Shown here in pieces: positions 1 to 64,000 of a stretch of 64,000 bases of DNA; the first letter of the stretch is position 1, and every line of letters begins with the position of its first letter. Both the position numbers and the translations under genes were made by a program. The notes under the pieces are model-generated. The model was not told the origin of the DNA. It did not search any database and was given only the letters and a program-made list of their open reading frames with translations. The stretch is from Acidobacteriaceae bacterium (GTDB lineage: Bacteria; Acidobacteriota; Terriglobia; Terriglobales; Acidobacteriaceae): the NCBI GenBank assembly GCA_030037705.1, contig JASHQE010000174.1:1-64000 (forward strand). The letters run 5' to 3'.

Positions 1-246
1 AATATTGTTTCGCTCGTGGAACCCGCCGGCATATCGGACGATTACCCGCAGAGCCGCATCCGCAGCTACCGTTTCGAGCACTGGGATGGTGAACGATGGA
101 GCACTCTGGTGGGCGGTGAAACGCCTGCGCCAACGACGATTCATCGGATCTCGCGTGTTTCATCGCAAAGAGTGAGGTTGCTGCTGGAAAGCAACAACGA
201 GATGCCGCATATCGCCGAGATCGGTTTGTACAGCGAACCTGATTAG
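1..246 (+). CDS. C-terminal end of a probable alpha-L-fucosidase (partial)
   Basis: The reading frame is open from the first base of the window, so the gene begins outside it; only the last 81 residues are present. They look like the C-terminal beta-sandwich (F5/8 type C-like) of GH29 alpha-L-fucosidases. Visible marks are the segment RIRSYRFEHWDGERWSTL, the SSQRVRLLLES strand and the closing IAEIGLYSE, which match the usual fucosidase ending in spacing and character. Family enzymes remove terminal L-fucose from glycans in the periplasm or outside the cell. The catalytic domain is not in the window, so the assignment rests on the tail alone and another F5/8-domain glycosidase is possible. A palindromic repeat begins three bases after the stop codon. 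Confidence 0.6.
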   Translation, partial: NIVSLVEPAGISDDYPQSRIRSYRFEHWDGERWSTLVGGETPAPTTIHRISRVSSQRVRLLLESNNEMPHIAEIGLYSEPD

Positions 247-248
247 TT

Positions 249-386
249 TCTAGAACTAGTTGCATAAATGGTTTCGTAACAGGGCACGACTTTAGTCGTG
301 CCGCAAAAGCCTCATGAACACTGGGGCTTTAGCCCCTGAGGGAAGTTTCTTTACCTGACCAGACCATTTATGCAACCAGCTCTAGA
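249..386. repeat. Palindromic MITE/REP-like element with 24-bp terminal inverted repeats
   Basis: The ends, TCTAGAACTAGTTGCATAAA at 249 and its inverted partner ending at 386, match in 22 of 24 positions when the second is reverse-complemented. Two perfect hairpins lie inside: GGCACGAC-TTTA-GTCGTGCC at 283-302 and GGGGCT-TT-AGCCCC at 323-336. The outer stem plus two inner hairpins gives a cloverleaf-like fold. There is no open reading frame inside. It sits between the converging ends of the fucosidase and the putative glycosidase gene, and could act as a bidirectional transcription stop or be a non-autonomous mobile element. Confidence 0.75.
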
Positions 387-583
387 CCCGTTGGTCGTTC
401 CGCCCGTGCACCATTCATGACCAAGAGAACCGAACCGTCCATGTTCCAGGCACTCATCGCGTAGTTGTGCGGGATTTCAAAAGTCGAAAGGCACGGTATT
501 GGCAGACGGCAACGAGATCGATTCGTCCTTGTCCGAAGCAAAGGCATGAGCGGAGAACCGGCCGGGACCGTGAGAACTTTGCT
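368..583 (-). pseudogene. Out-of-frame remainder of the putative glycosidase C-terminus
   Basis: Beyond the stop at 584-586 the minus strand keeps reading like protein. A shifted frame is open from 599 to 480 (reads YFGMKQSSHGPGRFSAHAFA and on). A further one-base shift at the TTTT run at 479-482 returns to the frame of the upstream gene and reads EIPHNYAMSAWNMDGSVLL until a TAA at 368-370. The two single-base changes compensate each other. The original product was therefore probably about 70 residues longer. The final codons run into the inverted repeat of the palindromic element, which may have supplied the present stop. A sequencing or assembly error would give the same picture. Confidence 0.5.
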
Positions 584-1891
584 TCATCCCGAAATACGAT
601 CGCTCTCCCAGATCGCGCGAATTACTTTTTCATCGTTGAGTCCATCAGGCATTGCTGCACTTGGCCTGTTTGCGGAGTACCAGCGGCGGTGATCGAGCGG
701 CGATGTTTCAGTGCGACTGCCGGGCATTTCGAGAAAGCCGTCGGGGTCTGTCTTTCTTATCCAGTTCCATGCATAGCGGAGCCATTGGGCGCGATATTCC
801 GCGGTCTGATTGGCAAACCAGCTGATCTCGTCGTATCCCCAGACCCAGTCATCGCCTTGTCCGGGCCGACCGGGATGCCCGCTCACACCATAGTTATCTA
901 ATTCGACGAGATAGGGAAGATGCGCGCAGTCCCAGCCACTATAGGTTCGGCCGCCTTTGCTGCGGAGAAAGATACTGTCGAGATAACCGACCTCTAAAAC
1001 AGCTTCTTGCGGATGGTCGGGGACTTCCTTGATGCGCAATGGAAATGCGTGAAAATCAAGAAGCAGTTGCCCGTCGCGTATCAAACCACCGCTTGGTACG
1101 TGTGCATTGCACAGAACCATGCCACGTGGCGCATGGTTTGCTGCATAAGCGCGAACACAGTCGAAGAGGTGCGCGTAGTGATCCAGATGCGGATCATTGA
1201 GATCCATAATTTCCATCTGGCCCCAGTGAATCCCCTCGAATCCGAGATCAATATACGACCTGGCTAGAAAATAGAACCAGAGTTGCGTCTCCGTCTGGCT
1301 TACGTCCGGAACTCCGCCATACCGTCCCCAAGAACGCTTGCGCTGCGGCAGTGGATAGAGGATTGCTTCATAGCGGAAGTTGCGTTTTTCAACGGGAAAG
1401 CCGAGAGCAGTAAATGCCCATTCCGGTATCGGAACCCGCTCCACATCAGGCGTGACAATTTCAAAGATGCAGGCTTCGAGAATCACCTCTGAATCGCTCG
1501 CGCGCACGAGCGGTATCTGCTGCCGTGCACGCTCGAAGTTGTCGAGCAGGCCAGCCTCACCATCCCATAGGCAGATACTGCGCGCAATGTACTTTGCGCC
1601 GATATTGCCCAACATGCGAATGTTGTCGTGCAGATCGCCTCGGCCGTTGAGCAGGCCCTCCATGCAAATAGCGCGCGACAAATAGCCGCACAATACCTCG
1701 CGAGAGATGATTTCTTTGAAAGAATAGTCAAGCCGATGATACTGCTCTAGGGAACCGGCGCAGGTCCTGCAGGTCCTGTTTGATAAAGCCAGCGCCGATG
1801 CTGCAAAAGAAAAATAGAGAAGCTGCCTGCGCTGCACACACACTCCAAGTGAATCTTGTTCGATGACACATTTTCGAGCGTCACGTTCCAA
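584..1891 (-). CDS. Putative glycosidase-like TIM-barrel protein, C-terminally frameshifted
   Basis: I do not recognise a named family. The 435-residue product is rich in Trp, Tyr, Asp and His and has barrel-like strand endings such as DLGFEGIHWGQMEIMD, GMVLCNAH and LLLDFHAF, each placing acidic or aromatic residues at a strand C-terminus, as in glycoside hydrolases and related carbohydrate enzymes. The first ATG-like start is a TTG at 1891. A better start may be a GTG at 1837-1843, which would leave a short signal peptide (RRQLLYFSFAASALALS). It lies 24 bases downstream of the GH3 gene and is probably co-transcribed with it and the GH92 gene. Its 3' end is disrupted (see the adjacent remnant), so it may be inactive. 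Confidence 0.55.
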   Translation of the reverse strand: MERDARKCVIEQDSLGVCVQRRQLLYFSFAASALALSNRTCRTCAGSLEQYHRLDYSFKEIISREVLCGYLSRAICMEGLLNGRGDLHDNIRMLGNIGAKYIARSICLWDGEAGLLDNFERARQQIPLVRASDSEVILEACIFEIVTPDVERVPIPEWAFTALGFPVEKRNFRYEAILYPLPQRKRSWGRYGGVPDVSQTETQLWFYFLARSYIDLGFEGIHWGQMEIMDLNDPHLDHYAHLFDCVRAYAANHAPRGMVLCNAHVPSGGLIRDGQLLLDFHAFPLRIKEVPDHPQEAVLEVGYLDSIFLRSKGGRTYSGWDCAHLPYLVELDNYGVSGHPGRPGQGDDWVWGYDEISWFANQTAEYRAQWLRYAWNWIRKTDPDGFLEMPGSRTETSPLDHRRWYSANRPSAAMPDGLNDEKVIRAIWESDRISG

Positions 1892-1915
1892 TCAAGGAAC
1901 CCCATTGCTGATCGC

Positions 1916-4234
1916 TCACCGGCTTTGGTTGCGTTTGCTGCAGATTTTCTCCGTCGCGCATTGCAGAGTCAATTTGAAATCAGTTGAGAGCGGCGCGCGT
2001 GACGATCCACCGACCCAGACGGTATATTTGCCTGATTCGACAGCCCACTCACCTTCTGCATTCCAGACCGCTAGCTGTTGCTGCGGCACGTGGAAGACGA
2101 CCGAACGGGTTTCTCCCGGTTTCAAGTGAATGCGCGAGAACCCCTCGAGCGATCGGATGGGCGTTTCCACGCTGCTGGTGTTTTCGCGCACGTAGAGCTG
2201 CGCCACTTCATCGCCGGCGCGAGTTCCAGTGTTGGTTACGTCAACGCTCACCTCGATGTCTGCACCACTTGATGCGGCGGGAGGCTGAACGTGGACATGA
2301 TCATAGCGGAATGTGGTGTAGCTCAGGCCGAAGCCAAACGGAAAGAGCGGCTCGCCATTATCATCAACATATTTATGAACGCGTGACGGATCGGAGTTGT
2401 AGAAGTCGGGCAATTGACCGGTGCTGCGCGGAAATGTGACGGTCAGCCGGCCTGCGGGGTTATTCTCGCCAAACAATGTTTCGGCAACTGCCTGCCCTCC
2501 GAATTCGCCTGGATACCAGGCTTCGAGAATTGCAGGTACATGCTCCGTTGCCCAGTCAATCGTGAGTGGTCTGCCATTCTCAAGCACAAGAACTTCCGGC
2601 TTGCCCAGAGCAGTTACGGCTTCGAGTAGCTGCTCCTGGTTACCCGGCAGATCCAGATTGGAGCGATCAGATCCTTCGCCGGAGATGCCTTGCCGCTCGC
2701 CGAGGGCGAGGATCACCACGTCTGCTTCCTTTGCCGTTGAAACGGCAGCAGAAATGTCGCTGCCGTCATTGAAGACTACGCCCGCATGCGGAAGAAGCTG
2801 TTTTATGCCGTCTACGATGCTGATGTGGAGGCCATTCTCTTCTTTTTCGTAATCTCCGTATCGCGCTACATTGCCATTGGGTCCGATCACGGCGATGTGC
2901 CGCACAGAGTTGGAAAACGGTAGCAGGTTGCCGTCATTCTTGAGCAGCGTCACGGACTCACGGGCCGACTGCAGAGACACAGCAAGGTGTTGCGGGGACC
3001 GGTAGACGCTGGCTTGGAGAGCTGGATTGACGAACGGATGATCAAAAAGTCCGAGTTCGAATTTGACCCGCAGCACGGACCGTACGGCGCGGTCGAGATC
3101 AGCCTCAGAAAGCGTTCCTTCATGGACACAGTCAACCAGCGCCTTTTGAAATACATCGTGATCAAAGTCATAGAACTGCATGTCCACACCTGAGCGGATC
3201 GCCATGCATACTGCCGCCTTCGGCGTGTCGACAACATGATGCACATCGTAAAGGCGCCGGATCGCGCCCAGATCGGACAAGACAAACCCCTGAAAGCCCC
3301 ATTCGTTGCGCAGAACTTGTTTGAGCGCAAATGGATCGGCGGTGATCGGAATTCCATCGATCTCATGGTACGCGGCCATGACGCCCATAGCGTGTCCCTG
3401 GCGAATCGCAGGCTCGAAGCCGCGTAGCATTACCATGCGCAGTTCGCGCTCGCCCATGTGCACGGGTGAAGTGTTCGTACCACCCTCAGGTGAACCATGC
3501 GCAACAAAGTGCTTGGGCTCGGCAACAACCGAATGATCGCTGTTTAGACTGTCTCCCTGCGCGCCGCGCACATAGGCAAGACCCATTTGCCCGGTCAGGT
3601 AAGTGTCTTCACCGAAATCTTCTTCCACTCGTCCCCATCGCGGATCGCGAGCCAGATCCAGCACCGGAGCCAGAATCATGTCGACACCAGTTGCACGAGC
3701 TTCCGCAGCTATCGCCGCACCGGTCCGCTCTGCAAGATCGGAGTCCCAGGTCGCCGACAGATTGAGCGGCGCAGGAAATACCGTTCCTGTGTTGAAGCCG
3801 TGAAGCCCCTCTTCAATAAACATGGCTGGAATACCGAGCCGGTTGTGCGAGATAACCCAGCGCTGAATCGCATTGGATTGAGCTGGAGTAGGGTAAAGAT
3901 CGTGAATACCCCCAACACCGAGGCTGCCGAAGAGCGCTTCTGCCTTCTGCGGATTGAAGACTGCGTCGAGAGTGGCATGCGTGTCATCACTGTGCTTGTC
4001 CACGAGAGACGTGGCTCCCGAATACAAATCAAGCTGCCTAGCCTTTTCCTCCAGCGTCATGCGGTCGAGCAAATCATGGAGACGCCGCTCAATCGGAGCA
4101 TCGCCCTGTTTGTAGGTCGCATTGGCTGGCGCAGTTTGCGCGAAGAGAGAAACTGCACATGCAAGGATCAGGCAACAGACGGGCACTCGAAGAATGCTCC
4201 TCAAAGAGATACATTTCAAATGCACTGTTTTCAT
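1916..4234 (-). CDS. GH3 beta-glucosidase/beta-xylosidase, secreted
   Basis: A full-length glycoside hydrolase family 3 enzyme that hydrolyses terminal beta-linked glucose, xylose or similar sugars from oligosaccharides, probably in the periplasm. A signal peptide (SILRVPVCCLILACAVSLFAQ) is followed by the GH3 barrel with EEGLHGF, DPRWGRVEEDFGED and KHFVAHG. The nucleophile aspartate is in GFVLSDLGAI (about residue 335 counted from the longer start). The C-terminal domain carries GEGSDRSNLDLPG, followed by a fibronectin-III-like module (VDVTNTGTRAGDEVAQLYV). I chose the ATG at 4234 because it begins the signal peptide; an in-frame ATG at 4276 preceded by GGGG is possible and adds 14 residues. 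It is the middle gene of a leftward run with GH92 upstream. The exact substrate cannot be read from the sequence. Confidence 0.92.
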   Translation of the reverse strand: MKTVHLKCISLRSILRVPVCCLILACAVSLFAQTAPANATYKQGDAPIERRLHDLLDRMTLEEKARQLDLYSGATSLVDKHSDDTHATLDAVFNPQKAEALFGSLGVGGIHDLYPTPAQSNAIQRWVISHNRLGIPAMFIEEGLHGFNTGTVFPAPLNLSATWDSDLAERTGAAIAAEARATGVDMILAPVLDLARDPRWGRVEEDFGEDTYLTGQMGLAYVRGAQGDSLNSDHSVVAEPKHFVAHGSPEGGTNTSPVHMGERELRMVMLRGFEPAIRQGHAMGVMAAYHEIDGIPITADPFALKQVLRNEWGFQGFVLSDLGAIRRLYDVHHVVDTPKAAVCMAIRSGVDMQFYDFDHDVFQKALVDCVHEGTLSEADLDRAVRSVLRVKFELGLFDHPFVNPALQASVYRSPQHLAVSLQSARESVTLLKNDGNLLPFSNSVRHIAVIGPNGNVARYGDYEKEENGLHISIVDGIKQLLPHAGVVFNDGSDISAAVSTAKEADVVILALGERQGISGEGSDRSNLDLPGNQEQLLEAVTALGKPEVLVLENGRPLTIDWATEHVPAILEAWYPGEFGGQAVAETLFGENNPAGRLTVTFPRSTGQLPDFYNSDPSRVHKYVDDNGEPLFPFGFGLSYTTFRYDHVHVQPPAASSGADIEVSVDVTNTGTRAGDEVAQLYVRENTSSVETPIRSLEGFSRIHLKPGETRSVVFHVPQQQLAVWNAEGEWAVESGKYTVWVGGSSRAPLSTDFKLTLQCATEKICSKRNQSR

Positions 4235-4306
4235 TCTCCCAAGGCTTCCAATTTTCCTCGAGCCGCGCTCATTCAACCCCGTGATGGATCATTTTCCAGA
4301 TCGAGA

Positions 4307-6610
4307 TTACTGTACAGCATCCGCCTCTATCACCTCGCTGCTCATCGAAGGCGGCGCATCCTGTGGCGACGAACCCCAGCCGAAGTTTGGATGTTCTCCC
4401 ATTTGAAGAACCAGCGTGCCGCCATCAGCGATATCGGATTGGCTGAACCACGGCTTATCCAAAGGTTTCCCATTCAACTGTGCCGACTGGATGTATTTGT
4501 TTCGCGCGGAAACGTGGTCTGCAAGAATTGTAAATTCCTTGCCATTCCCGAGCCGGATTGCAGTCTTTTCAAAGATTGGGCTGCCGATCTCATACACAGG
4601 ACTTCCGGGACAGACAGGATAAAACCCGGTCGCACTCAAGACATACCACGAAGATGTTTCGCCACCGTCATCATCTCCCGGAATTCCCAATGGGCCATCG
4701 CCATACCAAACATCCATTAACTGGCGCACATGCTTTTGTGTCTTCCATGGCTGGCCCGAGAAATCGTAAAGATAAGGAATGTGGAAGCTGGGCTCATTTC
4801 CTTGTGCGTAAAGACCGATCAAGCCCGTTGCATCAGGAAATTGGCTGAGAAATTTATATTTCGAGGTTCCATACTGCTCGATGAACAACTGGTCTAATTT
4901 ATCGTTGAATGCGTCGCGGCCACCCATCAGGTCAATCAGGCCTGCGACATCGTACTGGACGTTGAATGTGTAAAGCCATGAATCAACTTCAGTGAAGTAA
5001 TCTCGACCGCCTTGTCCGCCGCCTAGTTTCTGATCGAAAGGTTCTACCCAGTTGCCGGCAGCATCTTTGGGAGCCATAAAGCCGATGACCGGATTGAATA
5101 GATTGCGGTAATTGTGCGCCAGGCGAGTGAAATACGCTGCGTCTTCCTGTTTGCCAAGCGCCTTAGCGAGCTGGGCAATAGCCCAATCGTCGTATCCATT
5201 TTCGAGCGTAACTGAAACGGCCTGCCTGCGCTCGCCGGTCACCTGTGGCACAGTCTCCTGCTCTCCGGGATCAAGGGCTGGGAAAAAACCCTTATCGAAA
5301 TAAATCTTGTCAATAGGAGTGAGTGGGCCGCGGCTCCATGGCAGCAGTGTGGCCTCCGTTGCATTTTTGCGAATTGCCTGGTAAGCTTCTTCGACATTGA
5401 AATCACGATACCCCTTGGCGAATGTATCTGCAATCAGTATCGCTGCATGATGGCCAATCATCACCGCCTGTTCGCCGGCAACCGATGGGAATGACGGCAT
5501 CCATCCGCTCTGCTCGTACATGCGTATGTATGAGCGGATCATGTCTTCCTGCTGACGAGGATCAAGCAGCAGTTGCAGTGGGTGCATTGATCGGAATGTG
5601 TCCCACAATCCATCGTCTATGTAGAAATCGTGCCCCTGCGCATCGTGTACTGCATTGTCATAGCCGCTGAAGTAGCGCCCGTCTTCGGTAATGTCCGTCA
5701 TGCGACCGAGCGAACGATAAAGCGCCGTATAAAAGATTGTTCTCTGGCGTTCGGTGCCGCCGGTTATGCGAATGGCGGAGAGTGCGCTGTTCCAGGTTAC
5801 GCGAGCCTTGGCTTTTGTACGATTGAAGTCCCAGTCAGGAATCTCGCGCTCTACATTGCGGCGCGCTTGTTCGACGCTGATGTAGGATATGCCGACTTTG
5901 ACCTCGATTGTCTCGCCAGCAACAGTGGATGTATCAGCCACAAACCCAACATGATCGCCCGATCGCTCCTTCTCCTGCGACAGCCTGCCATCTTGCCACG
6001 TTTGAGAGCCAGGCAGCGGGCGCGAGAACTCCGCGTAGAAGTATTGCCGCGTCTCGCCCCCCACACCCATGGTTTTCGCAATAGGGCCGTCGATCCGTTG
6101 GCTGCCCAAAACGATCTTGTCATTCAATACTTCGAGTTCTGCGCGGTGATCCAGGCTCAATGACAAGTGTGCATGTGGAGTCGCCGGAAAAGTGAACCGG
6201 TAATAAGCAGCTTCCGGTGTGACCGTCAGTTCAGCCTTGACGCGCCAACTCTGAAGGTCCGCTTCGTAATAGTAGGGGGTTGTGGTCTCGAAATCATGAT
6301 CGAAATCCGATGCGTATGCTGCATCAGTTGTGCCAATGTTGCCGGTGGAGGCCATCAGCACCGCCGGGCCAGCCGGAAAACCATAGATCTTATCGGCAAG
6401 ATAACGATCGTTGATCCCCGGCGTCGTGATTGGATAGAGACGTGCCATCCCATGCGGATATTGCACATAGGGAATTGTTGCGCTCAAAAGCTGCCCGATT
6501 CCACCGATATTCGGATCAACATAATCTACCGGCTCTGTTACAGCTTGTGCTGATGCGATGTAAGCGCCGATCCCTGAAAGAGCAAGCCAGAATACATTTA
6601 CGATTTTCAT
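4307..6610 (-). CDS. GH92 alpha-mannosidase, secreted
   Basis: A family 92 exo-acting, calcium-dependent alpha-mannosidase, expected to remove alpha-1,2-, 1,3- or other linked mannose from N-glycan or mannan side chains. After a signal peptide (MKIVNVFWLALSGIGAYIASAQA) come the N-terminal sandwich (DYVDPNIGG, YPHGMARLYP) and the helical barrel. The acid residue is in GNEPSFHIPYLYDFSG and the catalytic acidic pair is in GIPGDDDGGETSSWYVLSA; GFYPVCPGSPVYEIGSP closes the fold. About 770 residues is the usual length. An alternative ATG lies 30 bases upstream at 6640. It leads a leftward gene run with GH3 and the putative glycosidase, which together with the neighbouring fucosidase suggests attack on fucosylated, mannose-rich glycans. 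Confidence 0.93.
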   Translation of the reverse strand: MKIVNVFWLALSGIGAYIASAQAVTEPVDYVDPNIGGIGQLLSATIPYVQYPHGMARLYPITTPGINDRYLADKIYGFPAGPAVLMASTGNIGTTDAAYASDFDHDFETTTPYYYEADLQSWRVKAELTVTPEAAYYRFTFPATPHAHLSLSLDHRAELEVLNDKIVLGSQRIDGPIAKTMGVGGETRQYFYAEFSRPLPGSQTWQDGRLSQEKERSGDHVGFVADTSTVAGETIEVKVGISYISVEQARRNVEREIPDWDFNRTKAKARVTWNSALSAIRITGGTERQRTIFYTALYRSLGRMTDITEDGRYFSGYDNAVHDAQGHDFYIDDGLWDTFRSMHPLQLLLDPRQQEDMIRSYIRMYEQSGWMPSFPSVAGEQAVMIGHHAAILIADTFAKGYRDFNVEEAYQAIRKNATEATLLPWSRGPLTPIDKIYFDKGFFPALDPGEQETVPQVTGERRQAVSVTLENGYDDWAIAQLAKALGKQEDAAYFTRLAHNYRNLFNPVIGFMAPKDAAGNWVEPFDQKLGGGQGGRDYFTEVDSWLYTFNVQYDVAGLIDLMGGRDAFNDKLDQLFIEQYGTSKYKFLSQFPDATGLIGLYAQGNEPSFHIPYLYDFSGQPWKTQKHVRQLMDVWYGDGPLGIPGDDDGGETSSWYVLSATGFYPVCPGSPVYEIGSPIFEKTAIRLGNGKEFTILADHVSARNKYIQSAQLNGKPLDKPWFSQSDIADGGTLVLQMGEHPNFGWGSSPQDAPPSMSSEVIEADAVQ

Positions 6611-7194
6611 AGCTATTTGTTTGAGCACCCCTTCGAGCATTTAGCCGCAATGCACATCAAAAAGGTAAAACGAATCGCGGGAAGCTTTGGGCGCCAGCAG
6701 CAATCGAAGAATACGGTAGCTGAGGGGCCGAACGAACCGCAACGTTAAACGATCACCTAACAGCACGTAAATTAATTGAAAATGCAGCTTTTATTTCTAC
6801 GTAGACCAACTAACGGTAGGTACGTGCGCACGCAACTTCTGGCGACGATGCGTTCGCCTTTCAGCTCACGCTGAGAACGAGACAGTTCGCGCAACCAGGC
6901 GGTCTCAGAAAGGTGAATGTCGCGCGCGCCTAGGGCCTCGATCCTGCGCGAGGCGGATTAGACCGCGCCTTAAAGATACGAACCTTTCATATCATGTTTG
7001 CAAAAACATCTAAACCTCTGGCCAACTTGTCAGCCATGTAGCCACTGTTAGATCGCCGCGCTCTGCTTGTCAAATTCTTTTTAAACAAGATATAGAAGCG
7101 TTAGCGCAAGGGATCTAACCTACCGAATCGGCCGGCGGCTTGCTAGCATCATGCAGTGCAATGAAGTACATGGGACGCAGGAGCGAGTTCAACA
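6611..7194. other. Divergent intergenic region between GH92 and ROK kinase
   Basis: No coding sequence is apparent. A GC-rich imperfect hairpin region spans about 6898-6970, with GCGGTCT pairing to AGACCGC and an inner GCCTCG/CGAGGC stem; its role is unknown. A sigma-70-like promoter for the kinase is listed separately. The leftward promoter of the GH run is not obvious. Confidence 0.4.
7067..7096 (+). promoter_or_regulatory. Candidate sigma-70 promoter of the ROK kinase
   Basis: TTGTCA at 7067-7072 and TATAGA at 7091-7096 are separated by 18 bases, close to the sigma-70 consensus. This would give a leader of roughly 90 bases before the start at 7195. Found by eye and not tested. Confidence 0.4.
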
Positions 7195-8136
7195 ATGAAG
7201 GAAAAGTTGAATGTTCTGGCATACGACATTGGGGGCTCTCATGCGAGAGTCGGAATCATTGACCGGGAGCAACTCTCGATCTCCAGTCAGCAGTCTCGGG
7301 CACTTGATTCATCCGGAACATGTGAGTCCATCTTAGATGTGCTTTTCTCGCTGGGAACGAACGCTGTTGCACACGCAAAGCGAAGCGGAAGCATGTTGGA
7401 TGCAATAGCGATTGCAGTTCCGGGGCCATTTGACTATGCGGCTGGCGTGAGCCTTCTGCAGCATAAGTATCCCTCGTTGTATGGCAGAAATCTCAGGCCC
7501 GATTTTGCCAGGCTCTTCGATTTACCTGAAGAGCGAATCATTTTTCTCAATGATGCTGAGGCATTCCTCCTGGGAGAGTGTCATGCAGGAGCAGCAAAGC
7601 TGCTCAACCGGTGTATCGGAATAACACTTGGAACCGGGATTGGTTCTGCCTTTTCCATCGCCGGCACGATCGTCAAAGCTGGGAATGGAGTGCCATTGGA
7701 CGGTGAAATTTATTGTCTTCCATGGAAAGGCCAAACTATCGAAGACTCTGTTTCTAGCCGGGCAATCCAAGGTCGCTATGAACAAATTAGTGGGCGGACC
7801 TTTTCCGTGCGCAGTATCTGCAGCGCCGCTGCAAACGATCCATCTGCAGCACAGGTAATGCATGATTTCGGAACTGTTTTAGGGGAAGTTCTGCGCGAAA
7901 TCTGCCTGCCGTTTCAGCCAGAAGGGATCATCTTGGGCGGTTCTATTTCCAAAAGCGGGCATCTATTTCTGCCGAGCGCAAAGCGCGCGATGGGAGATAG
8001 TCAGGATCTTTTGCGGCTGGCGCGGCTTTTTGACGACGCTCCATTGATTGGAGCGGCCGTGCGAAGCCGTCAATGTTTATCACAGATAGCGGTCGAGGCA
8101 AATGCATCTGATTACACCGAAGGCGGCTCTGCGTGA
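7195..8136 (+). CDS. ROK-family sugar kinase
   Basis: Cytoplasmic kinase of the ROK (repressor, ORF, kinase) superfamily, expected to phosphorylate a hexose or N-acetylated amino sugar. The phosphate-binding start is YDIGGSHARVGI, the catalytic aspartate is in FLNDAEAFLLGE, and the second nucleotide loop is GITLGTGIGSAF. The region that normally holds the ROK zinc-binding cysteines is replaced by GEIYCLPWKGQTIEDSVSSR with a single Cys, so this looks like a zinc-free variant. There is no N-terminal helix-turn-helix, so it is a kinase rather than a repressor. It stands alone, divergent from the GH92 gene and convergent with the regulator, and may feed sugars released by these hydrolases into glycolysis. 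The substrate cannot be assigned. Confidence 0.85.
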   Translation: MKEKLNVLAYDIGGSHARVGIIDREQLSISSQQSRALDSSGTCESILDVLFSLGTNAVAHAKRSGSMLDAIAIAVPGPFDYAAGVSLLQHKYPSLYGRNLRPDFARLFDLPEERIIFLNDAEAFLLGECHAGAAKLLNRCIGITLGTGIGSAFSIAGTIVKAGNGVPLDGEIYCLPWKGQTIEDSVSSRAIQGRYEQISGRTFSVRSICSAAANDPSAAQVMHDFGTVLGEVLREICLPFQPEGIILGGSISKSGHLFLPSAKRAMGDSQDLLRLARLFDDAPLIGAAVRSRQCLSQIAVEANASDYTEGGSA

Positions 8137-8169
8137 GGTCTTGTCGGGCTGCCAAAAGAAATACCGCCG

Positions 8170-9696
8170 TCAGGGCCGTCGAACAATTTGGCTTGGAAGA
8201 ATATGACAAGCTATCACGGAGATGTTATTGGGAGAGCCGGCCATCGAGCTGAACTGCAATAACAACTCGAAATGCTGCAAGGGACCCAAGGGTGAGATGC
8301 CACAGGCACGCAGAACGGGAGTAAGCCGGCCGGGGTCCGTGGCAAGTTTCCCGGCGGCTTCAGTTCCTTCTCCACTCGCTCCCGCAAGTAGCAGAACCTG
8401 TCCATTCTGGTCAGGATTCCGAACAAAAGCCACGATCCCAAAGGATTGGCCTGTCGCCCAACCCGGTGCAGTGGGGTGATATTCGGCCTGTTCATTCGGT
8501 CTTGGATGCACGTCCCGAATGAACTCCTGCCCCAAATTCTTATCGAATGCAAAGACAAAGTCCAGTTGATCGTTGAAAAGCGCCGTCCACGGATTGGAAC
8601 GAGGGCTGCCAAGAAAGACAAAGTTATCGTCCGTTTTCAGGTCTTCGAACCGTATGCCGCGCGCCCCATGCACATCGATATTTCTCGCGTTACCCCTGCC
8701 CAGCTCAACAATATTCGCCGCGATCGGCGTGTCGACGGCGGCTGCAGACGATGTGTCGCCTCCAAGAAGAATGTGGCAAAATCGAATCTCATCCGGAGAG
8801 AGTTTGTTCGGTTCTGGAATGTACCGATGATTTGCATAGTCCGAGACGGAGATTTCGTTACCGGTAATTTCCTGCACATTGACGATGTTGGGGTCGCTCG
8901 TGATCACATGTGTGATGCGTGACGGTGTGAAGAGTGCCCTCCAAGGCAGAATGTTTGGAGGCGCATCGGCTGCGCGCGTGACTCGCACCAGGTAAGCGCC
9001 AGCAAGAGCCAGATTCCCCATCAAGAGCAGCAGAGCGATGAGCTGCCAACGCCTCACGGAACCGCTCGTCTTCGCCGGCAGGTTTTCTGCCACGGCAACA
9101 GTATCGGGAATCCCTGTTGATTCCGAAACGGCAGCCATAGATCTATGAGGTGCGGGTAGATCCTCAAGCACGCGTTTCGCTACTGCGGCTGTCCCGTTTC
9201 CCGGCGATTCGGAGGGACCAGGTACCTGTTCGAACGTGAATTCCGGGACATATGAGCCGAGGGGAAGGCTGATCCGAATTCCCGATGATGCGCCGTAGGT
9301 ACCGTAATGCTGAAGCAGGCGCTTGCGCACATCACTTGCGGTTACCCGTACGATTGCGTCGTCTCCTGTGTAATAGGAAGATGACCGACCAAAAAGCTCC
9401 ACGCCGATCACGCGCTCTTTGAGCGATTCAAAATCACCGCCGATAGCCTTATCAACGACATAGCCGAGGAATTGAGCACAACGATGGCTACCCTTGAATG
9501 CGGTTCCATCGACGATCTCTTTGAGATGCTGGCGGAGAGACGCGACGGCGCTGTCAGATTCGGCAAGCCTCACGATGTCCGCCTCGCGAGTTCCGATTGG
9601 ATTCAGAGATGACATTCCAGCAGCAAGCGGTCCCAAACCGATCAGGTATTTCGGCGGCTTTGATTGTAGCACTTGGTCTATCAATGAGATTGACAC
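8170..9696 (-). CDS. Membrane-tethered regulator, paralogue A
   Basis: A three-part protein. Residues about 51-155 form a soluble domain with the signature LKERVIGVELFGR, DDAIVRVTASDVRKRL and LPLGSYVPEF. In other bacteria this type of domain is found at the N-terminus of regulators, adenylate cyclases and TPR proteins, and it resembles a winged-helix module. One membrane helix follows at about 217-239 (LIALLLLMGNLALAGAYLV). The C-terminal part of about 270 residues should face the periplasm and belongs to no family I can name. The layout is that of ToxR/CadC-like one-component regulators. It is divergent from the receptor at 10164 and is clearly paralogous to the protein at 26558. The start at GTG 9696 is uncertain; ATG 9615 would remove 27 weakly conserved residues. 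Confidence 0.7.
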   Translation of the reverse strand: MSISLIDQVLQSKPPKYLIGLGPLAAGMSSLNPIGTREADIVRLAESDSAVASLRQHLKEIVDGTAFKGSHRCAQFLGYVVDKAIGGDFESLKERVIGVELFGRSSSYYTGDDAIVRVTASDVRKRLLQHYGTYGASSGIRISLPLGSYVPEFTFEQVPGPSESPGNGTAAVAKRVLEDLPAPHRSMAAVSESTGIPDTVAVAENLPAKTSGSVRRWQLIALLLLMGNLALAGAYLVRVTRAADAPPNILPWRALFTPSRITHVITSDPNIVNVQEITGNEISVSDYANHRYIPEPNKLSPDEIRFCHILLGGDTSSAAAVDTPIAANIVELGRGNARNIDVHGARGIRFEDLKTDDNFVFLGSPRSNPWTALFNDQLDFVFAFDKNLGQEFIRDVHPRPNEQAEYHPTAPGWATGQSFGIVAFVRNPDQNGQVLLLAGASGEGTEAAGKLATDPGRLTPVLRACGISPLGPLQHFELLLQFSSMAGSPNNISVIACHILPSQIVRRP

Positions 9697-10163
9697 TCCG
9701 CTATGTGTTTCATGTTTCAGGGGACGCTCTCTTCTCCGAGCTCATACAGGATGACCGAGGCCGGACCGAACGTCTCTAAGTCGCTACCGTTAATTACCGT
9801 ATTCCGCATCTAACTTATTTATTTTCAAAACGATATGGTCATGTAAAAGGCGGACTTTAACGTTGCGGTAACTGGCAAAGCGGGGACTAAGATGTTGGGC
9901 AGTCGTCTGGAAGAGCACTCAGCCAGTTGAATATTCCATTCGGGAAACGAAAGCGTTCCCTGCAAAAACCATGAATGACGAGTACCGTCGTTCGATTTCC
10001 AAAGCGGAGGCCGAAATCGATCAGAAGATGCCGGAGGTTTGAAATTTTCCAGTAAATCGATTGAACAGTTTCGTTCGATTTGACGGCGAGGTAGCCGCTG
10101 CTTTCTGGTCGCAGATCTGTCCCCTACTATCCCCGCGCTTTGCGAGAACCCGAGGAGGACTAT
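9697..10163. other. Divergent control region of receptor cassette A
   Basis: Non-coding, between the regulator and its receptor. It holds AATCGATTG at 10055-10063 within a larger inverted arrangement (AAATCGA at 10054 and TCGATTT about 14 bases on), and a GGGAA/TTCCC-armed sequence near 9949-9962. The ribosome-binding site AGGAGG lies six bases before the ATG at 10164. No promoter boxes could be assigned with confidence. Confidence 0.4.
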
Positions 10164-13100
10164 ATGACGCAACAAAAAGGTTGGCTCAAGTATCTTAATT
10201 TGAGTCTGATGCTCGCCATGCTCTGTTACGCAGGCGTACCGTGCTTTGCGCAACTTGATCGCGGCACTATATCAGGGATTGTCACTGATCCATCAGGCTC
10301 CGCAGTAGTGGGGGCCAGGATAACCGTCACCAATACCGCGATGGGCACGCAGAACTCTACCGTTACGACTGGCGTGGGAGCCTATACGGTTCCGGAGTTG
10401 CCTGCGGGCGAATATTCTGTCACCGCTCTGGCAACGGGCTTTAACGAGCTGATCCGCAATGGAATCACCGTTTCGGTAGGAGAGACCGCGACTGTGGACC
10501 TGCAACTGGCTGTGGGGCAAACCTCGGCATCAGTTACAGTAACGGCGAATGCTCCTCTCCTCCAAACCGATAGCGCACAGAACAACGTCGAAGTCACCAC
10601 GACGAACCTGAATGAGCTTCCGATCAATATTGTGGGCATCGGAGCTGTGCGCGACCCGATGGGTTTTGCCGCTCTGGTACCGGGAACCATCGCCGGCGGC
10701 TGGAACGACATCCACATCAGCGGCTCGCCTGCAACAACGTACCGCGTCTTTATGGACGGCCTGGACGACACCTCGGCGGTGAAGGGCGCCATCTCCGATG
10801 AGCAACAGCCCTCGGTCGAGTCGCTTGGCTCAGAATCCGTGATGATCAACGACTATGCGGCGAAATTCGGTGAGTCCGGTGGCGGAATCTTCAACTACAC
10901 CTCGAAATCCGGCACCAACAAGCTGCATGGCACGGCCTTTAACTACCTCTATAACGAAGATTTGGACGCCGGACAGCCCTTTAACTATACCTCAAGCGCA
11001 CAGAAGTATAACCCGGTGCAGCGGGAGCTTGAGTTTGGAGCCTCTCTCGGTGGGCCGGTATGGATTCCCCATCTCTACAACGGCCACAACAAGACCTTCT
11101 TCTTCTTCGCGTACGAGGAGTACCACAACACGCAAACGCTTAACAATGGAACCATCACGGTTCCCACCACCGCCTATCGCAATGGCGATTTGAGCGGTAA
11201 TTTGCTGGGTCCCATTGTGGATAACAATGGCAATCCAGTCCTGGATTGCCTGGGCCGACCGCTGATCAACGGCACGGTGTACAACCCGGCAACGACTAGA
11301 ACAGTACCCTGTGTGGGCGGTTCACCCCAAGCTGGTTCGACGCAAACTGTCCGCGATCCGTTCCCGAACAACTTTATTGGTGCGCCCAGCACATGGGATC
11401 CGGTAGCGCAGAAGGTTCTTACTTACTTTCCTACTCCATCGGGACCCACCGCCAACGCGCTGACCAACAACTACCCAAATCTGCAACCGAACAACAAGTA
11501 CCAGTACCTCACCAGCATCAAACTCGATCACTCGATCGGTGAGAAGTGGCACTTCTCGGGTTATTACATCGCCGAGTACTCCGACAAAGACAATGCGGAT
11601 GACGGCATTAACGGCATGGGAGGCTCGACCCGCTGGAACCAGACCCCCGCCCCGCAGTTGTATCTCAACGCGGACTACACGGCCACGCCGAATCTTGTGC
11701 TTCACGCCGGATTCGACTTCACGCGCCATGACGCCCTGCAGGATTCGGCGGTGCAGGACTTCAAGGCGTCGACTCTTGGGCTGAACACAGCGGCCAATAT
11801 GCCCGGCGGCGCCGCAAACACCTTCCCGATCTTCTCCTGGAACCAGAACAACACAGCCGTCAATCATGCGAACGTTCCCCAGTTGGGAATCAATAACGCT
11901 CCGTTTATTGACGACAATTATTACGACACTGAATCCGCAATCTGGACCCATGGCCGCCATACCTTTGAATTTGGCGGCGATTTCCGTCATCAGCTGTTTG
12001 GCACGCACAACGATCTGTCGGCGGGATCGTACTCATTCGACCCCTCTCAAACAGCTCTGCCTTCCGCAGCAAACCAAAACCTGTACGGAGCCTCTCTGGG
12101 CAGTGGTTTCGCCAGCTTCGCTCTTGGCCAATTGAGTGGCGCAAGCATCGGAAACGACAACATCCAATGGTTCCACCGCGTGGAGAGCTCGATTTACGCA
12201 CTGGACACGTTTAAGCTCACGCGCAAACTCACAGTGAACTACGGACTCCGCTGGGATTTCGAACAGATGCAACGCGAACAATATCTCCGGGAAACCCAAT
12301 TTAGTCCAAGTGTGGTGAACCCGGCGGCCGGCGACCTGATGGGTGGAACCGAATACGAGGGGTTTGGGGCTGGGCGTTGCAACTGCATCTTCGAGAGGTT
12401 CTATCCCTGGATGATCCAGCCTCGTCTCGGCGTCAGTTATCAACTGGATCCGAAGACCGTGATCCATGTGGCGTCAGGATTTTACTCTGGCCCGCAACTT
12501 TTCATGAATGAGGAAGGCTACAGCAACCAGGGATTTGGATTTAACCAGGTATTTCTGAACAGTCCTTCGACTGGTCTTCCCGCTGGCCAGCTTTCCAATG
12601 GCATCCCGTACACCCCTGGCCAACTGACGGCTACGGACTTCAACCCTGGCGCTTATCCGGGTCCTGGTTCAACCCAGTCGCCTCCAAATTACATCGTTCC
12701 CAATAATGGCCGTCCGCCGCGTTTTGTGCAAACAACCGCTGGTGTTGAGCGCGAGATCGTCAACAATCTGTCGGTCAATGTATCCTTCATCGACATCCGT
12801 GGCGTTTGGCTCAACTCCGACGACCTGACGAACACGACAAACGAACTCACGCCCTCGATGCTCTCACAGAAATACGGCCTGAACATGAATAACCCGAGTG
12901 ACTACAACCTGCTGATTCAGCCCATCTCTTCTCCCGCCGTGGCGGCAAGAGGCTTCACGGCTCCGTATTCCACGTTCCCGTCCGGAGACAGCCTGGCTCA
13001 AGCACTGCGGCCATACCCGCAATTTGGCAACATCGGTGACTACTACGAGCACGATGGCAACTGGTGGTATGACGCGCTTCAGGGCAAGGTCACCAAGCGG

Positions 13101-13868
13101 CTTAGCTACGGATTGTCCGGCGGCGTCGGTTACTCGTGGTCGAAGAATCTGGGCACAGTCTCCGGCGAAAGCAACAACCCGACCTTCACTACGGCGATAC
13201 AGATACAGGATCCTAGCCTGCCGCCCAAGAGCCAGAAATCCTATGAGTCCATCGACCAGCCGCAGATGCTGAACTTCTATTTCAACTACGAGGTGCCGCG
13301 ATTCAGCTTCTCGCAGAACGGATGGAGGCGCGCCCTGCTTGCGAGTTGGACAGCCGACGGCATCTTCCACTACCAGAGCGGGTTCCCGATGCAAACCCCG
13401 AATTCAACGAGCACCCTGGATTCGGTAACTTTTGCTAACGTCTCCAGTAACTTTTCCGTTTTTGCCAATCGCGTTTCGGGTCAGCCGCTCTTCTTGCATA
13501 GCCTCAATAATCACAGCGGTGATCCCTCCACCACGCAATATCTCAATCCTGCTGCATGGGCAAACCCGGCTCAGGGAACCTACGCCACATCCAAGCCGTT
13601 CTACAGCGATTTCCGTGCCCCGAGATACCCCAGCGAGCAGTTGGGCTTTGGCAAGGTCGTCCCGTTGAAGGAGGGCGTGATGTTCTCGCTCCGTGCGGAC
13701 TTCTTCAACGTCTTTAACCGCTGGGCGCTTCCTAGCGTGCCGAATGCCTCCAACCCATTTGGCATATCCAGTGGCGAGCCCTTCGGCGTCTACGGGGGTG
13801 CTATTACCGGCGCCGGCGGCAACTTTGCTCCAAGAAGCGCCGACATTGTTGCGAGAATCCAGTTCTAA
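10164..13868 (+). CDS. Oar-type TonB-dependent receptor A
   Basis: Outer-membrane receptor of about 1234 residues, for TonB-driven uptake of an unidentified ligand, probably an oligosaccharide. The start is fixed by AGGAGG six bases upstream of the ATG. Order of parts: signal peptide (LMLAMLCYAGVPCFAQ), carboxypeptidase-regulatory-like beta-sandwich (GTISGIVTDPSGSAVVGARI), plug domain (VTVTANAPLLQTD, IHISGSPATTYRVFMDGLDD), then a long beta-barrel ending in the expected terminal phenylalanine (IVARIQF). It is the first gene of a rightward unit with the CRTAC1/UnbV and TPR genes, and is divergent from the membrane regulator, which is its likely controller. A strong stem-loop follows the stop. 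Confidence 0.92.
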   Translation: MTQQKGWLKYLNLSLMLAMLCYAGVPCFAQLDRGTISGIVTDPSGSAVVGARITVTNTAMGTQNSTVTTGVGAYTVPELPAGEYSVTALATGFNELIRNGITVSVGETATVDLQLAVGQTSASVTVTANAPLLQTDSAQNNVEVTTTNLNELPINIVGIGAVRDPMGFAALVPGTIAGGWNDIHISGSPATTYRVFMDGLDDTSAVKGAISDEQQPSVESLGSESVMINDYAAKFGESGGGIFNYTSKSGTNKLHGTAFNYLYNEDLDAGQPFNYTSSAQKYNPVQRELEFGASLGGPVWIPHLYNGHNKTFFFFAYEEYHNTQTLNNGTITVPTTAYRNGDLSGNLLGPIVDNNGNPVLDCLGRPLINGTVYNPATTRTVPCVGGSPQAGSTQTVRDPFPNNFIGAPSTWDPVAQKVLTYFPTPSGPTANALTNNYPNLQPNNKYQYLTSIKLDHSIGEKWHFSGYYIAEYSDKDNADDGINGMGGSTRWNQTPAPQLYLNADYTATPNLVLHAGFDFTRHDALQDSAVQDFKASTLGLNTAANMPGGAANTFPIFSWNQNNTAVNHANVPQLGINNAPFIDDNYYDTESAIWTHGRHTFEFGGDFRHQLFGTHNDLSAGSYSFDPSQTALPSAANQNLYGASLGSGFASFALGQLSGASIGNDNIQWFHRVESSIYALDTFKLTRKLTVNYGLRWDFEQMQREQYLRETQFSPSVVNPAAGDLMGGTEYEGFGAGRCNCIFERFYPWMIQPRLGVSYQLDPKTVIHVASGFYSGPQLFMNEEGYSNQGFGFNQVFLNSPSTGLPAGQLSNGIPYTPGQLTATDFNPGAYPGPGSTQSPPNYIVPNNGRPPRFVQTTAGVEREIVNNLSVNVSFIDIRGVWLNSDDLTNTTNELTPSMLSQKYGLNMNNPSDYNLLIQPISSPAVAARGFTAPYSTFPSGDSLAQALRPYPQFGNIGDYYEHDGNWWYDALQGKVTKRLSYGLSGGVGYSWSKNLGTVSGESNNPTFTTAIQIQDPSLPPKSQKSYESIDQPQMLNFYFNYEVPRFSFSQNGWRRALLASWTADGIFHYQSGFPMQTPNSTSTLDSVTFANVSSNFSVFANRVSGQPLFLHSLNNHSGDPSTTQYLNPAAWANPAQGTYATSKPFYSDFRAPRYPSEQLGFGKVVPLKEGVMFSLRADFFNVFNRWALPSVPNASNPFGISSGEPFGVYGGAITGAGGNFAPRSADIVARIQF

Positions 13869-13894
13869 ACATCAACTCGGCTGAAGTTCCAACG

Positions 13895-13930
13895 AACAGG
13901 CCAGATGGACCTATCTGGCCTGTTCTCTTT
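13895..13930 (+). terminator. Intrinsic-type terminator after receptor A
   Basis: A perfect 12-bp stem, AACAGGCCAGAT (13895-13906) and ATCTGGCCTGTT (13913-13924), with a six-base loop and then CTCTTT. It argues that transcription of the downstream pair is reduced relative to the receptor. It also shows that the ATG at 13905, inside the loop, is not the real start of the next gene. Confidence 0.8.
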
Positions 13931-13976
13931 AAACAGAGTGTTCTTTGCGGGCTGCAAGCAGTGCAATCGGCATCCA

Positions 13977-15782
13977 ATGAAGCTGGCAATTACGCGACGT
14001 AACTTTGTTACAGGTTTGACCGCTCTAAGCGCAGGGATCTTGAACTCGCGAGCGTTGTCTGCCTTGCGCGTGGTAACCGGACAGGCAAGCAACGGCATCT
14101 CGCCCCAAAATCGACTTCACGGCGCTGGGCAAAGCGTATCCGCCGCGAGTCACTCCGCTGATTCGCCCATTCTCTTTGAGAACACAATTGCTGCATCGAA
14201 GATCGATTTCGTACTGAGGAACAGTGTCAGTCCTCAGCGTTATTCCATAGAGACGATGACGGGCGGCGTTGCGGTCTTCGATTACGACAACGATGGACTC
14301 CTGGACATTTTCCTGACGAACGGGGCAGAAATTCCATCTTTGGAAAAGAGCAATCCCAGTTTTTACAACAGACTCTTTCGTAATAACGGAGATGGAACTT
14401 TTACAGATGTCACCGAAAAGACTGGCTTAGCTGGTGTGGGCTACTCCATGGGCGTAGCGACGGGTGATTATGACAATGACGGATTCGTGGATCTGTACGT
14501 GGCTGGATTTAACCGGAATCAACTCTTTCATAACAATGGAGACGGGACCTTCACCGATGTGACGAAAAAAGCGGGAGTCGGCGGCATTGTTCCGGGACGG
14601 GGTAAGCCATGGTCTGTCGCCGCAGGCTGGATCGACTACAACAACGACGGATTGCTCGATCTCTTTGTTGTAAATTATCTGGACTATTCAATCTCCACAG
14701 CCCATAGCTGCCAGACAGACAACATTGTTGATTATTGTTCTCCCAACGAATATCGCGGAACACCGAATATTTTGTATCGCAACAATGGCGACGGCACATT
14801 TACCGATGTTTCACAGCGGTCGCATATTTCCCAATATGTTGGCAAGGGCATGGGCGTTGCATTCGCCGATTACGATGGCGATGGATTCATCGACATCTTT
14901 GTTTCCAACGATACCTTCCCGAATTTTCTATTGCACAACAATGGGGACGGGACATTTACCGACGTTGCACTCGCCGCCGGCGTGGCCTATAACGAAAACG
15001 GCAAGACTGTCGCAGGGATGGGGATCGATTTCCGTGACATCAGTAATAATGGAAGGCCGGATATCTTTCAGACTGCGATGTATGGTGACAGCTTTCCTCT
15101 TTACCGCAATTTGGCGAATGGACAATTCGAAGATGTCACGGATAAGGCAGGTTTGACCGCAATGACAAGCCGCTTCACGGCTTGGGGAACCGGGATCTTC
15201 GACTTCGATAATGACGGGAACAAAGATATTTTTGCAGCAGGCTCCGCAATTCTCGACAATTCGATGGAAGTGAACCACAAGCCGTATCCGCTTCCCAATT
15301 TGCTCTATCGCAATCTCGGCGGCTTGCGATTCAAGGACGTGAGCGCACAGGCGGGAGCGGGTTTTTTTGCTGCGGCCGCACACCGTGGCGCTGCATTCGG
15401 CGACATGGACAACGACGGAAAGATCGACATTGTGGTCACTGTGCTTAACGGAAAGCCACAGTTGCTCATGAACCGATCTTCGAATCACAATCATTGGATC
15501 ATTCTGAAGCTCATTGGCGTGGCAGATAATCGAGATGGATTGGGAACAAAAGTAAAGATAACGACCGCGAATGGTATTCAATACAATGAGGCTACGACGG
15601 CGGTCGGCTACAATTCGTCGAGCGACAAACGCGTCCACTTCGGTCTCGGGAAAGCGACCATAGTGGATCGAATTGAACTGGCATGGCCGACGGGTGTGAA
15701 GCAAGTGCTCACAAACATATCAGCCGACCAGATTTTGACTATCGTAGAAAGTGGCAGTCCTCGACCTCGGGGCAAGCTATGA
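13977..15782 (+). CDS. CRTAC1/ASPIC-UnbV family FG-GAP repeat protein, Tat-exported
   Basis: Secreted beta-propeller protein. The twin-arginine motif TRRNFVTGLTALSAG near the N-terminus places the start at the ATG at 13977; the upstream ATG at 13905 lies in the terminator loop. At least six calcium-binding FG-GAP/VCBS repeats are visible (DYDNDGLLDIF, DYDNDGFVDLY, DYNNDGLLDLF, DYDGDGFIDIF, FDNDGNKDIF, DMDNDGKIDIV), most paired with an RNNGDGTFTDVT-type strand. The C-terminal 80 or so residues form the ASPIC/UnbV domain (GVADNRDGLGTKVKI, VHFGLGKATIVDRIEL). The biochemical role of the family is not established; extracellular binding is likely. The stop overlaps the start of the TPR gene by ATGA. 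Confidence 0.88.
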   Translation: MKLAITRRNFVTGLTALSAGILNSRALSALRVVTGQASNGISPQNRLHGAGQSVSAASHSADSPILFENTIAASKIDFVLRNSVSPQRYSIETMTGGVAVFDYDNDGLLDIFLTNGAEIPSLEKSNPSFYNRLFRNNGDGTFTDVTEKTGLAGVGYSMGVATGDYDNDGFVDLYVAGFNRNQLFHNNGDGTFTDVTKKAGVGGIVPGRGKPWSVAAGWIDYNNDGLLDLFVVNYLDYSISTAHSCQTDNIVDYCSPNEYRGTPNILYRNNGDGTFTDVSQRSHISQYVGKGMGVAFADYDGDGFIDIFVSNDTFPNFLLHNNGDGTFTDVALAAGVAYNENGKTVAGMGIDFRDISNNGRPDIFQTAMYGDSFPLYRNLANGQFEDVTDKAGLTAMTSRFTAWGTGIFDFDNDGNKDIFAAGSAILDNSMEVNHKPYPLPNLLYRNLGGLRFKDVSAQAGAGFFAAAAHRGAAFGDMDNDGKIDIVVTVLNGKPQLLMNRSSNHNHWIILKLIGVADNRDGLGTKVKITTANGIQYNEATTAVGYNSSSDKRVHFGLGKATIVDRIELAWPTGVKQVLTNISADQILTIVESGSPRPRGKL

Positions 15783-16564
15783 TCTGGCTTCTCGCACTTC
15801 AGCTCGCAGTCAGTCCGGCGCAGCACTACGAGAACGCAAAACAGGACTTTGCCCAGCAGAAGTTTCCAGAGGCTGTCAGCGAAGTCGACTCAGCTTTGCA
15901 TGAGAATCCGTACATGGTTCCGGCCCTGGTCCTCAAGGCCAGGCTGGCCATGTTTGCGCATCGTCCGGATGTGGCCAAGAGCTGTCTTATTACGGCCATC
16001 ACAGCCGATCCAACCTCCGAGGAGGCGCAGTTCTATCTCGGAGTATTCTTCTACATGCAAAACGACTTCAAATTGGCGATCTCGCCACTTCAGACAGCCC
16101 AAACGCTCTCGCCTCACAGTCCGTTGCCCGTCTTCTATCTCGCAATGACCCATGAAGCGTTAGGTGATGAGAGCAAAGCATTGGAGCTCTACCAGCAGGC
16201 AGAGAATCTGTCTCCGGAGAAGTCGCCGCAAAGCGCGTCGATCCTCGTAGCCTACGGAAAGTGCCTGCTTTCACTTGGCCGGACTGGGGACAGCCTTGAG
16301 AAGGATCGGCAGGCCATTGAGGCAGACCCACAGTCACGCGATGCGCGCTATGAAATGGCAAAGGGATTGGAGCACGAGGGAGATTTGAAGAATGCCGCAG
16401 TCGAAGGAGAACAAGCCCTAACCCTGCCGATGCTCGGCACTACCGATGCCCAGATTCATTTTCTTTTGGTAACTCTCTATCGGAAGTTGAACGAACCTGA
16501 TTTGGCAAGGGCCCATTTGGAGAAATTCCTGGCTGCTTCGCAGACTCAGACGACAAGCAGGTGA
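15779..16564 (+). CDS. Exported TPR-repeat protein A
   Basis: A 261-residue protein with a short hydrophobic N-terminus (MIWLLALQLAVSPAQ) that is probably a signal peptide or anchor, followed by tandem tetratricopeptide repeats from about residue 18 (YENAKQDFAQQKFPEAVSEV, SEEAQFYLGVFFYMQNDFKL, LPVFYLAMTHEALGDESKAL, RDARYEMAKGLEHEGDLKNA). The ATG at 15779 overlaps the upstream TGA, indicating translational coupling with the CRTAC1 gene. TPR proteins are interaction scaffolds; in this context it probably works with the receptor or the CRTAC1 protein at the envelope. A longer TPR protein occupies the corresponding position in the second cassette. Confidence 0.85.
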   Translation: MIWLLALQLAVSPAQHYENAKQDFAQQKFPEAVSEVDSALHENPYMVPALVLKARLAMFAHRPDVAKSCLITAITADPTSEEAQFYLGVFFYMQNDFKLAISPLQTAQTLSPHSPLPVFYLAMTHEALGDESKALELYQQAENLSPEKSPQSASILVAYGKCLLSLGRTGDSLEKDRQAIEADPQSRDARYEMAKGLEHEGDLKNAAVEGEQALTLPMLGTTDAQIHFLLVTLYRKLNEPDLARAHLEKFLAASQTQTTSR

Positions 16565-16653
16565 GTCGCGCCTCGTCTGTGTCATGAACGGCGCGGCGGT
16601 GAAATGCCGAATCTACGCAACGATTTTTTTCAAAGACTGAAGTCGCCATCCCT

Positions 16654-16932
16654 CTATTCCCTTTTGCCCGACTCAGCAAATCTCACGAAACGGAGAGACA
16701 ATGAGTTCATGCAGTAGCGAAGTCCCGTTGGCCTGGGTCCGTCGTCAAAGACATGCCCAAGGTGGGCATCGCACAACCGGCACGAGACCGCAGTCCGAGT
16801 CATGTTGAGGGAAAAGTCCGTGCTCTCGCGCGCGTTTTCCTTGGCAATCGGCTGCCAGAAGCTGGGCCATCCCGTACCTGATTCAAATTTGGTATCGGAA
16901 CTGAAAAGCGCAGTGCCGTCTGTCAAAAACAT
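16654..16932 (-). pseudogene. msrB: Truncated peptide-methionine (R)-S-oxide reductase
   Basis: The 92 residues match the C-terminal two thirds of Msr[22 protein letters not shown], the second zinc CxxC ([16 protein letters not shown]) and the catalytic cysteine in [11 protein letters not shown]. Normal MsrB is about 140-160 residues. Here the N-terminal part with the first zinc CxxC is missing and is replaced by MFLTDG, with an in-frame TAA immediately before the ATG. A GGGGG sequence upstream could still serve as a ribosome-binding site, but without two of its four zinc ligands the protein is unlikely to fold normally. Confidence 0.7.
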
Positions 16933-16990
16933 TTACCGGCCCCCTTCGCAGCTGCCTAGGATCGGCCTTGGCTGACAAACCGCAACTCAA

Positions 16991-17127
16991 CTAGTGTCCT
17001 GAGTCTTAAATTCGCAATATAATTGCCGCTGGCATCCTGAGCGGAGGTCGCCGCAGCGACCGGAGTCGAAGGATCTGCGGTTCGGGACTTCGAAGTTATG
17101 TTATGAACTTCTGACTCACCACACTAG
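16991..17127. repeat. Second palindromic MITE/REP-like element
   Basis: The ends CTAGTGTCCTGAGTC (from 16991) and GACTCACCACACTAG (to 17127) are inverted copies with two mismatches. The interior holds a perfect GGTCGC-CGCA-GCGACC hairpin at 17046-17061, flanked by ATCCT and AGGAT arms. Its size of about 137 bp and its layout, an outer inverted repeat around inner hairpins, resemble the element at 249-386, but the sequence is different. It ends about 20 bases before the start of the SnoaL-like gene and so lies in its promoter or leader. Confidence 0.65.
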
Positions 17128-17149
17128 CCGAATACCGAGGAGATGACCT

Positions 17150-17626
17150 ATGAAAACAACGAAGCTTGGAATTGTTCTACTTGGAGCGCTCGCGATGCTC
17201 ACAGGCGCAGCCGCCAGCGCGGATTCAAAATCAGATCAAGACACAGTAGCGGCGCTCGACACTGAGTACCAGCTTGCGGTCAAGAACAACGATGCCGATA
17301 CGATGGGCCGAATCCTAGCTGACAATTTCGTCGTGGTTTGGGGCACTGGAGAGACCCACAACAAGGCAGATCTGCTCAATGACGCGCGAACGAAGCGAAT
17401 CCAGTATGAACACAACGAAGACACCGATAAGACCGTTCAAGTTTGGGGCGACACCGCGGTCATAACGTCGAAACTCTGGCTGAAAGGCATCGATAAGGGA
17501 AAACCGTTCGAATGGCACGTCTGGTTCAGCGATACATATGTACGGACCGCGTCAGGATGGCAATACGTGCACGGCATGGCGTCGCTCCCTCTGGAACTTC
17601 TTCCCTCCCGTCCCACTGCGCAATAG
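17150..17626 (+). CDS. Secreted SnoaL/DUF4440-like (NTF2-fold) protein
   Basis: A small exported protein of 158 residues. A cleavable signal peptide (KLGIVLLGALAMLTGAAASA) is followed by a single cone-like domain typical of the nuclear transport factor 2 superfamily: AALDTEYQLAVKNNDADTM, ILADNFVVVWGTGETHNKAD, WGDTAVITSKLWLKG, WFSDTYVRTASGWQYVHG. Members range from isomerases to ligand-binding proteins, and no catalytic residue pattern allows a choice. GAGGAG lies seven bases before the ATG. It is a single gene, with a palindromic repeat immediately upstream. Confidence 0.8.
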   Translation: MKTTKLGIVLLGALAMLTGAAASADSKSDQDTVAALDTEYQLAVKNNDADTMGRILADNFVVVWGTGETHNKADLLNDARTKRIQYEHNEDTDKTVQVWGDTAVITSKLWLKGIDKGKPFEWHVWFSDTYVRTASGWQYVHGMASLPLELLPSRPTAQ

Positions 17627-17854
17627 GAGCCCCTCGGCAAAATTCCATCTGCACCTAAAACAGCTCGCATTGAACCGTTAAGACAAGGATGGAGTCGTTG
17701 GATAACAGATTTATTCCGGTTCATAGATGGGACGGATAGTCTCGACGTAACTCGGCCAGTCGCTGTGCTCGACCAGACCGGTGTGCCCGTGACGTTTGAA
17801 AGTTGGAGCACGGCGACCAGTCTGTCATAGACCGTGCGCGCGATGCAGCCCAAT

Positions 17855-17910
17855 GGACAGTAAAGTCCGTACTAACCCCGCTGAAAAACGGACAGTAAGC
17901 TGGACAGTAA
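17855..17910. repeat. Three direct repeats of GGACAGTAA
   Basis: GGACAGTAA occurs at 17855-17863, 17890-17898 and 17902-17910, all in the same orientation and 35-90 bases from a truncated tRNA. Short directly repeated 9-10-mers next to a tRNA resemble arm-type integrase binding sites. No integrase gene is present. Confidence 0.45.
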
Positions 17911-17943
17911 GAGCTCTAAGCAATAGAAAACTATAGAAGATTC

Positions 17944-17982
17944 CCGCAAGGGCAACGATCTGACCAGCTGAGCTACGTCCCC
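17944..17982 (-). pseudogene. tRNA 5'-half remnant (closest to tRNA-Ala, TGC)
   Basis: Reading leftward from 17982, GGGGACG-TA-GCTCAGCTGGTCAGATC gives an acceptor strand, the invariant TA and a D-arm. TTGCC-CTTGCGG then gives one anticodon-stem strand and a loop with U33 and anticodon TGC. The complementary stem strand, variable loop, T-arm and 3' acceptor strand are absent. It cannot be a functional tRNA. The anticodon call is tentative because the loop lies at the break. Confidence 0.55.
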
Positions 17983-18025
17983 AAGAGTGTTTTCAACGTC
18001 TTGGCTATATGTCACATAAACGCAT

Positions 18026-20527
18026 TCAGCGAATTTCGACTTCCGCACCCGTTCCATTATCAGGCATCAAAAGGTCGGTGCTACTCTTGCCGAGACGCTT
18101 CAGGTTCATAGGAACTTTTTTCGAGTTGATCTTTACGATGCCGTCCTTCGGAGTCCAACCGTAGAATTCAGCATGGATCTCCTTCCACCACGCAGGGTAG
18201 GAGCCTTCATGCGCACTGATGTTCAGCCTCAACCCGTCTTGGGTAATCTGGCAGCTGAATTTCATCCTTAGAAAAGCCCCGTGTTTATACGCAAAACTCT
18301 TACCATCATCCTGGTAGAGGGTCCCCGTGCATGCGTCGCCCGCATAAATGCGCAGTGTCAAAGGGCCGTGTGGGATTTCGTTAGTGCTTTCGACGAGGGG
18401 AGCCATGGGAATGATCGAGCCAGCTCGCACGAATACGGGAAGACGGTCAAGCTGAGGCGTCACGCGGATAGCAACCGGTTGTTTTTCGTCCTTTGATGGA
18501 TCGGGGTCAACCGCGACTGTGACCGGCTGTGGTAAAGAATGAGCTTGAACGCGTTGGCCTGTCCAGAAGTCATACCAGCCGGAGGTCGGGAACTCCACCT
18601 GGTAATCGTCCAATTCGTCGGGATAGGGCTGAGGCGCAATGAGCAGATCGGGGCCAAGGAGAAACTCGCTCGCAGCCCCAGCGTCCAGATCGATCGGGTG
18701 TTTGTCAGGCGTGGCGTCGGGAAATTCAAGGAACAGTGGTCGAACCATCGGCAACCCAGAGCGCGACGCCTCCTCGGCAAGCGTGTAGATGTATGGCATC
18801 AACCGGTAACGGGTCTCGATGAAGTGCCGGCGGATGTTTTCCTGCTCCGCGCCGCCTACCCACGGCTCCTGGTCGGCAGTGCCTTTTTCCGTGTGGTCGC
18901 GATCGATAGGCTGGAATGACGCCACTTCAATCCACTTCGTCAGCAACTCCTGCGCGGGCGATCCCGCAAAGCCGCCCACATCCGCTCCGCTGAAGGCGAA
19001 GCCGCTCAGTCCAAGGTTTTCAAGCATCGGCGTCGCCAGCCGCAGATGGTTCCAACTGCTGCTGTTGTCGCCGGTCCATGTAGCGGCATAGCGTTGTCCG
19101 CCCGCATATGATGCGCGCGTCAGCACAAACGGCCGCACATCGGGGTCGAGCGCATGCAAGCCCTCAAACGTGGCGCGCGCATTTTCCATGCCGTACACGT
19201 TGTGAATCTCCGCGTGCGTTGCGGTCCGCTTTTGAAAGCCCGGCTCATCGATGCGATGCACCACATCCTCCGGCATGGTGGCCGTCGGTGAATCGAAGAT
19301 CGACGGCTCATTCATGTCGTTCCAGAAGCCTGCCGCGCCGTCGCCAACAAATGCGCAATACAGCGTGCCCCACCACGCGCGCGTCTGCTGCTGCGTGAAA
19401 TCAGGAAAGACGCTGGGACCTGGCCACACCTTTGCCGTGTAGACCGATCCATCCGGATTCTTCACAAAATGGTCGCCGGCCATTCCGCTGTCATAAGGCG
19501 CGTAATGAGCGTTGGGAAGATTGGCAATATGCAGATCGGTGATCAGCACCAGGTGAAGGTCTTCGGCCTTGAGCTGCGCAATCATGCCCTTGAAATCGGG
19601 GAATGTCATGGTATTCACCGTAAACGGCCGGTCGTTCTGCTGATAGTCGATGTCCAGATAGATTGCATCCGCCGGAATGTGATCCTTGCGGAAGCGGTCA
19701 GCCACTTCCAGCACGCGCGCCTGCGTCATGTAGCTGTAGCGCGACTGCTGAAATCCAAACGACCACAACGGCGGCAGCGGCGGCAATCCGGTGAGCCACG
19801 CATACGTCTCCACCACCTGCTTCGGGCTCGGCCCGTAAAAGAAGTAGTAGTCCACCGGCCCATCGGCCGCGCCAAAGGAATAGGCTGACTCCGACTCTTT
19901 GCCAAAGTCGAAGCTCGAACGCCACGTATTGTCCAGCAACGTGCCGGTCGCTTTGCCTGCGCGAAATGCCATAAAGTAGGGAATGCTCTTGTAAATCGGA
20001 TCGGTCGACTCCTGAAAGCGATACGCATCCGTATTCCACAGCGTGAAGGCTGCATTGCGCCGGTCAAGCGGTCCGGTCTTATCGCCCAGCCCGAAGTAGT
20101 GCTCATCGCGCGGCGACGTCTTGTAAATGCGGAATGCATCGCCATCGAAACGCACGGGCCGCGCGTCCTGTTGCAGAACATTGCCTTCAGTATCGCGCAC
20201 CGTAAGCTCAAGCGTCTGCGGGTTCACCTGCACATCGAGCGCGCTTGTGCGAAATCCCGCATGATCGCCATCGTTTTCCTGCACAACAGAAACCGATGCA
20301 TGGCGCGCCGTTGCAAGCACAGCCCACGACGCATCCTCAGGCATCGCATCGCCGCGCCACATGCGGATGCGGAGAACGTCGTCGCGTAGCGCGGTGATCT
20401 CTTCATGCAAATTTGCGCTGCTCACAGCAATTCCATTGGGCAGCGGAGACACTGAGGAAGCCGCATGTGCACATTGATATGCCAGCGAGACGATAAAAAT
20501 CGTGAAAAAGGTGCACTTCAAGCGCAT
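18026..20527 (-). CDS. GH31 alpha-glucosidase, secreted
   Basis: Family 31 retaining alpha-glycosidase (alpha-glucosidase or alpha-xylosidase) acting on non-reducing ends outside the cytoplasm. AGGAG five bases upstream fixes the ATG at 20527. The signal peptide is CTFFTIFIVSLAYQCAHA. The N-terminal galactose-mutarotase-like domain leads to the barrel with PPLWSFGFQQSRYSY, IYLDIDYQQND and the nucleophile motif FWNDMNEPS; the proximal C-terminal domain has FRAGSIIPMAP-type features (FVRAGSIIPMAPLV). About 833 residues is typical. It is the last gene of a leftward unit with the TPR protein and Oar-type receptor upstream, so its substrate is probably what that receptor imports. Confidence 0.92.
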   Translation of the reverse strand: MRLKCTFFTIFIVSLAYQCAHAASSVSPLPNGIAVSSANLHEEITALRDDVLRIRMWRGDAMPEDASWAVLATARHASVSVVQENDGDHAGFRTSALDVQVNPQTLELTVRDTEGNVLQQDARPVRFDGDAFRIYKTSPRDEHYFGLGDKTGPLDRRNAAFTLWNTDAYRFQESTDPIYKSIPYFMAFRAGKATGTLLDNTWRSSFDFGKESESAYSFGAADGPVDYYFFYGPSPKQVVETYAWLTGLPPLPPLWSFGFQQSRYSYMTQARVLEVADRFRKDHIPADAIYLDIDYQQNDRPFTVNTMTFPDFKGMIAQLKAEDLHLVLITDLHIANLPNAHYAPYDSGMAGDHFVKNPDGSVYTAKVWPGPSVFPDFTQQQTRAWWGTLYCAFVGDGAAGFWNDMNEPSIFDSPTATMPEDVVHRIDEPGFQKRTATHAEIHNVYGMENARATFEGLHALDPDVRPFVLTRASYAGGQRYAATWTGDNSSSWNHLRLATPMLENLGLSGFAFSGADVGGFAGSPAQELLTKWIEVASFQPIDRDHTEKGTADQEPWVGGAEQENIRRHFIETRYRLMPYIYTLAEEASRSGLPMVRPLFLEFPDATPDKHPIDLDAGAASEFLLGPDLLIAPQPYPDELDDYQVEFPTSGWYDFWTGQRVQAHSLPQPVTVAVDPDPSKDEKQPVAIRVTPQLDRLPVFVRAGSIIPMAPLVESTNEIPHGPLTLRIYAGDACTGTLYQDDGKSFAYKHGAFLRMKFSCQITQDGLRLNISAHEGSYPAWWKEIHAEFYGWTPKDGIVKINSKKVPMNLKRLGKSSTDLLMPDNGTGAEVEIR

Positions 20528-20592
20528 GATGACTCCTGAATGAATCAATTGCTCAGTTCTGATGGGTAATGATGGATTCGCGCAACGTGCCG

Positions 20593-22545
20593 CTAGGGCG
20601 CAGAGGCTCGCGTAGCGCCCGGCTCCAGAGGTGACAGGTCGGGATCTTCGATCCGCTTGAAGCCGCGAGCCGCGCGCTGTTCTTTGATGGTCTTCATGCG
20701 TTCGAGTGCCGCCATCGCATCCTTGGTATCGCCCATCTGGCGATAGAGCTGCGCCAGCACGTACTGCACCGATCCGTCCTCGTCGCTCGGCTCGCCCAGT
20801 TTCAATTGCGCAATCGCATCCTGCGTTCGGCCCGTCTCCGCATACGATTTGCCCAGGAGCGCATGAATGCGCGGCAGCATCTGCGGCTTGGCATGCAGGC
20901 TTTTGATGAGGTAAGGCTCGGCATCGGCGTAGTCGCGCTGCGCCATCAGCGCCTCGGCCATCGCCAGGTTCAGCTCCGGATCATTCGGATTATGCCCGAG
21001 CGCCTTTTGCGCAATCTGCTCGCCCGCTTTCACATGGTTGTTGTTCAGATACGCCGTTGCCAAGCCGAGCATTCCCGCTTCATTGCCCGGCGCAAGAGCC
21101 AGCGCTTTTTCATATTCGGCCTGCGCGTCTTCGTAGCGTTCGAGCTGGCTGTAGATATCGCCCAGCAGAATGTGGCTTCGCGCCGAGCCAGGCTCCAACT
21201 CCTGGAATCGCGCCAGCGACTGAAACGCCAGCCGCTCATTGGCCTTGATAGACCAGTACAGCATCTCAAGCGAATGCGGCTCCTGCGCCAGTAGCGCATC
21301 CGCCGCTCGCGAAGCATGCAGATTGTCTCCGGTGAGAAATGCACATGCGGCCAGCAGGCGCAGCCGGTCTGCGCTCAGCGGCGCAGCCGCAGATTCGAGC
21401 CTGCGTGCGCATTGTCCGAACCGGCCCGCTGCGTAATCCTGTTCTGCGGTTTCGTGCGCGTCCTCCGCAGCGGCAGGAAGAGAATCGTCTGCGCTCACCG
21501 AATCCGTCGAACCCGAACCTGCCGCATCATTGATCGCCCCCATCACCGCGCTGCGCAGGTCTTGGGACAACTGTGCGCTTTGTTCTGAAGAGAACAGACT
21601 CGCCACAGCAGCGGCTTTTTCATTCGTCATGCCTGCCGTCAAAACCGCAATATTGGAGGCAAAGAATCCATGATCGCGATTCCATAGCTCGACGAGAAGC
21701 GCCATCGCCCGGCCATTGTTCCCATTTTCAATGGCGATCCGGGCTTGGCCCAGCAGCGCCAGCCCGCACTCGGGATGCGCCGTGCGCTCGGCGGAAAATG
21801 CATCCGATGCGGCCTGCGTGTTGTGCTCCCGCAGCAACGCAAAGCCCAGTCCCGCGCCCATGCACGGAGGTTGCGGATGCGCGTTGAGCAGCGTCTTGTA
21901 CAGGCTTTCCGCCTCGCCATAGCGCGACTGCTTGGTCAGCGACTCGGCATAGAGCGCGCTGGCAAAAGGCGAGTTCTTATCTTCTTCCGACATCATGCGC
22001 GCTTCGTTCTCAACCTGGTCCAGGCGTGCAATGCCCAGTGTGAACCACGCCGAGCCCAGCTTCGGATTGAGAGCGATGGCGCGGTCCAGCGCCTGCGCTG
22101 CCGCCGGAAACCGGCTCGCGCCAATGTACGCGCGCCCCAGCGCCAGCGGAGCCTGCGGATCGTTTTGGTTGAGTCTTTCCGCTTTCATCAGCAATGGAAT
22201 GGCCTCTTTCGCCTTGCCCGCATGCGCGTAGTCGATTCCAAGAAAAAGGTTCGGCACATACAACGATGGATTCAGGCGGTTGGCCTCTTGAAAGCTCAGT
22301 GCGGCAGCAGCAAAATCTCCGGTCTCCTGCTGCATCAGCCCCAGGTTTGCCCACAGCTCGGGAACATGCGGACTCAATTTGAGTGCCTGTGTGTAGTCGG
22401 CTGCGGCAGCCGCGTAGTTGCCGGCGGACTGCGCCGTCTGCGCATCCCTCAGCACCGATTCGAGCGTAGCCGGCGGTTGCTGGCCGAATCCGAGAACGGA
22501 CGCGGCCAGCATTACCGGAAACAGCGATTTGAGTTGAGAGTTCAC
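20593..22545 (-). CDS. Exported TPR-repeat protein B
   Basis: About 650 residues. The GTG at 22545, seven bases after the receptor stop, begins a signal peptide (LKSLFPVMLAASVLGFGQQ); the longer open frame to 22689 lies within the receptor gene and is not used. At least eight tetratricopeptide repeats are visible (SAGNYAAAAADYTQALKLSP, ETGDFAAAALSFQEANRLNP, GASRFPAAAQALDRAIALNP, QLERYEDAQAEYEKALALAP, ETGRTQDAIAQLKLGEPSDE, QMGDTKDAMAALERMKTIKE). An Ala/Ser-rich linker interrupts the array in the middle. It is likely a periplasmic scaffold acting with the adjacent receptor, as in cassette A where a shorter TPR protein accompanies the receptor. Confidence 0.85.
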   Translation of the reverse strand: MNSQLKSLFPVMLAASVLGFGQQPPATLESVLRDAQTAQSAGNYAAAAADYTQALKLSPHVPELWANLGLMQQETGDFAAAALSFQEANRLNPSLYVPNLFLGIDYAHAGKAKEAIPLLMKAERLNQNDPQAPLALGRAYIGASRFPAAAQALDRAIALNPKLGSAWFTLGIARLDQVENEARMMSEEDKNSPFASALYAESLTKQSRYGEAESLYKTLLNAHPQPPCMGAGLGFALLREHNTQAASDAFSAERTAHPECGLALLGQARIAIENGNNGRAMALLVELWNRDHGFFASNIAVLTAGMTNEKAAAVASLFSSEQSAQLSQDLRSAVMGAINDAAGSGSTDSVSADDSLPAAAEDAHETAEQDYAAGRFGQCARRLESAAAPLSADRLRLLAACAFLTGDNLHASRAADALLAQEPHSLEMLYWSIKANERLAFQSLARFQELEPGSARSHILLGDIYSQLERYEDAQAEYEKALALAPGNEAGMLGLATAYLNNNHVKAGEQIAQKALGHNPNDPELNLAMAEALMAQRDYADAEPYLIKSLHAKPQMLPRIHALLGKSYAETGRTQDAIAQLKLGEPSDEDGSVQYVLAQLYRQMGDTKDAMAALERMKTIKEQRAARGFKRIEDPDLSPLEPGATRASAP

Positions 22546-22552
22546 CAAACGT

Positions 22553-25500
22553 CTACCAATAAAACTTGCCTGCCCACTGGACACTTCTCGGAGCAAATGC
22601 GTTCGTAATCGTTCCGAAGCTGCTTGCGCACGACGTGCCCGCGTTCGGATCGCAACCGGAGTACTGGGTCGCTCCCGCTGAAGGCGCATAGAAGCTGGGA
22701 TGGTTGAAAGTATTGAAGGTTTCGAAACGGAACTGCACTCTCATCCGCTCCGCGAAAATCCAGTTCTTTTCCAAGGCTGTGTCCCAGTCCTGGAAGCGAG
22801 GACCGCGCAGATCGGAGAAGAAGCGAGGCGCATTGCCGAAGCTTCCATACGGCGCGTACTGGAACGCTCCCGTATTGAACCACTCGTGAATGCTCGGATG
22901 CGAGGCATGCACGTCGCCGATGACATCCGGACGCGGGTTGCCACCGTAGGAGGTCCAGTCGTTGCCGAATATGCCGATCGGGATGCCCTGTTTGAAGGTG
23001 GCGATCCCCGACAGTTCCCAGCCTCCAACGACGGAGTCGGCCACACGGCCCATGCCGGAGCCGACAGGCTTACCACGGCCGACGGGCAGTTCATAGATAT
23101 AGCTGGCCACCAGAGCCTGCGGAATGTCGCCCGCATCGACGCTCTTGTCGGCGGCGAGGTTGTAGTTGTTGGCTGGAGTTGCACCGAAGTTGGTGGGCCC
23201 GTTGTACGACCATCCGTTGTTGCCCTCGACATCATCGAGGAACTTGGAGTAGGTGTAGGAGACCAGTGCCGTGAGTCCCTTGCTGACGCGGTGGTTGTAA
23301 GTTACCTGCAGCGCGTTGTAAAGAGACTCGCCCACCGGCGCATCGGTCTGGGTGACGCCGCCGATGCAGTACTGAGGATAGGGAGCCTCCAACTGAGCAT
23401 TGATCACGCCCGCATTGTCCAGGTTGCAAGCGCTGGGAGCGATCGTTCCTCCCTTCTCCAAGGTTTGCAGCGGCACTTCGTACGGGTTGAATGTCGGGCT
23501 CGCGCCTAGAAAAGTGGATCCCTGTGACAGGAAGTTCGGATTCAACTGGTTTGAGTTGTAGCTACCGATCATGCGAACGCCGCGGTTTCCGATGTAGTTC
23601 ACCTCCAGCGAATCGCTTGGAGTGAAGGCGTACTGCACGCCCAACATCCATTGCTGAAGGTACGGGGAAGGACGGCTTGTAAAAGTGCTGCCAACCCCAT
23701 TGCCAACCTGCTGGAATTCTCCGTTTTTGTTCCCTGTCGCTTGTGCATAGACGCCGCCCCAGGGACTGCTCGTGCTGATGTTTGGGTTAGGCGTGATTCC
23801 TCCGTTCAGGCTTGCGTCGATCGGAGTATTGGGGACAAAACCGGCCGCATCAGCCGGGAAGCAGCATGTTACCGATTGCGGGTAGAAGATGCCATACCCT
23901 CCGTGAATGACAGCCTTCGAGACCGGCTGAAAGGAGAAGCCGAGGCGAGGAGCAATGTTGGTGTAGTTGGTGGCGTAGACATCGCGATTTCCAGGTCCCA
24001 GAAACTGCAGGGCGCCGAGAACCGGAATGCCCGTCATGGCGCTGATGGGGTTCGTGACATTGGGGTTGAAGATCGAGCCTTCGTTATTCCGGTAAGTGTC
24101 AGGAGTCTGCAGCTCATAGCGAAAACCGATATTCAGCGTAAGATTGTGGACCGGCTTCCAGTCATCCTGGACATATTCCCCCAAGAGCTTGTTCGAGACG
24201 GTAAAATCTTGAATGGTTCCAACGGCGGCGTTGTTGTCGCCGTCCACGACACCAAGCAGCATCTGCGCCACTCCATTGCCGCTGGCGAATCCCGAGCCCT
24301 GCAACGGATTCGGGCCCGTAGTGAACGATCCGTTGAAGTCCAGGATCGTATTGTTGTAGAGCTTCTGGCTATCCATCTGCTCCACTCCCATAAACCCGAA
24401 GCTCAGGGTGTTCCTGCCAAGAATCTTGACGAGGTCCACCGCCACCGTGCCGATCGGACCGTGGTTGGTGGTGCCCTGCTGGTTTCCGGTAAATGGACCT
24501 AGTTGGCTCTCGCTTCCTGCAAAAACGATGGGGAACAACGGGTATTGAGATCCAACGTAGGCCGGAAGTCCGAGTTGAGTGGCCGGATTGAAACCGAAGG
24601 ACTGGTTGTCGGAGCCCTCATGCCAAATCTGGACGCCCGAGGTAATGTTCATCGTGAAGGTTGGGTTGAATATATGTGTGAGCCCTGCCCACATGCCCCA
24701 GCGATTGTTGGGCCGTTGATTCCCTTGCCCTGCCGGGTCGGTCCCCCAGACAGCGGCAGCGCCGGTCTTTTCTTCCTTCTTGTAGGAGTAGCGGAAATAG
24801 CCGGTCGTTAGGGCGGTGAAGTTCTGGTCGACCCGGATACTGTACTCATTCGAAGTCGCGGGTGCGGCGCCGGAAACCACATAGTTGTTTCCGGTCCCTG
24901 TGCAGTCCGGGCAGGGATAGTAGCTCAACAGCTTCGAGCCCACAGGGTCAGGGGTATATCCGGGAAGGTTCGCCAGAATATTGCCCGGTATCGGGTTCCG
25001 GATGTATCCGGTTTGGGTGGCCATCAGGTTTGTGCCATATGGATTGGCCGGAGATTGGGTGTCTACTTGGCCGGCGGTGATCGCATGGCCGCTGCGCGGA
25101 TTGTAGATCTGTCCCAACAGGACGGAACGGCCAAGGCCGTCGGTCACGCCCGTTGGCCCACCCAGAATCTCAGAGAAGTTGCCGGCGCGAAAGTTGGCAT
25201 CTGGTACGGCAAACGTCTGAACGGTCGGTGTGCTTACGTGGAAATGCTCGTAGAGTCCAAAGACGAAAGTCTTATCGCGCTGCCGGTAAAGGCCGGGAAT
25301 ATAGAGCGGCCCGCCCGCCGATCCGCCCGTCTGGTTGCGGCTGAGAGTACAGACATTCGTGCCGTCCTGGGTGCACTGGTTGGGATTTGCGAAGTAATTG
25401 TAAGCATTAATGCTGTTGTTGGCGTAAAACTCGTAGGCTGAGCCGTGGAAATCGCGTGTTCCGGATTTGGTGACGACGTTGACCACATTGCCGGTGCTCC

Positions 25501-26263
25501 ACCCGTACTGGGCGGTGAAGGAGTTGTTCTGGATTTTGAACTCCTGTGTTCCATCCACTGACGGAACAAAGATGACGGCGCCCCATTCGGGGTCAGTGTC
25601 CCAGCTCCCGTCCAGCAGGAAGGCGGTGGACCCAAAGAAGCCGCCATTGAAGTTCAGGAACGAGATGTCCTGGTCCGCATTGTCCGTAGTGTTGCTGCCG
25701 CCGCCGAGCAGCATCTGGCTCTCAGAGGTGTTGCTCACCGAGGAATTGAGGGTGGCCAGGCCATAGACATTGCGCACATTCAACGGCAGCTCAACGATCT
25801 GCTTCGCATCCAGGCTCGCGGCGACGTTGGAGTTATCCGTATTCAGCGGCGAGGCGTTGGCGGTCACGGTCACCGACTGCGCCTCTGACCCGACCGTCAG
25901 GCTCACATTCTGCGTGGCCGTCAGCGCTGCGTTGAGGATGATGCCGTTCTGCTGATACTCCTCAAATCCCTTCACCTTCACCACCAGGGTGTAGGTGGCC
26001 GGCGGAAGCTGGTTAAAGGTGTAGCGGCCCTCCGCATTAGTGGTGAACTGCCGCTCGATGCCGTTCTCTGAGCTCGTGAGCGTGACGGCCGCGCCGGGCA
26101 CCACGGCCTCCGAGGCATCGGTCACCACACCTGAGAGCGTTGCCGTTGTGGTTGCAATTTGAGCTTGAGCCAGCGGAACGGCGCCCGTAAGGGCGGCTAT
26201 TAGAATGGCAAGTCCTGCCCCATTCCCTATAGCTGCCAATCTCCACTTCTGATGTATCTTCAA
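22553..26263 (-). CDS. Oar-type TonB-dependent receptor B
   Basis: About 1236 residues. I place the start at TTG 26263 because GGGAGG lies seven bases upstream and the product then begins with a clean signal peptide (AGLAILIAALTGAVPLAQA). The reading frame is open to 26389 without a comparable ribosome-binding site. The carboxypeptidase-regulatory-like domain (TATLSGVVTDASEAVVPGAA, GRYTFNQLPPATYTLVVKV) is followed by plug (VTVTANASPLNTDNSNV, GSTAFLLDGSWDTD) and barrel, ending FAPRSVQWAGKFYW with an aromatic last residue. It is divergent from the paralogue B regulator and followed closely by the TPR and GH31 genes, suggesting a substrate with alpha-linked glucose or xylose. The ligand itself is unknown. 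Confidence 0.9.
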   Translation of the reverse strand: MKIHQKWRLAAIGNGAGLAILIAALTGAVPLAQAQIATTTATLSGVVTDASEAVVPGAAVTLTSSENGIERQFTTNAEGRYTFNQLPPATYTLVVKVKGFEEYQQNGIILNAALTATQNVSLTVGSEAQSVTVTANASPLNTDNSNVAASLDAKQIVELPLNVRNVYGLATLNSSVSNTSESQMLLGGGSNTTDNADQDISFLNFNGGFFGSTAFLLDGSWDTDPEWGAVIFVPSVDGTQEFKIQNNSFTAQYGWSTGNVVNVVTKSGTRDFHGSAYEFYANNSINAYNYFANPNQCTQDGTNVCTLSRNQTGGSAGGPLYIPGLYRQRDKTFVFGLYEHFHVSTPTVQTFAVPDANFRAGNFSEILGGPTGVTDGLGRSVLLGQIYNPRSGHAITAGQVDTQSPANPYGTNLMATQTGYIRNPIPGNILANLPGYTPDPVGSKLLSYYPCPDCTGTGNNYVVSGAAPATSNEYSIRVDQNFTALTTGYFRYSYKKEEKTGAAAVWGTDPAGQGNQRPNNRWGMWAGLTHIFNPTFTMNITSGVQIWHEGSDNQSFGFNPATQLGLPAYVGSQYPLFPIVFAGSESQLGPFTGNQQGTTNHGPIGTVAVDLVKILGRNTLSFGFMGVEQMDSQKLYNNTILDFNGSFTTGPNPLQGSGFASGNGVAQMLLGVVDGDNNAAVGTIQDFTVSNKLLGEYVQDDWKPVHNLTLNIGFRYELQTPDTYRNNEGSIFNPNVTNPISAMTGIPVLGALQFLGPGNRDVYATNYTNIAPRLGFSFQPVSKAVIHGGYGIFYPQSVTCCFPADAAGFVPNTPIDASLNGGITPNPNISTSSPWGGVYAQATGNKNGEFQQVGNGVGSTFTSRPSPYLQQWMLGVQYAFTPSDSLEVNYIGNRGVRMIGSYNSNQLNPNFLSQGSTFLGASPTFNPYEVPLQTLEKGGTIAPSACNLDNAGVINAQLEAPYPQYCIGGVTQTDAPVGESLYNALQVTYNHRVSKGLTALVSYTYSKFLDDVEGNNGWSYNGPTNFGATPANNYNLAADKSVDAGDIPQALVASYIYELPVGRGKPVGSGMGRVADSVVGGWELSGIATFKQGIPIGIFGNDWTSYGGNPRPDVIGDVHASHPSIHEWFNTGAFQYAPYGSFGNAPRFFSDLRGPRFQDWDTALEKNWIFAERMRVQFRFETFNTFNHPSFYAPSAGATQYSGCDPNAGTSCASSFGTITNAFAPRSVQWAGKFYW

Positions 26264-26299
26264 TGTGAGGCCTCCCTCGTTGGTCCCAGTGCAGAGCCC

Positions 26300-26334
26300 C
26301 AACAGCGCTGTTGAGCTGTTTAGGGAATCGATTG
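26300..26334. promoter_or_regulatory. Candidate operator sites upstream of receptor B
   Basis: Two palindromes lie 37-71 bases upstream of the receptor start: a perfect 14-mer CAACAGCGCTGTTG at 26300-26313, and AATCGATT within 26326-26334. Both have a central CG or GCGC flanked by A/T, as in LacI-family sites. No LacI gene is present, so the binding protein could equally be the adjacent membrane regulator. Confidence 0.35.
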
Positions 26335-26557
26335 CCCGGGAAACCAAAAGTGGGAACCATTCTAGGAAGTCCGATTGAAGATCTGCCAAGCTCCTTACGG
26401 TATACCACGGAGAGTCTTTACCGAAAAGAGGGGGAAAATCTTGTGCTGTAACATATAAAAGCTATTTTTTATGAGTTATTTGCGCGTGACCTCTGCCTGG
26501 AGCGCGATCCTCGATTTGAGGTGACGGTATAATCACCTTTCGAGCCGGAGACAGGTC

Positions 26558-27802
26558 ATGTGTGCAGTATTGCAGGGACAGAAACACGATGGCCTGAGCA
26601 AGACAGCCAAGAACGCGATCATGGAACAGCTCGATCGCCTGCTTGCAAGCCCCTATTTCAGCCACAGCCGGCGGTTCCCCAACTTTCTTCGCTTCGTGGT
26701 TGAACACACCCTGGCCGGCGATGTCGAAGACATCAAGGAGCGGACCCTCGGCATCGAGATCTTCGGCAAAGACGCCGACTACGACACCGCCGCCGACCCC
26801 ATCGTCCGCGTCACCGCCGCCGAGATCCGCAAGCGCGTTGCCCAGTATTACCAGGACCCGGCCCACGACAGCGAGCTGCGCATTACCCTTCCCTCAGGCT
26901 CCTACATTCCGCAATTCCACAGCCCTAAGGGAGTCAGCATCCCGAGTCTGCCGGATGCCGTCGCCGCCGATCCGATTATCGACCCGCCCGTGGATCCGCC
27001 GGTACGCCATATAGTCCATCACCACCTTCCCTGGAAGGTAACGGCCATCGCCGCTGGCGCCTGCCTGCTGCTGATTGCGTCGTGGTTTTTCTGGCAGCGC
27101 ACTCATCGTTCCGCCTTCGATATCTTCTGGCAGCCGCTGTTCAGCTCCAATGAACCGGCGCTCGTCTGCGTCGCCGATCAGCTCGAGTACTCTGAGATTG
27201 CGTTGCGCGATGCTGCCGAGCCAACCCATCAGATCATTCTCAAAGATAGCCTCACCGCGGTGGTCATCGACGACCTCAACGCGACTATCAAGGTTGCCGG
27301 AGTGCTGCAGTCCGGAGGCAAGCAGTACACGCTCAAAGGCGAGGGTGCAACCACACTCGACGATCTGCGCCGCGGTCCCACCATCTTTGTGGGCGCATTC
27401 GACAACGCCTGGACCCTGCGCCTGACCAATCCGCTGCGCTATCACTTTGCCAACGATGCCAACATGACCCACCTGTGGATCGCCGACAATACGGCTCCCG
27501 GACCTACCCGCTGGATGGTCGACCGCAATGTGCAGATGGCTACCAATAATTACCGCGACTATGCAATCCTGGCGAGATTTACTGACGCCAATACCGGAAA
27601 AGTGGCGATCGTGGTTGCCGGCATCGGCCGTGGCGGCACACGCGTGGCGGGCGAGTTCCTCACCGACAACTCCGATTTAGCCCAATTGATACGTTTGATC
27701 CACGCCGCTGGCGACAAGAAAAATCTCGAAGTGGTTCTGAGCACGCAAATCATCGACGGTGAACCCGGATCACCAAAAATTGAAGCGACCTACTTCTGGT
27801 AA
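26558..27802 (+). CDS. Membrane-tethered regulator, paralogue B
   Basis: A 414-residue paralogue of the protein at 8170-9696. Residues about 20-121 form the cytoplasmic domain (IKERTLGIEIFGKDADYD, DPIVRVTAAEIRKRV, LPSGSYIPQF). One membrane helix lies at about 160-179 (VTAIAAGACLLLIASWFFWQ). The C-terminal 230 residues should be periplasmic. This last part aligns with paralogue A in several blocks: GPTIFVGAFDNAWTLRL with DNFVFLGSPRSNPWTALF, YAILARFTDANTGKVAIVVAGI with FGIVAFVRNPDQNGQVLLLAGA, and LEVVLSTQI near the C-terminus. GGAG lies ten bases before the ATG. It is divergent from receptor B, which it probably controls, and convergent with the GH2 gene. DNA binding is inferred, not shown. Confidence 0.72.
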   Translation: MCAVLQGQKHDGLSKTAKNAIMEQLDRLLASPYFSHSRRFPNFLRFVVEHTLAGDVEDIKERTLGIEIFGKDADYDTAADPIVRVTAAEIRKRVAQYYQDPAHDSELRITLPSGSYIPQFHSPKGVSIPSLPDAVAADPIIDPPVDPPVRHIVHHHLPWKVTAIAAGACLLLIASWFFWQRTHRSAFDIFWQPLFSSNEPALVCVADQLEYSEIALRDAAEPTHQIILKDSLTAVVIDDLNATIKVAGVLQSGGKQYTLKGEGATTLDDLRRGPTIFVGAFDNAWTLRLTNPLRYHFANDANMTHLWIADNTAPGPTRWMVDRNVQMATNNYRDYAILARFTDANTGKVAIVVAGIGRGGTRVAGEFLTDNSDLAQLIRLIHAAGDKKNLEVVLSTQIIDGEPGSPKIEATYFW

Positions 27803-27857
27803 ACGCCACCCTACACGATTTTCAAAAAAGCCAACATTCATTCGGGAACTGCTCTAA
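27803..27857. repeat. Half copy of the CAGTTCCCGAAT palindromic element
   Basis: Directly after the regulator stop, the sequence ACGCCACCCTA, then TTTCAAAAAA, then CATTCATTCGGGAACTGCTC repeats with few changes the right half of the complete element at 46577-46693. The left half is missing. Confidence 0.7.
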
Positions 27858-27860
27858 CCT

Positions 27861-30356
27861 TCAGGCGGAGATAGATAGAAAGGCGGGTTCAATTCCTTCG
27901 CTGGTGATGCCTGCGATACATGCGTTGCCATTGCAGCGTATGGAGATGCGCGCGCGGCCGTTGTAGAGTTGCACGACGCGCGAGCCGGTGGACGTGCCCT
28001 GGTTGTCGATGAGGCTTCCGCTGCCGGCGAGGGAAAAGCGCACGACGTTCCTCGCGTCGAGGCAAAGCACGCCTTTGGCGTCGAAAGCCGTGGCTTCAAT
28101 GGCAACGGTGTCCTTGTCGCGGGCGATCTGCACAAGCGCGAAACGCACGGGCTTGCCCCAGTTCACTGTCTGGTACTCGAACTCGATCTCATCGGTAACG
28201 GTGACGCCGTTTTTGCTCGCGACCACGCGAAGATGATTCTTGCCGGGAGCGAACTTCACCATCCAGCGCAGCCCGGCAGCGGGAAAATCCTGGCTGTTGC
28301 GCTGCTTCGTGCCAGCAGACGCACCATTGACAAAGAGCTCGGCCGTAGGACAGTTGGAATAGACCTTTACGATGCGTGCTTGCCCCTCCGCGCCCCAACG
28401 CACCGGCCAGGAATGGCCGTAGATGTGGGCCATGGGTGCTTCGGCCCAATAAGACTGAAAGACGAAGTAACCCTCCTTTTTCGTCATATCGCGTTCGATG
28501 ACGCCTTTTTGGTTTACGCGCGGTACGGGGTTCTCGACACGTAAGGGCGTGGTGAAGTCCTTAAAGGACCATTGCGCCGATCCACTCAACCAGGGCAACG
28601 TCTCCTGCACCTTAAGGTACCAATCGAAGAGGTCGCAAGCGTAAGTCTCGGACCAATCGCCATCGCGCGAGACGCGCGGATTGCCTCCGGTTGGTAGATA
28701 GGCGAGACCGCGTTCAGCGGTATCCGCATCGGACGGAACCGTAGAGAGGCCTTCGTCGGGCATTTCAGAGTGGCGGCGCGCGTGACTGTCAGCCCCCCAC
28801 TCGATGTGAACAAAACGCTTGACCTGGTTCCGCTCTTCTTCGAGGGCGCTCTGATACTCGGTGTAAATGCCGCTATACCAGCCGGCCCAAATTGACGGCG
28901 AGTAGACATCTGGAATGTCGCGCGCGAAGTCACAGCGGCGAAAGGAGGTGAAACGCGCGGGATCCATGGCGTGGGCCAGATCGTTCATCTCCTGCATGAA
29001 GCCGCGTATGGCGGTCTGGTCGGTCGCCGGATACTCGCCGGGCCAGTCGTCTTCGTTGCCCAGGCCCCACATCAGCACACTGGGGTGGTTGAAGTGCTGA
29101 TCGATCATATTGGCGAGCATGAGGCGGGTCTGGTTTTTCCATTCCTCGTCGCCAACGCCCGAGCGGCACCACGGCGCCTCTTCCCAAACCAGGATGCCGA
29201 GTTCGTCGCACAGATCGAGCACCAGTTTCGACTGCTGATAGTGGCCGAGGCGAATAAAATTCGCGCCCATCGCTTTGACCAGCTCGATTTCAGTACGGAT
29301 GAGTGCATCAGGTTGGGCCGCTGCAAAGCCGGCGTGGTCCATATGGCGCTGCGTTCCGCGCAGCAGCAGTCGTTCGCCATTCAGCTTGAAGGGCCCGTGC
29401 TCCACAAACTCCGTGTGGCGGATGCCGAATCGCTCCTTCACTATGCTTTTGCCGTAGGACGTGGTGAGAATGACGCTGCAGGTGTAGAGATGGGGATGCG
29501 CGGGCGACCAGAGAGCAGGCGAGGCAACGCTGGCGGATGCAATTTCCGCTTCAGCGTCCCAAGCAGAGAGCGATTTTTCGCAATGAGCGATGGTTTTACC
29601 GTCAGCATCGGTGATTTCGACAGTAAGAGCAGCGCTGCCCGTGAATTTTACCGGATTGTAGAGACGAGCCTTCACCTTGATGCTCGCTGCCGCGCCGGGG
29701 ATCACAGACGGCGCGATGTGAACCGACTCCAACGAGACCGCCGGAACGTAGGCCAGATGCACGTGACGATAAAGACCGCCGTAGAGACTGAAGTCGCTCA
29801 GGTCGGAGGGAGGCCGCTCGAGATTTTCGGAGTTATCGCAGAGAACGGCGATGGGAACGCCGGCTTTGTCTGCAGGCGCGGCAGCGACTGCATCGGTAAC
29901 ATCGAACACGAATTCGTCATATCCACCCACGTGCGATCCAACCAGCGTGTCGCCGACATATACGTGTGAGGTTTGCCCGGCTCCCTCAAAGTAAAGCAGC
30001 GTGCGGCCATCCTTGATAGGGTTGGCGACAGGCATGTGTGTGCGGTACCAGCCGTGACCGCGATAATAGGGCGTATCGGGATCGCATGCATCGTAGTCGT
30101 TGAAACAGTGGGGCAGAGAGACTTTTTCCCAGACGGCGATCTCGTTGCCGCGCCAAACTTCCCAAGGCCCGTCGAGCGCGCCGCGGTAATATTCCCATCC
30201 GAAATCGAGACATTGCGAGGCCGAGCATGCCTCAGCGTTGGCGAGAACGGGACGCACAAGGGACGCGGGTAGCGCTAATCTCCCGTGTGTGGCAGCCGCG
30301 ACTGCGGCTATCGATTTTAAGAAGCCTCGGCGCGAAAAATTAGATGAGTGCGGCAT
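27861..30356 (-). CDS. GH2 beta-galactosidase, Tat-exported
   Basis: Family 2 retaining beta-glycosidase, most likely a beta-galactosidase. The twin-arginine signal FSRRGFLKSIAAVAAA supports the ATG at 30356; the frame is open to 30389. The sugar-binding domain (WYRTHMPVANPI, LLYFEGAGQTSHVYVG) leads to an immunoglobulin-like domain and the barrel. The acid/base Glu is in HPSVLMWGLGNEDDW and the nucleophile Glu is probably in FVHIEWGADSHARRH. Further C-terminal beta-sandwich modules follow, to about 831 residues. It lies downstream of the third Oar-type receptor in the same direction, separated by about 280 bases, so the two probably serve the same galactose-containing substrate. Other GH2 activities such as beta-glucuronidase or beta-mannosidase are less likely but not excluded. 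Confidence 0.88.
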   Translation of the reverse strand: MPHSSNFSRRGFLKSIAAVAAATHGRLALPASLVRPVLANAEACSASQCLDFGWEYYRGALDGPWEVWRGNEIAVWEKVSLPHCFNDYDACDPDTPYYRGHGWYRTHMPVANPIKDGRTLLYFEGAGQTSHVYVGDTLVGSHVGGYDEFVFDVTDAVAAAPADKAGVPIAVLCDNSENLERPPSDLSDFSLYGGLYRHVHLAYVPAVSLESVHIAPSVIPGAAASIKVKARLYNPVKFTGSAALTVEITDADGKTIAHCEKSLSAWDAEAEIASASVASPALWSPAHPHLYTCSVILTTSYGKSIVKERFGIRHTEFVEHGPFKLNGERLLLRGTQRHMDHAGFAAAQPDALIRTEIELVKAMGANFIRLGHYQQSKLVLDLCDELGILVWEEAPWCRSGVGDEEWKNQTRLMLANMIDQHFNHPSVLMWGLGNEDDWPGEYPATDQTAIRGFMQEMNDLAHAMDPARFTSFRRCDFARDIPDVYSPSIWAGWYSGIYTEYQSALEEERNQVKRFVHIEWGADSHARRHSEMPDEGLSTVPSDADTAERGLAYLPTGGNPRVSRDGDWSETYACDLFDWYLKVQETLPWLSGSAQWSFKDFTTPLRVENPVPRVNQKGVIERDMTKKEGYFVFQSYWAEAPMAHIYGHSWPVRWGAEGQARIVKVYSNCPTAELFVNGASAGTKQRNSQDFPAAGLRWMVKFAPGKNHLRVVASKNGVTVTDEIEFEYQTVNWGKPVRFALVQIARDKDTVAIEATAFDAKGVLCLDARNVVRFSLAGSGSLIDNQGTSTGSRVVQLYNGRARISIRCNGNACIAGITSEGIEPAFLSISA

Positions 30357-30564
30357 AAACTGTTTGTTCCATTCGTCAGAGCCATGCAACCGCTTTTTAG
30401 GTAAAAACCCGGCTTTTACAAGTCTGAAACCAGACCTGCTGCTTCTTCAAGATGTTGTTTTCGCTCATGCCCGGCAAGCGCAACGCGAAATCCCAGGATG
30501 TGAACCGAAGCGCCTGCTCACACCGCGGTTAGGAAGCTCCCATGCGGAACTCCGTGCTCCGGTT

Positions 30565-30596
30565 ACTCCGATGCATGGAGGCCCACGCATCGGAGT
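30565..30596. terminator. Stem-loop between receptor C and GH2 genes
   Basis: A perfect 10-bp stem, ACTCCGATGC (30565-30574) and GCATCGGAGT (30587-30596), with a 12-base loop, located just after the receptor stop in the leftward direction. There is no T-run, so it is either a processing or stabilising hairpin or a weak terminator. It could separate receptor from GH2 expression. Confidence 0.4.
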
Positions 30597-30638
30597 TGAT
30601 CATAAACCGGGGAATGGAGCGCTCCGTGCTTGGATTCG

Positions 30639-33600
30639 CTAGAAGCTGAAGCGAAGGCTGAACTGCACCTGCCGCGCCGCGTTGTTGGAGCTGAGATGCA
30701 GGTTTTGCGTGCCATCTGTTCCATTTGGGCCAACAGAACCCTGGTTGTTAAAGAGGTTGAAAACATCCATATTGAAGCGGAAGTTCATCGTTTCGGTCAC
30801 GGGGAAGACCTTGAAGAGCGAGGCATCGTTGACCATGTTGAACGGCCCGTTCAGGACGGTCTTGGAGAACGGGTTGGCACCGGAATAGCTACCGCTTGAA
30901 GATGTGTTGGGGCTTGGCTGATAGGTGATGGTATTGAGAGTAGACGACCCGGGGAAGATCAGGCTAACCTCGTTGTCGCCGAAATAGGTATCTGTGACCG
31001 TCTTGCCGTTGGCGGGAGCTGCGCAACCCTGGCCCATGGGGGTTTGATAAGGCGCATAGTTTGACGGCAACCCTGAGACGGTAGCCGCCAATCCGGCGCC
31101 GCAGGTGTTCGTTGAGATCGCCGTGGGTGCAATGTAACCATTCCACCACAGGTACTCGGAGTAGCAAGTTCCGCTGCGGCAGTCAGTAATGCGCGCGCCG
31201 TGCTTATAGACCTTCAGAGGATTTGTGGGTCCCCAGTTAGTAGCGGTGATGGTGAAATCAGACGAATAGAGGTTGGCGTCGCCGGCGATTTGGTAGCCGC
31301 CGATGAGCTCATCTACCAGTTTGTTCACGCCAGCGAAGTACCGCTTCCCGCGTCCGAAGGGCAGGTCGAAGATGTAGGTGTACTGCAGTTGCTGTTTGGG
31401 CGTCGCTGTATCAACGGTCCCATAGTTTTCGAACTTATTGAGTGCTTTGTAATAGCCCCAACTGGGAGTGCCCGTCGGCGGCGGAGGCGGTATTGCCGGT
31501 GCGATCGGCGTGCCAGCGGCTGTGTCAGGCGCGCCGACTGCCGCGCATGGCGTAGCTGCATTCGAGTTTGAAGAGCTCGTTGTACACGCCGCATAGTTTT
31601 GGGTGGATAGACCGGTGTAACCGTAGTCCGCATAGGGATTGACCTGGTTGTCGCGGCTCCAGTTGCCTCCTACTCTCAGGTTCTTCTGCCAGTCGTACAT
31701 CACCTGCCAAGCGATGCCGTGATGGTAGAGCTTCTGATAGCTGACCTGGAGCTGGTTGTCGTTCGACCAGCCGCTCTTCTGGCTGAGAGCATTAGCGCCC
31801 CAGGTGGTTTGATCGTAAGGGCCTGTTGCCGTGCTCGCGTACGTGTTGGCCAGCGACGTTCCGATCACCGAAGCTCCACCGTTGGGGATGGCCTGACCGT
31901 GCACCATCTCCCATGTGTAATTGGAGGGGTGCTGGTTGTAGTAAAAGTATTGATCGAGCTTGCCGCCGTGAGACCAGACGTAGCTGACGCGCAGGGCGGA
32001 GTTCCACTTCAGGGGCTGCTCGATCGTGAAGTTGACGTTTGTGGCGATATCAGCCGGATACTCCGGATTCATAGCGAAGTTGGAGAAGCCCGGCAGGATG
32101 GAGGTGGTTGTGGAGGAATTGACCGCGTTCTGATCATTCGTACCCATTACGGGCATACAGCCAGCACTCGTACCGCAGGCGCTTGGCAATGGGTTGGTGC
32201 TGCTTTGCTGCGCTCGCAGCTCGAATCCGGCCAGACCGTCAGGAGACTGCGCCGCATTGGTGTAGCTTATGCCATAGCCGATCTGAAATGGGTTGTTGCC
32301 GGCGACATTCTTGACCGAACTGCGGAAAGGCACTGGAAATGCGTACATCCCGTAGCCACCGCGCAGTACGGTTCCCCACTTGCCGAAAGGTTGCCAGGCA
32401 ACCCCCAGGCGAGGCAGGAAGACCAGGTTGTCGTCCTTGAGAATCTTTGCCGGCATACCAGCCTGCTGGGGAGTTTCGAACTTGACGCCGTCATACTCAT
32501 CGTTGGCGACGGCAGCCTGCGTGGTGAATCCCTCGGCGATGAGGGTTGAGATGGGAGCCGCCGTAACCATGGCGTCATTGGCCAGATCGAATCCAGTCAT
32601 CAGGCCGTACTTCTCCCACATAGCCGGGTGGGCTTCATAGCGCAGCCCCATGTTAACCGTCAGGTTCCGGAACATGCGGTAATTGTCTTGGATATAGGCA
32701 TCAAACTCCATGTCGTGCATGTGCTGGTAGGCCGCCTGCTTGTTGACGTTGTACTGGTAGGCGCCGCCGAGGTAGAAGTCGGCATTGAGCTGACCGGTAT
32801 TCGCCGTGTCGCCGTATGTGCCGCTTGTAATGGTGCTGGGATTGAGCAATCCGGTGGCGTCGCCGTTGAACTGGATATTGTCCTGGGCCTCATCCGGACG
32901 CGATCCGAAGCGCTCATGGCGGTAACGTCCTCCGAACATGATCTGATGCTTGCCCGAGGTCTTCACCAGGTTCTCGTCGAGATTACTGATGACCTGCGTG
33001 ACTGAGTAGATAAATTGGGTGCCGTTCGCCGGGAAGACGATGTTCTCAAAGTACGGGAAGCCGACCTCACCGAAGTTGTTGGGCAGCCCCATCTCCTGTT
33101 CAAAATTGGTCAGGGGCGCGCCGCCAGCGTTGTTATACTCAGCGAACCACTGCTGGCTGGCGATGGTTTCGGCATAAAACGTAGGCGAGAAGATGTGCGT
33201 GTAAGCAGCCGCAGTGTTGAACATGTTGTAGTAATAGGCTGTCTCCCCGCTGGCGGCTGCCGGATAGGATACGCCATTTACTGACGCCGCGATGGTGGCC
33301 GGCTGATTGCTCGGCTGATTGCGCAGCACGGTTTCGTGCACCGGCGTATTGGTATAGCGCACATAGGCACGATTGTTCTCGTTGAATACTTGATCCAGAC
33401 GGAAGGTATAGGTTGGGGCGCGGACCTCAGTTGGGTTATTGGCATTGAGGTTCGTCTGCACCAAAGGATTGACATTGGCATACTGCGAGCTGGGCAGCGG
33501 ACTGATTGCATTCAGGACGGCCGCAGTGGGCGATTCACGATTTGATGGAATGCAATTGATGTCGCCATTACAGTTCGACGGTCCGCTACCCGGACCTTCA

Positions 33601-34745
33601 GAGTACTCCTGTGTGAAGGTCTGACGAGTCCACGTGTGCGTGGCTGCGTTGTACTGTGTCGTGTTGGGATCGTACAGGGTCTGCAGCACGCCAGAACTGT
33701 TGGTCAGGGTGCTGAAATCGCCGTTACGCCAGAGAGATGAAGGAACGGTCGCGGTTTCACCCGCGATGCTGGCCAGCGAATAACGTTCGTAGGCAAAAAA
33801 GAAGAATGACTTGTCTTTTCCGTGATAGAGGTGGGGAAAGACTATAGGCCCGCCTACCGAGGCGCCAAACTCGTTGCGGATGTAGGGAGGAGAAACGTAG
33901 TTCGACGGATTCTGCCTTTGCTTGGCTACGCCCCAGTAGGAGTTGCGGGCCGTCTCAAAGAGCGATCCGTGAAGTTGGTTCGTGCCCGACTTGGTGGTGA
34001 TAACGCCCGTCGCCGGAGTCGCGTACTCCGCGCTGGTGCCGGTGGTTTCGACACGGACTTCCTGAATGGAGTCGGGGTCAGGAAACTGATAGGAGCCTAC
34101 GTGCCCGCCGCCGAACTCGCGGCTGGTCAGCGTGACCCCATCGGCAACGTATTCCATGCCGTAACCCATGAGGCCGTTGGCGCACTGACCATTGCTATCC
34201 TCCGAGCAGCTGCCCAGGCCGGGAGTGGTCTCCGCCGCTAACTGGATAATGTTTCGGCCATTCATGGGTAGCTGATTAATGCGCTGATTCTCGAGCGTGG
34301 AAGCAAGGGTGCCGTTATCGGTAGTAATCAACTGGACGGTGCTGGCGGAGACTTCGATCTGCTGGGTGACTTCACCCGCGATCATAGTGGCGTTGATGAC
34401 GGCGTCTTGCGAGACGAGCAGTTCGATGGACTGCTCGAAGGTCTTCATGCCGCTCGCAGAGATACTGACTTTGTAGATGCCAGTGAAGAGATCGGGAACC
34501 TGGTAGAAACCGACGCTATTGGATTTAGCGTCGACCGCCACACCCGTGGCAGTGTTGACTACATGGATGGCGGCTCCAGGGATAACCGCGCCTGTAGAGT
34601 CCGTGATGGTCCCCTGAATGGAACCAGCGCCGCTCTGGGCGGTTGCCACCGAGGTGCACAATGCGATCCCGAGCGTAATGACTGCGACCGTCTGGATACT
34701 CGAAGCGCAAAGAGCGCTCGTGAGACATCTGAGTAAGGTCTTCAT
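30639..34745 (-). CDS. Oar-type TonB-dependent receptor C
   Basis: The largest receptor in the window, 1368 residues. AGGAGG lies 11 bases before the ATG at 34745. The signal peptide (TVAVITLGIALCTSVATAQ) precedes a carboxypeptidase-regulatory-like domain (GSIQGTITDSTGAVIPGAAI, VGFYQVPDLFTGIYKVSI), a plug (IEVSASTVQLITTDNG, INQLPMNGRNIIQLA, EYVADGVTLTSREFGGG) and a barrel ending QVQFSLRFSF with terminal Phe. A Pro/Ala-rich stretch (IAPAIPPPPPTGTPSWG) sits in a barrel loop. Unlike receptors A and B it has no paralogous regulator beside it; a GH2 beta-galactosidase follows downstream. The ligand is unknown, plausibly a galactose-containing oligosaccharide. Confidence 0.92.
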   Translation of the reverse strand: MKTLLRCLTSALCASSIQTVAVITLGIALCTSVATAQSGAGSIQGTITDSTGAVIPGAAIHVVNTATGVAVDAKSNSVGFYQVPDLFTGIYKVSISASGMKTFEQSIELLVSQDAVINATMIAGEVTQQIEVSASTVQLITTDNGTLASTLENQRINQLPMNGRNIIQLAAETTPGLGSCSEDSNGQCANGLMGYGMEYVADGVTLTSREFGGGHVGSYQFPDPDSIQEVRVETTGTSAEYATPATGVITTKSGTNQLHGSLFETARNSYWGVAKQRQNPSNYVSPPYIRNEFGASVGGPIVFPHLYHGKDKSFFFFAYERYSLASIAGETATVPSSLWRNGDFSTLTNSSGVLQTLYDPNTTQYNAATHTWTRQTFTQEYSEGPGSGPSNCNGDINCIPSNRESPTAAVLNAISPLPSSQYANVNPLVQTNLNANNPTEVRAPTYTFRLDQVFNENNRAYVRYTNTPVHETVLRNQPSNQPATIAASVNGVSYPAAASGETAYYYNMFNTAAAYTHIFSPTFYAETIASQQWFAEYNNAGGAPLTNFEQEMGLPNNFGEVGFPYFENIVFPANGTQFIYSVTQVISNLDENLVKTSGKHQIMFGGRYRHERFGSRPDEAQDNIQFNGDATGLLNPSTITSGTYGDTANTGQLNADFYLGGAYQYNVNKQAAYQHMHDMEFDAYIQDNYRMFRNLTVNMGLRYEAHPAMWEKYGLMTGFDLANDAMVTAAPISTLIAEGFTTQAAVANDEYDGVKFETPQQAGMPAKILKDDNLVFLPRLGVAWQPFGKWGTVLRGGYGMYAFPVPFRSSVKNVAGNNPFQIGYGISYTNAAQSPDGLAGFELRAQQSSTNPLPSACGTSAGCMPVMGTNDQNAVNSSTTTSILPGFSNFAMNPEYPADIATNVNFTIEQPLKWNSALRVSYVWSHGGKLDQYFYYNQHPSNYTWEMVHGQAIPNGGASVIGTSLANTYASTATGPYDQTTWGANALSQKSGWSNDNQLQVSYQKLYHHGIAWQVMYDWQKNLRVGGNWSRDNQVNPYADYGYTGLSTQNYAACTTSSSNSNAATPCAAVGAPDTAAGTPIAPAIPPPPPTGTPSWGYYKALNKFENYGTVDTATPKQQLQYTYIFDLPFGRGKRYFAGVNKLVDELIGGYQIAGDANLYSSDFTITATNWGPTNPLKVYKHGARITDCRSGTCYSEYLWWNGYIAPTAISTNTCGAGLAATVSGLPSNYAPYQTPMGQGCAAPANGKTVTDTYFGDNEVSLIFPGSSTLNTITYQPSPNTSSSGSYSGANPFSKTVLNGPFNMVNDASLFKVFPVTETMNFRFNMDVFNLFNNQGSVGPNGTDGTQNLHLSSNNAARQVQFSLRFSF

Positions 34746-35430
34746 AATTAACGTATCCTCCTGAAGAAATCCCGGCTATTTTGTTGTTGCTTCGGCGTTT
34801 TATGCCGAAGATCATCTAAACAAGCGATTGTTTGAATAGGAAAAACACAATTACTTAAAAGTGGGGCGATTAGAGCACATCAAAAAATAAGCTGTCAAGC
34901 CATTTCTTTCCAATGAACAAACGATTGATTTAGACAAATATAGCCATAACGATGGATTTGCTTCCTGAGGCGCTTTTATTTTTTCCCGCAAAAAAGAATG
35001 CGTTTACAGGGTAGATATTTTATGCAAACCATTGTCTAAGTAGATTTATCAAATCCTCTGAACTCTATTGAATCCGACGAGAGCTCCCTTGGCTTCACAG
35101 TTTTATTGTGCGGTGACAATTTCTTTTGGAACAAAGGTTTGCATAAGAAACCTGTACCGTGGGGTCGATTAGAAAGTGAGGACCGACCGTAGCAGCGATG
35201 AGCAGCGAAGCAAAATGAGGATGCGGTTAGCGAAGGGATCCAGATGTCTGGTGTACCGCGAGACGATGTCCTAATTGTCACAAACCTGGTTGGGGTCCAG
35301 TTGGACGGAACCGGTCCTGACGATGCACCATAGCTCGTCGCCGCTCTGTGGGTCGTTTGCGCAGGCCAAGCCCATCACGAGGAGAGTACGTGATACAGGA
35401 ACTGCTCTCGCGCCCCGTCGCTTTCAATGA
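34746..35430. other. Intergenic region upstream of receptor C
   Basis: No convincing gene. A 7-bp hairpin, CTTCGGC-GTTTTAT-GCCGAAG at 34790-34810, lies in the probable leader. Candidate operators are listed separately. The stretch 34840-35030 is AT-rich. A leftward open frame of 81 codons at 35036-35281 matches nothing I know and is probably fortuitous or a relic. Confidence 0.4.
34818..34930. promoter_or_regulatory. Candidate operators upstream of receptor C
   Basis: AAACAAGCGATTGTTT at 34818-34833 is palindromic in 14 of 16 positions, with the central CG flanked by A/T typical of LacI-family sites. A related AACAAACGATTGATT follows at 34916-34930. The shared core AANCGATTG also occurs upstream of receptors A and B. 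Binding protein unknown. Confidence 0.4.
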
Positions 35431-37122
35431 CTATTTGAGCAAAGCTATCTGTGCGCCCGATCTTGACTGCGGACCGCGAGGCCCGTAGTCAGTGTCCGCG
35501 AAAGCGTGTCCGCCACGAATCAGGTCGACCGGCGAGTCGTACTTATCAAGAATTGCCTCGACAAGGACCAGCCCGGAGTGCTGAGCATTCAGGACCTGCT
35601 GCAACTCTTTGCCAGTCCTCACAACATAGGTCTCAGGCTCCTTGTCCCGCGTGAAGACCTTCGGCAGTTCAGAATAACGCCAGTTTGCAACATCGTTATA
35701 CTTTGCGTCCTTGCCAAGGATGGTCCGTTCGATCGTATATCCCAGATTGTTGATGACAAAAATGAAAGGCTTGAGATCGTGCCGCAACATGGTCGAAATC
35801 TCCTGCGCGGTCAATTGCAAAGAGCCTTCTCCGGTGAAGAGAATGTGCCGCCGCTTCGGCGACGCAATCATTGCGCCAAGCAGCGCAGCGGTGGAGTATC
35901 CAATCGATCCCCACACCGCCTGCATAATGGTTTTGCAGTTATCTGGAAGCGCAAGCTGGCCAGCGCCGATAATCGATGTGCCGTCTTCTGCAACGATGAC
36001 GTCACCGGACCGGATGAATGTCTGCATCGCCTGCCAATAGGTATTCTGAGTCAGCAACTCGTCTGAAGGAACATATGATGAGGCCTTCCCGACCTGCTTC
36101 GATCGACTCCTTTCAGCGGTCACTGGGGCTTGGGCAACCAGCAAGTTCAGGAGCTCGGCAAGATTTACTCCTTGAAAGTTTTCGTCCGCTGTGTCTGTGT
36201 AAGTCGAATTCAGGTGGATTGCGGAGACCGGCAGTCTGTCGGTAAAGAATCCGACGGTCGACTCGATGCGACGATATCCAACCGTTATAAGGCAATCACT
36301 TCCTTCGATAACTTTTTGCGTGCCAGGGGAGCTCCCGGCACCGGCGTACGTGCCAATGAATCGAGGCGAGACCTCGGAGAAAACTCCTTTAGAAGTGCAC
36401 ATGACGGCGGCCTGCATCTGAAATCTCTCGGCCAGTTCCGCTATCTGTGTAGCAACGTGGAAGCGGTCAGCATCTAGATCGAGCAGGAAGGCCGGGGACT
36501 TGGCCGCCTTTAATCTGGTCAAGATCGCTTCTGCGCATGACTCAAGGCGTGCCTTGTCGCTCGGAATCATCTCAAGCGCGAGACGCTCTTCGGGTACATC
36601 GACCTCCAGATACGAAATATCTGATGGCAGTTCCATATAAACGGGAAGTTTGCGCCGCCAGGCCGTCAAAATAAGCCGATCAATCTCCACGGATGCATTC
36701 TCAAGAGTGAGCTGAGCTTGCGCGGCGGTTACTTCGGCAAAGGCGCGGTAAAAGTTTCCCTTTTCGCGATCGGCAAGCGTGTGGTGCATCAGGTCGCCAC
36801 GCTGAACAGCCTTCAACGGGATGGAACCGCATACGCAGATGACAGGAACATGTTCACTGTAGGCTCCCGCAATCCCGTTGATCGCACTCAAAGCGCCCAC
36901 TCCGTTCGTCACGATAAGGGCACCTATGCCATTCAGCCTCGCGTATCCATCCGCTGCATACGACGCATTGAGTTCGTTGCAGTTCCCAACCCATGTCGGC
37001 TCGCCTCGGTCCTCCAATTGCTGCATAAGCTCGAGGTTATAGTCCCCGGGAACGCCGAAGATGTGCCTAACTCCAGCCTCACAAAGCCGGCGAAGTAAGA
37101 AGTCACCGATCGTCTGTTTCAT
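35431..37122 (-). CDS. Pyruvate/2-oxoacid decarboxylase (thiamine diphosphate enzyme)
   Basis: Cytoplasmic ThDP-dependent non-oxidative decarboxylase of the pyruvate/indolepyruvate decarboxylase type, producing an aldehyde and CO2 from a 2-oxoacid. The cofactor-activating glutamate is E50 in NCNELNASYAADGYAR. The paired histidines diagnostic of this group are H113-H114 in MHHTLAD. The C-terminal ThDP/Mg motif runs from FTGEGSLQLTAQE to NNLGYTIER. The first motif has GEGS where GDGS is usual. AAGGAG lies nine bases before the ATG. At 563 residues it is of normal length. Pyruvate as substrate would make it an ethanol-fermentation enzyme; phenylpyruvate, indolepyruvate or branched 2-oxoacids are alternatives. 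No alcohol dehydrogenase is adjacent. Confidence 0.88.
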   Translation of the reverse strand: MKQTIGDFLLRRLCEAGVRHIFGVPGDYNLELMQQLEDRGEPTWVGNCNELNASYAADGYARLNGIGALIVTNGVGALSAINGIAGAYSEHVPVICVCGSIPLKAVQRGDLMHHTLADREKGNFYRAFAEVTAAQAQLTLENASVEIDRLILTAWRRKLPVYMELPSDISYLEVDVPEERLALEMIPSDKARLESCAEAILTRLKAAKSPAFLLDLDADRFHVATQIAELAERFQMQAAVMCTSKGVFSEVSPRFIGTYAGAGSSPGTQKVIEGSDCLITVGYRRIESTVGFFTDRLPVSAIHLNSTYTDTADENFQGVNLAELLNLLVAQAPVTAERSRSKQVGKASSYVPSDELLTQNTYWQAMQTFIRSGDVIVAEDGTSIIGAGQLALPDNCKTIMQAVWGSIGYSTAALLGAMIASPKRRHILFTGEGSLQLTAQEISTMLRHDLKPFIFVINNLGYTIERTILGKDAKYNDVANWRYSELPKVFTRDKEPETYVVRTGKELQQVLNAQHSGLVLVEAILDKYDSPVDLIRGGHAFADTDYGPRGPQSRSGAQIALLK

Positions 37123-37218
37123 TCAATGCTTCTCCTTGATACGAGCGTGCCCACATGGGCAAGTGCCCACGGCATCATGGGCTGTGAACTTACAGGAAGA
37201 GTCAGGACCAATCTCGTC
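37123..37218 (-). CDS. Possible short leader peptide of the decarboxylase gene
   Basis: A small leftward frame beginning MDEIGPDSSCKF at 37218 and ending CGHARIKEKH has its TGA directly before the ATG of the decarboxylase, and its last codons contain the decarboxylase ribosome-binding site AAGGAG. The frame extends back to a TTG at 37314. Such abutment can couple translation. There is no clear ribosome-binding site of its own and no recognisable family, so it may be fortuitous. Confidence 0.2.
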   Translation of the reverse strand, partial: DEIGPDSSCKFTAHDAVGTCPCGHARIKEKH

Positions 37219-37721
37219 CATGTCCAGGCGCTCGATGTCCGAATTTTTGCCTGCACTGCCGGAAGTGACACCGCCAGCGCAGTCTTGCACCAGCCTGTTC
37301 GGTTTTAACTTCAACTCAGGTCTTCCATTCGTACAAAAAGAGAAGGCTCGTCGGCGAGTCCCATCTCTCTCGTTGCGGCACGCAAATGCGTTTCCGAAAC
37401 GAAGAGCTTTTCTTTAAGCCCTTCGTGCTGGTGGCCAAGAGCTGGCGATTAAGCAGTGTGGGCCGCACAATCCACGCTTAGAACATTGTGATCGTAGCAA
37501 TCAGCCGGTGGTCGCAACATTACATATTCCTACTAGCGCCTAAACAGGCAAATTCATTGCAGCCATTGGCAAGCAACCAGAGATCCCGTACCAGGATCGC
37601 CATAGAGATCAGATTTGATCTCGGATTATTGAGCGCACACAACTAAGGCTACATATATATGGAGTTGACGCCGACTCAACGAAAGCATCTTCTACTGCAT
37701 AAAGGGTTAATTTTGTAAATT
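37219..37721. other. Divergent intergenic region between decarboxylase and histidine kinase
   Basis: No gene apparent. It contains two sequences that recur elsewhere in the window: TTACATATTCCTACTAGCG at 37520-37538 and CTACATATATATGGAGTTG at 37649-37667. These are described under findings. Confidence 0.4.
37520..37538. promoter_or_regulatory. TTACAT-type motif, copy 1
   Basis: TTACATATTCCTACTAGCG. It shares 17 of 19 positions with the copy at 47894-47912. It lies about 400 bases upstream of the 2-oxoacid decarboxylase and 180 upstream of the kinase at 37722. Candidate binding site of the FixJ-type regulator; inference only. Confidence 0.35.
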
Positions 37722-39413
37722 TTGGCGAAGTCTGTTGGCAGACTATTTGCGATCTCAGCGACAAAGGAAATGAACTCAGCACCTCGACCGCGTTCCTGTG
37801 CCCCATGCGCTGTAGCTCGCTGGATGTCGCGAGTTGGCTGTGTCGTTTTCGTTGCACTACTGTCCTGCATCCCGTCTGCGTGTCGGGACCAATCCGGCCC
37901 ATTCATCAAGTTCACTCGAGTTCCACGCTCATCCGAAGGCGATCCGATCCGATTGGATACTATCGAAGGTCGAGTGATTGGAGCTCGTCCAGGTCAACGC
38001 ATTGTATTATTCGCGTTTTCGGGCATTTGGTGGGTACAACCGTTCGTCAATCAGCCTTTCACCAGGGTCCAACCGGATTCGACGTGGAGTAATTCGACAC
38101 ATTTCGGAACAAAGTATGCCGCGCTTCTCGTGGAGGGGAATTACCAGCCTCCCGCCAACATTAACGCTCTGCCGCCAGCTGGTAACGGCGTCGTTGCGGT
38201 CGCGGTTGTCAATGGGAGCCCCGAGTTCTGGCAGACTTGGTGGTTCTTACTCCTGGCTACGCTGGCCGCGGCAGGGATGGTCGCCGCTTACTTTTTCCAA
38301 CGCATGGTGCTGTTGGGAAGCGAGGAAAAGAGGTTTCGGGAGGCGATCGAAACGATGCCGGCGATGGCGTTTAGTGCCCGATCTGACGGCCACTGGACCT
38401 TCGTCAATCGAGGTTGGGTTGAATTTACGGGACTGAATGTCGCTCAGTCGGCAGGAGTAGGTTGGCAGACCGCGGTTCATCCGGATGATCTCAGTCACCT
38501 TCTCAACAAATGGCTTCGGTCACTCGCTTCGGGGGAACCCCTCGAGCACGAGCTACGCATCCGACGCGTGGTGGATGGAGCACATCACTGGTTCCTGATG
38601 CGCTCTCAGGCTCTACGGGACATGCATGGGAAAATTCTGCGGTGGTACGGCGCGGCTACGGACATTGAAGACCGCAAACGGGCCGAACAACTTCAGGCAG
38701 CTCTGGCCCATGCAAACCGGGTCAACACGATGGGAGAATTGGTCGCTTCGATCTCGCACGAACTTGCACAGCCGCTCATGGCCTCAACCATGAACGCAAA
38801 GGCGTCTTTGCGATGGCTTCAGCACGAACCACCCGACCTGGCGAAAGCTCGCGAAGGAACAAAAAAAATCATCGAAGCGGGCACTCTTGCCTCGGAAATC
38901 ATTGATCGGCTGAGATCGTTATACAAGAAGGCTCCCCCCAAGCGAGAGTTGGTCGTGATTAATGAGGTCGTCGTCGAAATGACAGGGATGCTCAAAAGCG
39001 AAGCCAGAAGGCATGGAGTATCGATCCGCATCGATCTCAAGGACGATCTTCCCATGACGGTGGCAGATCGAGTGCAGCTCCAGCAGGTCCTCATGAACCT
39101 GATGCTGAATGGCATCGAAGTGATGAATGAGACAGGCGGCGTGCTTACGGTCAAATCGCAATCAAACGCACTCGGCGGGTTCGAGGTCACTATAAACGAC
39201 ACAGGTCCCGGCCTGCCTCCTGGTAAGGCCGACCAGTTATTTGAAGCATTCTTTACAACGAAGCCGCAGGGCAGCGGCATGGGCCTGTCAATCAGCAAAT
39301 CGATTATCGAAGCGCACGGTGGCCATATATGGGCAACGAACAACGAGGGCCGTGGAGCGACATTTCACTTCACGATGCCACCGGCGGTCGAAGACCAGAG
39401 CGCTACCAAGTAA
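37722..39413 (+). CDS. Membrane PAS histidine kinase, FixL-like kinase core
   Basis: Sensor kinase of 563 residues from a TTG at 37722; ATGs at 37770 and 37824 are possible, the last beginning a signal- or lipoprotein-like segment (SRVGCVVFVALLSCIPSAC). An extracytoplasmic domain (about 55-165) is followed by a membrane helix (WWFLLLATLAAAGMVAAYFF). A PAS/PAC domain follows (FREAIETMPAMAFSARSDG, HPDDLSHLL, WYGAATDIEDRKRAE). The kinase core has the phosphoacceptor in MGELVASISHELAQPL, the N-box in LMNLMLNGIEVM and the G-boxes DTGPGLP and GSGMGLSISKSII. This is the HPK4/FixL-like kinase type. It is convergent with the kinase at 39506. No dedicated regulator is adjacent; its partner may be the FixJ-type regulator at 45836. 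Confidence 0.88.
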   Translation: MAKSVGRLFAISATKEMNSAPRPRSCAPCAVARWMSRVGCVVFVALLSCIPSACRDQSGPFIKFTRVPRSSEGDPIRLDTIEGRVIGARPGQRIVLFAFSGIWWVQPFVNQPFTRVQPDSTWSNSTHFGTKYAALLVEGNYQPPANINALPPAGNGVVAVAVVNGSPEFWQTWWFLLLATLAAAGMVAAYFFQRMVLLGSEEKRFREAIETMPAMAFSARSDGHWTFVNRGWVEFTGLNVAQSAGVGWQTAVHPDDLSHLLNKWLRSLASGEPLEHELRIRRVVDGAHHWFLMRSQALRDMHGKILRWYGAATDIEDRKRAEQLQAALAHANRVNTMGELVASISHELAQPLMASTMNAKASLRWLQHEPPDLAKAREGTKKIIEAGTLASEIIDRLRSLYKKAPPKRELVVINEVVVEMTGMLKSEARRHGVSIRIDLKDDLPMTVADRVQLQQVLMNLMLNGIEVMNETGGVLTVKSQSNALGGFEVTINDTGPGLPPGKADQLFEAFFTTKPQGSGMGLSISKSIIEAHGGHIWATNNEGRGATFHFTMPPAVEDQSATK

Positions 39414-39505
39414 TTTATATGTGCTTAGGGCAGTCGGCGCTCGCACTCGTAAGACCGAATTGGCGGCAAGTGTCGAAGCTGCGACATGGGTCCGCCTCTG
39501 GACTT

Positions 39506-41062
39506 CTAGGCGCGATACCCTGGATCTTCGGTGGGATTTTTATTCACTGGGTCCAGCGGTAAGGCTACATTGAACCTCGCGCCACCATCTGGGCTATTCT
39601 CCGCCCAAAGCCGCCCGCCATGAGCCTCTATGATAGATCGTGAAACTGCCAATCCGATCCCCATGCCCTTGTCCTTAGTCGTGACAAAAGCATCGAAAAT
39701 TCTTTCTGCGTCGACGACCCCTGGTCCGTTATCAATGACTTGAACTATGATTTCGTCCCGGTCCTTCTTTGCTGTGAGCCTGACTACCGGGACAGCCTGG
39801 TTTCCCTCCAGTGCCTCGATCGCGTTCGAAAGCAAATTGATGAAAACCTGCTGGACCTGAGTGCGATCAACTGAGATTGAAGGGAGAGGTTCATCAATCT
39901 GCCACTCAATTGCTACTTCACGTTTCTTGGGGTCCTCTTGCACAAATCGAATCGCCTCCATCAGCATGTCTGGTATATCTACTTCCTTCTTAACGAAGGG
40001 CTCTCGTTTAAAGAGTGCTCGAATGTGCTGCATCGTCTCGTCCGCTGCACGAGCATCTCGCAGGATCCTTTCAATCGATGTATTCACTTCTTTTATGTTT
40101 GGCGAAGAAGCAGCCAACCATCGCTTTGCAGCCTGAGCACTTGCAAAGATCGACATAAGCGGCTGGTTGAGCTCGTGAGCGATTGAGGCCGAAAGCTCCG
40201 CAACAGTTGCGATTCTCGATGCTCTAGTAAGCTTGATGTGCGTTTCACGAAGATGATCTTCCGCTCGCTTTTGCTCATCGATGTCAATCGAAAGCCCATA
40301 CCACTGGATGATCTTGCCTTCAGGATCACGCAGAGGTTCGCCTCGTGCATGATGCCAACGATATTCGCCGTCTCTCCGTCGCAGGCGATGTATTACGCTG
40401 TATGACGCCCCAGTCTGTATTGCCTGAAAAAATGTCTTTGCGGTGTCCTCAACATCATCGGGATGAATAAATCTTTTCCAGCCCAGATTCAGGAAATCCT
40501 TAAGAGACAGGCCGCTATATTCACGGACGCTTTGACTAATTTGGGTGACTTCTCCAGACGGCGAGGCAGCCCAAAGCATGGAGGGAATTGTATCTATTAT
40601 GCCAAGCAACTCATGCTCACTTCTTTGCAATCGCTGGGCGCTTCTGCGCAGCTCGTCTTCGCTCCGCCTTTGGTCCTCTATGTCTATGCTCGATCCGTGC
40701 CACTTGACGATTTTTCCCTCGCTATCGCGCAGCGGCACCTTTTGGTGGAGCATCCAGCGATACTGCCCATCCGCGCGCCGTACTCGCGATGTTTCCTGAA
40801 AGGCCACTCCTTTGGCAAAGGATTCCCGCATCCTTTGCGCGAAGGATTCAACGTCTTCAGGGTGAATGCAGGATGTCCAGCCCCAACCCAACAACTTCTC
40901 CAACGGTTCACCTGAGAAGTCGAGCCAGGTCTGATTGAAGAAATCCAAGTAACCATCCGGCCGCGCTGTATGGAGCAATGCTGGTGAACAGTCGACAATC
41001 TGGCGAAGCGTCAAAGTCTCATCGTCAACCGGAGTGCGCTGATTTTCTATCATGATGGACAT
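39506..41062 (-). CDS. Soluble double-PAS histidine kinase, FixL-like
   Basis: A 518-residue kinase without membrane helices. Two PAS/PAC units: the first with CSPALLHTARPDGYLDFFNQ and HPEDVESFA, the second with IDTIPSMLWAASPSGEVTQ and HPDDVEDTA, each closed by a WHGSSIDIED- or WYGLSIDIDE-type PAC end. The kinase core has the phosphoacceptor His in ELSASIAHELNQPLM, the N-box in FINLLSNAIEALEG and the G-boxes in DNGPGVV and GMGIGLAVSRSIIEAHGG. The PAS folds lack the haem-ligand pattern I would need to call it an oxygen sensor. There is no ribosome-binding site of note before the ATG at 41062, and ATG 41053 is an alternative. It is probably transcribed on its own. Confidence 0.88.
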   Translation of the reverse strand: MSIMIENQRTPVDDETLTLRQIVDCSPALLHTARPDGYLDFFNQTWLDFSGEPLEKLLGWGWTSCIHPEDVESFAQRMRESFAKGVAFQETSRVRRADGQYRWMLHQKVPLRDSEGKIVKWHGSSIDIEDQRRSEDELRRSAQRLQRSEHELLGIIDTIPSMLWAASPSGEVTQISQSVREYSGLSLKDFLNLGWKRFIHPDDVEDTAKTFFQAIQTGASYSVIHRLRRRDGEYRWHHARGEPLRDPEGKIIQWYGLSIDIDEQKRAEDHLRETHIKLTRASRIATVAELSASIAHELNQPLMSIFASAQAAKRWLAASSPNIKEVNTSIERILRDARAADETMQHIRALFKREPFVKKEVDIPDMLMEAIRFVQEDPKKREVAIEWQIDEPLPSISVDRTQVQQVFINLLSNAIEALEGNQAVPVVRLTAKKDRDEIIVQVIDNGPGVVDAERIFDAFVTTKDKGMGIGLAVSRSIIEAHGGRLWAENSPDGGARFNVALPLDPVNKNPTEDPGYRA

Positions 41063-41268
41063 CGTACAACGCTCAGGAGGCAGACGGATTTTAATCTGGC
41101 TCTGATCACCGAGGACAAAGACCTCTCAACGTCAAACAAAGAGAGATTGCAAAGCAGCACTCAACTCGACAGCCGATGAATGGGTTCCTGTGTCTGGATG
41201 CCTTCACAAATGCGCCTGAACTGAAGTGGCCGCTTGGGTTTTCATGGTTCACCTCTTCAGCAGAGTAC

Positions 41269-44200
41269 TCATGTGCTCGACTCGATGTCCGTTTTTAACG
41301 TAAAGTGAAAGGTTGCGCCTGCAATGGGATTCGCTGAGGCCCACAAGCGACCGCCATGCGCCTCGACGATCGAACGGCTGATCGCCAATCCCATACCAGT
41401 GCCCTCAGGTTTGGTGGTGTAAAACGCTCTAAAGATCCTGCCAATGTCCTCTGCAGGTAGTCCGATTCCGGTATCGCTTACCGAGAATACAAGCTCTCCA
41501 TTTTCGGTCTGCGATCGAATCGTCAGCTCGCCTGGTTGGCTTATACCTTTCATTGCTTCGATGCCATTCAGCATCAGATTCATGAATACCTGCTGCAATT
41601 GCACCCGATCGGCCATCACGCGGGGGAGATCGCCAGAGGTTTGAGTGCTAATGGAAATCGAATGCTGACTCGCTGCCTTACGTAGCAAGACGATCATTTC
41701 TTGTATCACCTCGTTAACGTCTACTTCCGTCCGATGGGGCAGGCCCTTGTGGAACAAAGCGCGGATGCGGCTGATGATATTGTCGGTGCTCTTTAGGTTT
41801 TCGATGACCTTCGATGCAGCCTCGCGAGCCTGTTCGTGGTCGGGCTGAGCGCGCGAGAGCCACCGGCAGCACGAGAGTGCGTAATTGGCGGCTGCGGTGA
41901 TCGGTTGTCTGATTTCGTGAGCTAAGGACGCAGTGAGCTCCCCCATTGTGGTCACCCGGTTTATGTGAGCGAGTTCGGCCTGAAGCTGCCGAATCCGCTC
42001 ACGTTCTTCTTCCGAGCGTTTTCGATCTTCAATGTCGGTAAGAGTTCCATACCACTTAAGGACATTGCCGCGACTATCGCGCAACGGCACGCAGCGGGCC
42101 AGAAACCACCGATATTGGTTATTCGCATTGCGATGCCGTTCCTCATTCTCGAAGGGTGCGCCGGTTTTCAGGGATGCGTGCCACTTGCGCGCATGCTGGT
42201 CCCGATCTTCGGGATAGAGAGAGGATTCCCAGCCAGAGCTAAGGTTGATTTTCTCCTCCAGCCCTGTGTAGTCGAGCCAGGGACGATTTACAAATTCGGT
42301 GGTCCCATCGGGTCGCGCGGAAAACGCCATCGCCGGAATAGTTTCCACTACGTTCCGCAGGTGCCTTTCCTCCTCTCGAAGTTGCCGGATGCGCAGTTGA
42401 TAGATTCCTGCAAGCAGAGCCATAATCAAAAGGACAAAGAGCGAACGAAACCACCAAGTGCTCCACCACGGCGGCAGGATCTGGATGCGGAGCGAGATCC
42501 CTGGCTCGCTCCAATGTCCGTGACTTGTAGTGGCCTCCACGCGAAACATATAGGTGCCGTAAGGCAGTGCGGTGTAGGCCGCCATTCGCTGATTGCTGTC
42601 GACTTCATTCCACTTGCTTTCCAAATTTTCTAGCCTGTATCGGTAACGCTCAGTTTCAGCATTCAAATAGCTCAGCGCGGAAAACTCGATGGCAAAGGCA
42701 TTTTGCGCGTGCGAGAGCGTGACTTTGTCTGTATGACCAATTGACCTTGTTAGAAGCGAGTGCTTCCCTAACGTAACGGAGTCGCCGAACAACTTGAAAT
42801 CTGTCAAAACAAGCGGAGGCACGAAGGTATCGTCTGTGATCCGATCAGGAAAAAAAGCAACGGCTCCGCTAAAACCACCAAAAAACATCTCTCCAGTGCT
42901 GCTTTTATAGCAGGCGCCCCAGCCGGTCAGGTCGTCACCGGGCAGTCCGTCTGCAACGGTGTAATTCCTGAAGCTTTCGGTTCTTGGATCGAAGTTCGAT
43001 ATCCCTTTGTTGGTGCTCATCCACAGCGAGCCTTTTCGGTCTTCGAGCACGCAACTCACAACATTTCCACTCATCCCTTGCTGCTCGCCATAAACGGAGA
43101 AACTGCTGGTTCGACGATCAAGCTTGTCCAAACCATTTTGCGTTCCAGCCCAAACCGTTCCCGCGTGGTCGATGTAGACGGAATTTACGCGGTTATCGCT
43201 GAGACTGTGCGGGTCGTCAGGTCGATGACTGTAGATGGTAAAGCGGCTCGTCAGGGGATCAAATCGATGGAGTCCAATTTCGCTGCCGAGCCATAAGTTG
43301 CCGTCCTTATCTCGGACGATAGCATGGTAGTTGAGGCCTCCGCCGTTGCTTTCCGGTTTGAATCTGGTGAAACTCTGGGTCACTGGGTTGAAATGGCAAA
43401 GCCCCTCCCATGTTGCGCCCCAGAGCGTTCCGTCCTTGTCCAAAAGCAAGCTTTCAACGATGCTCTGGATGCATGCGTAAGCGGCGCCTGCGGGATACGG
43501 GTACTCCTTCACATTGCCAGTATTTCGCTCGTACCGTTTGATTCCCCTGTCCGTGCCGAGCCAAAGGATATCGGGCTCTTGCTCGACGATCGAAAGTACT
43601 GTGGATCCAGTGTGGGCGATGGATTTAATCCTGGAGTATTTTCCCGTAGATCGATTGATGAGAGTCACACCGTGATCTGAGCCGACCCACAAGAGGGCGT
43701 TACGATCCTCATACAAGGCACTCACCAGCGAGGCGTCAAGACTGTTGGGATTACCAGACTCGTGTGTGAATTTTTCGAAGAAAGGCCGTTTTGTTGTAAA
43801 AAAATTCGGCTCAGCCTGGTGCAATCCAACCCAGATCGTTCCTGCGCGGTCTTCGAATAAAGTTGTGACGCGATTATCGGCCAGGCTGTCACTGTCGCCA
43901 AGACGGTTGCCGTAACTGACAAACCTTCGATGTTCACGGTCAAACTCCAGCAGCCCATTGTCAGAACTGCCAAACCACATATTGCCGTTCCGGTCTTCCA
44001 ACATTGCGTAGATGCGGTTCCGCGTCATATCCCCGTGCGGGTTGGGACCAAATTGAAAACGAGTAATCTGGCCGGATGTGCGATCAAGTATCCCAGGCAC
44101 TCCATAGTCTCCGTAGAAAATCCAAAACACGCCGAAGCGGTCCTCATGGAAATAGTTGCCGAAGCCGGAATGCGGAGTTGAAATATGTCGTATTACTTTG

Positions 44201-44997
44201 CCAGTTCCCCGGTCGAATTCATCGAGCGTTTGGGAAGTAGCGACCCAGAACCTGCCTTCGCGATCTTCGCCGGTCGACGAAACGTCGCTGTCTCCGATCG
44301 TCGTAGAGTCTTGGGGATCGTGAACGAATCGGGCGAATTGTTTTGTTGCGGCGTCAAGCCGAAAGAGTCCCACGTTGGTGGAGAGCCACAGAAAGCCTGA
44401 ACTGTCTTGGCTGATGTGGCTTATGGTTGTGGTGACACCGTTTCTGTCCGGCTCGCCAAGCGAATAGTGTGTAAACGATTCTGTCACGGGGTCCAGGCGA
44501 TCTAGAAATTGGTCGGACGCAACCCAAATATTTCCCGAGCGGTCCTTGAATAAAGCGTGAATGTATACCCCGCTGAGACTGTCTGGACGCTGCGGGTCGT
44601 GCCGGAAGACCTTACACTTGTAGCCATCAAATCGGTTCAATCCGTTCTGCGTGCCAAACCAGATGAACCCGTCGTTGTCCTGCACAATGTCGGAGACTCG
44701 CGTCTGGGAGAGCCCCGCATCTGCAGGAAGTCTGTGGAACTCTATGCCCCTCCCTTCGATTATTGGAAGTGTCAGCGCGTTGCCCGAATGAGATTCACTT
44801 GCGACCAACGGACCCACGAGTAATGAACAGCACAACAAAACGGTCCCGCAATAGACAGCAAAGTCGCGGAGGTGGAGCAGTTGCAAAGTTGTCCGCTGAA
44901 TCTCGGATTTCAAAGCTCCGTCACCCCTATGCGCTCGAACGTCAATACATTCCAGCTTAGACAGCTTGATCACCAGGTGCGAAGAAAAAAAATCCAT
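41269..44997 (-). CDS. Two-component propeller sensor histidine kinase
   Basis: A 1242-residue sensor kinase. A signal or anchor segment (VYCGTVLLCCSLLVGPLVA) precedes two seven-bladed Reg_prop propellers with repeated LFEDRAGTIWVG/LDPVT-type blades (for example VQDNDGFIWFGTQNGLNRFD, LFKDRSGNIWVASDQFLDRL). A Y_Y_Y domain follows (LRIQILPPWWSTWWF border) and then a membrane helix (FVLLIMALLAGIYQLRI). The cytoplasmic part is a PAS/PAC domain and a FixL-like kinase core: His in MGELTASLAHEIRQPIT, N-box LMNLMLNGIEAM, G-box GTGMGLAISRSIVEAHGG. It lacks the receiver and AraC domains of Bacteroidetes hybrid systems. Such propellers sense carbohydrates in known cases. The two regulators upstream at 45406-46474 are candidate partners. 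Confidence 0.9.
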   Translation of the reverse strand: MDFFSSHLVIKLSKLECIDVRAHRGDGALKSEIQRTTLQLLHLRDFAVYCGTVLLCCSLLVGPLVASESHSGNALTLPIIEGRGIEFHRLPADAGLSQTRVSDIVQDNDGFIWFGTQNGLNRFDGYKCKVFRHDPQRPDSLSGVYIHALFKDRSGNIWVASDQFLDRLDPVTESFTHYSLGEPDRNGVTTTISHISQDSSGFLWLSTNVGLFRLDAATKQFARFVHDPQDSTTIGDSDVSSTGEDREGRFWVATSQTLDEFDRGTGKVIRHISTPHSGFGNYFHEDRFGVFWIFYGDYGVPGILDRTSGQITRFQFGPNPHGDMTRNRIYAMLEDRNGNMWFGSSDNGLLEFDREHRRFVSYGNRLGDSDSLADNRVTTLFEDRAGTIWVGLHQAEPNFFTTKRPFFEKFTHESGNPNSLDASLVSALYEDRNALLWVGSDHGVTLINRSTGKYSRIKSIAHTGSTVLSIVEQEPDILWLGTDRGIKRYERNTGNVKEYPYPAGAAYACIQSIVESLLLDKDGTLWGATWEGLCHFNPVTQSFTRFKPESNGGGLNYHAIVRDKDGNLWLGSEIGLHRFDPLTSRFTIYSHRPDDPHSLSDNRVNSVYIDHAGTVWAGTQNGLDKLDRRTSSFSVYGEQQGMSGNVVSCVLEDRKGSLWMSTNKGISNFDPRTESFRNYTVADGLPGDDLTGWGACYKSSTGEMFFGGFSGAVAFFPDRITDDTFVPPLVLTDFKLFGDSVTLGKHSLLTRSIGHTDKVTLSHAQNAFAIEFSALSYLNAETERYRYRLENLESKWNEVDSNQRMAAYTALPYGTYMFRVEATTSHGHWSEPGISLRIQILPPWWSTWWFRSLFVLLIMALLAGIYQLRIRQLREEERHLRNVVETIPAMAFSARPDGTTEFVNRPWLDYTGLEEKINLSSGWESSLYPEDRDQHARKWHASLKTGAPFENEERHRNANNQYRWFLARCVPLRDSRGNVLKWYGTLTDIEDRKRSEEERERIRQLQAELAHINRVTTMGELTASLAHEIRQPITAAANYALSCCRWLSRAQPDHEQAREAASKVIENLKSTDNIISRIRALFHKGLPHRTEVDVNEVIQEMIVLLRKAASQHSISISTQTSGDLPRVMADRVQLQQVFMNLMLNGIEAMKGISQPGELTIRSQTENGELVFSVSDTGIGLPAEDIGRIFRAFYTTKPEGTGMGLAISRSIVEAHGGRLWASANPIAGATFHFTLKTDIESST

Positions 44998-45405
44998 CGC
45001 ACCCGGGGACGGTAAGGTGGATTAAGGCGTTTAGCCCAGCTTGATCTACCGAGCCGTCTTCAGGTGTATCCGCAGCCTCGGACCGGGCAGCAAAGCGGGT
45101 CACACGCCGGACATACCGTATCCACTCTGAACATGTATGCAAAAGCGTTCAGAGATGTTTGCAAGGGAGAAATATGATCCCGCTCGGCAGGATTATTTTT
45201 GAGCTTAACCTCAGGACAACTTCCCAGGTCTTCTTGTGAACCCTACATATTTATGTAATTGACGCGACTGCGCGAATTGTGAGCACGCATTCCCATTCTT
45301 CGGCGTACTCTTGCTTAAAAAAATGAAAGGCCTCGCGATACTACACTTAGCGTCGATGGAGATTGTTGTCGAAGTGAATGCCGGCCGCGATAAGCGCCTC
45401 GCTGC
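44998..45405. other. Intergenic region upstream of the propeller kinase
   Basis: No gene apparent. CTACATATTTATGTAATTG at 45243-45261 is nearly palindromic (ATTACATA...TATGTAG) and resembles CTACATATATATGGAGTTG at 37649. It lies about 250 bases upstream of the kinase start. Confidence 0.35.
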
Positions 45406-45783
45406 TTATTCACCCCAGGTACAGACTGAGCCGATCAATTCCAGGAGCGCATCGCCGTCCACCGGCTTCCTGAAAAAGCCCGCAGCACCGTTTTTCAGAT
45501 AAAAGTCCTCTGACCTTTCCGATGGCTTTCCCGTAATCATGATTACGGGAACGATGCAATCGCTGCTCTTCAGGTGTTGGAGAAGGCCAAAACCGCTCAT
45601 TTGTCCCAATTCGATATCCGTAATAACGCAACTGGTTTTGGCGAGTCCTCCGGATTCGAGAAACTGTTCCGCCGATTCGTAGCTGTCGGCTTTGTACCCA
45701 AATGAAGCCAGCAGATTAATGAGGGATTCAAGAACTCGGAAATCATCATCGATGACCGCAATTGACCGTGCGTGCGCTTTCAT
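45406..45783 (-). CDS. Single-domain response regulator (receiver only)
   Basis: The ATG at 45783, with GCGGGG upstream, gives a receiver of about 125 residues and nothing else; the frame continues to 45870 into the preceding gene. Acidic pocket SIAVIDDDFRVLES, phosphoacceptor Asp in SCVITDIELGQMSG, conserved Thr in VPVIMITGKPSER, and Lys in GFFRKPVDGDALL. There is no output domain, so it either shuttles phosphate or acts by protein contact. It follows the FixJ-type gene by about 50 bases in the same direction, and the propeller kinase follows it, so the three could form one signalling unit. Confidence 0.85.
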   Translation of the reverse strand: MKAHARSIAVIDDDFRVLESLINLLASFGYKADSYESAEQFLESGGLAKTSCVITDIELGQMSGFGLLQHLKSSDCIVPVIMITGKPSERSEDFYLKNGAAGFFRKPVDGDALLELIGSVCTWGE

Positions 45784-45835
45784 AGATGACCCCGCATTCT
45801 CTATAGGCTCTAGCGAAAATTGTGATGACAGCATC

Positions 45836-46474
45836 CTAGGCATTGCTGCAAAACATTCGAGGCGCCTCAAGATTCAACTTCCCGGCAATCTTGACTAATG
45901 TTGCAAAGGAGTCAGCTTCCATCTTTCGCATAATATGCCCACGATGGATTTGAACTGTGTATTCGGTTATCCCAAGTTCGTAGGCGGCTTGCTTGTTTAG
46001 CAAACCTCTTATCAAGAGAGGGAGCACCTCCCGCTCTCGGGGCGTGAGAGATTCATAGCGAGTCAGCAGCCTGGCACGTTCGATTGCATCTTGTCGACTC
46101 GCGCGGTCTTGAAGCAATGCTCGCTCAATAGAGGCGAGGAGCGTTTCTTCATCGACCGGCTTGGTTAAGAAATCGACAGCCCCCGCTTTCAGTGCTTTTA
46201 CTGTCGAGGGAATATCACCCCGGCCCGTCAGAAAGATCACAGGAATCGAGGCGCTCACGGAAATCAGCTTCTGCACTTCCAACCCTCCCAATCCGGGCAT
46301 CTTGAGGTCGAGAATCAAACAAGCACAAGAGTCCTGTCGGGGGAAGTCGATGAAATCTTGTCCAGACGTAAAGGTTCGAACACTTTTGCGGTTAGCGCGC
46401 AGCAAAGTCGCCAACGCGTCTCTCACATTCACCTCGTCGTCCACAATATAGACAACCTCATTCATCAGTTCCAT
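45836..46474 (-). CDS. FixJ-type (LuxR/NarL family) response regulator
   Basis: A 212-residue transcription regulator. AAGGGG lies six bases before the ATG at 46474. The receiver has the acidic pocket VVYIVDDEVNVRDAL, phosphoacceptor Asp in CLILDLKMPGLGGLE, Thr in IPVIFLTGRGDI and Lys in DFLTKPVDEETLL. The LuxR-type helix-turn-helix is LTPREREVLPLLIRGLLNKQAAYELGIT and TVQIHRGHIMRKM. This is the normal partner class of FixL-like kinases, three of which are encoded within 9 kb. In alpha-proteobacteria the family controls micro-oxic respiration; here the surrounding oxidase, NDH-2 and fermentation genes make a redox role plausible, but this is inferred. Confidence 0.9.
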   Translation of the reverse strand: MELMNEVVYIVDDEVNVRDALATLLRANRKSVRTFTSGQDFIDFPRQDSCACLILDLKMPGLGGLEVQKLISVSASIPVIFLTGRGDIPSTVKALKAGAVDFLTKPVDEETLLASIERALLQDRASRQDAIERARLLTRYESLTPREREVLPLLIRGLLNKQAAYELGITEYTVQIHRGHIMRKMEADSFATLVKIAGKLNLEAPRMFCSNA

Positions 46475-46972
46475 AACAAACCCCTTGAGGAAAGTCTTTG
46501 CTGGTCCGCGATTTGGCCGCTTTCATAAGCTTTTCCCAGGTTGGCAACAGGTGCGCGTCAGAATTGTCCCAGGCCCTATAGCAGTTCCCGAATTGGTGTA
46601 GTCCGAAAGCGCGCCCTCCAAGTGGCGTCCACCGCGGCGGACGCCACCCTAAGCGACTTTCAAAAAGTCAACATTCATTCGGGAACTGCTCTAACGACAA
46701 AGATTATATCGGCATATTGCGCCTCTGGAGTACGTTTGCCCTTTTCTTTAGGCATTACATGAATATGGAATAGCCAAAGAACAGGTTTCGATCATGCGTA
46801 TGATCGTAAAGGAAAATGGGATGTGATCAGCATTTGGCCAGAACACGCTTTGAGCGTGAAATCCGGCAGTGACCGATCGCTCGCACTGAATCGTCCGGTT
46901 GGCTGGAGATTTGTCAGCTCTCTGCGGTACACAAAGGAAGTTGGCGTGAACGCTGCATCGCGATTCACGCGG
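46475..46972. other. Intergenic region between FixJ-type regulator and ECF sigma
   Basis: Holds the palindromic element at 46577-46693 and a TTACAT-type sequence (TTACATGAATATGGAAT, 46755-46771). No gene apparent. Confidence 0.4.
46577..46693. repeat. Palindromic element with CAGTTCCCGAAT termini (complete copy)
   Basis: The ends TATAGCAGTTCCCGAAT (from 46577) and ATTCGGGAACTGCTCTA (to 46693) are inverted copies. The centre is a perfect 9-bp hairpin, GTGGCGTCC and GGACGCCAC at 46622-46647. The right half recurs at 27803-27857, showing that this is a dispersed family. No open frame inside; non-autonomous mobile element or structured intergenic repeat. Confidence 0.75.
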
Positions 46973-47722
46973 TTAGATAACCGAGTTGACAATTCCGTAT
47001 CTGACCAACTTCGACCGAAGCGTACGTCGTCCCCGCATCAGACGAGATTTCGCTGCTTCCACAGAGATGTCGAGAGACTCTGCCAATCCTTCCAGCGAAC
47101 CCTCAGATCCGTAATAGAGATTGACTACGGAACGGAGGCTTGGCCGCAGTTTTTGCATTTCTCTCTTCAGCAGGAGAGCGATCTGTTGTCTCTGGTACAA
47201 ACGTTCAGGTCCTGGCGAATGGTCCGCGGGATCCCATACTTCTGGTGCCCCAGCCCCAGAAATGCCGGCATCGATTTGAGTTTCCCTGCGAACCCTTCGC
47301 TTTCGCAGTAACATCAGGGCCGAGTTCACTCCGATGCTGATGATCCATGTAGAAAACGCGCACGAGCGTCGAAACGACAGCAAATGCGTATAGGCTCGCA
47401 ATAGTGTGTCCTGCATTACATCTTCAGCATCCTCCCGATTCTGAACGATCCTGAATATCTTCATCTTCACCAGAAATGAATAACGCGCGCAGAGTTCTTC
47501 GAATGCCTGCTGATCTCCGCATTGAGCCGCGGTGACCAGATCATCGTCCGAAGCCTGAGAGTGGCGACACGAGTTGTTCCTCTCGTGCAGCGTGGTGCGT
47601 GATCTCTGTTGTAGGTCAAAAGCATCGCTACGCTGCGTGGAAGTGAGTTTGCGATTCTGCGAAAGGTTAATATCCGTTGGCATTGCAACTGCTTCTTTTA
47701 GCGCGCAGGAGATCCTCTTCAT
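46973..47722 (-). CDS. ECF-type RNA polymerase sigma factor
   Basis: Sigma-70 family member of 249 residues. AGGGAGA lies about nine bases before the ATG at 47722. An unconserved N-terminal 60 residues precede region 2 (AFEELCARYSFLVKMKIFRI, DAEDVMQDTLLRAYTHL, FSTWIISIGVNSALMLLRKR) and, after a linker, region 4 (LRPSLRSVVNLYYGSEGSLE, ESLDISVEAAKSRLMRGRRTL). This is the ECF architecture without region 3. No anti-sigma gene is adjacent, so control may be at expression level or by a distant partner. Target promoters are unknown. Confidence 0.9.
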   Translation of the reverse strand: MKRISCALKEAVAMPTDINLSQNRKLTSTQRSDAFDLQQRSRTTLHERNNSCRHSQASDDDLVTAAQCGDQQAFEELCARYSFLVKMKIFRIVQNREDAEDVMQDTLLRAYTHLLSFRRSCAFSTWIISIGVNSALMLLRKRRVRRETQIDAGISGAGAPEVWDPADHSPGPERLYQRQQIALLLKREMQKLRPSLRSVVNLYYGSEGSLEGLAESLDISVEAAKSRLMRGRRTLRSKLVRYGIVNSVI

Positions 47723-48108
47723 GTGGTCTTCTCCCTGTAGCTAGTGCGGATGTAGCCCGACAATGGATGCTGCCATTCCGATGTGAAGTGCAGATCATCT
47801 GTGGGTAACGTGGCGCTTGGTTGGGGTTGGGCTACAGCCGAAGTATCTATCCCGGCTGGTACAGATGCTACTGTCGTAGAACATGCGGGAAAAGTACATA
47901 TTCCTGCTAGCGAAACTACCGTTCCCGACCGTCTTAATCTATTAGATATGGTTGCGTTTTTCAGCCCGGGAAAGCATTACAGAAACATGTGATTGTCTGC
48001 TTATTCTTTCGGTTGCTACTCTCGCGGTATCGAACTGTCGGAGCAAAGCGGCACCTAGCGTCCAGAGTGGCACCATTCGCTTAAGCTCAGCAGGAAAGTA
48101 GTGGCGGA
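47723..48108. other. Divergent region between ECF sigma and NDH-2
   Basis: Non-coding. Contains GTACATATTCCTGCTAGCG at 47894-47912, the near-identical partner of the sequence at 37520. It is about 170 bases upstream of the sigma gene and 200 upstream of the NADH dehydrogenase. Confidence 0.4.
47894..47912. promoter_or_regulatory. TTACAT-type motif, copy 2
   Basis: GTACATATTCCTGCTAGCG; 17 of 19 bases match the copy at 37520-37538. Candidate shared regulator site in the divergent region of the sigma factor and NDH-2. Confidence 0.35.
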
Positions 48109-49380
48109 ATGACCAAACAGGATCCACTGGTCGTAATCGTGGGCGGCGGTTTTGGCGGCTTGGCCGCAGCAAGAGTGTTGCGCAGAGCGCCGGTCAGAGT
48201 CTTGTTGATTGACCGTTCCAATCATCACGTCTTCCAGCCCCTTCTCTATCAGGTTGCCACCTCAGTGTTGGCTCCAGGGCAAATTGCTTCTCCCATCCGC
48301 GGTCTTCTCGCCAGCCATGAGAACACATCCGTGATGCTGGGAAACGTGACCGGCGTGGACGCAGCTTTACGGCAGGTTATCGTCGACGCCGACGATAGGG
48401 TTGGAATCGGAATCGGTTATGACTACCTTATCCTCGCTACCGGAGCTACGCACAGTTATTTCGGACACGACGAGTTCGCGACGTTCGCACCTGGACTCAA
48501 GAGCCTTGCAGACGCCGAATCTCTGCGCAATCACATCCTCTCTGCTTTTGAGAAGGCTGAAATCGAGAGCGATGATCACCGGCGCGAGGCCTTGATGACC
48601 TTCGTGATGGTTGGCGCCGGACCAACTGGCGTGGAACTGGCCAGCGCAATTGCTGTGATGGTCAGGACGACGCTTCGAAAGAATTTCCGTCGAATTCACC
48701 CCAACTCTGCACGTGTCATCCTCATCGACATGGGACATCGCCCGCTTGGAGCATTCTCTGAAAAGCTTTCCGAGGCTGCGAGACTACGCCTGATCGAACT
48801 CGGTGTAGATGTCCGACTTGGACAGGCTGTGCAGTCGATCGATGCAGAGGGCGTTGTCGTCGGTCAGGAGCGGATCCCCAGCAAGACCGTGATCTGGACT
48901 GCGGGTGTTGCACCTTCGCCGGCCGGCAAGTGGCTTGGCAGCGCAGTAGATCGTGCCGGACGAGTGCGCGTTCAGTCCGATTTGACCATCCCACAGCACC
49001 CGGAGATCTTTGTCATTGGAGATACAGCTTCGCTTGACCAGGGCGGACGCCCTTTGCCCGGTGTCGCGCAGGTCGCGATGCAGCAGGGGGTCTATGCTGC
49101 GAAAGCAATATTTCGCCACGTAACCAAAAAGCCGGCGCTCCCGCCATTCCGTTACTTCGACAAGGGTAACTTGGCAGTTGTAGGCAAGAACTTCGCGGTG
49201 CTCCAGGCTGCTGGAATTGGGATGAGCGGATTCGCTGCATGGCTTGTCTGGGCGCTGATCCACATACAATTCTTGGCGGAAAATAGCCTGCGTTTCAGTG
49301 TCTTTCTGCAATGGGTTTGGACGTATCTCAGCGGCAAGCGCGGGGACCGACTCATCATCGAACACCACCGCGACGCTTAG
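48109..49380 (+). CDS. ndh: Type II NADH dehydrogenase (NDH-2)
   Basis: Single-subunit FAD enzyme that passes electrons from NADH to quinone at the inner face of the cytoplasmic membrane without pumping protons. The FAD-binding Rossmann motif is VVIVGGGFGGLAAARVL, the NAD-binding one is FVMVGAGPTGVELAS, and the second FAD contact is IFVIGDTASLD. The C-terminal stretch with GFAAWLVWALIHIQFL and the following aromatic residues is the usual membrane-associating helix. 423 residues is typical. GGCGGA precedes the ATG. It probably supplies the quinol used by the bc-oxidase operon at 56-63 kb. It is rightward and alone, divergent from the sigma factor. Confidence 0.92.
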   Translation: MTKQDPLVVIVGGGFGGLAAARVLRRAPVRVLLIDRSNHHVFQPLLYQVATSVLAPGQIASPIRGLLASHENTSVMLGNVTGVDAALRQVIVDADDRVGIGIGYDYLILATGATHSYFGHDEFATFAPGLKSLADAESLRNHILSAFEKAEIESDDHRREALMTFVMVGAGPTGVELASAIAVMVRTTLRKNFRRIHPNSARVILIDMGHRPLGAFSEKLSEAARLRLIELGVDVRLGQAVQSIDAEGVVVGQERIPSKTVIWTAGVAPSPAGKWLGSAVDRAGRVRVQSDLTIPQHPEIFVIGDTASLDQGGRPLPGVAQVAMQQGVYAAKAIFRHVTKKPALPPFRYFDKGNLAVVGKNFAVLQAAGIGMSGFAAWLVWALIHIQFLAENSLRFSVFLQWVWTYLSGKRGDRLIIEHHRDA

Positions 49381-49420
49381 CTTGCATAGGATTGATCGGA
49401 GATGGAGTATAGAGGGAGGC

Positions 49421-49567
49421 ATGGCAATAAGCAAACACGTCCGTCTTCCGGCAGATGTGTCCATAGACTCGGAAATCTTTTTTGGCCCGTTTGCTGGCGG
49501 CGTGGCAATGTTGAAGACTCTTTTCGCGCTGTCGTATGGCTACGGCGATGCTCCAGGCGCTAGTTGA
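49421..49567 (+). CDS. Possible small protein downstream of NDH-2
   Basis: A 48-residue frame starting at the ATG at 49421, preceded closely by AGGGAGG, reads MAISKHVRLPADVSIDSEIF and then a mildly hydrophobic GPFAGGVAMLKTLFALSYG. It overlaps the convergent acetolactate synthase gene by eight bases. The ribosome-binding site is strong but only one base from the ATG. No family recognised; it may be a relic of a longer gene. Confidence 0.3.
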   Translation: MAISKHVRLPADVSIDSEIFFGPFAGGVAMLKTLFALSYGYGDAPGAS

Positions 49568-51227
49568 GCAGACGCTCGTGCACCTTCTCGAACAAGAGAT
49601 GGTTGTCTCGATAATCGACCCGGATGCCGAGCAGGACGGGGCCCGCTGTTTCGAATGCCTTGCGGAGCTGGGGACCGATCTGATCTGGAGAATTGATCAT
49701 CGAGCCCGTCGCGCCAAACGCTTGTGCATACTTAACCACATCAACGGGGCCAAACTCCACACCGGAAGTGCGCTTATACTTCGCCTCTTCCTGCACTGCC
49801 ACCATGTCATAAGTTCCGTCGATCCAGATCATGTGCACAAGATTGAGCTTCAGTCTTACGGCAGTTTCCAGTTCCGTCGCCGAAAAGAGAAATCCACCAT
49901 CACCCGAGATCGAGAGGGTCTTTTCATGAGGCCGTACGAGACAAGACGCGATGCCCCAGGGCAGAGCAACACCAAGTGTCTGTTGACCGTTGCTGATAAG
50001 AATCTGACGGGCCCGGAAGCTAAAGAGAAAATGCGCAAGCCACAGATGAAACGATCCCATATCGAGGCAAACGGTAACATCTTCAGAGAGCCACTTCTGT
50101 AGTTCGGCAACGATCCGTAGTGGATGAATCGGATTGTCGGTGTACCGATTTGCATCCTCAGCCCTCAATGTTCTCTTCGATGCCAGAGTGTCAAGGAATC
50201 GTTCGACGTCGCCCGTGAGAATGACTGGACTCACCAGTTCTATAAGGGCTGTTAAGCTGGCCGCAATGTCACCCAGGATCTCCACCGCGGGCGAGTAGAA
50301 GTTGTCGACGTCGGCACGCATAGAGTCGATGTGAACGATCTTCGCGGCGCGTGCATGATTCCAAATTGACGGATCATATTCAACCGGATCGTAGCCGACA
50401 GTAATAATGACATCGGCTGAGGCTAAGAGTTCGTCTCCTGGAGTGTTGTCCAACTGTCCGACGCGACCAGCGAAGCTTCTGAATAGATCAGCCGATACTG
50501 CCCCGGCAGCTTGAAAGGTTCCAACCACCGGGATACGGCTTTTCCGTATAAAGGCACGCACTGCATCAGCATTCTTCGACCGGCTAGCAAGAAGTCCGAG
50601 CAGAATGACGGGGCGCTTGGCTGCATTGATCAGCTTGCTAGCGTCTCCCAGAGACTCCTGGCTACCCGGACCAAAGGTCGGGCTTGCAGGTATCTCAAGC
50701 ACCTCGCACCTGGCCTCGCCCTCCATGATGTCTTTGGGAAGATTCACGAACGCCGCGCCAGGCCGGTCCGATTCCGCTGCGCGGAAAGCATTCGCCATGA
50801 CTTCCGCTATGGACTCCGGGGAATTCGCTTCAGCGCTGAACTTAGTCACCGGCTTCAGAACGGATACCGCCTGAAGGGTCTGATGGATCTGTTTCAGGCT
50901 TTGCGACGTCGCAACAGATCCGCCGAGTGCAACTATAGGATCACCCTCGCTATTCGCAGTTGCCAGCCCCGTTGTGAGATTGCTCACTCCCGGTCCTGAC
51001 GTGGCTATTGCAACACCGGCCCTTCCCGTCAGTCTCCCGATGCCACCGGCGATAAAGGCTGCATTCTGCTCGTGACGGCAGACGATGGTCTGGATCGATG
51101 AGTCTTTAAGAGTATCGAACACCTTGTCGATCTTTGCCCCGGGAATTCCGAACACGTATTGAACACCGTGTCTCTCGAGTGATTCCACCACCACCTGAGC
51201 GCCGATCTTGGGAACTGCTGAACTCAT
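49560..51227 (-). CDS. alsS: Acetolactate synthase, catabolic type
   Basis: ThDP enzyme joining two pyruvates to 2-acetolactate and CO2. The cofactor glutamate is E53 in VCRHEQNAAFIAGGIGR. The ThDP/Mg motif runs from ISGDGGFLFSATELE to IDGTYD. Residues and length (555) resemble the FAD-independent catabolic AlsS/BudB group rather than the biosynthetic IlvB, and no regulatory small subunit is adjacent. GGAGAGGG lies just upstream of the ATG. It is the last gene of a leftward operon after acetolactate decarboxylase (27-base gap) and an ADC-family enzyme, which defines acetoin formation as its role. This pathway limits acidification and disposes of excess pyruvate. Confidence 0.9.
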   Translation of the reverse strand: MSSAVPKIGAQVVVESLERHGVQYVFGIPGAKIDKVFDTLKDSSIQTIVCRHEQNAAFIAGGIGRLTGRAGVAIATSGPGVSNLTTGLATANSEGDPIVALGGSVATSQSLKQIHQTLQAVSVLKPVTKFSAEANSPESIAEVMANAFRAAESDRPGAAFVNLPKDIMEGEARCEVLEIPASPTFGPGSQESLGDASKLINAAKRPVILLGLLASRSKNADAVRAFIRKSRIPVVGTFQAAGAVSADLFRSFAGRVGQLDNTPGDELLASADVIITVGYDPVEYDPSIWNHARAAKIVHIDSMRADVDNFYSPAVEILGDIAASLTALIELVSPVILTGDVERFLDTLASKRTLRAEDANRYTDNPIHPLRIVAELQKWLSEDVTVCLDMGSFHLWLAHFLFSFRARQILISNGQQTLGVALPWGIASCLVRPHEKTLSISGDGGFLFSATELETAVRLKLNLVHMIWIDGTYDMVAVQEEAKYKRTSGVEFGPVDVVKYAQAFGATGSMINSPDQIGPQLRKAFETAGPVLLGIRVDYRDNHLLFEKVHERLLN

Positions 51228-51253
51228 CTCGCCCTCTCCATGTCTCTTAATCG

Positions 51254-52090
51254 TTACGATTCGTGATTGCGTTCCGCACTTATCAGATCGGCATTGGGAT
51301 CACGGGTGAGGTCCGCTTTCAAAAATTCTTCCGTCTCTGGCAAAGAGACATGCATTTCATTCATCGAGCAACCACTGATAGTCACGGAGAGAGCCTTACA
51401 GTCTAGTACATGGCCGCCTCTCTGGCGATCCTTTGAAAGGAAGTGGAAGTGGTAGCCGGGAACGCTAAATGATCCGGCAAATCCAGGGGACCAAAGTCCT
51501 ACCAGTGTTCCTTGTTGTTCTTCGAAAAGGAATTCTTCCTGTCCTGATGCCGCAGATTTGAGCCTCGTTCCTTCAGCGACTGCATGCATGACTCTGGTTT
51601 TCACCTGAGAAAAGGTTCCGTCAAATCGGAAGGCGTAGAACACATTGTTAGATTCGCGAAGCTCATCACAAACTCGGACGAGCTCTTGAAAGCTGTTCAG
51701 TTGATGGCGTTTCTCGCTGAAGTCGGCCCTGAATCGGGTAACGACGGCATAAGGAATGAGCTGATTTCCTTCAACCACGGTAACGGCACCGGTAGATGCT
51801 ACCCGGTAGCAGACCCCATCGAGCACAACCATTTCTCCATCGAGGCTAATGAAAGTGCCCAGCCCGAAGTCTCCATGCCGCAAAAGTCGAGACACTTGCA
51901 CTGCACCTTGGTAGAGGCCCTCAACGAGGGCCGCCGATGTTGAAACCTGAAAAAGAGTGTGCAGCGGCTTACCGAGACATTGCGATAGCGCCATCGAAAC
52001 TACGTGATCGCAGCTCGACTGGTCAGCCGTCATGCGCTCCATCAGGGCCTCATGGAGCGAGTCAGGGAGATTGCATGTAATCTTCTTCAT
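51254..52090 (-). CDS. budA: Alpha-acetolactate decarboxylase with N-terminal ribbon-helix-helix-like domain
   Basis: Zinc enzyme converting acetolactate to acetoin. The catalytic body starts at about residue 47 (LFQVSTSAALVEGLYQG) and includes HGDFGLGTFISLDGEMVVLDG. Zinc ligands H216, H218 and H229 (numbered from the TTG at 52096) lie in GYHFHFLSKDRQRGGHV. The first 42 residues are an extra module: MKKITCNLPDSLHEALMERM followed by a second helix ending ALSQCLG, which has the strand-helix-helix pattern of CopG/Arc ribbon-helix-helix domains. The start is ATG 52090, with TTG 52096 possible. It is the middle gene of the acetoin operon. The fusion is unusual: the module could bind DNA, or simply drive dimerisation. 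Confidence 0.88.
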   Translation of the reverse strand: MKKITCNLPDSLHEALMERMTADQSSCDHVVSMALSQCLGKPLHTLFQVSTSAALVEGLYQGAVQVSRLLRHGDFGLGTFISLDGEMVVLDGVCYRVASTGAVTVVEGNQLIPYAVVTRFRADFSEKRHQLNSFQELVRVCDELRESNNVFYAFRFDGTFSQVKTRVMHAVAEGTRLKSAASGQEEFLFEEQQGTLVGLWSPGFAGSFSVPGYHFHFLSKDRQRGGHVLDCKALSVTISGCSMNEMHVSLPETEEFLKADLTRDPNADLISAERNHES

Positions 52091-52202
52091 GCTCAAATCC
52101 GCGAGAATTGTGATACTTTTCCGGCAACAATTTGTGATCGGATCCGTTCATCACGATTTGAAGAGAAACAACGAGGGGCGGAGATGCACGCCGCTCGCGC
52201 TA

Positions 52203-53003
52203 CTACTTCGTCAGATTCTTGAGCGTCTTGAGATCATCGACAATGTATGCCATCGACGCGCGTACGCCTACGCCGCAATGCAATGGAGCGAGATCCGACA
52301 ATTCTTCGCCCGGGACAACCGGCAATGTCAGTGAGCCTTCACCGATCCAGGCCTGCTCAATCTTCAGGTCATGAGGCGTGTTCTCTACAAGTTCGTGCAC
52401 TGCGGGGTTGTTGTGCTTGCCGGCTGCGAGCCTCGGGAAGTGCAGAAGGTTTACAACCGGCCTTTGCTTAACCTTCGAGAGGTCGGTCGCGGGCTCCTTT
52501 AAGATCACCAGCCCATGTGCTAGGCGCTGTCCGGCGGATGTGAGTGTACCCGCAAACTTTGCGCCAGGCGCCAAAGCCGGACCCGCTTTTCCCGTGGCTG
52601 CATAGTACCGTGTCTGGAAAACCTGCCCCAACCGTTTGGGATAGCCCTGGCTCCAACCGCGGGCTATCGCTGCATCGTTGTCCACAAAGATGTATGGGCA
52701 ATAGGAAACAGGCCTGCCCTCATAGAGGGCATCCAACAGCACAAAGAACTCACGGTATTGATAGCGAGCCGGATCCAGGTACTCTTCGTTTTGTCCACTG
52801 AACTGCCAGTCGTAGAACATCGCGATGCCATGACCGTTCGCGGTGGAATCAGGATCGAGCCCAGCAGGTAACACCGCGGCTACAGCCGCGGGATCTGACC
52901 AGAATTCGATGCTAAGAAAATCAGACGAGTAGTACCACGGAGGAGGCGGGTTGAGAGTAGACTTGCCTTTCGGCGTGAGCGGGTAATTAAAGCCTTTCAA
53001 CAT
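52203..53003 (-). CDS. Acetoacetate decarboxylase family protein
   Basis: A 266-residue member of the acetoacetate decarboxylase superfamily, which uses a Schiff-base lysine to decarboxylate or otherwise process beta-keto acids. The lysine is K123 in SQGYPKRLGQ, with the nearby family features WYYSSDFLSIEF and YREFFVLLDALYEG. AGGAG lies seven bases before the ATG at 53003. It is the first gene of the unit that continues with acetolactate decarboxylase (about 110-base gap) and synthase. Classical acetoacetate decarboxylase makes acetone, but no CoA-transferase is nearby. In this context its substrate may be a related branched keto acid; the true reaction is unknown. Confidence 0.85.
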   Translation of the reverse strand: MLKGFNYPLTPKGKSTLNPPPPWYYSSDFLSIEFWSDPAAVAAVLPAGLDPDSTANGHGIAMFYDWQFSGQNEEYLDPARYQYREFFVLLDALYEGRPVSYCPYIFVDNDAAIARGWSQGYPKRLGQVFQTRYYAATGKAGPALAPGAKFAGTLTSAGQRLAHGLVILKEPATDLSKVKQRPVVNLLHFPRLAAGKHNNPAVHELVENTPHDLKIEQAWIGEGSLTLPVVPGEELSDLAPLHCGVGVRASMAYIVDDLKTLKNLTK

Positions 53004-53162
53004 CGATGTTCTCCTCTTCGGCGCGAATTCACTGATTATGTCGTCAATTCGCTAAACGCCGATATCGATACCTGGTATGAGATTCCGGGAGGTCTTGGCG
53101 TATATCAGCCGATGCCTTATCTCAATACAGCGGTGATACTATCGCCAAAATCGGTCCAAGAG

Positions 53163-53180
53163 AATTACATGTTTCTGGTA
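53163..53180. promoter_or_regulatory. TTACAT-type motif, copy 3
   Basis: AATTACATGTTTCTGGTA, identical over 18 bases to the sequence at 63379-63396. It lies about 160 bases upstream of the acetoin operon start at 53003. Candidate shared regulatory site. Confidence 0.45.
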
Positions 53181-53275
53181 ACTGGGAGCCATAGATGGAT
53201 ACATCAGCGAAGCGTCCTTAGTGTTTCAACAAAAGTCTCGACACGGCGAAAGCGAACTGAGTTTTAGGAAGCTGG

Positions 53276-54640
53276 TTATTTCTTCTCTGTAACAGATATG
53301 CACACACCGGACCAGTGATCATGATTCAGACCGGGCGGCGGCGTTGAACTTAAGGGCATTACGCCGACATTCTTCGCGACAAAAGGGAAGCGAGCCTCAA
53401 GGTAGGTCCTAACCAGGAAGGCCCGATTGTACGAACGCGCAAGTTGATCGGCGGGGCCGCCGGCGTCGGAATATCCTTCAATGATGATCGGATGCTGAAA
53501 GACAGCATCGCCGTAGCTTGCAATCGCTGCATCAATTGTTTGTCTACCCCCGGCCGAGAGTTCCTCAGTCCCATGTACTCCTGGCTGAAAGAGAGCGTCG
53601 CTCGTGAACCACGAGCGGCGACCATTCGCATTCACAAAAAGCTTATTGCGCCGATACTGGCCAGGCGAGATGCTTGAAAGGCTGTAATAGCCGCGGCGAC
53701 TGAAGAAGCCCTTAAAGAAGAAATTGTGCTTGATCGCTTCTGTATCCTCGGCCATGTTTCCGGTCGCGGCATTGACATTCGTTAAGGTCTCGCTGATGTT
53801 CTGGGCGGCCGTTACACCGTCGATGTCCGGCCCAAGCGCCTGGTTCAGGCTTTGGTGAACCAGTTGCATCGTGCTATTTGCCTCGGTCGATGCAGCGCGT
53901 ACTTGCGTCATTGTCCCATCGATCTTCTCCGGCAGTTGCCGTTCCTGAATGTCTTTGACGATCCCATTCATTCGACTGGCCGCCTGCTTCAGAGAAGATG
54001 TCGTAGACTGCACGTTGGTCATGGTATCCCGGATCTGGTCCGCCATCTTTTCATCGCGGAGAAGCATTCCAGCGGGCCCTTTTCCTTCCTTGAGCCCGAC
54101 CAGGACGTCGTTTGCATTTTGGACTGCGACATTCACTCCGTCCAGAGAGGTGTTGAGTTTGCCTCCCAGCAGCTTCAAGGTGGCATCCGCATCGTCCATC
54201 ACGCCCAGGCCATGGGTCATGAGATCGGAGATGGCAATGGGCGGTTTGCTCTGAAGGATCGAGTCCGGTGGTGCGATCGGAGATCCAGGACTGCCCGAAT
54301 GGATCGACAAAAAGGTCTCGCCCACCACGCCTTCCGTATCGATCGTAACGATTGAATCCGTCCGAACCAGTCCATGTAGTTGCTCATTGATACGCATCTG
54401 AACGCGAAACCGCGAGGTTGGGGAGTCCGGCACGTGAATCTGGGTGACCTGGCCAGCATCCATCCCCGCAACTCGCACCTTCGATCCTTTGGTTAGCCCA
54501 TCGAGATCCGTGAAGTCCGAATAGAGCAGCACGTGCTGTGAAAAGGCCTCGTGACGGTTCCCGACCAAGAAGATTCCGAGAACGAATAATGACAGGCCTG
54601 CGACGATGAAGATTCCTACCGCGAGATATCGTCCTGGCAT
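53276..54640 (-). CDS. MCE/MlaD lipid-binding protein with C-terminal OmpA-like domain
   Basis: Substrate-binding component of an Mla-type lipid transporter. GGAG eight bases upstream selects the ATG at 54640, four bases after the ATPase stop. A membrane anchor (YLAVGIFIVAGLSLFVLGIF) is followed by the MCE domain (LYSDFTDLDGLTKGSKVRVAG, VTIDTEGVVGETFLSIHSGS). A long helical stretch follows (about 170-330), then a C-terminal module that reads as an OmpA-like peptidoglycan-binding domain (IIIEGYSDAGGPADQLARSY, NRAFLVRTYLEARF). The conserved Asp and Arg of that domain are present. Most MlaD proteins end after the helical part. It presumably sits in the inner membrane and reaches across the periplasm, held to the cell wall by the OmpA module. 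Confidence 0.85.
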   Translation of the reverse strand: MPGRYLAVGIFIVAGLSLFVLGIFLVGNRHEAFSQHVLLYSDFTDLDGLTKGSKVRVAGMDAGQVTQIHVPDSPTSRFRVQMRINEQLHGLVRTDSIVTIDTEGVVGETFLSIHSGSPGSPIAPPDSILQSKPPIAISDLMTHGLGVMDDADATLKLLGGKLNTSLDGVNVAVQNANDVLVGLKEGKGPAGMLLRDEKMADQIRDTMTNVQSTTSSLKQAASRMNGIVKDIQERQLPEKIDGTMTQVRAASTEANSTMQLVHQSLNQALGPDIDGVTAAQNISETLTNVNAATGNMAEDTEAIKHNFFFKGFFSRRGYYSLSSISPGQYRRNKLFVNANGRRSWFTSDALFQPGVHGTEELSAGGRQTIDAAIASYGDAVFQHPIIIEGYSDAGGPADQLARSYNRAFLVRTYLEARFPFVAKNVGVMPLSSTPPPGLNHDHWSGVCISVTEKK

Positions 54641-54644
54641 TTCT

Positions 54645-55385
54645 TCACTCCGCAATGAGTCTGCGAGCAACATCGTTCTCGCTTTGAGCAACTTCTTCGA
54701 CTGAGCCAAACGCAACCAGGTCACCTCGGTCCAATACGGCTACGCGATCTGCAATTCGGCGCGTCCCATGTACGTCATGCGTGACCACGATCAAAGCCGT
54801 GCCATGCTGTTCTTTGCATCTCAGAAGGAGTTCGTCGATCTCAGAGGCTGTGATTCGGTCAAGTCCGCTGCTCGGTTCGTCGGCCAGCAGGATCTTTGGA
54901 TCGAGGACGAGGGCTCGAGCAAGTCCCGCTCGTTTCCGCATTCCGCCTGATAGCGCAGAGGGATATTTGGCGCTATCGGATCCCAACCCCACGGCTAAAA
55001 GCACGTGATGTATCTTGTCGTCGATCTCCTCTTTTGACTTATTTGTAAGGCGTTTGAGCGGAAGTGCGAGGTTTTCATAGAGAGTGAGTGAATCGAACAA
55101 GGCGGCATCCTGAAACAGATAGCCCAGCTTTTTCCGTACTGCCGACAAGCCGCGTTCACTCAGTCCGGCAAGATTCTCGTGATCAACCCAGACCTCTCCA
55201 GAATCGGGGCGCATCAAAGCCATGATGATCTTGAGGGTTACGCTCTTTCCGGTGCCGCTCCGACCGAGCAGACATAAGACCTGTCCTTGTTCGAGATGGA
55301 GCGATACATCGTTCAGGACGCGCTTCTCACCGAACGCCTTGGTCACGTTCTTGAACTGAACCGCTATGTTCGGTGAAATGGTCAT
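54645..55385 (-). CDS. mlaF: Mla-type ABC transporter ATP-binding protein
   Basis: Cytoplasmic ATPase of the lipid transporter. Walker A GRSGTGKS, Q-loop YLFQDAALFDSLT, signature ALSGGMRKRAGLARAL (the GGM-R-RAGLARA form typical of MlaF), Walker B ILLADEPSSGLD, switch His in VVTHDVH. The ATG at 55385 overlaps the permease TGA by four bases, giving 246 residues; the longer frame to 55418 lies within the permease. It is the second gene of the leftward mlaE-mlaF-mlaD unit. Confidence 0.92.
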   Translation of the reverse strand: MTISPNIAVQFKNVTKAFGEKRVLNDVSLHLEQGQVLCLLGRSGTGKSVTLKIIMALMRPDSGEVWVDHENLAGLSERGLSAVRKKLGYLFQDAALFDSLTLYENLALPLKRLTNKSKEEIDDKIHHVLLAVGLGSDSAKYPSALSGGMRKRAGLARALVLDPKILLADEPSSGLDRITASEIDELLLRCKEQHGTALIVVTHDVHGTRRIADRVAVLDRGDLVAFGSVEEVAQSENDVARRLIAE

Positions 55386-56194
55386 ATGGCGGTGTCCGGA
55401 AAAAGGAAGAAGATACACTTGATCAGTAGGACATCCGCGACAATGATGAGCAATGACGCAATAACAACACTGTTTGTGGCCGCTTCTCCAACACCCTTCG
55501 CTCCCTTATTCGTCGTAAATCCAAAGTAAGAGGAGACGGAACCGATGATGAACCCGAATACCGCGGTCTTGAGCGTCGGTGCGATGAAGTTCGACCACTG
55601 GAGATTTTCGAACGCCCGGTTCAGGTAGAGTTCCGGTGAGATGCGGGATGCCAGCGCCTCCGACAGAAAGCCGCCCAGCAATCCTGCGAAATCCATAAAA
55701 AGGGTCAGAAGCGGAAGCGCGATGACACAGGCAAGGACCCGCGGGACGACCAGAAACTTGAATGAGTCGATGGACAGCGACTCGATCGCGTCAATCTGTT
55801 CCGAGGCTCGCATGTTGGCGAGCACGGCTCCAATGCCGGATCCGACTCTGCCAGCCAGAAGCAGACCCGCAACCAGAGGCCCAATTTCAACGAAGAAGGA
55901 TACCGCCTGCACTGCGGGTATCATGGCTGCCGCGCCGAACGTCACAAGAGTATTGCGCGTGTGGAGCGTCATGACCGCCCCCAACGCGAAGCCGGAAACG
56001 ACAATGAGTGCGATGGACTTGTTGCCGACCTCCGCGAGCTGCCGGGAGAGCTGAGCGATTTCAAAAGGTGGCCGGAACGCATCCATGAGGACGCGAGCGC
56101 TGAACGCGCCGACCTTGCCGACAGACTCGAAGACCCTACCGGACCAGGACACGGGCGTTCTCCCATCGAATATTCGATCCGACTTGGTGGCCAC
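55382..56194 (-). CDS. mlaE: Mla-type ABC transporter permease
   Basis: A 270-residue inner-membrane permease of the MlaE family, with about five hydrophobic segments (IALIVVSGFALGAVMTLHT, GPLVAGLLLAGRVGSGIGAV, VLACVIALPLLTLFMDFAG, FGFIIGSVSSYFGFTTNKG, SVVIASLLIIVADVLLIKC). The motif AGRVGSGIGAVLANMRASEQIDA is characteristic. The start is a GTG at 56194 without a strong ribosome-binding site. It lies 84 bases after the cytochrome b gene in the same direction and could receive read-through from the respiratory operon. With MlaF and the MCE-OmpA protein it should move phospholipids between the membranes. Confidence 0.9.
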   Translation of the reverse strand: MATKSDRIFDGRTPVSWSGRVFESVGKVGAFSARVLMDAFRPPFEIAQLSRQLAEVGNKSIALIVVSGFALGAVMTLHTRNTLVTFGAAAMIPAVQAVSFFVEIGPLVAGLLLAGRVGSGIGAVLANMRASEQIDAIESLSIDSFKFLVVPRVLACVIALPLLTLFMDFAGLLGGFLSEALASRISPELYLNRAFENLQWSNFIAPTLKTAVFGFIIGSVSSYFGFTTNKGAKGVGEAATNSVVIASLLIIVADVLLIKCIFFLFPDTAI

Positions 56195-56277
56195 TTGCGA
56201 GGTTGCGGACCGTCAAGACGATAACTGTGTACCAATCCGAAATGAGGTCCAACCGAGATGTTTCCAAACAAACTCCT

Positions 56278-57756
56278 TTACTGATGCGCAGGTGTGACAA
56301 GCACAGCCGCAGCGTTGCGGGATGCGTCAGCAGCTGGCGGCTCATTCGCAGGATGGAGAGTTTCGAGAAAGCTGACGAGCGCAGTCACTTCAGAAGGTGA
56401 GAGGTTCTTGCCATATGCAGGCATATTGCCTCCTCCCTGCAAGACCTGCCGGATCAATTGGTCTTCTGTCATGCGCGATGCAACGAGATCCAGTGCCGGC
56501 CCGCGCTGCCCTCCGACCCCGGCAATGGAGTGGCAGTTGCGGCATTGTTTGGACTGGAAGACGATCGCACCCTGCCGTTGCAGCGGACTCGCATCGTGCG
56601 TATAGCGCACAGGAACCGGCGAACCGCCACTCCAGGCAGTCATCTTCGGGCTCCATGGCGTAAATGTGCCGAGATGCGTAAGTACACTCCAGGCCAGTGC
56701 AATCGAAGTCAGCATGAGGATGGCGACCGGACGCCTGTGCCAGCTCTTCTCGCCTTCGCCGGCGCAGAACGGAAGCGCCACCAGACCCGCGATGCCCAGC
56801 GCCGGCGCAATCAACAGGAAGGGCGTCTCAAGGCTGGGAGGCAGATACGAAAGCACCGCGTAGAGCCATAGGAAAAAGAAGTCCGGTTTCGGAGCGGTTT
56901 GAATGATCGTTGGGTCCGGCCGTCCCCCCGGCCCATAAGGGCCGAGAACAGCCGCACAAACGGCGACCGCCGCAAGAATGGCTGCGGAGAAAAATGCGTC
57001 CTTCCACACGGCGCCCGGCACGAATGCTCTGCCATCCTTCTTCGTGAGCTTGTGATATTCGGCCGCATAGGTCGCGCGGCGGACGATGCGCCCCGGCATT
57101 GGCCACTCGTTGATTCCGAGTTTGAGCACCATCCAGACGTGCAGGCAAGCGAACGCCAAGAGCATTCCCGGAATGACAAAGACGTGGAATGCGAAGAAGC
57201 GAGACAGAGTTGCGCCCGCAATGATGGGGCCGCCGAGCATCATGTGCACGGCCCAGTTGCCAACAAACGGCACGCGGCTGGCAATCGATGCGCCGATACC
57301 CAATCCCCAATAGGCATCCTGATCGAAACGCAACACCTGCCCGGTAAAGGCCATGCCGAGGGTCATCAGCAGGAGAAACACGCCCAGGACCCAAGTGAGT
57401 TCACGGGGAAACTTGTATGCGCCGAAGAGAAACACCTGCGCCATGTGGATCAATACGACCGCGACCATGAAGTTCGATCCCCAGCCGTGCATCGCGCGCA
57501 GGAACCAGCCGAGAGTCAGTTGATGGTTTAAGACGTTGAGACTGTTCCAGGCTTGGCCGGCAGACGGCACATAGACGAGAGCCAAAAGAATTCCCGTCAC
57601 AATCTGCAGCATCAGAAGAACGAAGGCCGCGCTGCCGAAGACATACCACCAACTGGCGGTCTTATTCGGAACCGGGTGCAGCGCCATCTCCTTGATCGGC
57701 TCGCCGAGTTGGAGACGACGATCGAACCATTCGTAAAGGACCTTCAGCCGGCGCAT
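56278..57756 (-). CDS. qcrB: Cytochrome b of a bc complex fused to a C-terminal cytochrome c domain
   Basis: Membrane subunit that oxidises quinol. N-terminal cytochrome b core with multiple helices and haem-ligand histidines (RAMHGWGSNFMVAVVLIHMAQ-type helix and VHMMLGG...FFAFHVFVIPG). Subunit-IV-like helices follow. The last 90 residues are a monohaem cytochrome c (CRNCHSIAGVGGQRGP, axial Met in GGGNMPAYGKNLS). The fusion would deliver electrons directly from the bc core towards the oxidase. The gene overlaps the Rieske gene by 13 bases and is last in the respiratory operon. 492 residues, consistent with b plus IV plus c modules. Confidence 0.9.
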   Translation of the reverse strand: MRRLKVLYEWFDRRLQLGEPIKEMALHPVPNKTASWWYVFGSAAFVLLMLQIVTGILLALVYVPSAGQAWNSLNVLNHQLTLGWFLRAMHGWGSNFMVAVVLIHMAQVFLFGAYKFPRELTWVLGVFLLLMTLGMAFTGQVLRFDQDAYWGLGIGASIASRVPFVGNWAVHMMLGGPIIAGATLSRFFAFHVFVIPGMLLAFACLHVWMVLKLGINEWPMPGRIVRRATYAAEYHKLTKKDGRAFVPGAVWKDAFFSAAILAAVAVCAAVLGPYGPGGRPDPTIIQTAPKPDFFFLWLYAVLSYLPPSLETPFLLIAPALGIAGLVALPFCAGEGEKSWHRRPVAILMLTSIALAWSVLTHLGTFTPWSPKMTAWSGGSPVPVRYTHDASPLQRQGAIVFQSKQCRNCHSIAGVGGQRGPALDLVASRMTEDQLIRQVLQGGGNMPAYGKNLSPSEVTALVSFLETLHPANEPPAADASRNAAAVLVTPAHQ

Positions 57757-58346
57757 GGCGATCCTCCCGGGGTGTTCTGGATCTGAACGAGTTGGGCGGT
57801 ATTCGAAAGGGTCGGCATCTGCCCTGCGTCAATCTGAAGGTCGCCGTCTACGATCTTCGTGTCGTAGGTAAACAGTCCGCGCTCCGGAGGCCCCGATGCG
57901 CGGCTTCCATCGGCATAGTACGCGCCGCCGTGGCAGGGGCACATGAACAGTCCTGACTGCGGGAACCAGCGAACCGGGCATCCGAGATGAGCGCAGTTGA
58001 TGGCAAACACCTGGAACTGCTCTTGGGCGATACGGCGCACCCAGCAGGCCACGCGATCCGTCTCGCCATCCCAGGCTCTGCCCACAGGATTCGTAAACTT
58101 CGCGAGGCGCGTCTCGCCCACGGGAAAGCTGTCGATTGACCCGAGCGACACCCACGACTTGTACGCGCCGTCGGGCTTCGCCGGAGAAAGCAGATACTTG
58201 ACCACCGGCACAGCCACTGCTACGCCAACCACCGCATTGAAAAACGCGCCTATCTTGAGCAGCAACCACCGCCGCGATACCGCCAGCTCGTCCACTGGAG
58301 CGGTCTCTTCTTCGTCGTGTCCTTCGAGCAATACCTCTTCAGACAT
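57744..58346 (-). CDS. qcrA: Rieske iron-sulfur protein
   Basis: The [2Fe-2S] subunit of the bc complex, about 200 residues. GAGGTAACT before the ATG at 58346 fixes the start; the longer frame to 58475 lies in the cytochrome c gene. A Tat-like N-terminus and single anchor (SRRWLLLKIGAFFNAVVGVA) precede the soluble domain with cluster ligands in CAHLGC and CPCHGG, followed by SRASGPPERGLFTYDTK. It begins two bases after the dihaem cytochrome stop and overlaps qcrB, so the three subunits are translationally linked. Confidence 0.92.
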   Translation of the reverse strand: MSEEVLLEGHDEEETAPVDELAVSRRWLLLKIGAFFNAVVGVAVAVPVVKYLLSPAKPDGAYKSWVSLGSIDSFPVGETRLAKFTNPVGRAWDGETDRVACWVRRIAQEQFQVFAINCAHLGCPVRWFPQSGLFMCPCHGGAYYADGSRASGPPERGLFTYDTKIVDGDLQIDAGQMPTLSNTAQLVQIQNTPGGSPCAG

Positions 58347-58348
58347 AG

Positions 58349-59062
58349 TTACCTCTTCGCGCTTTCGTCGGGATAAGGTTGGCCGGGTGTGTCGCTCCTC
58401 AACGAGTGCAGGTAAGCAACGATATCGCTTACATCCTGATCGGCAAGCGGCTGTCCGGGCCGGACATGCTCCCAATCCGGCTGGCCAAGATCTGGCCGTC
58501 CGGCGATCACAATGGTTCGCAAGCTCTGGTCGCTGACAAGTGCGAGATAGCTGGTATTTGTGATCTTCTGTTTATCCTGACGGTGGCAGGAGACGCAGCT
58601 CGCTTGGAAGATCGCTTCGCCGTGGCCTGCGTTTCCCACGATGGTTGCGAGATACGAAGGCATGGCAACACCAGCGGACTTCTTAAACATCCAGCGCGCA
58701 CGCATCCCCGCAACGAGCGCATCGATCTGCTGCTCTGTTAGAAAGCCTCCCGCCGACTCACCGAAGGCCGGCATCTGCGTCCCTGGCATGCCGGAGGTGA
58801 TCCAGCGTTTGAGCGATGCATCGTCAACCAGCGCTTGGTAGGTGGGATTGGAAAGGTCGAGAGCCGGCCCTCCTGAGCCGTTCTCGCCGTGGCACGCAGA
58901 GCAGTTCTGTTGATAAAGACGATCGAAAGAGATTACTTCTTCCGGTCTCATCAGCTCGTCTTGATCGTTCGGCTCCCCGATCCGTCCATGGCATCCCATG
59001 CAGGTGACAAAAAGCGCCAGAGAGAGCAGGACCAAACCTCCTGTAAATGCGCATCCTCTCAT
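58349..59062 (-). CDS. Dihaem cytochrome c of the bc-oxidase operon
   Basis: About 237 residues with two CxxCH haem sites, CSACH (in NCSACHGENGSGGP) and CVSCH (in SCVSCHRQDKQKI), each followed by a plausible Met ligand (MPGTQMPAFGES for the first). A signal or lipoprotein-type N-terminus (GGLVLLSLALFVTCMGCHG) suggests membrane attachment. The ATG at 59062 overlaps the stop of the upstream gene by four bases and follows AAGGGA. Its position between the oxidase genes and Rieske/cytochrome b is that of actinobacterial QcrC, the dihaem cytochrome that bridges bc complex and oxidase in a supercomplex; the two are similar in layout, and homology is not established here. Confidence 0.85.
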   Translation of the reverse strand: MRGCAFTGGLVLLSLALFVTCMGCHGRIGEPNDQDELMRPEEVISFDRLYQQNCSACHGENGSGGPALDLSNPTYQALVDDASLKRWITSGMPGTQMPAFGESAGGFLTEQQIDALVAGMRARWMFKKSAGVAMPSYLATIVGNAGHGEAIFQASCVSCHRQDKQKITNTSYLALVSDQSLRTIVIAGRPDLGQPDWEHVRPGQPLADQDVSDIVAYLHSLRSDTPGQPYPDESAKR

Positions 59063-59904
59063 GGCTGGTTCCCTTTGGGCGGATTGAACTCCTTTGCCTC
59101 GATGCCCATGCGAAGGACGAACGGCAGCGCCTGGTGTGTTCTGATCTTGCCCGTCCTGGTGACCACGATGCCGGCCACAATGCCGAAGAGGATCTCGGAG
59201 AGTGCGAACCAGCCCCACGCAATCCGCGCATTAAATGCCGGATTCACGAAGCCAAGAATCGAATGCAACAAGCCGGTCCACAAAAGGGGCGCGATGAGAC
59301 CGCCGAGCAGAATCGGCCGCTTCGGCCACATCGGCAGCATCGCGCCGTACAGCAACCCGATCAAGCTGCATACTGCGGCATGAATGACCGTTGCGACGAT
59401 CAGCCCGTTCCAATGAAATGCTGCAATATCCGCCGTGGAAGGGTTTGTCCAGTGCGCTACGCCGGCGCCGCCGAGCAGGTTGACCGCGTACCAGATGCTG
59501 TGTTGTGTCAGGTAACCGTAAAGAAGTGCCGGAAAAATCATGACGATGCCGCCGGCGATACCGCCGCGTAGCCCCGCAACCATTGGGTAGCTTTCGACGG
59601 GGAGATACGCGCGATGAACCTCACTTACCTGGATGTGAGCGACGGTTCTGCGCGAGCTGGCAGGGACAAATCGTCTCCGGACGACCGGCACGAACGCGTG
59701 GTGCTCATGCGGAAAGACCTGCTTGAACCAGCCCACAATGCCGCAGCCGGTGAGGAGGGCCCCGACCAGCCCAACGCCGATACTCGTCACCAGGCTCGCG
59801 AAGCAGAGCATGGCTCCGAATGCGAGAATGATCGGCCACGCCGTGCCGGCAGGTATCTCGATCAGCTCACCATTACCCTGTTCCAGATTTTGCTCGTTGA
59901 CCAT
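59059..59904 (-). CDS. Unknown multi-pass membrane protein of the oxidase operon
   Basis: A 281-residue protein with about six hydrophobic segments: two near the N-terminus (WPIILAFGAMLCFASLVTS, GVGLVGALLTGCGIVGWF) that resemble the small subunit IV of caa3 oxidases, then a basic loop (VVRRRFVPASSRRTVAH), then four more (GIAGGIVMIFPALLYGYLT, VIHAAVCSLIGLLYGAMLP, GLIAPLLWTGLLHSILGF, ALSEILFGIVAGIVVTR). I do not recognise the second part. Because it is embedded between oxidase subunit III and the dihaem cytochrome, with four-base overlaps or near contact on both sides, it is probably a structural subunit of the complex. Confidence 0.75.
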   Translation of the reverse strand: MVNEQNLEQGNGELIEIPAGTAWPIILAFGAMLCFASLVTSIGVGLVGALLTGCGIVGWFKQVFPHEHHAFVPVVRRRFVPASSRRTVAHIQVSEVHRAYLPVESYPMVAGLRGGIAGGIVMIFPALLYGYLTQHSIWYAVNLLGGAGVAHWTNPSTADIAAFHWNGLIVATVIHAAVCSLIGLLYGAMLPMWPKRPILLGGLIAPLLWTGLLHSILGFVNPAFNARIAWGWFALSEILFGIVAGIVVTRTGKIRTHQALPFVLRMGIEAKEFNPPKGNQP

Positions 59905-59907
59905 GGT

Positions 59908-60504
59908 TCACCGCCCGATGAGATACACCACTGAAAACACGACGACCCATACGCCATCGACAAAGTGCCAGTAAAGAGCAACCGCGCCGAAGCGCTCGCT
60001 CTGGCGCGAGTCAACCCGACCGAAAAGCGAAAAGAGAAAGGCCGAACTCAGCAGAGCCAATCCAATGACCACGTGAGTGGCGTGAAGCCCGACAAGCGAA
60101 TAGAAAGTCGTACCGAAGAGATTCGTGCTGATCGTCAGGCCGTCCTGGTAGATCAGCTTTTTCCATTCGCTTGCCGTGCCGATCAAAAACGTGATGGCGA
60201 GCACGATCGTTGCTCCGAGCCAGGCGGTGAAGCTGCCCATCCGGTCGTCTTCGATGGCCCGCTCCGCGCGCCAGATCGTCAGACTGCTGGACAAGAGGCA
60301 GATGGTGCCGATGATCGGGACCTCCAAAACATCGGAGGGCCTCGGGCCGGTCACGCTCTTGCCCAAATAGAAAACATAAGCGACAACAAAGATCGTGAAG
60401 ATCGCGCTTTCACCCGCGATCAGGGCCGACATGCCCACGCGGCCTTTATAGGGCAGGTGCCACTCGGCCGCTCGTACCGGCAAGCGTGTAGAGACAGTGC
60501 TCAT
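59908..60504 (-). CDS. ctaE: Cytochrome c oxidase subunit III
   Basis: A 198-residue five-helix subunit III of a haem-copper oxidase: MSALIAGESAIFTIFVVAYV, ICLLSSSLTIWRAERAI, WLGATIVLAITFLIGTASEW, GLHATHVVIGLALLSSAFL, ALYWHFVDGVWVVVFSVVYL. The motifs SLVGLHATHV and LYWHFVDGVW are diagnostic. The ATG overlaps the subunit I stop by four bases. Confidence 0.92.
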   Translation of the reverse strand: MSTVSTRLPVRAAEWHLPYKGRVGMSALIAGESAIFTIFVVAYVFYLGKSVTGPRPSDVLEVPIIGTICLLSSSLTIWRAERAIEDDRMGSFTAWLGATIVLAITFLIGTASEWKKLIYQDGLTISTNLFGTTFYSLVGLHATHVVIGLALLSSAFLFSLFGRVDSRQSERFGAVALYWHFVDGVWVVVFSVVYLIGR

Positions 60505-62195
60505 GCTTCGTACTCCCAGTCGGGATCGTCGGGATGCTTGAGATCCCAGAGCGGCCGGCGGCTGTGTACTTCAGGCGGCTCCTCGAAGTTGTAGACAGGC
60601 GGCGGAGACGACGTGGTCCACTCGAGCGTCCACGCGTCCCAGGGATCGTCGCCCGCAATCTCGCCTTGGAACAACGAAGCGATGAAGTTGTAGGCGAAGA
60701 TCAGAACCGCAACTCCTTGTACCATTCCCCCCAACGACACAACGAGGTTCAAGAAATTCCATCCGCGGTCCGGCTGATACGTATAAATCGATCGCGGCAT
60801 ACCCAACAGGCCCAAGAAGTGCATAGTGTCGAAAGTGATGTGAAAGCCAATCAGGAATAGCCAGAAATGCCATTTGCCCAGGGTTTCATTCATCAGCCTT
60901 CCCGTTGCCTTCGGGTACCAGAAGTAGAGTGCGGCGAAGATGCAGAACACCACCGCTCCCACGAGTACATAGTGAAAGTGCGCAATCACAAAGTACGAGT
61001 TGTGGAGCTGCCAGTCCCACGGCGATACCGAGAGCATGATGCCGGTGAGACCTGCGATGAGGAACTGGAAGAGAAATCCGATGCAGAACAGCATCGGCGT
61101 GGTGAACCGTATGCGCCCGCCCCACAGTGTCGCAATCCAATTGAAGATCTTGATTCCGGTGGGAACACCCACGAGCATGGTGGACAACGTGAAGAAGGCA
61201 TTCGAGGTCGAGGTCATGCCAACTGTGAACATGTGGTGCGCCCACACGCTCAAACTGACGAACATGATCCCGACCGAAGCCGCGACCATCGCAGGATAAC
61301 CGAAAATAGCCTTTCGGCTGAACACCGGAATGATCTCGTTGGCAATCGCAAATGCAGGCAAAACGAGAACGTAGACCTCCGGATGCCCGAAGATCCAAAA
61401 GAAGTGAATCCAGATCAAGGAAGATCCGCCGGCCTGTGTGTCAAAGAAGTGCCCGCCTAAGTAGCGGTCGATGAGAAGCATGAACTGCGCTGCCGTCAGC
61501 GGAGTAATGGTAACCAGCGTCAGCATACTGACGACCAGCATCAGCCAGGTGAACAGGGGCATCCGCATCAGCGTCATGCCCTTGCAGCGCATTGAAACGA
61601 CTGTCGCAATGATATTGATGGCAGTGCCGAATGTTCCGAAGCCGCTTACGATAAGGGCCAGAGCCCAATAGTCGGTCGCATGTCCTGGCGAGAACGAGCG
61701 TGCCGTGAGCGGCGCATAAGCGAACCAGCCTACGTCCGGCGCGTTGCCGACGCCGTAGAGACCTCCTCCGCCCAGAAAGCTGTAGTAAAGGAGCAGTCCG
61801 CCGAATGCAGTCAGCCAGAAGCTGAAGGCGTTCAATCGCGGGAAGGCCATGTCGCGGGCGCCGATCTGGAGAGGCACGACGTAGTTGCCAAAACCAAAGA
61901 GAAAAGGCATCCCGACCAGAAACACCATGGTGGTTCCATGCATGGTGAAGAACCGGTTATAGACCTGAGCGCTCAGGAAATGATTATGCGGAAATGCAAG
62001 CTGAATGCGGATGAACAGAGCCTCTGCACCGGCGACTAACAAGAAGAAAGTTGAGTAGAGAATGTACAGGATGCCGAGACGCTTATGATCGACTGTGATA
62101 ACCCACTCATGAAGCGTTTCGAGGAGCGTCCCTCGTGGCTCGTCAGAGACAACGGCTTCGATCGTACCTGGATTCGGAAGTGAATAGTCGCTCAT
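60501..62195 (-). CDS. ctaD: Cytochrome c oxidase subunit I
   Basis: Catalytic subunit of an A-type haem-copper oxidase reducing O2 to water and pumping protons. Twelve or more helices. Active-site motif FWIFGHPEVYVLVLPAFAI carries the CuB His and the Tyr of the His-Tyr pair; further CuB ligands are in VWAHHMFTVGM and the haem ligands in IAHFHYVLVG; FTMHGTTMVFLVGMPFLFG contains the low-spin haem ligand. GAGG lies six bases before the ATG. 564 residues. It follows coxB by 13 bases. Confidence 0.95.
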   Translation of the reverse strand: MSDYSLPNPGTIEAVVSDEPRGTLLETLHEWVITVDHKRLGILYILYSTFFLLVAGAEALFIRIQLAFPHNHFLSAQVYNRFFTMHGTTMVFLVGMPFLFGFGNYVVPLQIGARDMAFPRLNAFSFWLTAFGGLLLYYSFLGGGGLYGVGNAPDVGWFAYAPLTARSFSPGHATDYWALALIVSGFGTFGTAINIIATVVSMRCKGMTLMRMPLFTWLMLVVSMLTLVTITPLTAAQFMLLIDRYLGGHFFDTQAGGSSLIWIHFFWIFGHPEVYVLVLPAFAIANEIIPVFSRKAIFGYPAMVAASVGIMFVSLSVWAHHMFTVGMTSTSNAFFTLSTMLVGVPTGIKIFNWIATLWGGRIRFTTPMLFCIGFLFQFLIAGLTGIMLSVSPWDWQLHNSYFVIAHFHYVLVGAVVFCIFAALYFWYPKATGRLMNETLGKWHFWLFLIGFHITFDTMHFLGLLGMPRSIYTYQPDRGWNFLNLVVSLGGMVQGVAVLIFAYNFIASLFQGEIAGDDPWDAWTLEWTTSSPPPVYNFEEPPEVHSRRPLWDLKHPDDPDWEYEA

Positions 62196-62208
62196 ATCGG
62201 TCCTCTAG

Positions 62209-63249
62209 TCACTTCAGGGTCTCGAGATAGGCAGTCACTTGATCGAGCTGCTCATCGCTCAGTTGCATCGCCGGCATAAGTGCGCCGCGCTTAAACGAAT
62301 CCGGCGACTTGATCCACTCGCGGAGGTTTTCGGGAGTGTTGTCCATGGCGCCCGAAGCCAGAGTTGCCCGGCTCATCAGGTGGGTCAGATCCGGTCCAAA
62401 GCGGCCGGTTGCCGATGTGCCCGATACCGTGTGGCAGTTCATGCAAGCCTGCGTCTCGAAGACTTTTCTCCCCGCAGCGACCGCGGAGTCTTGCCGTCCT
62501 GGTTGTTGCTGACTCTTGATCCAGGCATCGAACTGCTCCGGAGTATCGACGTACACGCGGAGCAGCATCAGGGCGTGCTGCGTGCCGCAGAACTGAGCGC
62601 ATTGGCCAAGATAGAGCCCGGGCGTATTGGGGTCGAGCCACATGGTGTTGATGTGGTTGGCAATCAGGTCGGTCTTCCCGGCGAGTTGTGGAACCCAAAA
62701 ACTGTGATTTACGTCAGCCGAGGTCAATGTGAGGAACGTAGGCCTCGACGCCGCATTGCCGCTCACAGGAATGTGGAGTTCATTCGCTGTGACGACACCA
62801 TATTTTGGGTATCGGAACTCCCACCAGAACTGGTGGCCGATCGCCGTAACATCCAGCGCAGCAGTCGGCTTTGGAGCGTCCTGGATCGCAAAGATGATGC
62901 GCGCAGTTGTAAGAAAAAGCACGACCACAATGAGTACGGGAATGACCGTCCACGCCAATTCGATCTGCGTGCTTCCGTAGATCTGGGCCGGTTCTGCCAA
63001 TGAGTCCGACTTGCGTGCCCGGAATCTGAACAACGCAACCGCAAGTAGTCCGCCAACGACGAGGAAGATACCTCCTGTAATCGAAACAACAAATACCGAT
63101 AAATCAAAGATCTGGTGCGCAGGCGTAGAGGCTGGCGCGAGGGTGCTGGGAACCCTCTGCGGCCCCTGCGCCAACATCGAGCTGGTCAGCCATAGCCACG
63201 CAGCTACACTGCCAAAGCGAGCTAAACGGCCAATACGCTTCGCCTGCAT
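62209..63249 (-). CDS. ctaC: Cytochrome c oxidase subunit II with fused cytochrome c (caa3 type)
   Basis: Electron-entry subunit. The ATG at 63249, with AGGGAAG upstream, starts a signal peptide (ARFGSVAAWLWLTSSMLAQG). Two helices follow (DLSVFVVSITGGIFLVVGG, LAWTVIPVLIVVVLFLTTAR) and then the cupredoxin domain with the CuA ligands in GQCAQFCGTQHALMLL. The C-terminal 90 residues form a monohaem cytochrome c (CMNCHTVSGTSATGRFGP, axial Met in RGALMPAMQLSDEQ). This defines a caa3-type oxidase. It is the first gene of the seven-gene respiratory operon; a TTACAT-type motif lies about 130 bases upstream. Confidence 0.94.
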   Translation of the reverse strand: MQAKRIGRLARFGSVAAWLWLTSSMLAQGPQRVPSTLAPASTPAHQIFDLSVFVVSITGGIFLVVGGLLAVALFRFRARKSDSLAEPAQIYGSTQIELAWTVIPVLIVVVLFLTTARIIFAIQDAPKPTAALDVTAIGHQFWWEFRYPKYGVVTANELHIPVSGNAASRPTFLTLTSADVNHSFWVPQLAGKTDLIANHINTMWLDPNTPGLYLGQCAQFCGTQHALMLLRVYVDTPEQFDAWIKSQQQPGRQDSAVAAGRKVFETQACMNCHTVSGTSATGRFGPDLTHLMSRATLASGAMDNTPENLREWIKSPDSFKRGALMPAMQLSDEQLDQVTAYLETLK

Positions 63250-63378
63250 CTTGTGATCTTCCCTTCCAATCGGGTTAGGATCGGATATCAATTGGACGAG
63301 CGCCGGAAGGAGCAACTTCTCTTCGAACGATGAAAGACTTCCGACAGCGTGATACTAGCAATGCAAAGTAGCCGTCGA

Positions 63379-63396
63379 AATTACATGTTTCTGGTA
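63379..63396. promoter_or_regulatory. TTACAT-type motif, copy 4
   Basis: AATTACATGTTTCTGGTA, identical over 18 bases to the sequence upstream of the acetoin operon at 53163-53180. It lies upstream of the oxidase operon, between it and the gene at 63452. Candidate shared regulatory site. Confidence 0.45.
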
Positions 63397-63451
63397 GGGG
63401 ATGAGTGAGGTGGATGTCGAACTGTGTGCGATTTTAGTTCTTTAATAGGAA

Positions 63452-63913
63452 TCAGGGCTTTCCCCACGCCGCGCGTTCGTACACCTGCCGCAACTCTAAC
63501 CGGCACTTGAGCGCGAAGTCGTTCAATGGGTCCGCGTGTTGCTCCAGGGCGGCCATCTTTAACTCCTCGATGCTCATATTGTCTTCGCCATACTTCGTGA
63601 TGAGTTTCTTGACAAATGCCTCGGCAGCCTCAAGAACGCCTTCCGACGCAAAGAGCCTGATTCGATTTACGAGCGCATACATGGCGACGATGTCATCGAT
63701 CTTCTCGAGATTCTGGGCGAGGGCTTTTGCGTAGCACGCCGTTCCCTGTCGAATGAACTCGGCGTAGAGTTCTTCTCTCTGCGCGATCTCGCGATTGGTC
63801 AGCTCCCGCTGGGTAAGACTTCGCTGCAGTACGAAATTGCTCAGAACAGGTGTGGATGCGCCGATGATGGAGCCGCCAAGAGCAGCCAATATGCTGGTAA
63901 GAGTGCTATCCAT
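63452..63913 (-). CDS. Hypothetical membrane-anchored protein
   Basis: A 153-residue protein from the ATG at 63913 (63928 is an alternative). The N-terminal segment STLTSILAALGGSIIGASTPVLSNFVL is a probable membrane helix. The rest is helical and charged (QRELTNREIAQREELYAEFI, and on to a C-terminal QVYERAAWGKP), suggesting a cytoplasmic or periplasmic coiled-coil domain. I recognise no functional family; similar short anchored proteins are widespread as hypothetical proteins. It precedes the oxidase operon in the same direction with about 200 bases between them, and does not look functionally linked. Confidence 0.7.
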   Translation of the reverse strand: MDSTLTSILAALGGSIIGASTPVLSNFVLQRSLTQRELTNREIAQREELYAEFIRQGTACYAKALAQNLEKIDDIVAMYALVNRIRLFASEGVLEAAEAFVKKLITKYGEDNMSIEELKMAALEQHADPLNDFALKCRLELRQVYERAAWGKP

Positions 63914-64000
63914 GGCAATGGCTCTCACAATGGAGAGCGACCGTTCTATCCATAGGGATCCGGCTTCACCGCGGCATCTGGCCCATGGTTGTCTTCAAGT

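Follow-up and report, generated by a model that had tools for sequence, protein, structure and literature searches.

Does a DNA-binding fold in front of a metabolic enzyme make this enzyme a regulator? Ribbon-helix-helix (RHH) domains are by default regarded as DNA-binding and their fusions to enzymes as autoregulators, with PutA as the standard case. The question is raised by a gene in the window, that is, in the whole stretch of 64,000 nt analysed here, which is part of contig JASHQE010000174.1 of an Acidobacteriaceae bacterium. The 278-residue product of this gene, which begins MKKITCNLPDSLHEALMERMTADQSSCDHVVSMALSQCLG, carries an RHH-like module before an acetolactate decarboxylase (ALDC) domain. 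In a preliminary description it was proposed that such an enzyme could bind DNA and autoregulate its operon in response to acetolactate or, alternatively, that the module only helps oligomerisation. The features of the locus are collected in Table 1.

Table 1. Positions of the features discussed in the text (window coordinates, unless another contig is named).
Feature	Position	Strand	Basis
RHH-ALDC coding sequence	51254..52090	(-)	278 aa + stop, ATG at 52090; homologues align full length
RHH module, residues 1-42	51965..52090	(-)	Profile, Pfam RHH_1 in relatives, AlphaFold and structural matches
Catalytic ALDC domain, residues 45-274	51269..51958	(-)	Pfam/NCBIfam, 4bt2/6j3d alignment, invariant columns
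AlsS, catabolic acetolactate synthase, next gene downstream in operon	49560..51227	(-)	NF006378/TIGR02418 above cut-off
Acetoacetate-decarboxylase (ADC)-family protein, first operon gene	52203..53003	(-)	Pfam ADC E 1.5e-43; same place in G005, G298
Conserved promoter box CAGAAACATGTAAT, 14 bases, upstream of operon	53164..53177	(-)	Identical in three genomes, flanks diverged
-10-like TAGTAT, fixed spacing from box	53136..53141	(-)	Column consensus of 26 sites
Box before pyruvate/indolepyruvate-decarboxylase-like TPP enzyme (35431-37122)	37519..37531	(-)	
Box before NADH dehydrogenase-like gene (48109-49380)	47981..47993	(+)	
Box before cytochrome c oxidase cluster (coxB-like 62209-63315)	63380..63392	(-)	
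Further composite-promoter sites	Contig C236, 68693, 68905, 75384		
FixJ-type response regulator (receiver + LuxR-type HTH), candidate box activator	45836..46474	(-)	Pfam; orthologues near boxes

The claim that the catalytic domain is complete was borne out. Pfam AAL_decarboxy (PF03306) matches residues 46-262 with an E value of 2.3e-73 (246.6 bits at a cut-off of 25), and the TIGR01252 score of 220.2 lies above the curated cut-off of 180.65. H214, H216, H227, E86 and R166 are invariant in the family alignment and E273 is nearly invariant, and these residues could also be matched to 4bt2. By comparison with the Bacillus brevis ALDC, the three histidines are the zinc ligands, and E86, R166 and E273 belong to the active site. 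The model of the whole protein aligns with solved ALDC structures with a VIA-align Z of about 32. As judged by alignment to the known enzyme, the protein is a catalytically complete ALDC with an intact active site. The histidine triad was previously given as H216, H218 and H229; the triad itself is correct, but when counted from the ATG its numbers are two lower, and the earlier numbering fits a longer ORF of 280 aa with a TTG start. Residues ~113-273 of the ALDC model also resemble human PTD012 (Z 14.9) and the PPC/DUF296-type structures 3htn and 3hwu, which are labelled 'putative DNA-binding' (Z ~7.6-7.9).

The N-terminal module is less conspicuous. A Pfam scan of the first 50 residues of the window protein alone matched no family, and thus the RHH fold is detected only via the family profile. 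When a profile of 29 homologous N-termini was compared with 177,635 PDB sequences, the five top matches were all RHH proteins, namely AvtR (E 0.0037), CopG (0.0049; matched twice), a CopG-family protein (0.028) and EndoAI (0.034). Seven of the 29 N-termini match Pfam RHH_1 individually (best 1.2e-4), and RHH_5, FitA-like RHH and HicB-like are each matched by single members. The AlphaFold models, which are single chains, contain a coil at residues 1-9 and helices at 10-23 and 27-39, both for the module alone (pLDDT 73) and for the whole protein (pLDDT 82), and the resulting layout is a ribbon (2-8) followed by helix A (10-23) and helix B (27-39). The structural neighbours of the module are nearly all RHH proteins (CopG, the RHH domain of PutA, Arc, AmrZ, NikR and antitoxins). 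The VIA-align Z of up to 6.0 over ~42 residues is modest, the domain being tiny, and the Foldseek E values of the 50-residue model (1.5 and worse) are weak, which is not surprising for a domain of this length. Since the sequence profile and the predicted fold agree, and since the structural matches are near-exclusively RHH, we consider the assignment of residues 1-42 to the RHH fold secure at the level of sequence and model. This confirms the module that was postulated in front of the catalytic domain.

The preliminary description had suggested a search for other decarboxylases with the same extension, and many were found, across several phyla. A scan of ~85,000 species genomes resulted in 80 ALDC loci, and the N-terminal extension is common to about 37 of them. 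In a maximum-likelihood tree of the catalytic domains, the 39 ALDCs with the module (RHH-ALDCs) are all found in one branch (support 98/96), which spans Acidobacteriota, Proteobacteria, Planctomycetota and Cyanobacteria. The module is kept in 35 of the 35 members of the main clade (support 100/99), which comprises Acidobacteriota, Alpha- and Betaproteobacteria, Planctomycetota, Cyanobacteria and one MAG labelled Actinobacteria. In the sister branch it is kept in part and was lost or eroded in L079, L062, L080, L051, L068 and L089. In a sample of 396 genomes from across the phylum, an ALDC match of any kind was obtained for seven, and an RHH-ALDC was present only in the window genome and in one other. 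Because the RHH-ALDCs form one branch of the tree and are so sparse among the genomes of the phylum, the sequences show a single ancient origin of the fusion with retention across phyla, and its spread is, by the same data, partly due to horizontal transfer. Our literature search, with most subscription journals outside its reach, found ALDC together with ribbon-helix-helix mentioned nowhere. Two RHH-ALDC paralogues per genome were seen in Paraburkholderia and Bradyrhizobium (L016/L017, L019/L020, L014/L022). At the conserved start, the window gene has ATG and that of genome G298 has GTG, while the RHH-ALDC gene of genome G005 (L002, contig C5) has no ATG, GTG or TTG at this position; instead a CTG follows GGAG, which suggests a CTG start in G005.

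RHH repressors read the bases with three outward-facing ribbon residues. According to the structural alignment, these positions are occupied by K3, T5 and N7 in the window protein, which correspond to residues 5, 7 and 9 of PutA and to residues 4, 6 and 8 of CopG. K3/T5/N7 resemble R4/T6/T8 of CopG, and DNA binding by the window protein itself may thus occur. Together with a fold whose best matches are CopG, Arc and the RHH domain of PutA, this would be in line with PutA-like moonlighting, in which the RHH dimer represses its own operon at a promoter operator and binds DNA with an altered affinity when acetolactate occupies the active site. The relatives argue against it. In most of them (17 of 29), at least one of the ribbon positions 3, 5 and 7 is Asp or Glu, which is the case in none of the 44 control RHH domains, taken from the same bacterial class (0/24 strong and 0/20 weak RHH_1 matches); the 29 sequences are not independent, and the acids are found in at least seven separate lineages. 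T5 of the window protein is replaced by D5 and E5 in the two closest orthologues (75% identical), while the promoter box of the operon, which is described below, stays identical. Further, the module has a mean net charge of -1.1 in the relatives, whereas the two control sets average +1.5 and +2.3. One of the 29 relatives has a basic residue where PutA has Lys9 and the window protein N7, and in Thioalkalivibrio little is left of the ribbon while both helices are retained. A search upstream of the RHH-ALDC genes across the family revealed no recurrent palindrome or shared operator. As far as sequences can tell, the DNA-reading surface is mostly not preserved in the family, and a general autoregulatory role is poorly supported.

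For the control of transcription, the DNA upstream of the operon offers a candidate site. Only in the window genome, G005 and G298 is the ADC-family gene the first one of the operon (its score with the model of the enduracididine enzyme MppR is good, 170 bits, but below the cut-off of 380), while alsS directly follows the RHH-ALDC gene in most proteobacterial and acidobacterial members and is divergent in Reyranella. The DNA 5' of the ADC-family gene has diverged among the three genomes except for the 14-base block CAGAAACATGTAAT, which in G298 belongs to a near-perfect inverted repeat, as an operator for an RHH dimer could be. However, the block is not specific for this operon. Its 13-base core AGAAACATGTAAT occurs with at most one mismatch in 10 copies in the window genome (G000), in 5 copies in G005 and in 15 copies in G298, versus one occurrence of the reversed pattern, used as a control, in each of them; in four relatives without RHH-ALDC the counts are near background. 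Twenty-six sites share a second element at a fixed spacing, approximately GCTAnnAT, which is like a -10 hexamer, and the composite form TAnCAGAAACATGTAATTTC-N18-TTGCTAnnATCACGCTGT-like is found in this island, in G298 and in G005. Because of this -10-like element at a fixed spacing, the block is, by its sequence context, the activator/-35 region of a promoter family. Scans with sigma-70 and terminator consensus sequences gave nothing useful.

Six of the ten box copies of the window genome fall within 28 kb of one contig. The genes located 3' of boxes on the contig of the window encode a pyruvate-decarboxylase-like enzyme, an NADH dehydrogenase, the ADC-ALDC-AlsS operon, a cytochrome oxidase cluster, an efflux operon, an aldehyde dehydrogenase, a Lut-like lactate oxidation operon and an FAD-linked oxidase. 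Thus, the box marks a putative regulon of pyruvate, lactate and respiration genes. The inverted repeat of G298 was rejected as an RHH operator, since its half-site stands alone, with the -10 element at the fixed spacing, before many other genes.

The island also encodes a FixJ-type response regulator, which is the candidate activator of the box. In genome G662, an 81% identical orthologue of this regulator is located ~2 kb from an exact box, while the gene for the RHH-ALDC of G662 itself (50% identical) is ~2.2 Mb distant and has no box in the 1.5 kb around it. This arrangement suggests that the box tracks the neighbourhood of the regulator and not the RHH-ALDC. In G298, copies with 71-72% identity to the regulator are found inside a box-rich island. 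The weak point is G005, which has boxes, yet its best match to the regulator reaches 46% identity, with a stop codon interrupting it. Transcription of the operon is probably set by the FixJ-type response regulator, whose binding to the box we infer from proximity only. Three genes for PAS-domain histidine kinases (37722-39413, 39506-41062 and 41269-44997) are clustered with the regulator gene (37722-46474 as a whole), and their products are probably the sensors of the box regulon. An ECF-type sigma factor (46973-47722) is less likely than the response regulator to be the box factor; its nearest copies in G298 and G005 share ~40% identity with it, and those in box-free genomes are just as close.

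Of the proposed autoregulation, the fold has remained, while the regulatory part was weakened by the ribbon acids, by the lack of a recurrent operator upstream of the family's genes and by a box that follows a wider regulon. Repression of the operon by its own enzyme therefore appears unlikely to us. The explanation which we hold to be probable is a cytosolic, complete ALDC with the RHH module as a dimerisation or assembly element, in an operon controlled by the composite promoter of the FixJ-type regulator and not by the enzyme. Thus, the oligomerisation alternative of the preliminary description appears to be the better one. The module would form an intertwined dimer and clamp two ALDC chains, or join ALDC dimers, which would stabilise the enzyme. 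At its hydrophobic core positions L12, L16 and L35, conservation within the family is 90% or higher, and in most members the distance from its start to the FQVST motif is exactly 46 residues. This near-invariant spacing to the first ALDC strand points to a tight mechanical coupling, which would be mediated by a very short linker of near-constant length. The DNA-reading surface would mostly have been lost, or never used. Transcription of the ADC-ALDC-AlsS genes would be set by the activator box and the -10 element, and the island-encoded regulator would probably control genes of pyruvate overflow, lactate oxidation and respiration together. It counts against this explanation that ALDCs without the module are already dimers, so that extra dimerisation is not obviously needed.

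Alternatively, the module could serve as a tag for interaction with other proteins, either by pairing with a separate RHH regulator in a mixed dimer or by docking ALDC to AlsS for channelling of the unstable acetolactate. RHH folds are obligate dimers, and heterodimers would thus be conceivable; in addition, the partner gene is usually alsS, either adjacent or divergent. However, no separate RHH gene was seen beside the operon, and the only RHH_1 protein found in the window genome is encoded on another contig, and we rate such a tag as improbable, like repression by the enzyme. The least probable explanation is that the extension is left from an old fusion and has no present role, since its erosion in several sister-branch members and the reduced ribbon in others are outweighed by the conserved core and by its retention throughout the main clade over long divergence.

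Ordinary ALDCs (AlsD/BudA, PF03306; 5xne, 4bt2, 6inb) have in common with the RHH-ALDC the whole catalytic domain, at 30-33% identity and with all known active-site residues, but begin with a signal peptide or short leader where the RHH-ALDC has its module. The CopG/Arc/MetJ repressors (PF01402 and relatives) are similar to the module in length, core pattern and predicted strand-helix-helix layout; unlike in these repressors, the ribbon positions are often acidic, the module is net acidic, and it is fused to an enzyme. The RHH-ALDC is thus a clean case of a DNA-binding fold that was probably reused for assembly, in a well-studied industrial enzyme, and it warns against annotating such fusion proteins as regulators. 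Further, the promoter box offers a testable overflow-and-respiration regulon in acidobacteria. The closest parallel is PutA, the trifunctional proline utilisation A protein of enteric bacteria, likewise a metabolic enzyme with an RHH domain at its N-terminus (2rbf; Z 5.6 over 42 residues to the module). The fused RHH domain of PutA is described as mediating dimerisation of the enzyme (PMC5293562), and the role of PutA Lys9 in DNA recognition is the topic of a paper cited there. In contrast to PutA, the enzyme is a different one, the Lys9 position is non-basic in 28 of 29 RHH-ALDCs, and the upstream palindrome search gave no conserved operator for the orthologues. It is tempting to speculate that the promoter at 53.16 kb, or some other site, is recognised by the RHH-ALDC dimer of this lineage and that the repression of acetoin synthesis varies with acetolactate occupancy, but such a second, independent enzyme-repressor of the PutA type is quite doubtful. 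Rather, the architecture represents a further metabolic enzyme fused to an RHH domain and is probably no new regulator.
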